A DNA stretch of 36,290 bases. It comes from Oscillospiraceae bacterium. GTDB taxonomy: Bacteria; Bacillota; Clostridia; Oscillospirales; Acutalibacteraceae. The stretch is taken from positions 1 to 36,290 of the forward strand of contig CACYCR010000181.1 in NCBI GenBank assembly GCA_902772935.1. The letters run 5' to 3'. The notes beneath the pieces were generated by a model, which saw only the letters and a program-made list of their open reading frames with translations, ran no database searches and was not told the origin of the DNA. A program made the translations under genes and the position numbers. Numbering within the stretch: the stretch's first letter is position 1; each line of letters opens with the position of its first letter. This document shows, piece by piece, positions 1 to 36,290 of this stretch.

Positions 1-310
1 CCGCTGTTCCAAGTATGGTTTGCTTTTTCAACATGGCTGCTGTCGCGGGAACACACGCGCTGATGCTGGGTGTCATTCAGCTTTGTCCATGCGCCGTAGC
101 TGTGGCCGAGGGCGGCGATGGTTTCTGTTTTAGTAGCGTTGCAGACCGTGCAGGTGTAGGTTTTTGTACCGGTTGCGCTGCAGGTTGCTGCCTTTGTCAC
201 AGTGCCGTTGTTCCAAGTGTGGTTTGCCTTTTCTACATGACTGCTGTCACGAGAACAAACACGCTGATGCTGCGTATCATTCAATCTTGTCCATGCACCA
301 AAGCTGTGGT
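1..310 (-). repeat. Tandem 204-bp coding repeat (68 residues)
   Basis: Bases 1-106 and 205-310 are close copies offset by 204 bp. Each encodes a unit with HSxGAWT, NDTQHQRVCSRDSSHVEKA, HTWN and a TCTVCNATKTE segment. The array continues past the left edge, so the copy number is unknown. Such near-identical repeats can expand or contract by recombination and also break assemblies. Confidence 0.85.
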
Positions 311-1505
311 TAACAACTTCAACTTTCACTTTGCCCGAACGACACCAGTTTCCATCCAAATACCCAACTGCATTAACATAGTACGTTCCGGCATTTTCAA
401 AATAGGTCGAAAAAGTGGTTGAACTGGTGGAGTCCGGTGAATAATATACGGTTCCATTTTTGGAAAACTCAAATTGTACCTCTTCGCAGAGTGTCAGACC
501 GAAATAAGTAAAAGTAATTGATTCACCAACGCAAACAGTGTTCTTATTGTCACAAATTTCTGGATTCAAAACTGTGACTTTTATTTTTCCTGAGTTATAC
601 CACTCACCATTGTATAATCCGCGTACAAAAATATAATAGGTCCCGGTTGCTTCAAAATATGTTTTGAAAGTTGTAGAAGAAGTAGAATCTGCTCGATAAT
701 ATACTTCTCCGTTCTTTTCAAAACAAAACTCAACCTTGCTGCACTCGGTTAATCCGGAATACCAAAAAGTTATGTTTTCTCCAACAACTACAGCATTTTT
801 ATCATCGCCAACAACTGGTGTTGGAGTGTAGGTCGGTGTGCCGGGGATATTTGAACCACTATACGGGGGAACCGGCGTTGAATTACGATAGTAATACTCT
901 CCGCTTTTCTTGTAATACGTGTCAATAACGTCAACAACAAACTGATCATCGTTGTAGGTTGCATTGTTGCTTCTGACATTCTGCTGATAATAAATTTGAT
1001 CTGCGTATTTATTCCAAAAGACTTCTTTCCACGGATCGCCGCCTGACCATTCAAAATGTAAATGTGTTCCAGATGAGTCTCCGGTACTTCCCATCACACC
1101 GATGTACTGACCCTTTGAAACTGTTTGATTCACGCTAACCGCTCTAGATGCCAAATGTCCATACAGCGTTTTGTCACCGTTGTTGTGTTGAATTACAATA
1201 TAATTGCCAAAGCCGTTGGTAGAACTATATTCAGAAGTGACAACGGTTCCGCTCTCAGCAGCAAGGATGTTGCCGCTTCCGCTGATGTCAATTGCATGCT
1301 GATATCCCCATCGTGTTCCATGCTGACTTCCGGTTTTGTAATAATATAATGTGAAAACAGCCCAACAGCTTTCACAGGGCCAAGATAAATCTAAGCTTGC
1401 CGCTTTTGCTTTTATTCCAATATCGCTCAAATTCGCCACCGGCACAACACCCAACAGCATCACCACGGCGAGCAGTACCGCAAAAAACCTTTTGGTTTGT
1501 TTCAT
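1..1505 (-). CDS. Secreted M23-family peptidase with tandem repeats, 3' end cut off by the window
   Basis: The frame is open from ATG 1505 to the left edge (501 codons). AGGAGG lies at 1514-1519. Residues 1-36 form a signal peptide (KRFFAVLLAVVMLLG). Residues 60-155 resemble a LytM/M23 zinc endopeptidase, with YGHL (His117) and GTHLHFE (His148, His150). M23 enzymes cut peptidoglycan cross-bridges outside the cell. The first ligand motif is odd: it reads QHAID, so His70 sits two rather than three residues before Asp73, or Gln69 replaces the usual His. A Pro/Thr linker follows, then two similar units of about 80 residues sharing DSTSSTTF and SGKxKV, then at least two copies of a 68-residue Cys repeat with CTVC, related to the repeats of the secreted protein at 6358-8511. 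Role in wall remodelling or lysis is inferred. Confidence 0.85.
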   Translation of the reverse strand, partial: MKQTKRFFAVLLAVVMLLGVVPVANLSDIGIKAKAASLDLSWPCESCWAVFTLYYYKTGSQHGTRWGYQHAIDISGSGNILAAESGTVVTSEYSSTNGFGNYIVIQHNNGDKTLYGHLASRAVSVNQTVSKGQYIGVMGSTGDSSGTHLHFEWSGGDPWKEVFWNKYADQIYYQQNVRSNNATYNDDQFVVDVIDTYYKKSGEYYYRNSTPVPPYSGSNIPGTPTYTPTPVVGDDKNAVVVGENITFWYSGLTECSKVEFCFEKNGEVYYRADSTSSTTFKTYFEATGTYYIFVRGLYNGEWYNSGKIKVTVLNPEICDNKNTVCVGESITFTYFGLTLCEEVQFEFSKNGTVYYSPDSTSSTTFSTYFENAGTYYVNAVGYLDGNWCRSGKVKVEVVNHSFGAWTRLNDTQHQRVCSRDSSHVEKANHTWNNGTVTKAATCSATGTKTYTCTVCNATKTETIAALGHSYGAWTKLNDTQHQRVCSRDSSHVEKANHTWNS

Positions 1506-1538
1506 GAATTTTTCCTCCTCTTAATTGTGTTTGGTAGT

Positions 1539-1567
1539 ATTTTATCCTGCTTTATACGAATTGTCAA
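1539..1567 (-). promoter_or_regulatory. Sigma-A promoter of the M23 gene
   Basis: On the minus strand, TTGACA (1567-1562), a 17-bp spacer and TAAAAT (1544-1539). This is near-consensus and lies 33 bp before the start codon. Confidence 0.85.
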
Positions 1568-1614
1568 TGCTCCCTGTGGAAATGTGCTACTCTAAACAAA
1601 AAAGGATGAAATGT

Positions 1615-1782
1615 ATGAAACCGCTCAAAGAAAAAGTCAGCATCACCCTTGATGAAGATATCGTGAAACGCATCCGGGAACTGGCCGAACAGGATGACCG
1701 TTCCTTTTCTCAATATATCAACAAGGTCTTGAAAGACTACCTCTCAAAACAAAAAAATAACTTCTTTGAGATCATTCCGTAA
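1615..1782 (+). CDS. Ribbon-helix-helix (CopG/Arc-like) DNA-binding protein, 55 aa
   Basis: The segment KVSITLDEDIVKRIRELAEQDDRSFSQYINKVLKDYL is cited here only by its ends: a beta strand KVSITLD, then two helices. This is the standard ribbon-helix-helix fold, which dimerises and binds operators with its strand pair. I chose ATG 1615 because AAAGGATG lies at a good distance; ATG 1606 directly abuts that site. It runs divergently from the M23 gene and stands alone: no toxin gene follows, so an antitoxin role is unsupported. A small autoregulated repressor is plausible. Its target could include the shared intergenic region, but that is inference. Confidence 0.75.
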   Translation: MKPLKEKVSITLDEDIVKRIRELAEQDDRSFSQYINKVLKDYLSKQKNNFFEIIP

Positions 1783-1792
1783 TATATGCAAA

Positions 1793-1822
1793 AAAGCCAC
1801 CCCAACCGGAGCGGCTTTCATT
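1793..1822. terminator. Possible bidirectional terminator
   Basis: AAAGCC (1793-1798) pairs with GGCTTT (1813-1818), with further weak C/G pairing inside. It lies between the convergent ends of the ribbon-helix-helix gene and the EF-G-like gene. A-rich and T-rich flanks allow use in both directions. Confidence 0.55.
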
Positions 1823-1838
1823 ATTGTATGTTGTCGGC

Positions 1839-3908
1839 TTATTCTTCCGCCAGTGCTTTCGCTTCTTCAATGACCTTCTGTGCCACATTGCCCGGCGCGT
1901 CTTCATAACGCGCAAAGGTCAGCGTGAAGTAACCGCGGCCTGCGGTCACGCTGCGCAGCATTGTGGAGAAGTCGCCCATTTCAGCCATCGGCACTTCGGC
2001 AACCAGTTCCTGCATCTTCGGCTCATCCGCAGCGCCCATACCGAGCACACGGCCGCGACGCTTCGTGACGTCGCCCATGATGTCGCCGAGGTTGGCGTCG
2101 GGAATGTAAACCTTCAGCTCGCCGATCGGCTCAAGGATGACCGGGTTCGCCTGCGCCATACCGTTCTTGTACGCAATCTTTGCTGCGGTACGGAACGCCA
2201 TATCGTTGGAATCGACCGGGTGATAGGAACCGTCATACAGCACAGCCTTCAGACCGACAACCGGATAACCGGCAAGCGGGCCCTTCTGGATCGCTTCCTG
2301 CAAGCCCTTTTCAACGGCCGGGAAGTAGTTCTTCGGCACGCTGCCGCCGACAACTTCGGTTTCGAAGATCAGCTCGTCGCCGTCATGCGGCTCAAAGCGA
2401 ATCCAAACATCACCGAACTGACCGGAACCGCCGGACTGTTTCTTGTGACGGCCCTGGACCTGGCAGGACTTGCGGATGGTTTCACGGTACGCAACGCGCG
2501 GGATCTTGAGATCGATCTCCACGCCGAATTTTGCCTTCAGTTTTGCAAGCACGATGTCAAGGTGCTGCTCGCCAAGACCGGAGAGAATCATTTCGCGGGT
2601 CTCTTCATTGGTGGAGAACACAACCGTCGGATCTTCGCCCATGATGCGGCGCAGACCGGCTGCAACCTTGTCTTCTTCGCCCTTCTTCTTCACGACGATC
2701 GCCATGGAAAGCGACGGTGCCGGGAATTTCACCGGAGCAAGGTTCACGACCTTCTTCGGATCGCAGATCGTGTCGCCGGTATCCAGAGAGTTCAGCTTCG
2801 TCAGCACGCCGATGTCGCCGGCGCCGATGACAGAGATGTCTTCCTGTTTGTTGCCGCGGACGGAGATGATCTTACCCATGCGCTCGCTGCTGCCGGTGCG
2901 GGCAACGTACGCCGGAACGTCCGCCGTGATCTTGCCGGAAACGACCTTGACAAAGGACATCTTGCCGACGAACGGGTCGGCAACCGTCTTGAAGCAGATC
3001 GCCGCAAGCGGGCCGTTCGGGTCGCATTTCACTTCAACATCGTTATCGTCGTCATCTTTTGCAGTCTCGCCGCCGGCCTGCAGCGGGTTGGGTGCGGAGA
3101 AAACGATTGCGTCAAGCAGCAGATCCACGCCGTCGGTCGTCAGACCGGCGCAGGCGTATACCGGATAAATCTCGCCGCTCTCAACGCCCTTGGTCAGACC
3201 GTCGATGATCTCTTCCTTCGTCAGCTCTTCGCCGTCGAAGTATTTCATCATGAGATCGTCGTCCACGGAAGCGACAGCCTCCATGAGCACTTCCTTCATT
3301 TCGTCGAAGTGCGCGTCGGACGGCATATCGACCGGCGTTGCTTTGCCGTTCTTGTAGGAGAATGCCTTGCCGGAGCAAAGGTTCACGTACGAAGCGACCT
3401 TACCGCCTTCCATATGCGGAACAACGACCGGGCAAAGCTTGGAGCCGATCTCTTCCTTGAGGGCTTCAAAGGTCTTATAGAAATCGCGGTTTTCCGCGTC
3501 GCATTTTGTCACAGCGAAGAACTTCGCAATGCCTCTTGCATCTGCAGCCTTGATGGCTTTTTCCGCACCGACGTCAAGGCCGGAGCCTGCGCTCGTCACG
3601 ATCAGGGCGCACTCCGCAGCGCGCATTGCCTCATAAACGCCGCCTTCGAAGTCGAATTTGCCGGGCGCGTCAAGCAGGTTGATTTTCGTGTCTCTCCATT
3701 CCAGAGAAGCAAACGCCGTCGACAGCGAGCACTGACGCTTTTTCTCTTCCGCGTCAAAGTCCATGACGGTATTGCCGTCGCTGACCTTGCCGAGACGATC
3801 GGTCGCTTTCGCGAGGAAGAGCATAGCTTCCGCCAGTGTGGTTTTGCCTTTTCCGGTATGGCCGGCAATGGCGATGTTTCTGATATTTTTCGCATCGTAA
3901 GATTTCAA
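1839..3908 (-). CDS. EF-G-like translation-factor GTPase paralogue (FusA2 type), 689 aa
   Basis: Full-length EF-G architecture. The P-loop is AGHTGKGKTT (15-24), G3 is DAPGK (80-84) and G4 is TKCD (134-137). EF-G domains II-V follow (RxGRVLGM and GYFTLTF near the C terminus). The start is TTG 3908, with AGGAGG at 3917-3922, 8 nt upstream. Canonical EF-G has DTPGH in G3, where the His activates water for GTP hydrolysis; here it is Lys84. The switch-I region (RQCSLST) also departs from the usual RGITITS. It is therefore a divergent paralogue, not the housekeeping fusA, and no rpsL/rpsG/tuf neighbours are present. It is probably ribosome-binding. No tetracycline-resistance role can be assigned. 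Confidence 0.88.
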   Translation of the reverse strand: MKSYDAKNIRNIAIAGHTGKGKTTLAEAMLFLAKATDRLGKVSDGNTVMDFDAEEKKRQCSLSTAFASLEWRDTKINLLDAPGKFDFEGGVYEAMRAAECALIVTSAGSGLDVGAEKAIKAADARGIAKFFAVTKCDAENRDFYKTFEALKEEIGSKLCPVVVPHMEGGKVASYVNLCSGKAFSYKNGKATPVDMPSDAHFDEMKEVLMEAVASVDDDLMMKYFDGEELTKEEIIDGLTKGVESGEIYPVYACAGLTTDGVDLLLDAIVFSAPNPLQAGGETAKDDDDNDVEVKCDPNGPLAAICFKTVADPFVGKMSFVKVVSGKITADVPAYVARTGSSERMGKIISVRGNKQEDISVIGAGDIGVLTKLNSLDTGDTICDPKKVVNLAPVKFPAPSLSMAIVVKKKGEEDKVAAGLRRIMGEDPTVVFSTNEETREMILSGLGEQHLDIVLAKLKAKFGVEIDLKIPRVAYRETIRKSCQVQGRHKKQSGGSGQFGDVWIRFEPHDGDELIFETEVVGGSVPKNYFPAVEKGLQEAIQKGPLAGYPVVGLKAVLYDGSYHPVDSNDMAFRTAAKIAYKNGMAQANPVILEPIGELKVYIPDANLGDIMGDVTKRRGRVLGMGAADEPKMQELVAEVPMAEMGDFSTMLRSVTAGRGYFTLTFARYEDAPGNVAQKVIEEAKALAEE

Positions 3909-3943
3909 AACAGTATCCTCCTTGATTTAAAGCTAACATTGTT

Positions 3944-3972
3944 ATTTTATCATACCTGACAAAAAACTTCAA
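3944..3972 (-). promoter_or_regulatory. Sigma-A promoter of the EF-G-like gene
   Basis: TTGAAG (3972-3967), a 17-bp spacer and TAAAAT (3949-3944) on the minus strand, just before the TTG start and its AGGAGG site. Confidence 0.7.
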
Positions 3973-4047
3973 ACTGATTTATTACTAATTTTGTGCAACT
4001 TTTTTTGTATATATTGAATAGTGCGATGGAAAGCGGAGATCTCTATT

Positions 4048-5694
4048 TCAAAGTAAGTTAATTGTTTTTAACTTCTTGTCGATCCTTTTCAACCTGTTGT
4101 TTCTTACCGACCCTTCGGGACCATGATAACCGCCATCATAAAGAATGCTTCCATCACGGCAAATCCCAACTAGGACACCATAATCTCCTACAATCTCTAT
4201 TATATCAGTCCACCTAATTTCAAGAGTTGGATCATATTGATATTTTCTAAAAAGACTATACTTAGAATCATTGTAATCATCATTCAAATAATACTGAACT
4301 CGTCCGTCTTCCGTCAACACGGCTGTGCCATCCCTTCGCGCAGCAATTTGTTTGACGTTGTGTAATACCGAAGTGTATTCACCATAACGTGAATAAAATG
4401 ACCCATATGCATTCCCATTCTTCCCAAGGAAAACGTTGTCGCTAATTTCAATAATTTTCTCTCGTGTTGAAATTTCAGTTGCCTCGTCATGGTCTAGATC
4501 ATATTGTTGAACAACACCATCCGAACGAAGAGCATAAATCCGTTCCTCGCAAGCCACAATTGATGTAACCTGCGTCATGGCTGAAATCCATTTTTTAAAT
4601 TGTTTGTTTTTCTTATTCTCTTCTCGCTTTTTACTTCTTATATCATCATTTAAAAAACTATCTAAATCATCTAAATCAAAAATTTCGCTTTCATCTGATC
4701 CAACACGTTTACCAATAAGGTCATACGCTTGTCCTGCAAAAAGCACGCGCCCCTCAAAAGTGATTCCAAATGTCATGTTGCGGCCAGCAAAAATAGACTT
4801 TATTCTTTTCCATTTATCCACCTTACATTGCCCGTATTCATTAGATCCGGCAGCAACAACGGTTCCGTCTTTCTTCAGGCCAACCACATGCTTGTTATGA
4901 CCCTTTCCAGCAGCAACCATTACTATATTATTCCATGCTTCCACTTCGTCTTTTAAGTCTCCATAAACAGCTCCTACCACAATTGGCCGTTTGTTCCTTG
5001 GCAAAAATATAAGTAACTCGCTCAAAAATCCCCCAATCGCGACCCGATTCTTTCTTTCATCTAGCAAAAAGGTCGCTGCCGCCCTTGTTTTATTCACTTG
5101 TATTTTCGCTGGCACCGGTGGTGTTTCTTCTTGTATTCCCGATTTTGAGTTTTCGTTCTTTTCTTTTTTTACTTCTGAAACAACTGTAGGTTCTTTTCGC
5201 TCCCTCGTTTCTTCTGCAGAGTTTTCCTCGTCTGTAGGTGTCTGAAAATCTCCCTTTTTCTGTAGAGCAGCCTGTTGTTCTGCTTTTGTATCCATCATCA
5301 CATGATGCCGAACGCTTTGAATGATCTTGCCGATCTCTTCCGATCTTTCATCAATCTTCAGAACGGGAACCATTTGACAGTCATGCAAATACAGTTTCAT
5401 GCTGCTGTTCAATTCAACATCTTCCACTTTTACGGGAATGATTGCTTTCCCATTGGAGATTGCAATGCCGATTTCTTTTTTTACCCAAGGAGACTCCTGC
5501 GCATTATTTGTCAACATCAAAACCAGACACGAACATCCGGCAAGTGCATCAAACAACACTTCGGCATATTCGCTTCCTGGGGGAATATCACCCGGCGCCA
5601 TCCAGGTCTCAATGCCCTTTGCGTTGAGCAGATTGCGCATGGCGTCTGCGGACGCCTGATTCTTTGAACTGTAGCTGATAAATGCGTATCCCAT
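4048..5694 (-). CDS. TIR-domain protein with RCC1-like C-terminal repeats, 548 aa
   Basis: Residues 1-135 are a TIR domain: strand AFISYSS, a BB-loop region GDIPPGSEY, and SPWVKKEIGIAISNGKAIIPV split over 68-88. Glu74 aligns with the catalytic Glu of NAD-cleaving TIR enzymes such as SARM1 (WVHKE). Residues 136-200 are a charged linker. From about 240 on there are RCC1-like propeller units, e.g. VVGLKKDGTVVAAGSNEYGQ (271-290), a second at 300-322, and weaker ones with DGVV, DGTAVLTEDGRV and CRDGSILYDG. A Lys/Glu-rich stretch (340-365) interrupts them. The start has GAGGAAG 8 nt upstream. The gene is visibly AT-richer than its neighbours, suggesting transfer. No signal peptide, so it is probably cytoplasmic. 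A sensor (propeller) and effector (TIR NADase) in phage defence is inference. Confidence 0.82.
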   Translation of the reverse strand: MGYAFISYSSKNQASADAMRNLLNAKGIETWMAPGDIPPGSEYAEVLFDALAGCSCLVLMLTNNAQESPWVKKEIGIAISNGKAIIPVKVEDVELNSSMKLYLHDCQMVPVLKIDERSEEIGKIIQSVRHHVMMDTKAEQQAALQKKGDFQTPTDEENSAEETRERKEPTVVSEVKKEKNENSKSGIQEETPPVPAKIQVNKTRAAATFLLDERKNRVAIGGFLSELLIFLPRNKRPIVVGAVYGDLKDEVEAWNNIVMVAAGKGHNKHVVGLKKDGTVVAAGSNEYGQCKVDKWKRIKSIFAGRNMTFGITFEGRVLFAGQAYDLIGKRVGSDESEIFDLDDLDSFLNDDIRSKKREENKKNKQFKKWISAMTQVTSIVACEERIYALRSDGVVQQYDLDHDEATEISTREKIIEISDNVFLGKNGNAYGSFYSRYGEYTSVLHNVKQIAARRDGTAVLTEDGRVQYYLNDDYNDSKYSLFRKYQYDPTLEIRWTDIIEIVGDYGVLVGICRDGSILYDGGYHGPEGSVRNNRLKRIDKKLKTINLL

Positions 5695-5724
5695 ATCATC
5701 ATCTTCCTCGCTGTAGTTAGCATC

Positions 5725-5753
5725 ACTGTATCATATTTTGTCGAAAAATGCAA
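5725..5753 (-). promoter_or_regulatory. Candidate sigma-A promoter of the TIR-RCC1 gene
   Basis: TTGCAT (5753-5748), 17 bp, TACAGT (5730-5725) on the minus strand, 30 bp before the start codon. Both hexamers match consensus moderately. Confidence 0.6.
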
Positions 5754-5841
5754 GTGCGTCTTCATCCAACGAATCACAACACGGGAACGCTTTCATATTT
5801 CTTCTTCCGTCCCTAAAACAATACACGAGTTTTCTTTTGCT

Positions 5842-5963
5842 GCGGAAATCTGACCGGAACCAAAGATAGATTTGCGCGACAGATTTTTGTTCTGCAAGGC
5901 AGAGGACGCAGGCGGGCTGGCGCCCGACAAGGACGATAACACCGCAGGGCGGAAATCTGACCG
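5842..5963 (+). ncRNA. Candidate structured RNA with two alternative pairings
   Basis: In plus-strand RNA, bases 5880-5895 pair with 5944-5959 over 16 consecutive positions. Four of these are G-U, so the helix only works as plus-strand RNA. The 48-nt loop holds a further hairpin, CGGGC-TGGC-GCCCG. The sequence GCGGAAATCTGACCG of the 3' arm is repeated exactly at 5842-5856, so the central segment could instead pair upstream over 11 positions. This layout resembles an attenuator or switch. No convincing gene is read from it: a 61-codon frame at 5872-6057 crosses the structure and a palindrome and looks accidental. I do not recognise the family. It lies upstream of and divergent to the TIR gene. 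Confidence 0.45.
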
Positions 5964-5999
5964 CAAAGATGCTTCGGGCCTCGGTCGGATTTTCGCAAG

Positions 6000-6298
6000 C
6001 TTTTCTTTTTTCGAAAAGAAAAGTAAGGCAGCGCAGCGAGCGAAAAAACGAAAGTAAAAATGGTTCTAATAAAATAAGGTTATTGAAGTATTAAACAATT
6101 GATTCCCTTTTTTCTGTTACTTTTTCTTTTCAAAGAAAAAGTAACCAAAAAGAAATGATGTCGGGCTGCGTGGCGCGTTTCTGAAACGGTACACCGCTTT
6201 TCTTTTTCCGAAAAGAAAAGTAAGAGAGAGCAGCCCATTGGCCGCTCTCCCGTGTTTTCGGTTGATTCCCGTTCCTTTTCTTTCGGAAGAAAAGGAAC
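6000..6298. repeat. Cluster of four REP-like palindromes
   Basis: Four perfect hairpins of one family: 6000-6023 (CTTTTCTTTT, loop TTCG), 6116-6145 (14-bp arms GTTACTTTTTCTTT, loop TC), 6197-6220 (CTTTTCTTTT, loop TCCG) and 6271-6298 (GTTCCTTTTCTT, loop TCGG). The second and fourth are followed by AAAAAGAAA/AAAAGAAAC and, further on, by TGAAACGGTnnnCCGCTT (6182-6199 and 6335-6352). The repeated unit is therefore longer than the hairpin. No transposase or RAYT gene is nearby. The hairpins may also end transcription from the flanking minus-strand gene. Confidence 0.7.
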
Positions 6299-6357
6299 CG
6301 AAAAGAAACGCTGTCGTGTTTCTTCTTCCGTTGTTGAAACGGTTTGCCGCTTCGTTT

Positions 6358-8511
6358 TTATTCGCCGATGCACTTCGTGCAGGGCGTGTAGCCGGACTTC
6401 TTCGCATCTGCCGCCGTCGTCGAAATCATGTTCGCACCCTGCATGTAGACACAGGTCGAACGGTGATAATGCTTGCCTTCCTTCGTCACATACACCGTAT
6501 CCGCACGGGCAGGAATCTTCACGCTTGCCACCGGTGAATAAACGCTGTATACCTTGCCGTTCGCCGCGGAGAACGCGCGCACTTTAAAGTAATAGGTTTT
6601 TCCTGCCGGCAGTACCTTCGTCGTAAACGTACGCGTCGTGCTCGTGCCGAGCTTCGTGTACGTTCCGTTTTCCGACGTCGCATAATAAATCACGTATTTC
6701 TGTGCGCCGACCACATTGCTCCAGGCAATCTTGACGGTACCTTTCTTTGCGTTCACCGCTGCCTTGACCGTCTTGGGCGCTGCAAGCGTAATCTTGTAGT
6801 ACAGCTTCTTCGTACCGCTGTAGTTGCCGGTGAAGGTCACCTTAACCGCGTACTTGCCGGGCTGTTTTCTGCCGGTGCTGTAAACCAGCGTGTAATCCGT
6901 ACCGTTGACGAGCTTGTTGCCTTCCGCGTCCTTCACAACGACTGCCGGTTTCTTCGCCTTGCCGTCGCAGACATAAGACGTCGCCGACAGTGCGATGCTC
7001 GCAACGCGCGGCACATCCGTCACCACTTCGCCCTCACCGCAAACTGCGCAGACCTTGCGCACAACGCCGTCTCTGGTCAGTGTCGCTTTCTTGATGCTCG
7101 TGGTCGCAGCTGTGTATTTATGGCCGGCGGCCGGAATCGTCTTGCTCTTGTACTGCTGGTTGCAGACCGCGCAACGCACAGATTTTCTGCCGGGCGCAGT
7201 GCAGGTTGCCGCCTTGTCAACGGTCCAGAACTTGTTCCACTGGTGACCCTTGGCTTTGATAACCTTCTCCGCCGTCTCATGGCCGCAGACCTTGCAGACC
7301 TTCTTGCCGACGCCGTCCACGTCACACGTTGCTTCCGAAATCACGACCAGTTCATAGTCATGGCCCGTCGCCGCTACTTCCTCCGTCACGGTTTCATCAC
7401 AGTAGGTGCAGGTCTTCGTCACCAGACCGGAGTCGGTGCAGGTCGCAGCCTTGATGATCTTTTCCACATAGTTGTGGTCCGTCTTCGGGAGATCCACGGA
7501 TTCTTCAAATACTGTTTTGCAGTATTCGCAGTACGAGCCTGCCGTGCGGCCCGCGTTCTGGCAGGTCGGCGTAATCGGCGCAATCGTTACGATCTTGTGT
7601 TCCTTCACCGGGATCTCCGTCTGCGCAACATAGATCTTACCGCAGCGGTCACACTGCTTACCTTCCGTCAGACCGGTTTCCTGGCAGGTCGCTTCCTTCG
7701 CTTCCATCTTCACGATGTGATGGCCGAGACGGTTTTTCGGATCGGTGTCATACGTATCGCCGCAGACACTGCAGGTATAGGTCGTCTTGCCCGGTGCTTC
7801 GCAGGTCGGTTCAATGATTTCCTTTTCATATTTGTGTCCCGGTGCCACACCGTTCTGGGTCTCCTTTTTGCCGCAGACGCTGCAGACGCGTTCTTTGGTC
7901 GCGCCGTGCGTGCAGTCACCCGCGCTGACTTCGACCCATTCGCCGAACGTATGACCGTTCGCGGCAACGATGTTCGTCTTGTAATTGTCGCCGCATTCCG
8001 AGCACTTATGCAGAACGTAGCCTTCGGTTTCGCAGGCCGGCGCAACTGTCGTTTCCACATACTTGTGCGCGGGCTTTGCAATTGATTCCGTCTTTGTTGC
8101 CGCACATTTCGTGCAGGTGAACACCTTGCTGCCTTCCCGGTCGCATTTGGCTTCCACAGTCACCGTACCGGCATTCCAGGCGTGTGCTTCCGTCTCTGTT
8201 TCGCCGCAGCGGCCGCAGGTACGCTTATGCATACCGTTGCCGGCATCGGTATACGCTCCCCAGTTGTGGCTGCCCGGGGCGCTGATGGTTTCACCGCCGA
8301 GTATGAACTTGTTGCACTTTGTGCACCAGACGCCTTCTTCATGACCGTCAACAAGGCAGGTTGCGGCCTCTTTCGCCATACTGACATATGCGCCTGCCAC
8401 GCCGGCATGCTCGCAGCCCCCGTCGGCGGCGAAAACCGCAGCCGGTACTGTGCCGAGCAGCAGCAGAATCATCATGCAGAGTGCAATGCTTCTTTTCAAC
8501 CCAGTTCTCAT
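6358..8511 (-). CDS. Secreted Cys-rich repeat protein with FN3 domain, 717 aa
   Basis: Signal peptide 1-28 (cleavage after AVFA). Residues 33-500 carry twelve repeats, each with one Cys and then a CxxC pair about 14 residues later (CTKC 63, CGRC 99, CTKC 133 ... CAVC 488). The last repeat has lost its single Cys. Residues 505-577 look like a beta-sandwich (bacterial Ig-like). Residues 578-668 are a fibronectin type III domain. The C terminus (671-717) has YHRSTC and CTKC, an H-C-CxxC module often seen at the ends of secreted Firmicutes proteins. No LPxTG motif or transmembrane tail is present. The repeats match those of the M23 peptidase at the left edge. The paired cysteines suggest metal binding or disulfide stacking on the cell surface; no enzyme domain is visible. 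Confidence 0.85.
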   Translation of the reverse strand: MRTGLKRSIALCMMILLLLGTVPAAVFAADGGCEHAGVAGAYVSMAKEAATCLVDGHEEGVWCTKCNKFILGGETISAPGSHNWGAYTDAGNGMHKRTCGRCGETETEAHAWNAGTVTVEAKCDREGSKVFTCTKCAATKTESIAKPAHKYVETTVAPACETEGYVLHKCSECGDNYKTNIVAANGHTFGEWVEVSAGDCTHGATKERVCSVCGKKETQNGVAPGHKYEKEIIEPTCEAPGKTTYTCSVCGDTYDTDPKNRLGHHIVKMEAKEATCQETGLTEGKQCDRCGKIYVAQTEIPVKEHKIVTIAPITPTCQNAGRTAGSYCEYCKTVFEESVDLPKTDHNYVEKIIKAATCTDSGLVTKTCTYCDETVTEEVAATGHDYELVVISEATCDVDGVGKKVCKVCGHETAEKVIKAKGHQWNKFWTVDKAATCTAPGRKSVRCAVCNQQYKSKTIPAAGHKYTAATTSIKKATLTRDGVVRKVCAVCGEGEVVTDVPRVASIALSATSYVCDGKAKKPAVVVKDAEGNKLVNGTDYTLVYSTGRKQPGKYAVKVTFTGNYSGTKKLYYKITLAAPKTVKAAVNAKKGTVKIAWSNVVGAQKYVIYYATSENGTYTKLGTSTTRTFTTKVLPAGKTYYFKVRAFSAANGKVYSVYSPVASVKIPARADTVYVTKEGKHYHRSTCVYMQGANMISTTAADAKKSGYTPCTKCIGE

Positions 8512-8563
8512 AGTAAACTCCTCTCTGCCGCGTCCGCAGCATAGAATTCTTCAGTATACGTTC

Positions 8564-8592
8564 ATCATAAACGAACAATATTGTGTTGTCAA
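8564..8592 (-). promoter_or_regulatory. Sigma-A promoter of the Cys-rich gene
   Basis: TTGACA (8592-8587), 17 bp, TATGAT (8569-8564) on the minus strand. A palindrome ACAATATTGT (8575-8584) fills the spacer and could be an operator, though no cognate regulator is identified. Confidence 0.82.
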
Positions 8593-8636
8593 CGGGATAT
8601 TTTTAAACTTTTTATTTCAGATTTATGAAGAGTTCC

Positions 8637-11600
8637 TCACCCGCAGATCTCGATCAAAAAGCTGTGGCTGTACGCCGTTCCTTTGTGCATGATATACGGC
8701 TCACGCAATGTCGCGCTGCCCGGCATATCGCCGCCGACGCCGCGCTGTGTTGCGTCGATGCAGACCGTTGTCAGATCGCGGTGCTGCAGCGCGTGGATGT
8801 GCGTCGCCTTGTCCAAATCTTCGATCGTATACGGGAAGCAGTTGAAGGCCATCGGCGTTTCACCGAGCGCCGTCAGCTTCAGCCCTCTGCCGTCTTCGGC
8901 GGTAATCTCCAGCGTGCGGACGTCTGTGCGGTGTCCGTTTTCCTGCGGCCGCATATAGTGATGTTCCAAATCCGCAACGGACATCTCGTACTGCGCGATG
9001 CGCGCGCCAGTCTTCCGGTCGCAGTAATTCTCCTGCGGACCTCTGCCATACCACTTCACGCGGTTGAACTGTCCCGGCATGGCAAACTGCAGACCGAAGC
9101 GCAGCATATCCTTGCCGGCCGTACCCTCATGGGTCACTTTGATCTTGCCGTCGGGGAAGACCGTGTAGGTGATTTTCTCTTTCGCAATGCCGGCAGCGCT
9201 CACCTCGGTTTCGATGTACGCGCTGTGGCTGTATTGATGCACCAGAACGGCCTTGCTTCTCGCGCCGTCTGTCGCACGCTTCCAGGCATACAGCGGATGT
9301 GCGAAAATGAACGGCGGCGCAAAGTTCAAAAAGTCGATATCGTTGTCGGTCAGCGCGCGGTAATAGTTCGGTGCAAAGGGCTTAAGCAGATAGAAGCCGT
9401 CGCCCTTCTGCATCGCGGCAAGCTGTCCGTTTTTGAACGTATAGATGAAGCCGTCGCCGGTCACGGTGAAGGACTTCTCGGTACCTTCGATCTTCACCTT
9501 GCCTTCGCTGACGGGGGCTTCCTCCTTCACGTCGGCCGGCTTCAGAAGGAACTGATCGAACGCCTGCTCATAGCCTTTCTGTGCAAAACGGCAGTCCGCT
9601 TTGCGCAGGAACGAGAAGGTCAAAAACACCTCGCCCGCCGGCAGTGCCGGCAGATCGATCCGGAAGGTCTTTTCCGAAAGCGGCGCCGTATCGGCGTAAT
9701 CCGCCGCAGGAACACTGCCCGCGGCAATCTTTTTGCCGTTCTCCTCGATCACATAGACCAGATCGAACGCGGAAAGGTCGGAGAAGAGCTGCTTGTTTTT
9801 CACGCGGAACGTGCCTGCTTTGAGATCGACCGCTTCGATCTTCATCTCGGCATAAACCTTTTTCACCTCGTAATAGGACGGGTGCGGTTTGCGGTCGGCA
9901 GCAACAATGCCGTTCGCGTTGAAGTACGTGTTGCTGCCCACAATCGCCGCGTAGTTATACGGCGGCTTGAACCAGTTTTCTTTTTCGTTGAAGTCGGAGC
10001 CGTACAGCCACCGGTCTTCGCCGTCGACCGTTTTATGGATTGCCTGATCGACGAAGTCCCAGATGAAGCCGCCCCAGAGGTTGTCGTATTTTTCAAACGC
10101 ATCCATGTATTCCTGGAAGTTGCCCAGACTGTTTTCCATGGCGTGCGCGTATTCGCAGAACAGCACCGGCTTGGTGTAGTCGCTTTCCTTGATCGGCTTG
10201 TTGTCCGCTGCCAGCGCATTCGCAATGTTGTCGAACCAGGTGGTAACAAGCGGTATACGGTTGCCGATTTTTTCGACCTGATCTTCGGTCGGATACATCC
10301 GGCTGATGACGTCGCTCTTTGTGAAATCGAAATCGCCCTCATAATGGAACGGACGGGTCCGGTCATGCTGCTGCGCCGCTTTTTTCATCTGGACGAAATT
10401 GTCGCCGTCGCCGGCTTCGTTGCCGAGGCTCCACATGAAAATGCAGGGGTGGTTCCGGTCGCGCAGCACCATGCGTACCATCCGGTCGCAGACCGCGCGG
10501 GTCCAGAGCGGATTGCTGCCCGGGACGCCCTTGCGGCGGACGCCGTGCGTCTCCATGTCACATTCATCCATCACCCAGAAGCCGTACTCGTCGCAAAGCG
10601 TATAAAACAGCGGATCGTTCGGATAATGGCTGCAGCGGATGGCGTTGATGTTTGCGCGCTTCATCAGATCAAAGTCCTGAATATACCGCTCGCGGGAGAC
10701 CGTCCAGCCGGTGTCGGGGTCATAGTCATGCCGGTTTGTGCCGCGGATCAGCAGCGGCTGTCCGTTGACAAGGATGCGTTCGCCGTCGATCTCCACCTGA
10801 CGGAAACCGATGCGAAGCGCCTTATAGGTCGTCACACCGTCGCAGGTGAACTTGAACAGCAGCGTGTACAGGTTCGGCTGCTCACTCGACCAGAGCTTCG
10901 GCTGCACAAAGCGCTTTTTGAAGACCGCCTTGCTTTCACCGGCACGGGTGATCAGTTCCGTGCTGCCGACGGGAAGCGCCTTGTCGCCGTCAAGCAGCGT
11001 CGCTTCGACGGAAAACGATTTGCCAGCGTCGGTGTAATCATTGATGAACAGCTCCGCAACAAGGTCTGCGTCCGTGTAATCGTTCACAAGCGTTGTCGTG
11101 ACATAGACATCGCGCAGGGTCTGCTTCGGTTCGCTGAAGAGATAGACCTCGCGGTAAATTCCGGAAAGGAACCACATATCCTGATCTTCCAGATAGGTGC
11201 CGTCCGTGTAGCGGTAAACAATGGCGGTCAGCTGGTTCTCACCCGGGACCACATACTTCGTCACATCAAATTCGTGCGGCGTGTTGGAGCCTTGCGAATA
11301 GCCGACATAGGCGCCGTTGATATAAACCTCCAGGCCGGCCTTCACGGCGCCGAAATGCAGGAAGATCTCACGGTCCGCCCAAGCCTGCGGCAAGGTGAAC
11401 GTCGTGCGGTGCGCGGCGATCTCCTGATCCGCATAGTGGATCGTCGGGATCATCTTTTCGCGCACGTCAATGGCGTTCGGATAGGAGTTTGCATAATACC
11501 ACGGTTTGGTGTAATCCTTCTGAAACTGCCAGACACCCGGCACCGCAATGTCTTCCCAGGCGCTGTCGTCAAAGTCTTTTTCTCGGACCTCCTGCGGCAG

Positions 11601-11771
11601 CTCGGTCACACCTTTTTTCCAAAGGAACTTCCATGTCCCGTTCAACGACTGCTTGAACGCGGTTTCGCCGCATGATACGGCGTCCGCCTGTGCTGCATAA
11701 GGCAGCGCAATCACGTGACCGTCTTCCTTGTTTTCGCTGACAATGAGGGGATCTTCCCAGATGTATTTCAT
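8637..11771 (-). CDS. lacZ: Beta-galactosidase, GH2 LacZ type, 1044 aa
   Basis: Hydrolyses terminal beta-galactosides such as lactose. The length and all five LacZ domains fit: sugar-binding jelly roll (about 40-220), Ig-like domain, TIM barrel (about 335-630), second Ig-like domain, and C-terminal beta-supersandwich. Catalytic residues: acid/base Glu452 in SLGNEAGDG and nucleophile Glu540 in CEYAHAMENS (E. coli has MGNS there). NRHDY (346-350) is also conserved. No signal peptide, so cytoplasmic. It is a single-gene unit with its own promoter: no permease, galactokinase or LacI-type regulator is adjacent. It probably acts on imported lactose or host glycan fragments, which is inference. Confidence 0.96.
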   Translation of the reverse strand: MKYIWEDPLIVSENKEDGHVIALPYAAQADAVSCGETAFKQSLNGTWKFLWKKGVTELPQEVREKDFDDSAWEDIAVPGVWQFQKDYTKPWYYANSYPNAIDVREKMIPTIHYADQEIAAHRTTFTLPQAWADREIFLHFGAVKAGLEVYINGAYVGYSQGSNTPHEFDVTKYVVPGENQLTAIVYRYTDGTYLEDQDMWFLSGIYREVYLFSEPKQTLRDVYVTTTLVNDYTDADLVAELFINDYTDAGKSFSVEATLLDGDKALPVGSTELITRAGESKAVFKKRFVQPKLWSSEQPNLYTLLFKFTCDGVTTYKALRIGFRQVEIDGERILVNGQPLLIRGTNRHDYDPDTGWTVSRERYIQDFDLMKRANINAIRCSHYPNDPLFYTLCDEYGFWVMDECDMETHGVRRKGVPGSNPLWTRAVCDRMVRMVLRDRNHPCIFMWSLGNEAGDGDNFVQMKKAAQQHDRTRPFHYEGDFDFTKSDVISRMYPTEDQVEKIGNRIPLVTTWFDNIANALAADNKPIKESDYTKPVLFCEYAHAMENSLGNFQEYMDAFEKYDNLWGGFIWDFVDQAIHKTVDGEDRWLYGSDFNEKENWFKPPYNYAAIVGSNTYFNANGIVAADRKPHPSYYEVKKVYAEMKIEAVDLKAGTFRVKNKQLFSDLSAFDLVYVIEENGKKIAAGSVPAADYADTAPLSEKTFRIDLPALPAGEVFLTFSFLRKADCRFAQKGYEQAFDQFLLKPADVKEEAPVSEGKVKIEGTEKSFTVTGDGFIYTFKNGQLAAMQKGDGFYLLKPFAPNYYRALTDNDIDFLNFAPPFIFAHPLYAWKRATDGARSKAVLVHQYSHSAYIETEVSAAGIAKEKITYTVFPDGKIKVTHEGTAGKDMLRFGLQFAMPGQFNRVKWYGRGPQENYCDRKTGARIAQYEMSVADLEHHYMRPQENGHRTDVRTLEITAEDGRGLKLTALGETPMAFNCFPYTIEDLDKATHIHALQHRDLTTVCIDATQRGVGGDMPGSATLREPYIMHKGTAYSHSFLIEICG

Positions 11772-11794
11772 GGCAATTGGTCCTTTCCTTTAAT

Positions 11795-11808
11795 TGATAA
11801 CCATATCA
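11795..11808. promoter_or_regulatory. Possible operator of lacZ
   Basis: TGATA-ACCA-TATCA is an inverted repeat just downstream of the -10 box, near the expected transcription start, where a repressor could block initiation. Arms are only 5 bp, so this is weak. Confidence 0.3.
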
Positions 11809-11813
11809 TTTCT

Positions 11814-11842
11814 ATTGTACCTGAACTTTTTGCTCTTGTCAA
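11814..11842 (-). promoter_or_regulatory. Consensus sigma-A promoter of lacZ
   Basis: TTGACA (11842-11837), 17 bp, TACAAT (11819-11814) on the minus strand. The -35 box abuts the T-run of the upstream operon's terminator. Confidence 0.88.
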
Positions 11843-11885
11843 CCGAAAAAGCAGCGGCGACTTCAAAAATCAGAAGCCGCCGCTG
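11843..11885 (-). terminator. Intrinsic terminator of the ECF/phosphoesterase operon
   Basis: Minus-strand stem of 12 positions with a single mismatch (AGCGGCGGCTTC against GAAGTCGCCGCT), an 8-nt loop and then TTTTT. It directly follows the phosphoesterase gene. Confidence 0.88.
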
Positions 11886-11889
11886 TCTG

Positions 11890-12432
11890 TTACAATATTT
11901 CCCGGTGATACGCCGTGCCGTCAAGTGTCTTCCAGCAAAGCGTACTTCCCTCGAGCGTCATATAGCCGCGCCGGCTCTCCCCTTTCGGCAGCGACACCGA
12001 CCCGGGATTGCAATAAAGGATTCCGCCGGTGCGTTCCCATGCCGGCACATGCGTATGGCCGTGCAGCAGTACGTCGCCCGGCTGCAGCGGCGGCAGATGC
12101 CCGGTGTTGAACAGATGGCCGTGCGTTGCAAAAATGAGCTTCTCACCGACCGGCAGCAGCAGCGAATCCGAAAGGATCGGAAAGGCGAGAACCATTTGAT
12201 CGACCTCGCAGTCGCAGTTGCCGCGGACACAGCAGATGAACTGCTTCTTCGCGTTCAGCAGCGCAATCACCCGCTTCGGGTCATAGCCGTCCGGCAGGTC
12301 GTTGCGCGGCCCGTGGTACAGCAGATCGCCGAGCAGCAGCAGCCGGTCGCATCCCTCGCGGGCAAACGCGTCAAGCAATTGTTCGCAATACAGCGCAGAC
12401 CCGTGCAGATCTGATGCAATCATCCATTTCAT
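11890..12432 (-). CDS. yfcE: YfcE/MJ0936-family metallophosphodiesterase, 180 aa
   Basis: Calcineurin-like two-metal phosphoesterase: ASDLHGS (Asp8, His10), LLLGDLLYHGPRND, VRGNCD, ATHGH and HGHTH supply the metal and phosphate ligands in the usual order. The family hydrolyses phosphodiesters in vitro and its natural substrate is unclear. ATG 12432 is preferred because AAGGATGAGG precedes it; an ATG at 12441 would have no usable ribosome site. It begins a few bases after the ECF fusion gene and is followed by the strong terminator, so it is cotranscribed with the B12 operon, although a functional link is not evident. Confidence 0.9.
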   Translation of the reverse strand: MKWMIASDLHGSALYCEQLLDAFAREGCDRLLLLGDLLYHGPRNDLPDGYDPKRVIALLNAKKQFICCVRGNCDCEVDQMVLAFPILSDSLLLPVGEKLIFATHGHLFNTGHLPPLQPGDVLLHGHTHVPAWERTGGILYCNPGSVSLPKGESRRGYMTLEGSTLCWKTLDGTAYHREIL

Positions 12433-12444
12433 AAGCCTCATCCT

Positions 12445-15051
12445 TTATGTAAAAATCCCGTATTTTTCCCGTACCCGGTCGAGCGTCTGCAGCATCGTCG
12501 GCGCAAGGAACCACAAGAACAGCGCCGTTGCCGCCGCATGGATGCAGTCCATTGGAAAGCCCGCCGCGTAATACGTCAGCAGGATTCTGCCGTTCAGCGC
12601 CTCCCCGCCCCAAAGCAGCGCCGAAGCGGGATTCATGATGCCGCCGTAGATCACAATGGCGCTGACTGCGCCGAAAGCGCAAAGCGACAGCCGGCTGCGC
12701 CGCAAAATACCGACGCGCGAAAGGATCCCCGCAAGGCACCCGATGATGCCCATTGCAAACATCTGCCACGGCGTCCAGGCGCCCTGCGCAAACAGCAGAT
12801 TGGACAGCAGCATGGTCACCGCACCGACCAGAAAACCGCTTTCCCCGCCGAGCGCGACACCCGCGAGAATCGTGATGGCAAGCACCGGCTTGCACTGCGG
12901 CAGCATAAAAAACGCCGCCCGTCCCGCAACGGCGAGCGCACAGAGCGTCGCCAGCAGCGTCAGCTCCCGCGCCTGCGGTTTCCGCCCTTCAAAAACCAGG
13001 AAAAACGGCAGCATTGACAGCACCAGCACCAGCAGCGCCGTGATGTAATACTGCTTTGTATCGAGTACCGCCACCGAGAGCCACAGCACTGCCGGGATCA
13101 GCGCAATCGCACACCCGGCGCTGACCCAGGTCCGCGCCGGAAGCTTTTGTCTTGTCTGCGGCAGCGGCACCGGCTGCTTTTGCGCTGTGAAAACGGCAAG
13201 CAGCAGCACACTCAGAAAGAAGCCGCCGCCCAGCAGCAGCTGCGGCAGTTTCAGCGTTGTCTGCACCGCAATATCGGAAAATGCGGAAAAATCCGTGCTG
13301 CGCATAAAGAGCACACTGCACACCAGCGCCGCCAGTGCGCTCAGTCCGGCGCACCATTTTCGCCAGCGCGCAAGCGGCATCTTTGCCGGACTGACCTGTT
13401 CATTCTGCGGCACCGCCGACGAAACAACCGTATTTTGCGGTTCGGGCGTACCGCCGAGGGCAGCAATCAGCTGCGCCGTGGTCACAACGTCCGGCAGACA
13501 GCCCTGCGCCATCCGCGCCGCCTGTGTTGTATAAAACCGGTTCTCCCGGAAAAACGTCTGCGGCGTCCCTTCGCTGACAATCGCGCCGTCAAACAGCAGT
13601 GCGCACCAATCGGCGTACTGCGCGCAGAATTCAATGTCGTGGCTGACCATCAGAATGCCGATGCCCTGCGTCTGCAGGGTCTTCAACAGTGCCGCGAACT
13701 GCGTCTTGAATGCCGCGTCAAAGCCTTTTGTCGGCTCGTCCAGCAGCAAAATGTCCGGCTGCGTGAGCAGCACCTTTGCCAGCGCCGCCCGCTGCAGTTC
13801 ACCGCCGGAAAGATCAAACGGATGCCGCTGCTCGAGCCCCTGCAAACCGCACTGCGCGATCATCGCGCCGACCCGCGCCGCCGCCTCTTTTTGCGGTATC
13901 CCGTCACACGCGCACAGCAGATCCTCCCAAAGCGTCGGCTTTGTAAACAGCGTCTGCGGCTGCTGCGGCAGCAGGGCTGTTTTGCCGGTACAATGTACAG
14001 TGCCGCTGTCTGCCGAGAGCCGGCCGTTCAGCAGCGAAAGCAGTGTCGATTTTCCTGCGCCGTTGCCGCCGAGGATACACGTCAGCCGGCCGCTGTGCGC
14101 AGTGAATGAACAATTCTTCAGCACCGGCGTCTCTTCATAGGCGAAGAACAGATCCCGCGCTTCCATCACAGCCGCGCCGCCTGTTGCCGTCGGCATCGGC
14201 TTCACCGGCTGCGGTGTATGGCTTTGCAGATAGGTTTTCAAAAAGGCCTGCCCCGCTTCCACGGAAACCGGGCATGGCAGCGCACTGTCCACACTGCTCC
14301 AGACACGCATCGGCGCCGGCAGCGCCGCACACAGCGGACTACGGTTTTCTTTCAGATGTTCGCAGACGGCCTGTACGCTGCCGCAGCACAGCAGCGCGCT
14401 GTCCTCCAGCACCGCCGCCTTTGTCGCGGCGGCAAATACCGTTTCCGTCCGGTGCTCGGTCAGCAGAACCGTCACGCCGAGCTCACGGTGCACTTTTTGC
14501 AGCATGGACAAAAACGTCTGTGCCGCGATCGGATCAAGCTGCGCCGTCGGCTCGTCCAGAATCAGTATGGTCGGCTGCAGCACCATGGCTGCCGCAAGGT
14601 TCAGCAGCTGCAGCATCCCGCCGGAAAGTGTGTGTGTCTTTTCGTGAAACAGCTTTTCCAACCCGAAAAATGCCGCCGTCTCCGCAACCCGCCGCCGGAT
14701 CAGGTCCGGCGCCATGCCGAGACTTTCCGCGCCGAACGCCAGCTCATGCCAGACCGTATCCGTCACAATCTGATCCTGCGGGTTCTGCTGCACAAAGCCG
14801 ATCTGTGCGGCCGTATCACGCTGCGGCAAAGCAGAAAGCGGTGTCCCGCAAAACAGCACGTCGCCGGCCGTCGTACCGTGCGGCGTCAGCTGCGGCTTCA
14901 ACTGCCGCAGCAGGGTTGATTTTCCGCTGCCCGATCTGCCGAGCAGCACAAAAAAATCCCCCGTGCTCACCGAAAACGAAAGGTTCCGCAGGGCGGGCGC
15001 AGCGCTGTTCGGATAGGTAAATGTCAGGTCTCTGACTGTCAACAGGTCCAT
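12445..15051 (-). CDS. Fused ECF transporter: two ATPase domains plus S component, 868 aa
   Basis: Residues 1-240 are the first ABC ATPase: Walker A GRSGSGKST (38-46), signature LSGGMLQ (142-148), Walker B ILILDEPT (162-169), switch His200. Residues 295-505 are the second: GGNGAGKST (328-336), LSGGELQR (414-421), ILLLDEP (434-440), His471. After a hydrophobic region (565-690) residues 695-860 resemble an ECF S component of the CbrT-like group (GVALGGESGFLVGAVTMLLSN, given as 730-750; then WTPWQMFAMGIIG). Usually EcfA1, EcfA2 and S are separate proteins. The S part sets substrate; cobalamin is inferred from operon and leader. Start ATG 15051 overlaps the ecfT end by 13 bp. The frame is open further upstream, but that part is antiframe to ecfT and not used. 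Confidence 0.88.
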   Translation of the reverse strand: MDLLTVRDLTFTYPNSAAPALRNLSFSVSTGDFFVLLGRSGSGKSTLLRQLKPQLTPHGTTAGDVLFCGTPLSALPQRDTAAQIGFVQQNPQDQIVTDTVWHELAFGAESLGMAPDLIRRRVAETAAFFGLEKLFHEKTHTLSGGMLQLLNLAAAMVLQPTILILDEPTAQLDPIAAQTFLSMLQKVHRELGVTVLLTEHRTETVFAAATKAAVLEDSALLCCGSVQAVCEHLKENRSPLCAALPAPMRVWSSVDSALPCPVSVEAGQAFLKTYLQSHTPQPVKPMPTATGGAAVMEARDLFFAYEETPVLKNCSFTAHSGRLTCILGGNGAGKSTLLSLLNGRLSADSGTVHCTGKTALLPQQPQTLFTKPTLWEDLLCACDGIPQKEAAARVGAMIAQCGLQGLEQRHPFDLSGGELQRAALAKVLLTQPDILLLDEPTKGFDAAFKTQFAALLKTLQTQGIGILMVSHDIEFCAQYADWCALLFDGAIVSEGTPQTFFRENRFYTTQAARMAQGCLPDVVTTAQLIAALGGTPEPQNTVVSSAVPQNEQVSPAKMPLARWRKWCAGLSALAALVCSVLFMRSTDFSAFSDIAVQTTLKLPQLLLGGGFFLSVLLLAVFTAQKQPVPLPQTRQKLPARTWVSAGCAIALIPAVLWLSVAVLDTKQYYITALLVLVLSMLPFFLVFEGRKPQARELTLLATLCALAVAGRAAFFMLPQCKPVLAITILAGVALGGESGFLVGAVTMLLSNLLFAQGAWTPWQMFAMGIIGCLAGILSRVGILRRSRLSLCAFGAVSAIVIYGGIMNPASALLWGGEALNGRILLTYYAAGFPMDCIHAAATALFLWFLAPTMLQTLDRVREKYGIFT

Positions 15052-15905
15052 AAGCGCCCCTTTCCCCTTCCCGCAAGCACGGGCGTCAGACAAAGCAAGA
15101 AATAAAGAAGAATAAAATAAACCGAACGCACATTTGCCGCAGGCAGATGCGGCACCGGGAAATATCCGAATCGCAGCAGGCCGCCGGCCGCCGCGCTCAC
15201 CAGAGAAAACAGACAAAGCAGAATCCAGCAAAGCAGCAGTCGGTCGCGTCCGGTAAACCGATACTGTCGCATCGCTGTTCGCCGCGCCGTCGCGTAGCCG
15301 CGGCTTTTCATGCTGTCCGCGGTGGTTACCGCGCTTTCCAGCGACCAGTTCAGCATGATCGGGAATGCGGAAAACGCCGTACGCAGCCGCCCTTTCGGCT
15401 TTGCCGTCTGCAGCCCTGCCTGTGCGCTCTGCACCGTGCGGAACCGGCGTACAAACAGACCGACAAATCGCAGACTCATCGACAGCAGCAGCGCCAGCGT
15501 CGGCATCACTGCACCGAACAGATATAACCAACGGTCGGTGGTGAATACCAGCGTCAGACAGCGCATCCAAAGCAGCACACAGACCAGCAGCGCACCGGCC
15601 GCCGCCCCGTAAAAAAGGCTTTCCAGCGTCAACGGATTCCCGGAGGGAAAGTACCAGAGGATCGTCATACCGCGGTGGTTGAACGCAGCGTTGATGAGCG
15701 CTGTCAGAATGAACAGCGGCAGCGCCGTCCGCCAGGCACGCCAGGTGCTTTTTCCGCCGGAAAGCACCCGCAGATTCCAGGTCGCGCCGCAAAGCGAAAC
15801 CAGAAGATACGCCGGATGCATCACCATGGCGGAAAATGCCAGCACGGCGGCAAAATAGCATCCGCTCACCGCCGGATGCCAGATCCTGATGCCGGTTTGT
15901 TTCAT
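15039..15905 (-). CDS. ecfT: ECF transporter transmembrane coupling protein EcfT, 288 aa
   Basis: CbiQ/EcfT family: several membrane helices, then a cytoplasmic coupling region. SMSLRFVGLFVRRFRTV and SMKSRGYATARRT carry the Arg/Gly motifs through which EcfT helices contact the ATPases. It bridges the S component to the two ATPases and drives toppling transport. It sits between the substrate-capture lipoprotein and the fused ATPase/S gene and overlaps the latter by 13 bp, which fits translational coupling. Confidence 0.9.
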   Translation of the reverse strand: MKQTGIRIWHPAVSGCYFAAVLAFSAMVMHPAYLLVSLCGATWNLRVLSGGKSTWRAWRTALPLFILTALINAAFNHRGMTILWYFPSGNPLTLESLFYGAAAGALLVCVLLWMRCLTLVFTTDRWLYLFGAVMPTLALLLSMSLRFVGLFVRRFRTVQSAQAGLQTAKPKGRLRTAFSAFPIMLNWSLESAVTTADSMKSRGYATARRTAMRQYRFTGRDRLLLCWILLCLFSLVSAAAGGLLRFGYFPVPHLPAANVRSVYFILLYFLLCLTPVLAGRGKGRLWTC

Positions 15906-15934
15906 GTCGTTCCTTTCTCTTTCGGCTGTTGCCG

Positions 15935-16759
15935 TCAGTTCTGCTGTACGCCTGCGCCGCCGATGTCCGCACCGAGGTCGCAGGTATACCGCCAGGTGAT
16001 CACATCCCCCGGTTTGAGCGGGTACTTGCTGCAGCCATAGTTCGGATAGACGCCGTTCACCGCATACATCCAGCCGGAGGCTGCGCCGCAGTCAAATTCA
16101 TACAGGTTGCCGATGCCCTCAATATAGGCGCTCTGATAGACCGGCGTCATCGTGAATTCCATCGGGATGCCGTTTGCGCGGCAGGTGCGCTGCAGCACAT
16201 CAAACACGCTCTCCCCTTCTTGGAATGAAACGCTCGTCTTTGCCAGCAGCACGCCGTTTTGCGGCAACACCGCCTTCTGTGCGTCATCCAGCGCGCCGGA
16301 CCGCAAAGCCGTGTCACAGACAATGGAAATGCTGCAGCGCTGTACGGCCGTCGTCGGCGCCGTTGTCGTTCGCGCCGTTGTCGTTCGCGGCGCTGTGGTT
16401 GTCACCGGTGCAGCCGGCCGTGTTGTTGTTTGTTTTGTCGTCGTCGGCGTCGCTTTAGTCGGTTCGGTTGTTGCCGGTCCGGTCGTTGTCACCGACGGTT
16501 TGGTGGTCGCCTTTTCTGTCGACTGCCGCGAAGCTGTTGTCGCGGCAGTCGTTGTCGCGGTTGTTGTCGTTACCGCTGTTGTTGTGGTTGTCGCGGCGGC
16601 TGATGCCGTTTCCGTTGTGTCCGCCTGCGTCGTCTCTGTGGTGGTCTGCGCCGTTGCCGATGGCTGCGGCGATACCGTCGGTACTGTGGGCGCAGTCTGT
16701 TTGCCGCACGCTGTCAGACACAGCAAAAGCACCAGCAGCAAAAAGAAAGATCGTTTCAT
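15935..16759 (-). CDS. Lipoprotein with transcobalamin-like C-terminal (DUF4430) domain, 274 aa
   Basis: Signal peptide with lipobox LTAC; Cys18 would be lipidated and anchored outside the membrane. Residues 22-138 are an extended Thr/Pro/Ala linker. Residues 140-274 match the DUF4430 fold, with SGWMYAVNGVYPNYG and LKPGDVITWRYT. This domain is the homologue of the C-terminal beta domain of mammalian intrinsic factor and transcobalamin, which caps bound cobalamin. ATG 16759 overlaps the stop of the preceding gene as ATGA. Start choice is supported by the signal peptide. It probably works with the barrel protein encoded just upstream as a split B12-binding pair. B12 is inferred from homology and context; other ligands are possible. 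Confidence 0.83.
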   Translation of the reverse strand: MKRSFFLLLVLLLCLTACGKQTAPTVPTVSPQPSATAQTTTETTQADTTETASAAATTTTTAVTTTTATTTAATTASRQSTEKATTKPSVTTTGPATTEPTKATPTTTKQTTTRPAAPVTTTAPRTTTARTTTAPTTAVQRCSISIVCDTALRSGALDDAQKAVLPQNGVLLAKTSVSFQEGESVFDVLQRTCRANGIPMEFTMTPVYQSAYIEGIGNLYEFDCGAASGWMYAVNGVYPNYGCSKYPLKPGDVITWRYTCDLGADIGGAGVQQN

Positions 16760-18069
16760 ATGGGTTTCGCCCGCTTTCTGCGCAGTTCCCATCCGCAGAC
16801 GCCGCAAGCAAGCACCAGAACGGCAAGCGCTGCCGGTACACTGCTTTGTTCGCCGGTATGCGGCGTTGCTGCAGTCGACGCGCTCTGCGTCACGGTCGCG
16901 GCAGTCGGTTCCATCGGCTGTGCCGTCGTTGTTTCCGGCATTGTGCCGCGCGGATGGTCTGCACGGGTCGATGCTTCAGCCGCTTCTGTCGCGGCAGTTT
17001 CGCTTGTCGTCTCATTCGCGGAAGTACCGGATGGTTCTGTCTCTGTGATCGTCTCGGTTGCCTGCTGCGTTGTCGGCACGGTCGGTACCGTTGTCGGCGC
17101 GGCAGGCTGTACCGCAACGTCGGACATATCATACAGCGCGGTCTGTCCGTTCAGAAAGCGGTCATACGCCACTACCGCATAACCGCCCTGTTCCGTCGCC
17201 ATGGCATCCGGCTCGGTGTCGCCTTTGCTGTGCGCAAATCCCCCGCTCTGCGGCAGATAAAACGCGCAAAGCCCGTCCCAGGCCGAGCCGCCTGTTTTCA
17301 CGAAGCGCGCGTCCGTGTCCGGGTCGATGTTCCATGTGCAGCACGCGGTTACCACCTGCGCTGCACTCTCACAACTGCCGGAAAAGGTGCCGTCCGTTTT
17401 CTGCAGCGCCGAAAGCGCCGCAAAACCGCGTGCCGCCGCCGCTGCGACTGCCGCGTCTTCCCGGTACGGATACAGCGATTGCAGCACCATGGCCGTCAGG
17501 TCCGTTTCGGCCTTGTCACCGCTGAGCGTCCAGCCGCCGTCTGCGGTCTGTCGCGTCAGCAAGTTTTCCACGCAGGTCGTTCGTACTGTGGAAAATGTGT
17601 CATCATACGGCTTGCTGTCCAGCGCAAGCAGCGCAAACGCAAACCCGTTGCTCCCCTGCTTGCCGATCCAGTCGGTATTCGCATACGGCTGCAGCAAATT
17701 CACCCCGCCCACCGTTTGCACGTCGGCGCCGATCGCCGTCAGTGCCAGAATCAGCCGGGAATTCTCCGTGGACTTTGCCCGGTGCAGCGCGCCGTCCGGC
17801 CGCGCAATCTGCCGAACCGTCTCTGCAACACGGGCAGTATACGCGCCGAAATACGGTGCGTCCGCCGTGTAATAGCCGCCGCGTGCCAGACAAAGCACCG
17901 CCCATTCGCCGCCGATCGTTGATACGTCCGGCGTCGGTGTGGTTTCTGCGATATATTCCAAAATCGAATTTTTCAGTGTTTCTGTTTTCACAGATACTGC
18001 CGCTGCAGCCCAAACGCATTGCAGCATCAGGATCACCAGAACTGCCGCGATCATTTTTTGTTTTCGCAT
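16756..18069 (-). CDS. Surface protein with intrinsic-factor-like alpha/alpha barrel, 437 aa
   Basis: Signal peptide 1-24. Residues 30-320 form helical-pair repeats of the prenyltransferase/squalene-cyclase type (NGFAFALLALDS, RQTADGGWTLSG, TDLTAMVLQSL, QKTDGTFSG, EQGGYAVVAYDRF). This is the same alpha6/alpha6 barrel as the N-terminal domain of intrinsic factor and transcobalamin. A Thr/Glu-rich spacer follows, then TPHTGE, a hydrophobic helix and RRKRAK: an atypical LPxTG-like sorting signal, so wall anchoring by sortase is likely. Start ATG 18069 follows AGGAAGG; a longer frame upstream would run through the leader terminator. It is the first gene after the riboswitch-like leader. No cyclase active-site DxDD motif is seen, which argues for binding rather than catalysis. 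Confidence 0.8.
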   Translation of the reverse strand: MRKQKMIAAVLVILMLQCVWAAAAVSVKTETLKNSILEYIAETTPTPDVSTIGGEWAVLCLARGGYYTADAPYFGAYTARVAETVRQIARPDGALHRAKSTENSRLILALTAIGADVQTVGGVNLLQPYANTDWIGKQGSNGFAFALLALDSKPYDDTFSTVRTTCVENLLTRQTADGGWTLSGDKAETDLTAMVLQSLYPYREDAAVAAAAARGFAALSALQKTDGTFSGSCESAAQVVTACCTWNIDPDTDARFVKTGGSAWDGLCAFYLPQSGGFAHSKGDTEPDAMATEQGGYAVVAYDRFLNGQTALYDMSDVAVQPAAPTTVPTVPTTQQATETITETEPSGTSANETTSETAATEAAEASTRADHPRGTMPETTTAQPMEPTAATVTQSASTAATPHTGEQSSVPAALAVLVLACGVCGWELRRKRAKPI

Positions 18070-18093
18070 CAAAGCATCCTTCCTCTCTCCGGG

Positions 18094-18137
18094 CAAATAA
18101 AAAGAAGAGTCGCTACCGGAATTGCGGTTCAACTCTT
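18094..18137 (-). terminator. Leader terminator (expression platform)
   Basis: Minus-strand stem AAGAGTTG/CGACTCTT with inner ACCG/CGGT pairing, followed by CTTTTTATTT. It stands between the riboswitch-like aptamer and the first gene, as expected for control by premature termination. Confidence 0.85.
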
Positions 18138-18159
18138 CACGCCCAAGCGGAAAACCAAA

Positions 18160-18318
18160 AAGACACGAAAGGGCCTGACTTTTGCCGCGATGCAAGCCGG
18201 AGGCCCTGTTTCGCGGCAAACACAGGAATGGCGGTTGCTCCGGATTCGAACCGGATCTCCTTTCATCACCCTGCCGGTGATGCTCTTACTCAGCGCACAA
18301 CTTTTCAAACCGTGTCTT
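18160..18318 (-). promoter_or_regulatory. Cobalamin-riboswitch-like leader, divergent
   Basis: A perfect 8-bp closing helix joins AAGACACG (18318-18311) to CGTGTCTT (18167-18160). Inside are a hairpin ATCAC/GTGAT, the element GGAGATCCGGTTCGAATCC and GGAGC, close to the cobalamin core GGGAATCCGGTGxGAATCC-GGAGC. After these come a 9-bp stem TTTGCCGCG/CGCGGCAAA and AAGTCAGG, the conserved 3' motif. The B12-box region reads ACCGCCATTCCTGTG rather than CCGCCACTGTG, so it is not textbook. Position between a promoter and a terminator ahead of transcobalamin-like and ECF genes supports B12 sensing. A covariance-model search would settle it. Confidence 0.68.
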
Positions 18319-18338
18319 GTTCTTCTTTTGTCCGGTTT

Positions 18339-18367
18339 ATTCTATCATACTTTTTCGGTATTTGCAA
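18339..18367 (-). promoter_or_regulatory. Sigma-A promoter of the B12-uptake operon
   Basis: TTGCAA (18367-18362), 17 bp, TAGAAT (18344-18339) on the minus strand. Transcription would begin a few bases before the closing helix of the riboswitch-like leader. Confidence 0.78.
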
Positions 18368-18391
18368 GTGCTGCAAAACACAAAGCAATCG

Positions 18392-18435
18392 CCAAAAAGG
18401 AACTGCCGGCGCACACGCGCCGACAGCTCTTTTTT
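18392..18435. terminator. Bidirectional intrinsic terminator
   Basis: 18400-18412 pairs with 18417-18429 over 13 positions (two G-U in minus-strand RNA), loop of four. Minus-strand RNA continues CTTTTTGG and plus-strand RNA continues TTTTTTG. It ends the two-gene unit at 18448-20465. Confidence 0.85.
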
Positions 18436-18447
18436 GAAATTATAATT

Positions 18448-18972
18448 TTACCCAACAATAATCATTGCGGCGCATCCGGCTGCCGCCAGCAAAAACGTCA
18501 AACAGTACCGCTCCAGATAAGCGCCGATAAAACAGCCGCAAAAACCGGGCGTAAAGAGAATTTTCTGGAACAGATTTCCCTGCTTGTAGATTTTCTCTTT
18601 CATGTTCAGCGCGTCTTCAATGGACGGATAGCTGTTAACATAAAGCGAAAATGCAAACCAGTACGCAATCAGGCTGACGATCATGACCTTCAGATCGCCC
18701 ATCTGAAAGAAGAACAGCGACAGGCACGACCCGATGAGCAGCAGCAGCGCCAAAATCCCGTTCAGCAGCGCCGGAACAAATGCGATGGAAAATGCGCCTC
18801 CCGCCGTCGCAAACAGTTCATGCTCAATGTGTCCCGACAGTTCGTCCGACCGCAGGATCCGGTTGTCCTCCACCGGGATCTTCCAGATCCGGCAGATCAG
18901 ATGCTCCCAGAAGCCGCGCACGAGCGCGCCCGGGAAGGTCAAAACTCTTGTAATGATATACAGTGCTGTCAT
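18448..18972 (-). CDS. Membrane protein of unknown function, 174 aa
   Basis: I do not recognise a family. A short cytoplasmic-looking N-terminal part (HLICRIWKIPVEDNRILRSDE) precedes three to four hydrophobic segments: about 60-95, 97-115 and 135-173. The ATG overlaps the stop of the preceding TPR gene (ATGA), so the two are translationally coupled and probably work together at the membrane. A terminator follows directly. Confidence 0.75.
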   Translation of the reverse strand: MTALYIITRVLTFPGALVRGFWEHLICRIWKIPVEDNRILRSDELSGHIEHELFATAGGAFSIAFVPALLNGILALLLLIGSCLSLFFFQMGDLKVMIVSLIAYWFAFSLYVNSYPSIEDALNMKEKIYKQGNLFQKILFTPGFCGCFIGAYLERYCLTFLLAAAGCAAMIIVG

Positions 18973-20465
18973 CCGATGTCACCTCCGATATCCGTCAGCG
19001 CTTGCTTGACCGTCATCTTGCCGTCCTTGACTTTTTGTACATTGGCGGAAATTGCCATGCCCGACGACGCAAAGAGCTGTTCCATATCCTTGTATGCAGC
19101 TTCATCACCGCACACCGCAGCGCACAGCGCATAGAGATTGAACGGCCGTACAGTCGACTGCTGCTGTGAAGAATACAGCGCGTTGATGTAGGTTTCGATC
19201 GCCTGCATCGCCGCCTGGTTGTCTTCCTTGAGCAAATACGCAACAGAAAAAATCATCTCATATTCCGGCGCATCGCCGACACAGGCGTTTTCCTTCGCCG
19301 TTTCGGCAATTTTCAGCATTTCGTCGGGATCCGGGTTCTCTGTGTAGCGGTGCAGATTCGCATATTCCCGATAGGCCTGCATCTCCTGCTTGTTGAAGGC
19401 AATGCATTTGTCATAATAGGTCTTCGCTGTTTCGGTGTCTCCCGTGCGGACCGCGAGCGAAAGAATGCTTGTCATGTACAGCCACGGGTGTGTACCGTCT
19501 GTATCCAGCGCTTCAATCGCCTGGAACTGCTGCAGAAGCTCTTCGTCCGACCGTTTGGCAAGCTCCATCACCACCGCGCGGAAGTATTCCACATACAGCG
19601 GATTGTATTTCGGCTGCCCGTCTTCATCGGTTTCCAGAAGAAGCGCCTGCAGTTCCTTGTCCTTTGCTTCATAATTCTCCAGTTTACCCGTGGCAAGCTC
19701 CGTCGAAATCAGTTCCCGCACTGCCGTCATTGCCGTCTGGAACTGTTCCATCTCGGAAAGATACGCCGTATATTTCTGGTTCCAGGGCAGCTTCTGTTCG
19801 AAATCAGACATATAGGTTTCGATCAGACTGCCGGCACGATCCGGGTAACCGAACTTCATTTCCAGCTCGCTCAACTGTTTGACGGCGGTCATGGAAACTT
19901 TTTCGCCGGACAGCTTCGATGAAAAATACTTGGTATAGTACATCATTGCGTCCGACAGCTTGCCCTCCTGGTACGCCGTATGCGCATCGAACAGCTGCAG
20001 ATAATCATTTGCGGATTCCGTGCAGAAATACAGACTCAGCGCAGCGACGACAAACACAAGAAGCACGCTGAGCACCGCCGAAAAACGGATCGGATTCGCC
20101 AGCATCAGCCCGCGGCATTCGTCGCAATAGGGATAGTCCTCGCCGTATTCGGTGTTGCGCCGCCGTTCACCGCAGCAGGCACAACGGTCTTCTTCCGGAA
20201 TTTCTTCATCTTCCGCATCTTCCGTCTCTTCTTCATAATCGTCGAGCGGCTGAATCGGGGGTTCCTGCGCCGTTTCGTCCAGCGTTTTCTGAAACAGGTC
20301 GCGCAAATCCTCCATTTCCTTGCGGACATCCCCTTCCGCCTGCGGCGCATCGCCTGCCGGTTCTGCGTCCGTCAGCGGTTCTGCCGGCTTTTCCGGCGCC
20401 GTTTCCGGCGTTTGCGGCACTTCGGGCTCGTTGACCGCGCCGTTCTCTTTTTCAAATTCGTCCAA
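18969..20465 (-). CDS. Zinc-ribbon, single-TM, TPR-like membrane protein, 498 aa
   Basis: The N terminus is acidic and rich in Pro and Glu (about 1-95). A zinc ribbon follows (CACCGERRR and CDECRG, four Cys), then one membrane helix (FSAVLSVLLVFVVAALSLYF). The remaining 320 residues are helical and TPR-like (YYTKYFSSKL, AKTYYDKCIAFNKQEMQAYREYANL). With the ribbon inside, the TPR part would lie outside. I chose TTG 20465, because AAGGAGG lies 8 nt upstream; ATG 20486 has no ribosome site and itself overlaps that AAGGAGG. Function is unknown. It is coupled to the next membrane gene. A scaffold or envelope-assembly role is only a guess. Confidence 0.78.
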   Translation of the reverse strand: MDEFEKENGAVNEPEVPQTPETAPEKPAEPLTDAEPAGDAPQAEGDVRKEMEDLRDLFQKTLDETAQEPPIQPLDDYEEETEDAEDEEIPEEDRCACCGERRRNTEYGEDYPYCDECRGLMLANPIRFSAVLSVLLVFVVAALSLYFCTESANDYLQLFDAHTAYQEGKLSDAMMYYTKYFSSKLSGEKVSMTAVKQLSELEMKFGYPDRAGSLIETYMSDFEQKLPWNQKYTAYLSEMEQFQTAMTAVRELISTELATGKLENYEAKDKELQALLLETDEDGQPKYNPLYVEYFRAVVMELAKRSDEELLQQFQAIEALDTDGTHPWLYMTSILSLAVRTGDTETAKTYYDKCIAFNKQEMQAYREYANLHRYTENPDPDEMLKIAETAKENACVGDAPEYEMIFSVAYLLKEDNQAAMQAIETYINALYSSQQQSTVRPFNLYALCAAVCGDEAAYKDMEQLFASSGMAISANVQKVKDGKMTVKQALTDIGGDIG

Positions 20466-20503
20466 AGGAAACGCCTCCTTGTTCATTAAAAAGTGTTCTT
20501 TTT

Positions 20504-20532
20504 ATTTTACCATATTTTTCCCAAAAAAGCAA
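20504..20532 (-). promoter_or_regulatory. Sigma-A promoter of the TPR/membrane gene pair
   Basis: TTGCTT (20532-20527), 17 bp, TAAAAT (20509-20504) on the minus strand, leaving a short leader to the TTG start. Confidence 0.78.
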
Positions 20533-20558
20533 CTACTGATTTTTTTCGGTGTCTGTAT

Positions 20559-20574
20559 TGTTTCACATGAAACT
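20559..20574. promoter_or_regulatory. parS-like site (14 of 16)
   Basis: TGTTTCACATGAAACT differs from parS TGTTTCACGTGAAACA at two positions, including the central CG. It is intergenic, between the TPR gene and parB/noc, about 2.2 kb from the perfect site. Confidence 0.5.
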
Positions 20575-20610
20575 GAAAGCAACTTAAAAGCCCGTTAATT
20601 TTCTATATTA

Positions 20611-20654
20611 GAATTAAAAAGAAAGAAGTACGCAGTTTTGCACTGCGTACTTCT
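20611..20654 (-). terminator. Intrinsic terminator of the mnmG-rsmG-parB unit
   Basis: A perfect 13-bp stem, AGAAGTACGCAGT/ACTGCGTACTTCT (20624-20636 and 20642-20654), loop of five, followed on the minus strand by TTCTTTTTAATT. Confidence 0.9.
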
Positions 20655-20731
20655 CCCTTGGGGTGTGAAAGAGAAAGATATGAATATGCAAATACGGTCG
20701 CCCGTATTGACATCAAAACAATAACCGGTCG

Positions 20732-21535
20732 TCAGTGTGGCTGCGCGGTTCCCGTTTTCGGGATAGTAATTTCAAAGATATAGCTGTCTTCTGTTTCTTT
20801 TTTGGAAAGATCTGCAGGAATTCCTGCATCAACCATGGTTGTATATGCATTGTGGATGGTATTCAGAAAAATGCGCACATCACTGAACAGCCGCCGCGTG
20901 GTCCGTTTCGGTACGGCTTTCTTCTCCAGAAGATCTTCGATCAGCTTTTCTTCCTGCGCAACATTCAGGTTGCGGGCGATTACCTTTTGCAAAACAGGCA
21001 GCATATCCCCTTCCTTCAGCCGCAGCAGCGCCCGCGCATGCCGTTCGGACAGGTGATTTTCTGCCAGCAGGCGCTGCACTTCCGCCGGCAGTGACAGAAG
21101 CCGCAGTTTATTGGAGACCGTTGATGGCGCTTTGCCGAGCCGCCGCGCGGCTTCTTCCTGTGACAGGCCGAACTGCCGCATCAGCTTTTCAATGGCGAGC
21201 GCTTCTTCAAAGTAGCTGAGATTCTGCCGCTGCAGGTTTTCGATCAGCGAAAATATTGCCGATTTCATCTCATTGACATCCACAACGATGCACGGCACCG
21301 CCACCAGACCGGCCAGCCGCGATGCGCGCAGCCGCCGCTCGCCGGATACCAGTTCATAACCTTTGTCCGTTTTGCGCACCGTGATCGGCTGCAGGATGCC
21401 GTTCATCCGGATGCTGATTGCCAGGTTGACCAGTTCGCTCTGATCAAAGACCCGGCGCGGCTGATTCGGATTCGGCACGATCTTCTCGTTCGGGATCAGA
21501 AGCACCTGTCCCGCCGGATGCAGTTCATTCTGCAT
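20732..21535 (-). CDS. ParB/Noc-family chromosome-segregation protein, 267 aa
   Basis: N-terminal ParB/Srx CTPase domain: PNPNQPRRVF, then GERRLRASRLAG, the arginine-rich CTP/parS-loading motif. A central helix-turn-helix follows (LSQEEAARRLGKAPSTVSNKL), then a C-terminal dimerisation region. Such proteins clamp onto DNA at parS (Spo0J/ParB) or at Noc sites. Position after rsmG matches B. subtilis noc. However, there is no long N-terminal amphipathic helix typical of Noc, and a perfect parS lies 1.2 kb away in mnmG, so ParB-type specificity is at least as likely. No parA is adjacent. GGGGGAGG precedes ATG 21535. Confidence 0.88.
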   Translation of the reverse strand: MQNELHPAGQVLLIPNEKIVPNPNQPRRVFDQSELVNLAISIRMNGILQPITVRKTDKGYELVSGERRLRASRLAGLVAVPCIVVDVNEMKSAIFSLIENLQRQNLSYFEEALAIEKLMRQFGLSQEEAARRLGKAPSTVSNKLRLLSLPAEVQRLLAENHLSERHARALLRLKEGDMLPVLQKVIARNLNVAQEEKLIEDLLEKKAVPKRTTRRLFSDVRIFLNTIHNAYTTMVDAGIPADLSKKETEDSYIFEITIPKTGTAQPH

Positions 21536-21603
21536 GAAAAACCTCCCCCTTTGTCCCTATCGTAGCACAAAGGCGGAGGCTTGTCCATTTCTTTCGTGTG
21601 GCT

Positions 21604-22356
21604 TTATTTTTCTGTTTTCGCGCTTTTCTTTCCGGAAACGAGCGGATTTTTTGCAATTTTTGCGGAAGGACGCGGATATTTCGGGTTTGTTGTCGTACGC
21701 TTTTTGATTAAAACCAGACTGCGCGCGCCGACGTCTTCCAGCGTGAGCGTGGTGCACTGCGGTTTTCCGCCGCCGAGCGTCCGGACGGCAAACGCGCCTT
21801 CCTCCAGTTCTTCGCGGACTGTGCCGCTTTTCATCGCCGCAAATTGCCCGCCGACCTTTGCAAACGGCAGACAATATTCCGCCAGCAAATGCAGCGGCGC
21901 CACAGCGCGCGCCGTCACCAGATCATACTGCTCCCGATACTGTGGGTTTTGTCCGGCTTCTTCGGCCCGTGCGTGCAGCAGCTCTGCCGAAAGTGACAAT
22001 CTCTGCAGAATATCGTCCAGAACCATCAGCTTTTTCTTTGTGCTGTCCAGCAGCGTCACCTGCAGGTCCGGCCGGGCAATCAGCAGCACCAGACCCGGAA
22101 ATCCTGCGCCGGTGCCGACGTCGATGAGTTTCGCGCCCGGATGCGGTGTAACAGCGGTCAGGACAGCGAGACTGTCAACGAAGTGCTTTGCAACGATCTC
22201 CTTCGGTGTTGTGATTGCCGTCAGGTTGATCTTCGTATTCCATTCGACCAACGCTTTGGCGTAGATGTCGAAGCGATCCAGCGCTGCATCATCCAGTACG
22301 ACACTGAGCTGCGCTGCTTTTTCTTGCAGCGTTTCTTTTTCAATGAATTCGTTCAT
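21604..22356 (-). CDS. rsmG: 16S rRNA (guanine-527-N7)-methyltransferase, 250 aa
   Basis: Methylates G527 of 16S rRNA using SAM. LIDVGTGAGFPGLVL is the SAM-binding loop, and NLTAIT and HFVDSL are family hallmarks. The C terminus has a Lys-rich tail of about 25 residues beyond the usual domain. It starts one base after the mnmG stop, the standard mnmG-rsmG arrangement. Confidence 0.95.
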   Translation of the reverse strand: MNEFIEKETLQEKAAQLSVVLDDAALDRFDIYAKALVEWNTKINLTAITTPKEIVAKHFVDSLAVLTAVTPHPGAKLIDVGTGAGFPGLVLLIARPDLQVTLLDSTKKKLMVLDDILQRLSLSAELLHARAEEAGQNPQYREQYDLVTARAVAPLHLLAEYCLPFAKVGGQFAAMKSGTVREELEEGAFAVRTLGGGKPQCTTLTLEDVGARSLVLIKKRTTTNPKYPRPSAKIAKNPLVSGKKSAKTEK

Positions 22357-22357
22357 G

Positions 22358-24262
22358 TCAATCGTCCTTTTTCGCCTGCGTCTGTCGCAAAAGCGCTTCC
22401 TGCTTTTTGAGATAGATGATCAATACGGAAATATCCGCCGGGCTGACGCCGGAAATGCGTGACGCCTGTCCGAGATTCTGCGGCTTCACTTTGTTCAGCT
22501 TTTCCTGCGCTTCCATCCGCAAGCCCTGAATCCGCGTATAATCCAGCGTTTCATCCAGCTTCTTAACCTCAAGTCGGCGCATCTCCTGTGCCTGCGCTTG
22601 CTGTCGCTTGATATAACCTTCATATTTAATGGAGATCTCAACCTGTTCAAAGACCTCCGCCGGCAGGTCCGGCCGATCCGGATCAAACGGTGCAAGACAC
22701 GCATAATCCAGCTGCGGTCGCCGGATCAGATCAATCAGGCGGCAACCGGTTTTCATTTCGGATGTTTCACGTGAAACAAGCAGCGCATCCAACGCAGGGC
22801 TCGGTGCAACACCGACCGATTCGACGCGGCGGCGTTCTTCCGCAATCAGTCGTTCCTTTTCCAGCAGCCGCTGCAATTTTTCTTCGCCGACCAGGCCGAC
22901 CGCATAGCCGATCTTTGTCAGCCGCAAATCCGCATTGTCCTGCCGCAGCAACAACCGGTACTCCGACCGGGAAGTCATCATGCGGTACGGATCCTGACAG
23001 CCGCGGGTCACCAGATCGTCGATCAGCGTGCCGATATAGGAACTGGCACGATCCAGCACCAGCGGGTCTTTGCCCTGCACCTTTTTTGCGGCGTTGATTC
23101 CGGCAATCAGCCCCTGTGCAGCAGCTTCTTCGTATCCGCTTGAGCCGTTGAACTGTCCGGCACCGAACAGACCCTGCAACGTTTTGAACTCCAGCGTCGG
23201 ATATAGTGCCTGCGGATCCACACAGTCATATTCGATGGCGTAGGCGGTGCGCATGACCTGTACATGTTCAAGACCGGGGATCGTGCGCAGAAACTTGAGC
23301 TGGACATCCTCGGGGAGAGAGGATGACATGCCTTGCAGATACATCTCTTCCGTGTGCGCGCCGCAAGGTTCAATGAAGAGCTGATGCCGCTGCTTTTCCG
23401 GAAAACGAACAATCTTGTCTTCAATGCTTGGGCAATACCGCGGACCAACGCCGTCAATTTTGCCGCTGAACAGGGGAGAGCGATCCAGATTTTCAAGGAT
23501 CACTTTTTTTGTCTCTTCATTGGTATAGGTCATATAGCAGGGGAGTTCATTTTTTGGCTGATACAGTCCATCAAACGAAAACGGGACAATCGGCTCGTCG
23601 CCGTCCTGCCGTTCAAGTCCGGAAAAATCAATACTTCTGCGGTTGACACGCGCCGGTGTTCCCGTTTTGAACCGTCTTGTCGGTACGCCGAGGCGCTTGA
23701 GCGCGTCTGCCAGCGCCGTTGCCGGGAACATCCCGTCCGGACCGCCGGCGTAAGATACGTCGCCGACATAGATGCGTCCGCCGAGAAAGGTGCCCGTTGC
23801 AAGAATCACCGTCTTTGCATGGTAGATCGCCTCCAGACGGGTCACCGCTTTCCAGGTGCCATCGGCGTTCTGCGTCAGATCAACGATCTCCGCCTGCACG
23901 ACCTCCAGATTCTCCTGCGTTTCCAGGCAGTGCTTCATGTATTCGCTGTAGCGGCGGCGGTCGATCTGCGCGCGCAGCGAATGTACGGCAGGCCCCTTTC
24001 CGCGGTTGAGCATCCGGCTTTGCAGGGTATTCGCGTCCGCCGCTTTGCCCATCTCACCGCCAAGCGCATCAATTTCACGCACAAGATGTCCTTTCGACGT
24101 TCCGCCGATCGAAGGGTTGCAGGGCATGTTGCCGACCCAGTCCATGTTGATCGTGAAAACGCCGACCGAAACACCGAGCCGCGCGGGTGCAAGCCCGGCT
24201 TCGATGCCGGCATGCCCCGCGCCGATCACCAGCACGTCATATTCTTTTGCAAAATACTGCAT
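22358..24262 (-). CDS. mnmG: tRNA uridine-34 carboxymethylaminomethyl enzyme MnmG (GidA), 634 aa
   Basis: With MnmE it installs the cmnm5 group on wobble U34 of several tRNAs, using FAD, NADH and methylene-THF. VIGAGHAGIEAG is the FAD Rossmann motif. NPSIGGTSKGHLVREIDALGG and GQFNGSSGYEEAAAQGL are GidA signatures (quoted in shortened form in positions 40-60 and 370-390). Length matches the family (about 630). ATG 24262 follows AAAGGA; an upstream in-frame ATG at 24286 lacks a ribosome site. mnmE is not in this window. The gene carries a perfect parS site within its coding sequence. Confidence 0.96.
   Translation of the reverse strand: MQYFAKEYDVLVIGAGHAGIEAGLAPARLGVSVGVFTINMDWVGNMPCNPSIGGTSKGHLVREIDALGGEMGKAADANTLQSRMLNRGKGPAVHSLRAQIDRRRYSEYMKHCLETQENLEVVQAEIVDLTQNADGTWKAVTRLEAIYHAKTVILATGTFLGGRIYVGDVSYAGGPDGMFPATALADALKRLGVPTRRFKTGTPARVNRRSIDFSGLERQDGDEPIVPFSFDGLYQPKNELPCYMTYTNEETKKVILENLDRSPLFSGKIDGVGPRYCPSIEDKIVRFPEKQRHQLFIEPCGAHTEEMYLQGMSSSLPEDVQLKFLRTIPGLEHVQVMRTAYAIEYDCVDPQALYPTLEFKTLQGLFGAGQFNGSSGYEEAAAQGLIAGINAAKKVQGKDPLVLDRASSYIGTLIDDLVTRGCQDPYRMMTSRSEYRLLLRQDNADLRLTKIGYAVGLVGEEKLQRLLEKERLIAEERRRVESVGVAPSPALDALLVSRETSEMKTGCRLIDLIRRPQLDYACLAPFDPDRPDLPAEVFEQVEISIKYEGYIKRQQAQAQEMRRLEVKKLDETLDYTRIQGLRMEAQEKLNKVKPQNLGQASRISGVSPADISVLIIYLKKQEALLRQTQAKKDD
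22763..22778. promoter_or_regulatory. parS centromere site inside mnmG
   Basis: TGTTTCACGTGAAACA is a perfect 16-bp palindrome matching the Firmicutes parS consensus TGTTNCACGTGAAACA. It encodes VSRET within MnmG. It lies about 12 kb from dnaA on the origin-proximal side, where ParB sites usually cluster. Confidence 0.93.
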
Positions 24263-24284
24263 AGTGTTTTCCTTTGCTTTGCCC

Positions 24285-24325
24285 AAAAGTTTTCCACGCT
24301 TGTTCGACAGCCGTTGAAAACTTTT
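24285..24325. other. Inverted repeat in the mnmG 5' leader
   Basis: AAAAGTTTTC (24285-24294) and GAAAACTTTT (24316-24325) form perfect 10-bp arms around a 21-nt loop. It lies between the phosphatase gene and mnmG and could be a weak terminator of the former or leader structure of the latter. TTTTCCACG at its edge resembles a DnaA box with two mismatches. Confidence 0.45.
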
Positions 24326-24354
24326 CTCTATATATTTATATTTCTATTTTGGAA

Positions 24355-25020
24355 TTATAAAACAGAAACACCCACAATGTCCAGGATGTCTTTTGCCGTT
24401 GCGGCGATGTGTGTTGCCCGGTGTGCCTCAAATTCTTCTTTGGAACCGTAACCGAACAGCACGCCGCAGCTGTCCACGCCCGCGCCGGCGGCGCCGTCAA
24501 TATCAAAACAGCGGTCGCCGACCATCAGTACCCGTGCTGTGTTGGCAGCGCCGAGCAGCTCCATGCTCTTGCGCACAAGGTCGGCTTTGCCGGCGTGATT
24601 GCTATCGTCAAACTGCGTACCGACCACGGCATCGAACAGGGCCGTCAGATGAAAGTGTTCCATCACATCGTAGATCAGCGTCTGCGGTTTGGACGAGGCA
24701 ATGCCGAGTTTCACGCCGTCTTGCCGCAGGGCTTTCAGTGTTTCAACCATCCCGTCATACAAACAGGCCTCGTAGATGCCTTTTTCACGGTAGCGTTTGC
24801 GGTAGCTTTTGATGTAGTCGCCGACCTGTTCCTCGCTTACGCCGTAAAAGGTCGTGAAGCTGTAATGGATCGGCGGCCCGATGAATTTTTTCAGATCCGA
24901 CAGGTCCGGGATCTCATGACCCTGCACTTCAAACGCATACTGCAGACTGCGCAGAATCCCTTCGCCGGTATCGATCACCGTGCCGTCAAAATCAAAAATC
25001 ACATAATCATAGTTGCGCAT
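24355..25020 (-). CDS. HAD-superfamily phosphatase, phosphoglycolate-phosphatase-like, 221 aa
   Basis: Class IA HAD hydrolase: motif I DFDGTVIDT (nucleophile Asp and acid Asp), motif II IASSKP, motif III Lys in HAGKAD, and motif IV MVGDRCFDIDGA. A helical cap (about 20-85) sits between I and II, as in Gph/PgmB relatives. The substrate cannot be fixed from sequence; phosphoglycolate or a phospho-sugar is typical. ATG 25020 has AAGGAG upstream; a longer frame from 25080 would run through a hairpin. It follows the LytR-CpsA-Psr gene in the same direction. Confidence 0.88.
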   Translation of the reverse strand: MRNYDYVIFDFDGTVIDTGEGILRSLQYAFEVQGHEIPDLSDLKKFIGPPIHYSFTTFYGVSEEQVGDYIKSYRKRYREKGIYEACLYDGMVETLKALRQDGVKLGIASSKPQTLIYDVMEHFHLTALFDAVVGTQFDDSNHAGKADLVRKSMELLGAANTARVLMVGDRCFDIDGAAGAGVDSCGVLFGYGSKEEFEAHRATHIAATAKDILDIVGVSVL

Positions 25021-25044
25021 AGGTTCTCCTTTTATACAGAACAA

Positions 25045-25072
25045 CGGGCGGACGCGCTGCGTTGTCCGCCCG
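25045..25072. terminator. Hairpin between lcp and HAD genes
   Basis: CGGGCGGAC (25045-25053) and GTCCGCCCG (25064-25072) form a 9-bp GC-rich stem. On the minus strand the following bases (TTGTTCTG) are a poor T-run, so it may attenuate rather than end transcription. Confidence 0.5.
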
Positions 25073-25080
25073 AAAAACAA

Positions 25081-26244
25081 TCAAAATCCGGAAACCAGTT
25101 GGAAGGGGACCACGCGGTCTTCTGAAAGCTCGATATTGCTTTCCCCGTAGATCCCGGTCTGAATCCGCTGCGCCGCCAGGGCAAAATCAATCAGTACCAG
25201 TGCCGTTCCGCCGATATAGCCCGCGCGGAAGACGTCATCATCCGCGATCGTTGTCTCCTGAATTCTATAATTCATCCAGCCGTTGGCAAGACCCTGCGCG
25301 CCGTAGGACAAAATCTCCATCTTGGTCAGATTCGTTTTGACATAACGGAGCAGGGAGTCAATCGCGTTGTTGAGCTGCGAGAGGGAGGCGCCTCTTGCGG
25401 AATCCATCAGCGCCATGATGACCTTGCGCTGCCGCCGGGTACGGCTGACATCGCTGTCGGAGTCGCTTTTGCGGATTCGCGCATACACCAGCGCCTGCCA
25501 ACCGTTGAGCCGCACGTTTTTGCCGTAGGGGAATTCCTTGTGGTCGGTTGAGGTGCTGCGAATATATTCCGCTTCATACTGTTCCACGTCGATGGTCAGG
25601 CCGCCGAGGGCATTGATGATGTCCGTGAAGGAACTGAAATCGACTGCAGCATAGTAATCGATTTTGATTTTGAAATTCTTTTCGATCGTTTCCAGCAGAC
25701 CGTCCACACCGCCGTACATATAAGAGGAATTGATCTTGCCGTACCGCTCCACGCCGCGGATATTCATATACGTCCACGTATCGCGGAAAAGGGAGGTCAT
25801 GTTGATCGTTTTGGTCTTTTTGTTGAGTGAAACGAGAATCAGGGTGTCCGAACGGCCGCCCTTTTCAAGCGCTTCCGCGGAGTCGAGACCGATCAGCAGC
25901 ACATTGATGACATTTTTGCTGCTCATCGGTACGCCGTCATTGTTCGCCCATTTGGAAAGATAATCATTGAGCGATCCGGCGGCGTCAATGGACTGCATGA
26001 TCTCATAGTCTTCGTCGTCATAGATTTCATCGCCGTTCATCGTCTGCGTACTCGCATTCTTATCGGCATAATCGATCTTGCCGAGCTTTGCGTTGACATA
26101 GCCGAGACCGACGGCAAAAATCACAACAAAAAGCATCAGAAAAAATGTCAGATTCTTTGCCCGGTGCTGTTTGTCGAGCCAAAGAAACTGTGTCAGCGGA
26201 TTTCCTTTTCTTTCCGGCTTGGGTTTTTGGTTCAAGCTGCTCAC
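25081..26244 (-). CDS. LytR-CpsA-Psr family cell-wall ligase, 387 aa
   Basis: LCP enzymes transfer anionic polymers from lipid carriers to peptidoglycan on the outer face of the membrane. There is a short cytoplasmic N terminus and one membrane helix (NLTFFLMLFVVIFAVGLGYV in 31-50). The LCP domain begins at about 112: NVLLIGLDS, GGRSDTLILVSL, TSLFRDTWTY, and ALVYARIRKSDSDSDVSRTRRQ, which carries the conserved Arg residues contacting pyrophosphate. The start is taken as GTG 26244 with a weak purine-rich site; TTG 26235 is an alternative. It is 27 bp downstream of gyrA, so may share its transcript. Confidence 0.9.
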   Translation of the reverse strand: MSSLNQKPKPERKGNPLTQFLWLDKQHRAKNLTFFLMLFVVIFAVGLGYVNAKLGKIDYADKNASTQTMNGDEIYDDEDYEIMQSIDAAGSLNDYLSKWANNDGVPMSSKNVINVLLIGLDSAEALEKGGRSDTLILVSLNKKTKTINMTSLFRDTWTYMNIRGVERYGKINSSYMYGGVDGLLETIEKNFKIKIDYYAAVDFSSFTDIINALGGLTIDVEQYEAEYIRSTSTDHKEFPYGKNVRLNGWQALVYARIRKSDSDSDVSRTRRQRKVIMALMDSARGASLSQLNNAIDSLLRYVKTNLTKMEILSYGAQGLANGWMNYRIQETTIADDDVFRAGYIGGTALVLIDFALAAQRIQTGIYGESNIELSEDRVVPFQLVSGF

Positions 26245-26271
26245 TTCTTTCTTTTGTTTCGTCCGCCGTTT

Positions 26272-28788
26272 TTATTCTTCTACATTTGCAGCGGAAGATA
26301 CGTCTGCCGCTTCGGTTTCTTCCGGAAGATCATTTTCGTCATTCTCACTCTTGATGGCCGCTGCGGAAACCACTTTTTCACCGGACGTGACACGCATTAC
26401 ACCGACGCCGCGCGACGTTCTGGAATTGACGTTGATCTCGTTTGCGTTCATACGGATGACAATACCGTCAGAGGAGATGAGAATGACGTCGTCATCCTCA
26501 CGTACCAGACAGACGGAAGCCACGTTTCCGTATTTTTCAGTCTTATAGTTTGTTGAACCTTTGCCGCCGCGGGTCTGACAGCGGTATTCGGAAAGCTCAC
26601 TGCGCCGGCCGAGACCGGTTTCGGAAACGGTCAGGATTTTTGCGTCGTCCGTTTCGTTTTCCGCAATGGCGCACATACCGACCACTTCGTCGTCCGCCCG
26701 CAGTTCAATGGAACGCACACCGCGCGCGGTTCTGCCGATGGCGCGGGCATCGTTTTCATTGAAGCGGATGCCGTAACCGTTGCGCGTCGCAATATAGATG
26801 TCGTCGTTGCCTTCGGTCAGCTTGACCCACGCGAGCTCGTCGCCTTCATCAAGGTTGATGGCAATGATGCCGCCCTTGCGGATGTTGCGGTATTCGTCAA
26901 GCCTGGTGCGCTTGATGACGCCTTTGCGTGTTGCCATGCAAAGGTAATACTTGTCCTCGCCGAAGTTCGGCACCCGGATCATCGCGCTGACCTTTTCGCC
27001 GTTTTCCAGGGGCAGCAGGTTGACAATGTTGATGCCCTTGCTCTGGCGGCTGGCCTCCGGGATCTCATAGCCCTTGAGGCGATAGGTCCGGCCGTACGTC
27101 GTGAAGAACATGATGAAGTCATGACTCGAGCAGGAGAACATGGTCTGCGTGACATCTTCTTCTCTGCGGCTCATGCCTTTGATGCCCTTGCCGCCACGGC
27201 GCTGAATGGAGTATTCCGCCGTCGGCATCCGTTTGATATAGCCGAAGGTTGTCAGCGTATACATGCATTCCTCTTCCGGAATGAGATCTTCGACATCCAC
27301 TTCACCGCTGACGTTGACGATTTCGGTCAGACGCGGATCGGCAAACTTGCCGCGCAGCGCCATTGCTTCATCTTTGACGATTTCCAGCACGCGGCTCTCA
27401 CTGGCAAGGATGTCCTGGTATTCCGCAATCTTGGCCTGGATCGCTTTGAGTTCATCTTCGATTTTGATACGCTCGAGACCGGTCAACTGACCGAGACGCA
27501 TTTTGACAATGGCGTCCGCCTGAATGTCGTCAAAGCCGAAGCGTTCCATGAGCGCGGCCTTGCCTTCCGCCTGATCCTTTGCCTTGCGCAAAATGGCGAT
27601 GATTTCGTCAATGTAATCCAGCGCGGTTTTCAGACCTTGCAGGATGTGTTCGCGCTCCATCGCTTTTTTCAGATCAAAGCGGGTGCGGCGTTCGATGACT
27701 TTTTCCTGAAAGTGGATGTATTCCTCCAGAATCTGCCGCAGAGTCAGAATGCGCGGCACACCGTCCACAAGGGCGAGCATGATGATACCGTAGGTGATCT
27801 GCAGCTGCGTCATGGAGTACAGCGAATTGAGAACGACCTGCGGATTCGCCTCACGCTTGAGGTCGATCACAAGGTTCATGCCTTCGCGGTTGGAATAGTC
27901 GTTGATATCGGAAATGCCGTCCAGACGTTTTTCCTTAACCAGATCCGCAATGGATTCGATCAGACGACGTTTGTTGACCTGATAGGGGAGTTCGGAAATG
28001 ACAATCTGGAAGCGGCCGTTTTTTGCTTCCACGATTTCGGCGCGGGCACGCACGGTGATCTTTGCGCGGCCGGTGCCGTAAGCGGCACGGATGCCCGCCT
28101 TACCCATGATGATGCCGGCGGTCGGGAAATCCGGGCCTTTGATATAGGTCATCAGTTCATCCAGCGAAGCATCCGGATGGTCGATCAGATAGCACATGCC
28201 GTCGATGACCTCGCCGATGTTGTGCGGCGGAATGTTCGTCGCCATACCGACGGCGATACCCGTGGACCCGTTGACCAGAATGTTCGGAAAACGAGAGGGG
28301 AGAACGGTCGGCTCTTTCAGACGGTCGTCATAGTTCGGAATGAAGTCGACGGTATCCTTGTCGATATCCGTGAGCATCTCCATGGAGATCTTGCTCATGC
28401 GCGACTCGGTATAACGGTAGGCTGCCGGGGGGTCGCCGTCCACGGAACCGAAGTTGCCGTGACCGTCCACCAGCAGATAGCGCGTGGAGAAGGTCTGCGC
28501 CAGACGCACCATTGCGTCGTAAACAGAAGCGTCGCCGTGCGGATGATAGCGACCCAGAACGGAACCGACGGTGTCCGCGCATTTGCGGTACGCCTTATCG
28601 GGATACAGGCCGTTTTCATGCATCGTATACAGGATACGGCGGTGTACGGGCTTCAGACCGTCGCGCACATCCGGCAGGGCGCGGGACGTGATGACCGACA
28701 TGGAGTAGCTCAAAAAGGATGAGCGCATCTCCTTGTTCAGATCAACGTCAATGATCGTTTGATTTTCATAATTTGAAGTGTTATCCAT
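26272..28788 (-). CDS. gyrA: DNA gyrase subunit A, 838 aa
   Basis: Breaks and reseals DNA for negative supercoiling. The catalytic Tyr is in AAYRYTE; the winged helix carries [17 protein letters not shown]. The C-terminal beta-pinwheel includes the GyrA box QTRGGKG (in CQTRGGKGS), which supports true gyrase rather than topoisomerase IV. In the quinolone-determining region the residue equivalent to E. coli Ser83 is Ala and the next is Ser, as in mycobacteria. Asp87 is kept. ATG 28788 follows AAGGTG; the GTG at 28797 overlaps that site. Confidence 0.97.
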
Positions 28789-28814
28789 TGTAATCACCTT
28801 GCATTATACCAAGC

Positions 28815-30854
<2,040 letters not shown>

Positions 30855-31100
30855 TTAAAACGGTTTTTCCGCTCGCAGCAACAAGGTTGCCGGCGAAATC
30901 TGCGATATATATACGGTTTTATCATTTGCGACAATAAAGGACTTCGGCAGCTCCGTCGATACATAGACCACATCGCCTTTTTTTTCGGCATTGGAAAGAA
31001 AGTCGCGGGTATGCTTGGAAACTGTCGTGGTATCCATATCAAAGATCCCGACGATTTCTTCTGTATTGATCACACTGTTTTGCCCGAGATGCAGATACAT
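30855..31100 (-). CDS. remB: RemB-like (DUF370) regulator, 81 aa
   Basis: MYLHLGQNSVINTEEIVGIFDMD starts the DUF370 fold (shown here through residue 20 only in essence). The family includes B. subtilis RemA/YlzA and RemB/YaaB, the latter at the same place between recF and gyrB. RemA is a ring-shaped DNA-binding activator of matrix genes; RemB's role is less clear. ATG 31100 has GAGGAA upstream; a longer frame to 31118 lies over the recF end. It is 10 bp after recF. Confidence 0.88.
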   Translation of the reverse strand: MYLHLGQNSVINTEEIVGIFDMDTTTVSKHTRDFLSNAEKKGDVVYVSTELPKSFIVANDKTVYISQISPATLLLRAEKPF

Positions 31101-31110
31101 GATTCGTTCC

Positions 31111-32202
31111 TCACACAATGCTGCCGTTCTTCATCCGAAAGGCTTTGCCGTATTTCAGATTTTTGACCGACGTCGGATCACAGCAGGTAATGAACACCTG
31201 CCAGTTTTTGATATGATTCAGGATGTAATTCTGCCGGTCGGTGTCCAACTCGCTCATCACATCGTCCAGAAGCGCTACCGGCTGTTCCCCGGTGAAGCTT
31301 TTGATGACAGCCGCTTCACCGAGTTTAAGCGCAAGCGCGGCGGAGCGCTGCTGTCCCTGCGAACCGTAGCTGCGGGCGGACAGGTCGTCAATCTGAATTG
31401 TCAGATCATCCCGGTGCGGACCGACGGAGGTCGACCCGGTCAGAATGTCGTTTTTTCGTGCGGCATACAGAAGATTCTTCATACTCTCATAGATCTCCTG
31501 CTTCGTACTGCCGGCCGCCGGGCACTGCTCAAAGTAGGAAAGAGACAATTCCTCTTTCTTTTTGGAAATGCCGGCATAGATCTCCGTGCTGAATTCCTTG
31601 ATCCGGTTGACATAACCGATGCGCTGCCGGATAATCTCGCTGGCGTAATATGCGATGCGCTCTTCCCAGACGTCCAGCGTGTCATACAATTCGCTGTGGT
31701 ATGCCACATCCTTCAAGAGTATATTGCGCTCTGCAACAGCTTTGTTGTAATTGGACAACGCAATGGCATAATTCGGTTTGAGCTGGCTGATGGCAACATC
31801 GAGGAATCGGCGCCGCTCATAGGGACCGTCTTTTACCAGAGAAAGATGGACCGGCGAAAACACGACTGCGAGAAACTGTCCGATCGCCTTTGACGCCGAC
31901 TTGAGTTTCACGCCGTTGCAGACAAACTTTCGGCCGTTCTCGATTTCCAGCAGCATATTCTGCTCCCGGTTTTCGCCGAAAAAATCAAGAGACAGCGAGG
32001 CTTTTGCATGATTGAAATGAATACATTCCGCATCCTTCGCACCGCGAAAGCTCCGACAGCCGGTGAACAGCCAGATGGCCTCGATCAGATTGGTTTTTCC
32101 CTGTGCATTATCGCCGTAGATGATGTTGACGCCGTCACAAAACGAAAGAACCTCTTCTTCGATATTCCGGAAATGTTTGACTTCCAGCGTTGTTACATAC
32201 AT
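31111..32202 (-). CDS. recF: DNA replication and repair protein RecF, 363 aa
   Basis: SMC-like ATPase that helps load RecA at single-strand gaps. Walker A GDNAQGKTN (about 34-42), signature SYGSQGQQRSAALALKL, Walker B ALLDDVMSELD. Length fits the family (360-370). The start overlaps the yaaA end by 10 bp, suggesting coupling. Confidence 0.97.
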   Translation of the reverse strand: MYVTTLEVKHFRNIEEEVLSFCDGVNIIYGDNAQGKTNLIEAIWLFTGCRSFRGAKDAECIHFNHAKASLSLDFFGENREQNMLLEIENGRKFVCNGVKLKSASKAIGQFLAVVFSPVHLSLVKDGPYERRRFLDVAISQLKPNYAIALSNYNKAVAERNILLKDVAYHSELYDTLDVWEERIAYYASEIIRQRIGYVNRIKEFSTEIYAGISKKKEELSLSYFEQCPAAGSTKQEIYESMKNLLYAARKNDILTGSTSVGPHRDDLTIQIDDLSARSYGSQGQQRSAALALKLGEAAVIKSFTGEQPVALLDDVMSELDTDRQNYILNHIKNWQVFITCCDPTSVKNLKYGKAFRMKNGSIV

Positions 32203-32441
32203 GAGAGAACCTCATATTCGTTTTTTTCAAATTCAAATACGTCGCCGTTGCGCAGCTTCCTGCCGCGCTGCAGACAAACTTCGCGGTTGACCTTGACAAG
32301 ACCTTCCTGAATGACGAACTTCGCCTGTCCGCCGGTTGAAACCGCCGCAGAGAGTTTCAGTGCGGAATCCAACCGGATAAACGGCGTATTGATTTCTATT
32401 TTCTGCCGCTTTTTTTCAGCGACTCTGACTTTGATTTTCAT
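32193..32441 (-). CDS. yaaA: S4-domain RNA-binding protein YaaA/RlbA, 82 aa
   Basis: Small S4 domain: FIRLDSALKLSAAVSTGG, then VNREVCLQRGRKLRNGDVFEF. It occupies the invariant place between dnaN and recF. The family binds RNA and has been linked to ribosome assembly. It has a basic N-terminal tail (EKKRQK). Confidence 0.93.
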   Translation of the reverse strand: MKIKVRVAEKKRQKIEINTPFIRLDSALKLSAAVSTGGQAKFVIQEGLVKVNREVCLQRGRKLRNGDVFEFEKNEYEVLSCM

Positions 32442-32462
32442 ATGCAGTCATCCTAAAGCTGA

Positions 32463-33557
32463 TCAGATTCTGACGGGAAGAACCAGGAACAAAAAGCGGT
32501 CACCTTCGGTCGGCAGAATCAGAATCGGCTGATTTGCGCTGTTGAATTCCAGTTTGACTTCATCGGTCTCGCAGGCCTTCAGCGCGTCAAGAATAAACTT
32601 GCTGTTGAAGCCGATTTCAACGTCATTGCCGATCACGGTTGCGTACATCTTATCGTTTGCCGTACCGATGGCTGTCACAGACGAAAAGCGGATGCGTTCA
32701 TGCTCCACCGCGCAGCGGATCGGATTGGAACGGTCGGTGATGATCAGCGCCGTGCGCTCCACACATTCAATCAGGCGGCGGGTTTCAGCCGTGACAGTTG
32801 TTGTTGCGGAAAGGGGAATCGCCGCTTTGTAATCAATGAAATTGCCTTCCAGAAGCCGGGAGATCACACGATATTCACCGACCTCAAAGCAGATGTGCCG
32901 TTTGCCGACGCTGATGGAATATGTCTTTTCATCATCTTCACCGAGCTTGACAACTTCGCTGAGTGTCTTTGCCGGGACCACAAAGGAAACGTCGCTGCCT
33001 CTGTAATCGATGTCTTCGCGGCGGATGGCAAGCCGGGCGCCATCCACAGCGATCAGAACGATCTTGCCGTCACTGATTTCAAATTTAACGCCGGAATGTA
33101 CCGGATTGCGTTCGCTTGTCGAAACGGAGAAGACGGTCTTGCGGATCATGTCCTTCAGCAGACCTTCCTGAATGACGATCGGAAAACCGGCGGATACGGT
33201 CGGAAGATCGGGATATTCGTCGGAAGACGTACCGATGATCGAATACTCCGTTTCGCCGCTCTTGATCTTGCAGATGTTTCTTTCGTCACTTTCAATCATG
33301 ACGCTTTCTGCGGGCAGCATGCGCAAAATGTCGCAGAAATTCTTGGCGTTGAGAATGATGCTGCCGTTTTCTTCCACTTCCGCCGGCAGATACGTTTCCG
33401 TGCCAACCTCCAGGTCATACCCGGTCAGACGGATATTGTCGCCGAGCGCATCGATCAGGATGCCTTCAATCGCGGGAATTGTCGACTTGGCGGAAACGGT
33501 ACGCTGAATATTCATGCATGCTTTTGCAAGCTTCGCGCTGTCGCAGATGATTTTCAT
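32463..33557 (-). CDS. dnaN: DNA polymerase III beta sliding clamp, 364 aa
   Basis: Three-domain clamp (about 120 residues each), ring dimer that tethers the polymerase. N-terminal MKIICDSAKLAKACMNIQRT and C-terminal FLFLVLPVRI (the usual end is LIMPVRL) are typical. AGGAGG lies 7 nt before the ATG. A direct repeat TTTTTTGAAG occurs twice immediately upstream. Confidence 0.97.
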   Translation of the reverse strand: MKIICDSAKLAKACMNIQRTVSAKSTIPAIEGILIDALGDNIRLTGYDLEVGTETYLPAEVEENGSIILNAKNFCDILRMLPAESVMIESDERNICKIKSGETEYSIIGTSSDEYPDLPTVSAGFPIVIQEGLLKDMIRKTVFSVSTSERNPVHSGVKFEISDGKIVLIAVDGARLAIRREDIDYRGSDVSFVVPAKTLSEVVKLGEDDEKTYSISVGKRHICFEVGEYRVISRLLEGNFIDYKAAIPLSATTTVTAETRRLIECVERTALIITDRSNPIRCAVEHERIRFSSVTAIGTANDKMYATVIGNDVEIGFNSKFILDALKACETDEVKLEFNSANQPILILPTEGDRFLFLVLPVRI

Positions 33558-33713
33558 GATTTATCCTCCTTCAAAAAACTTCAAAAAATTGCTTGTGTTG
33601 TAAGATAATTAAAATAGTAGTATTAGTAGGAACGTGAAAATGATGGAAAAGCGAAAAAGTGCTTGAACTGCAGCGGAATTTTCACATGCAGAGTTTTGTT
33701 GAAAATCTGGCGG

Positions 33714-33747
33714 TCTTCCACACGGCAAAAATGCGCGTGTGGAAAAT
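33714..33747. other. Facing DnaA-box-like pair in the dnaA-dnaN spacer
   Basis: TCTTCCACA (33714-33722) and, reversed, TTTTCCACA (33747-33739) differ from TTATCCACA by two and one bases. They form an inverted repeat with TTCCACACG arms. TTTTCACA (33679-33686) is a further partial match. The 234-bp spacer holds no gene and is a plausible part of oriC, though no perfect box is present. Confidence 0.5.
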
Positions 33748-33791
33748 GTTGAAAATTAAGGATGAAATGTGAAATAAAACATGAAAAATCC

Positions 33792-35108
33792 TTATTCATT
33801 CACATTTTTGATGATGTCATCGATCGTCGCCTTGAGCTGCATATTCACTTCCATTTTCCGGTTGATCTCGTTCAGGGCATAGATGATGGTCGAATAGTGT
33901 TTGTTGCCGAATTCGACGCCGATTGCTTTGTAAGAAAGCGAGGTAACTTCATGAACAATGTAAATGGCCACTTGCCGCGCGTTGCTGATGTTGGCATTGC
34001 GCTTGTCCGAGCGCAGATCGGCAGGGCTGACGTTGAAGGTCCGGGCGACTTCGTTGATGATGTTTTCGATCGTGACAGGCGTCGGCGGATTGTCGTTGAC
34101 AATGTCGCTGATTGCCTTTTTTGCAACGGCGATGTTTGGCCGGGAGCCTTCCACTTCCTGATAGGCTTTGATCTTTTTGACGGTACCTTCCAGCTGGCGG
34201 ATGTTCTTTTTGATGTTCTCCGCAATAAAGGAAACGACTTCGTCGCTGAGATTGACGGAAAGTTCGTCTGCTTTTTTCTTGACGATCGCCATGCGCGTTT
34301 CCAGTGTCGGCGGCTGGATGTCTGTGAGAAGACCGCCTTCAAATCGCGTGCGCAGCCGTTCTTCGAGCCGCAGCATTTCACGCGGCGGACGGTCGGACGT
34401 CAGAACAATCTGCTTGCCGGCATTTTTGAGCGCTTCAAACGTATGGAAGAATTCTTCCTGGGTGGATTCTTTGTTTGCAATGAACTGAATATCATCGACC
34501 AAAAGTACATCGCAGTTACGGTATTTATCATGGAACGCCGCCGTATTGTGCTCTTTGATGTAATGGATCAGCTCGTTGGTAAAGTGTTCGCCGCTGGTAT
34601 AAATGATGATCTCATTCGGGCGCTGCGATTTGACCTCGTTCATAATTGCGGAAAGCAAATGTGTTTTGCCGAGGCCGGAATGTCCGTAGATGAACAGTGG
34701 GTTATATGCTTTTCCGGGATTGTTCGCAACATTGAGCGCCGCGGCATGCGCAAAGCGGTTGGACGGGCCGATGATGAAATTATCAAAGGTGTAGCTGTAG
34801 TCGTGCGCGGCAGATTTCTTTTCAGTCGGTGTCTTTACCGGTACGTCTTCAAAGTTCGGCTGTTCGTCCGGCAGTACATACCGGATGCTGACCGGAAAAC
34901 CAAAAGCGGACTCACAGGCATCTTCAATCAGGTTTGAAAACTTGTCCTGAATGATCTTGCGCTTAAAGTCACTGATGGCAAGTGTGATCGTATCGTTGTC
35001 AAAACTGACAAACTCCAAAGGACTGAGCCAGACATTATACGCAACTTCCGTAACTTTTGATTTTAAAATTTCCCGGATCGTTTCCCAGATTTCAAGAAAT
35101 GAGTCCAT
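33792..35108 (-). CDS. dnaA: Chromosomal replication initiator DnaA, 438 aa
   Basis: Domain I (1-80) is the DnaB/regulator-binding part, with a short linker (domain II, 85-105). The AAA+ domain has Walker A GHSGLGKTH (142-150) and Walker B LLVDDIQF. Domain IV (about 325-438) has the DNA-binding helices, DLRSDKRNANISNARQVA and GVEFGNKHYSTIIYA, cited in shortened form. ATG 35108 follows GAAGGAG; an earlier in-frame start is not supported. The gene leads the dnaA-dnaN-yaaA-recF-remB-gyrBA cluster. Confidence 0.97.
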   Translation of the reverse strand: MDSFLEIWETIREILKSKVTEVAYNVWLSPLEFVSFDNDTITLAISDFKRKIIQDKFSNLIEDACESAFGFPVSIRYVLPDEQPNFEDVPVKTPTEKKSAAHDYSYTFDNFIIGPSNRFAHAAALNVANNPGKAYNPLFIYGHSGLGKTHLLSAIMNEVKSQRPNEIIIYTSGEHFTNELIHYIKEHNTAAFHDKYRNCDVLLVDDIQFIANKESTQEEFFHTFEALKNAGKQIVLTSDRPPREMLRLEERLRTRFEGGLLTDIQPPTLETRMAIVKKKADELSVNLSDEVVSFIAENIKKNIRQLEGTVKKIKAYQEVEGSRPNIAVAKKAISDIVNDNPPTPVTIENIINEVARTFNVSPADLRSDKRNANISNARQVAIYIVHEVTSLSYKAIGVEFGNKHYSTIIYALNEINRKMEVNMQLKATIDDIIKNVNE

Positions 35109-35409
35109 AAAAAATCTCCTTCGTCCCCAAAATAAATGATAAAATGATTGCAATATACGTCAAAAAATCGTATAATAAACAGGAAATAAAAATAGAAACA
35201 AAACGGCAGTCTATAGTGTCATTATATTATAACATATAATATAATGAAGGTCAAGCACTTTTTATGTGAATTGATTTTATATGCCCGGTTTTTGCCCCTA
35301 AAATCAATTTTACCCGTGTTTATGTATCTGCAAAAGGAATCGTGAAAATAAGATTACAAATAAAAAAACGGGCGATTCATTTTGATTGTAAAAACGGAGG
35401 ATCCTGAAA
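35109..35409. other. 301-bp AT-rich divergent spacer, candidate origin region
   Basis: Separates dnaA and nth at the point where gene direction switches. It contains a 12-bp-arm AT palindrome at 35220-35246 (CATTATATTATA-aca-TATAATATAATG) and an 11-bp inverted repeat at 35269-35309 (AATTGATTTTA/TAAAATCAATT, 19-nt loop). The first is a good candidate for easily melted DNA. No perfect TTATCCACA box is visible here, and no gene. Confidence 0.5.
35136..35163 (-). promoter_or_regulatory. Candidate dnaA promoter
   Basis: TTGACG (35163-35158), 16 bp, TATCAT (35141-35136) on the minus strand, 27 bp before the start codon. Confidence 0.55.
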
Positions 35410-36036
35410 ATGACAAAAAAAGAACGTGCTGCACTGTGCGTGGAAGCATTGAAAAAAGAATATCCGGATGCTTTATGTTCCCTCGAAGCGAGCGACCCGC
35501 TGCAGCTGTTGATTGCAACGCGGCTTTCCGCACAATGTACGGATGCGCGCGTCAATCTGGTCACACCTGCGCTGTTTGAAAAATACCCGACGCTGGACGC
35601 ATTCTGTGAAGCGGAAATTGCAGATGTCGAAGAATTGATTCACTCCTGCGGTTTCTTTCGTGCCAAAGCGCGCGACATTGTCGGCATGGCAAAAAAAATC
35701 AAGAGCGACTTTGGCGGCACTGTACCAAACACGATCGAAGATCTGACCAGCCTGCCGGGCGTCGGAAGAAAAACGGCGAACCTCATCATGGGCGACGTCT
35801 ACAAGCAGCCGGCAATCGTTGCGGATACGCATCTGCTGCGCATCACGAATCTGATCGGACTGATTGACACAAAGGATCCGTACAAAGCAGAACTCGCGCT
35901 CAAAAAAATCATTGCACCGGAAGAGAGCAACAATTTCTGCCACCGCATGGTTCTGCACGGTCGCGCGGTCTGCATTGCCCGCCGTCCGCAGTGCGAAAAC
36001 TGCTGCATCCGCGCCTACTGCAAGAGCGCAAAATAA
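35410..36036 (+). CDS. nth: Endonuclease III, 208 aa
   Basis: Bifunctional DNA glycosylase/AP lyase for oxidised pyrimidines. The helix-hairpin-helix is LPGVGRKTANLIMG with catalytic Lys121, and the catalytic Asp139 is in VADTHLL. The C-terminal 4Fe-4S loop is C188-x6-C195-x2-C198-x5-C204. GGAGG precedes the ATG. It is the only large plus-strand gene in view and replaces the usual rpmH/rnpA neighbours of dnaA. Confidence 0.96.
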   Translation: MTKKERAALCVEALKKEYPDALCSLEASDPLQLLIATRLSAQCTDARVNLVTPALFEKYPTLDAFCEAEIADVEELIHSCGFFRAKARDIVGMAKKIKSDFGGTVPNTIEDLTSLPGVGRKTANLIMGDVYKQPAIVADTHLLRITNLIGLIDTKDPYKAELALKKIIAPEESNNFCHRMVLHGRAVCIARRPQCENCCIRAYCKSAK

Positions 36037-36041
36037 GAAAT

Positions 36042-36078
36042 ATATAAAAAAGAACCGTCGCTGTCAAAAGCGGCGGTT
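36042..36078. terminator. Terminator after nth
   Basis: AACCGTCGCT (36053-36062) and AGCGGCGGTT (36069-36078) form a 10-bp stem with one G-T. The T-run is better on the minus strand (TTCTTTTTTATA) than on the plus strand (GACTTTC), so it may serve both sides. Confidence 0.65.
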
Positions 36079-36120
36079 GACTTTCACGGCAAATCATGCT
36101 AAAATCAAAAACGCAGAAAC

Positions 36121-36158
36121 GCCTCCTTAGTTAAATGGATATAACGGGTCCCTCCTAA
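36121..36158 (+). pseudogene. 5' half of a tRNA-Arg(CCT), without a 3' half
   Basis: The first 25 bases are identical to those of the tRNA at 36224 (acceptor strand and D-arm). Five differing bases in the anticodon stem follow, and then the identical CCTCCTAA of the anticodon loop. The next bases (TTGCATG) cannot pair with GGTCC, and no T-arm follows. It is therefore a truncated duplicate, not a functional tRNA. Confidence 0.75.
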
Positions 36159-36206
36159 TTGCATGTAAGTACATGCACCTTTTACCAAAAGTTGCATGTT
36201 TTACCA
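36159..36206. repeat. Short hairpin and direct repeats between the tRNA copies
   Basis: TGCATGT-AAGT-ACATGCA (36160-36177) is a perfect hairpin. TTGCATGT occurs at 36159 and 36192, and TTTTACCA at 36180 and 36199. The layout could be a recombination-site remnant; no integrase is in the window. Confidence 0.5.
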
Positions 36207-36223
36207 GAAAAAATTGCTAACAA

Positions 36224-36290
36224 GCCTCCTTAGTTAAATGGATATAACAAGCCCCTCCTAAGGGCTAGTTGAGGGTTCGATTCCCCCAGG
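36224..36290 (+). tRNA. tRNA-Arg (anticodon CCT), cut off by the window end
   Basis: Acceptor GCCTCCT, D-arm GTTA-AATGGATA-TAAC, anticodon stem AGCCC/GGGCT with loop CTCCTAA (anticodon CCT at 36257-36259, T33 present), and T-arm GAGGG-TTCGATT-CCCCC with one A-C mismatch. Only AGG of the expected 3' acceptor AGGAGGC is inside the window. Confidence 0.9.

Follow-up and report, generated by a model that had tools for sequence, protein, structure and literature searches.

Intrinsic factor and transcobalamin enclose cobalamin between an alpha and a beta domain, and the question raised by the locus described here is whether a Gram-positive bacterium carries these two halves as separate surface proteins. 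The DNA analysed, referred to as the window, is a stretch of 36,290 nt from an Oscillospiraceae bacterium (contig CACYCR010000181.1), a member of a group common in animal guts. An earlier note based on its letters had claimed that two overlapping genes, preceded by a cobalamin-riboswitch-like leader and followed by ECF transporter genes, encode a split B12 capture system. The range named there, 15935-18318, covers both genes and nearly the whole leader (18120-18331). The locus is read here as probably a cobamide (B12) uptake operon with a two-chain extracellular receptor of the intrinsic factor/transcobalamin fold. Taken together, one-chain homologues, a transcobalamin-type fold, a CbrT-like S component, the riboswitch family of the leader and mutual exclusion with cbiD make such a receptor feeding an ECF transporter likely.

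Gene organization and transporter module

Four genes follow each other on the minus strand in the order barrel gene, DUF4430 lipoprotein gene, EcfT gene and EcfA-EcfA-EcfS fusion (Table 1). The claimed overlap of the first two was confirmed and amounts to 4 nt. Among 48 barrel loci fetched from relatives, some of which end at contig ends, DUF4430 was present in 43, and DUF4430 and EcfT were both within the fetched stretch in 32, so that the arrangement is not due to chance.

Table 1. Features of the operon and its leader in the window.
Feature	Position	Strand	Description
Sigma-70-like promoter	18339..18367	-	TTGCAA-17-TAGAAT, TG before the second hexamer; consensus scan
Cobalamin-riboswitch-family leader	18120..18331	-	Homology model R1
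Terminator-like hairpin	18094..18138	-	Outer stem of 9 pairs, -16.2 kcal/mol; followed by TTTTTATTT
Barrel gene	16756..18069	-	437 aa; signal peptide, alpha/alpha-toroid domain, Thr-rich stalk, TPHTG, TM, RRKR
Toroid (alpha-domain-like) region	17095..18009	-	Region taken for alignment and structure prediction
TPHTG sorting-like motif	16852..16866	-	Residues 402-406
C-terminal TM helix	16783..16839	-	About residues 411-429 by hydropathy; followed by RRKR
Lipoprotein gene	15935..16759	-	274 aa; lipobox LTAC (Cys18), Thr-rich stalk, DUF4430 domain
DUF4430 (transcobalamin beta-domain-like) region	15938..16345	-	Pfam PF14478, E 9e-21
EcfT-like membrane protein	15039..15905	-	288 aa; same operon position in relatives
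EcfA-EcfA-EcfS fusion	12445..15051	-	868 aa; CbrT-like S component

The ECF transporter genes expected downstream were likewise found. Two stretches of the fusion protein, corresponding to two ATPase domains, matched ABC_tran (E 1.3e-53), and its C-terminal 188 aa, the S component, matched CbrT (6fnp_A; E 1.3e-10, residues 12-185 of 188), which is a demonstrated cobalamin transporter (PMC5997447). No Pfam match was obtained for the window EcfT or for its L061 orthologue; CbiQ (PF02361) was matched by 3 of the 4 orthologues scanned (L103, L082, L099). The module comprises two ECF ATPase domains and an EcfT, the latter assigned only through its orthologues.

The barrel protein and its C-terminus

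Searches of the window barrel alone with Pfam and NCBIfam gave no informative match, and in the aligned barrel family the toroid models SQHop_cyclase_C and Prenyltrans each matched 20 of 24 members (E up to 0.1). An AlphaFold2 model (pLDDT 84, pTM 0.87), calculated from an alignment of the window barrel with barrels of fused homologues only (24-34% identity), matched alpha/alpha toroids, the domain type of intrinsic factor, transcobalamin and haptocorrin. All nine structural matches at E up to 0.001 were terpene-cyclase-type enzymes; among the 50 matches listed, transcobalamin appeared from rank 13 (E 1.7e-3, TMq 0.48-0.59) and intrinsic factor was absent. Against PDB sequences, phmmer with the barrel returned chance matches only, and the barrel profile retrieved terpene cyclases. 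The toroid fold predicted for the window barrel alone thus does not single out transcobalamin, being common to the higher-ranking terpene cyclases. Residues D190, T192, Q238, H280 and Q294 were conserved in no fewer than 124 of 130 barrels and are candidate residues on that ground.

A signal peptide is recognised in the protein by reading, and its C-terminus is of the sortase type (xPxTG, hydrophobic helix, basic tail) in the form TPHTG-TM-RRKR; the helix is taken as the counterpart of TM1 in the fused homologues. The LPxTG-like anchor of the earlier note stands as far as this arrangement is concerned, and xPxTG ahead of a C-terminal helix is shared by 12 of 30 split loci, but the NCBIfam model LPXTG_anchor scored 12.6 bits on the window barrel, below its cut-off of 15.9. 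The motif is carried by all 8 split rows of the starred 9-row clade that includes the window, the ninth row (L071) ending at a contig end; the next two split rows outward (L068 and L072) are without it. The genome of the window has two sortase (PF04203) matches above cut-off. As judged from these features, sortase-mediated wall attachment and a plain membrane anchor, as in L079, L093 and L095, appear equally possible.

The DUF4430 lipoprotein

The description of the second protein as a lipoprotein with DUF4430 on a long Thr-rich stalk was borne out by the lipobox MKRSFFLLLVLLLCLTAC, a stalk of about 115 residues and a family match to PF14478 (74.5 bits, cut-off 23.8). Lipid anchoring is predicted from the lipobox. 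Of 30 split DUF4430 partners, 12 fitted the lipobox pattern (L074 being doubtful); in L062, L064, L066, L067 and L069 the signal ends by reading in LCAC, which the pattern disallowed. Against PDB sequences, the DUF4430 core gave only chance matches with phmmer, and a profile of 24 DUF4430 domains gave nothing convincing and no transcobalamin chain. The C-terminal domain of a fused homologue, not that of the window, resembled the human transcobalamin beta domain (5no0, TMt 0.71). Residues Y212, W230 and N235, kept in 131 of 133 DUF4430 domains, are again candidates from conservation.

One-chain homologues

Counting the window together with its relatives, 54 barrel ORFs were classified as 30 split, 12 fused and 12 for which no partner was found, a tally not biased towards fused forms. 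With a fused query, barrel and DUF4430 formed one chain in 80 of 80 loci, these being the best 80 of 409 confirmed candidates, a query and selection by which fused forms are favoured; in 62 of these 80 the strand order was exactly fused gene, EcfT, EcfA, EcfS. Two hydrophobic helices lie between the domains in all 80 and in 10 of the 12 fused ORFs of the 54-ORF set, and the gene break of the window coincides with the loop of this two-helix membrane hairpin. An intermediate form occurs in L079, L093 and L095, which are split with one helix per chain and an overlap of 1-4 nt. When their DUF4430 proteins are compared with fused chains, the alignable part sets in at the helix (85 to 88 of 91 alignments start within the first 15 residues), and helix and linker alone matched fused chains with E down to 9e-5. 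An overlap of 1-11 nt was found in all 11 split loci measured, which were picked from the close ones, and 23 of the 30 split pairs are at most 60 nt apart by stop-to-stop frames.

The model of the fused homologue L121 (pLDDT 83.4, pTM 0.66) matched transcobalamin, intrinsic factor or haptocorrin at all of ranks 1-15 in the PDB (E 1.2e-7 to 3.8e-6); the whole-chain rmsd of these 15 matches was 10.5 to 18.0 Å, so that the model does not recover how the two domains sit relative to each other. On the strength of the one-chain homologues and of these top matches, it is well supported that the two halves of an intrinsic-factor/transcobalamin-like binder sit on separate chains in the window, as the earlier note had claimed. 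The barrel is predicted to be a toroid and fused L121 resembles transcobalamin, intrinsic factor and haptocorrin, but the best matches of the barrel itself are terpene cyclases.

The leader and its riboswitch family

A homology model, R1, built from 12 homologous leaders with the window excluded, matched the window leader with 117.4 bits (E 7.2e-36). Five R1 rows were scanned with Rfam, of which L065, L066, L069 and L072 passed the RF00174 gathering threshold and L071 failed. In nhmmer searches the window leader matched the Rfam-Cobalamin leaders of L069 (1.4e-22), L066 (1.1e-21), L065 (4.6e-13) and L072 (8e-11). Rfam applied to the window leader itself gave AdoCbl at 20.1 bits, below the gathering score of 50, and across the whole window at gathering only a cut tRNA at its end; the B12 box of the window is degenerate and the 3' part divergent. 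The cobalamin-riboswitch-like leader was therefore upheld as to family homology but not by Rfam score. Leader homology settled its identity, whereas looking for simple motifs 5' of 11 barrel genes helped little, since the distance from leader to barrel gene varies. A tRNA in the leader, suggested by GGTTCGAATCC, was rejected, as ARAGORN found none.

No R1 match was obtained in 10 of 25 sources (L061, L062, L063, L064, L070, L074, L078, L079, L095 and L097); the first four are the nearest split relatives of the window, yet lack it. Among these R1-negative sources an Rfam match was found only in the genome of L063, 4.4 kb upstream and beyond the fetched stretch. Over 50 of 56 barrel matches (omitting five second matches in counted loci and one weak match, E 2.9e-4), RF00174 or RF01482 matched at most 5 kb upstream on the same strand in 32 loci, 21 of them with RF00174 at or above cut-off. 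RF01482 exceeded its cut-off in none of 147 genomes, and its sub-threshold matches were counted only alongside RF00174.

The terminator-like hairpin just 5' of the barrel gene is a possible expression platform. It also appears in the fold of the whole leader and was missed by a simple terminator scan allowing one small loop. The folding energy of the leader is ordinary (z -1.74), being reached by 14 of 200 shuffles. The consensus scan gave 2 promoter-like sites over both strands, against 0.3 in shuffles, which by itself is no evidence of function.

Genome survey and link to B12

Among the 147 genomes, DUF4430 and cbiD are almost mutually exclusive, DUF4430 being present in 2 of 14 genomes with cbiD and in 117 of 133 without it (Fisher p 1.6e-8, genomes counted irrespective of relatedness). 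For the barrel the corresponding difference was not significant (cbiD in 2 of 45 genomes with and 12 of 102 without a barrel, p 0.23). In the genome of the window a MetH-like protein is present and no match to cbiD was found. As far as sequence can tell, the B12 association put forward in the earlier note is well supported, by the riboswitch family, the CbrT-like S component, the exclusion between DUF4430 and cbiD and the MetH-like protein.

Alternative explanations

The structural matches of the window barrel, led by terpene cyclases and including other alpha/alpha-toroid enzymes, would also suit an exported terpene-cyclase- or polysaccharide-lyase-type enzyme lying beside a B12 operon by chance. 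This reading is considered highly improbable, as no more than 6 of 134 barrel domains, that of the window not among them, contain DxDD, the acid motif of class II cyclases, at any position, the protein carries a signal peptide, and the barrel is fused to or adjoins DUF4430 in most classified loci. Slightly more credit, though still very little, is given to the same architecture with a ligand other than a cobamide, such as a metal chelate or a different tetrapyrrole. DUF4430 proteins form a diverse group, the cobamide is predicted from sequence, and a distinct metabolite has been proposed for archaeal members (PMC1796856); against this stand the CbrT-like S component, the riboswitch family at the window and related loci, the DUF4430/cbiD exclusion and the finding that hemin did not compete with uptake by ECF-CbrT (PMC5997447). 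It is also unlikely, though less so, that both proteins serve B12 uptake without closing jointly, the lipoprotein being the working receptor and the anchored barrel a separate store or long-reach binder. DUF4430 was indeed often found where no barrel was detected (of 147 genomes, 119 have DUF4430 and 45 a barrel), and 7 of 12 barrel-less fetched loci (L109, L110, L111, L112, L116, L117 and L120) contain DUF4430, EcfT, EcfA and EcfS, so that an ECF module can have DUF4430 as its only partner; in 7 of 30 split pairs the genes are separated by 500-847 nt, so that coupling is not universal; and the beta domain of human transcobalamin binds cyanocobalamin on its own (PMC5599065). Conversely, DUF4430 is present in 45 of 45 barrel genomes (p 1.6e-5, genomes counted irrespective of relatedness), and the overlaps and short distances in most split loci and the single chain of the fused forms favour a receptor closed by both proteins.

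The two-chain receptor can have arisen in either direction, and the chances are judged even that the two-gene form is older and the one-chain, two-helix form came about by fusion of adjoining overlapping genes. In a barrel tree with long branches, built after leaving out 4 barrel rows of odd length and with 20 of the 80 named fused rows, 30 two-helix fused rows and two barrel-only rows make up one starred 32-row side (96/90), and two-gene forms are spread over several branches; moreover, the hairpin would follow directly if a gene with a helix and basic tail at its end were joined to one with a helix at its start. The tree is unrooted and fits splitting equally well, and so gives no basis for the direction implied by "split" in the earlier note.

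Proposed mechanism and significance

At low cobamide, the riboswitch-family leader would let transcription pass the terminator hairpin. After export, the toroid protein would be retained through its C-terminus, either in the membrane or, following sortase cleavage at TPHTG, in the wall, while the DUF4430 protein would be lipid-anchored via its long flexible stalk. Each chain may contribute one face of the predicted cobamide site, and the ligand would draw the chains together, as cobalamin does with separately expressed alpha and beta domains of human transcobalamin (PMC5599065). The receptor complex would then pass the cobamide to the CbrT-like S component. A bolder version, put forward tentatively and at somewhat less than even chances, is that the cobamide acts as glue: wall-held toroid and membrane-tethered DUF4430 would meet only with ligand, capture taking place far out and delivery at the transporter, with neighbouring lineages using the hairpin one-chain form.

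If the two-chain receptor is correct, it would provide a naturally occurring two-chain equivalent of intrinsic factor, for which the closure of the domains on cobalamin has been investigated using separated halves, and one-chain, helix-plus-helix and wall-plus-lipid natural versions of the fold would be open to comparison. It is also a candidate for B12 capture ahead of an ECF transporter in bacteria without an outer membrane, a role for which no experimentally shown extracellular receptor was found in the open-access literature available, and it is relevant to the idea, put forward in PMC1796856, that such bacteria were the source of intrinsic factor in animals. What looks new is the receptor in two chains with two anchors, the match between gene break and hairpin, the riboswitch and the link to CbrT. 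The novelty implied by the earlier note holds for the two-chain, two-anchor form, but not for the fused architecture, the Gram-positive anchors and the CbiO/CbiQ neighbours, which were described in 2007 (PMC1796856).

Comparison with known systems

Mammalian intrinsic factor, transcobalamin and haptocorrin (PDB 2pmv, 2bb5, 4kki) combine an alpha toroid and a beta domain, as does the fused homologue. The animal proteins are one soluble chain, whereas in the window such a chain was not found and two genes with separate anchors encode two anchored chains. BtuG/BtuH and the DUF4465 lipoproteins of Bacteroides, as far as the available sources describe them, are similar in being surface lipoproteins that capture B12. 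They belong to protein families other than those of the window, and their hosts are outer-membrane bacteria.

Toroid and DUF4430 (SLBB) proteins with adjoining CbiO/CbiQ genes were predicted to be B12 scavengers by Burroughs et al. in 2007 (PMC1796856). Shared with that system are the DUF4430/SLBB domain, the alpha/alpha toroid, export, surface anchoring and CbiO/CbiQ-type neighbours. The forms described there are toroid-SLBB one-chain fusions, SLBB proteins on their own and operons that hold paralogous SLBB proteins; a separate toroid and SLBB gene pair as in the window was not found in the available text of PMC1796856, in whose main text the word "riboswitch" does not occur. Separately expressed human TC-alpha and TC-beta resemble the window in that two chains would enclose a single cobalamin, but that pair is engineered, not natural, and assembles only with cobalamin (PMC5599065). 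ECF-CbrT of Lactobacillus delbrueckii (PDB 6FNP) shares a homologous S component, two ATPase domains and EcfT with the module studied here; an extracellular receptor is not among the features described for it in the available part of PMC5997447, whereas the window has a dedicated EcfA-EcfA-EcfS fusion together with a predicted extracellular receptor pair.

Operon organization and recurrence

Every part named in an earlier note, which had proposed a cobalamin capture operon of a barrel protein (alpha/alpha-toroid), a lipoprotein, ECF genes and a leader, was found in the window (table). The lipoprotein carries an LTAC lipobox followed by a Thr-rich stalk bearing DUF4430 (PF14478, 74.5 bits). DUF4430 was also present in 43 of 48 barrel loci fetched from relatives, and DUF4430 together with EcfT in 32 of 48; the arrangement is real, recurrent and well explained.

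Features of the predicted capture operon
Feature	Position	Strand	Remarks
Leader	18331-18120	minus	upstream of barrel gene
Barrel gene, 437 aa	18069-16756	minus	C-terminal end: TPHTG, hydrophobic helix, RRKR
Lipoprotein gene, 274 aa	16759-15935	minus	4-nt overlap with barrel gene
EcfT	15905-15039	minus	
EcfA-EcfA-EcfS fusion, 868 aa	15051-12445	minus	

The operon adjoins an oriC-type cluster at 20732-35153 (dnaA, dnaN, recF, gyrB, gyrA, mnmG, rsmG, parB-like; ORFs by reading). A 13-pair hairpin with a T run (18400-18429, minus) probably terminates transcription of the TPR-like and membrane-protein genes that lie upstream. Elsewhere in the window, a 548-aa protein (4048-5694, minus) has a TIR domain at its N-terminus (TIR_2 at E 1.1e-18, and ThsB_TIR as well) and RCC1-like repeats at its C-terminus, an unusual pairing. 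A 717-aa exported-looking protein (6358-8511, minus) contains an fn3-like domain scoring below cut-off and, by reading, many short repeats with CxxC-type pairs, which matched no Pfam family in a scan of the protein.

Leader

The proposed cobalamin-riboswitch-like leader scored 20.1 bits with the Rfam AdoCbl model, below gathering, but reached 117.4 bits (E 7.2e-36) with a covariance model built from 12 related leaders, the window excluded. Its nhmmer matches to relatives' leaders ranged from E 1.4e-22 (L069) to 8e-11 (L072), and RF00174 was passed by four of the five loci scanned (L065, L066, L069 and L072; L071 fails). Of 24 other sources, 14 gave a match to the covariance model with E no higher than 0.1 (L077 gave two, both short and weak), and 10, including the nearest split relatives L061, L062, L063 and L064, gave no match. 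At its 3' end the leader has a predicted hairpin (-16.2 kcal/mol) with TTTTTATTT after it; for the leader as a whole the folding energy is unremarkable (z -1.74). The sequence places it in the cobalamin-riboswitch family; since the final bases of its B12 box depart from consensus, its ligand response is putative. In a count compiled by hand, to which the window's own leader does not belong, the 5 kb of same-strand sequence ahead of the barrel match contained a riboswitch hit in 32 of 50 cases (RF00174 at E of at most 0.01, or RF01482 at E of at most 0.1); in 21 of the 32, RF00174 reached or exceeded its cut-off. A second cobalamin-riboswitch-like match lies elsewhere in the window's genome (G000:C96:261-487, plus; RF00174, 28.8 bits, just under gathering).

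Barrel fold and one-chain homologues

The window barrel alone gave no useful Pfam match; among 24 aligned homologues, squalene-cyclase and prenyltransferase toroid models were each matched in 20 at E up to 0.1. Its AlphaFold2 model, for which 22 barrels of fused homologues were added to the input, had pLDDT 84 and pTM 0.87. In Foldseek all nine matches at E up to 0.001 were terpene-cyclase-type enzymes; among the 50 rows listed, transcobalamin appeared first at rank 13 (E 1.7e-3; TMq 0.48-0.59) and intrinsic factor was absent. The barrel is thus a toroid, and its predicted fold is compatible with an intrinsic-factor alpha domain but by itself no proof of one.

The resemblance to intrinsic-factor halves is supported by fused homologues: toroid and DUF4430 share one ORF at several relatives' loci. 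The 54 barrel ORFs of the window and relatives comprised 30 split, 12 fused and 12 without a partner within the fetched stretch. When named genomes were scanned with an alignment of fused proteins, both domains lay on one chain in each of the 80 top-ranked candidates out of 409 confirmed, a count that carries no information on split-form frequency because the query was fused. Among these 80 loci, which include several Ruminococcus flavefaciens strains, 62 had the fused gene followed by exactly EcfT, EcfA and EcfS on the fetched strand. For one fused chain, L121, the top 15 PDB matches of the model (pLDDT 83.4, pTM 0.66) were all transcobalamin, intrinsic factor or haptocorrin; the C-terminal portion of the model resembled the separate beta domain of human transcobalamin (5no0, TMt 0.71). 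Whole-chain rmsd to these 15 was 10.5-18.0 A, so both folds were matched and the domain placing was not. The solved Ruminococcus gnavus protein 3u7z was also among the structural matches of this fused model.

Gene break and predicted anchors

Two hydrophobic helices lie between the domains in 80/80 named fused chains and 10/12 from relatives, and in the chains inspected as examples the loop between the helices is short and basic; with such a membrane hairpin, both domains are predicted to be extracellular. Judged from sequence, the window's gene break corresponds to the membrane loop of the fused chains. Loci L079, L093 and L095 are intermediates with one helix per chain: their two genes, which overlap by 1-4 nt, encode a first protein with a helix and basic tail at its C-terminus and a second with a helix at its N-terminus, and these second proteins align with fused chains starting at the helix in 85 to 88 of 91 alignments. 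On the barrel tree (70 rows, unrooted) one starred side (96/90) was made up of the 30 fused rows with two helices plus two rows that have a barrel only, and the split/fused label needed three changes; splitting and fusion both fit this tree.

In the window and in the split relatives closest to it, xPxTG stands ahead of the first helix and a lipoprotein signal replaces the second. The motif occurred in 12/30 split loci, 0/12 fused chains from relatives and 4/80 named fused chains, two of the four having it shortly before the first helix. The remaining split barrels are without motif, helix or both, and 7/30 split pairs have 500-847 nt between the genes. The end of the L078 barrel presumably resembles S-layer repeats. 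For the suggested LPxTG-like anchor, the motif, helix and basic tail are present and the genome has two sortase matches, but the NCBIfam LPXTG model scored under its cut-off; wall attachment is possible.

At seven loci (L075, L080, L081, L082, L088, L092, L096) additional genes that match DUF4430 more weakly lie close to the main pair or immediately ahead of it, as though a single transporter drew on several proteins of this type. Seven others (L109, L110, L111, L112, L116, L117, L120) have DUF4430, EcfT, EcfA and EcfS with no barrel match within the fetched stretch, possibly a simpler form of the system.

Probable ligand and proposed mechanism

Among 147 genomes, DUF4430 occurred in 2/14 with cbiD versus 117/133 without (Fisher p 1.6e-8, relatedness ignored); the same test for the barrel alone gave p 0.23. 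The window's genome (84% complete) had no cbiD match and encodes one protein with homocysteine methyltransferase, pterin and B12-binding domains, which fits a B12 user dependent on import. When the alpha and beta domains of human transcobalamin are expressed separately, they require cobalamin in order to co-elute, and the same paper cites this behaviour for intrinsic factor too (excerpts of PMC5599065); by analogy, it is physically reasonable that a receptor of two chains could exist in nature. Ligand would induce closing of the toroid and DUF4430 chains near the membrane, and the closed pair would transfer it to the S component.

Relation to known systems

In excerpts of PMC1796856, Burroughs et al. 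(2007) described bacterial toroid-SLBB domain fusions with Gram-positive anchors and CbiO/CbiQ neighbours, key B12-synthesis enzymes usually missing, and proposed B12 scavenging and gene transfer to animals. Among the open-access papers listed by searches, no title or displayed abstract reported experiments on a bacterial DUF4430/transcobalamin-like member. Within the limits of those searches, the new elements are the two chains with an anchor on each, the match between gene break and hairpin with its intermediates, and the riboswitch, CbrT link and cbiD exclusion. The window's S component matches CbrT (6fnp_A, E 1.3e-10), the S component of ECF-CbrT; ECF-CbrT transports cobalamin and cobinamide, with cobalamin bound at about 9 nM (excerpts of PMC5997447). 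The window system is a variant of the receptor kind already predicted in 2007.
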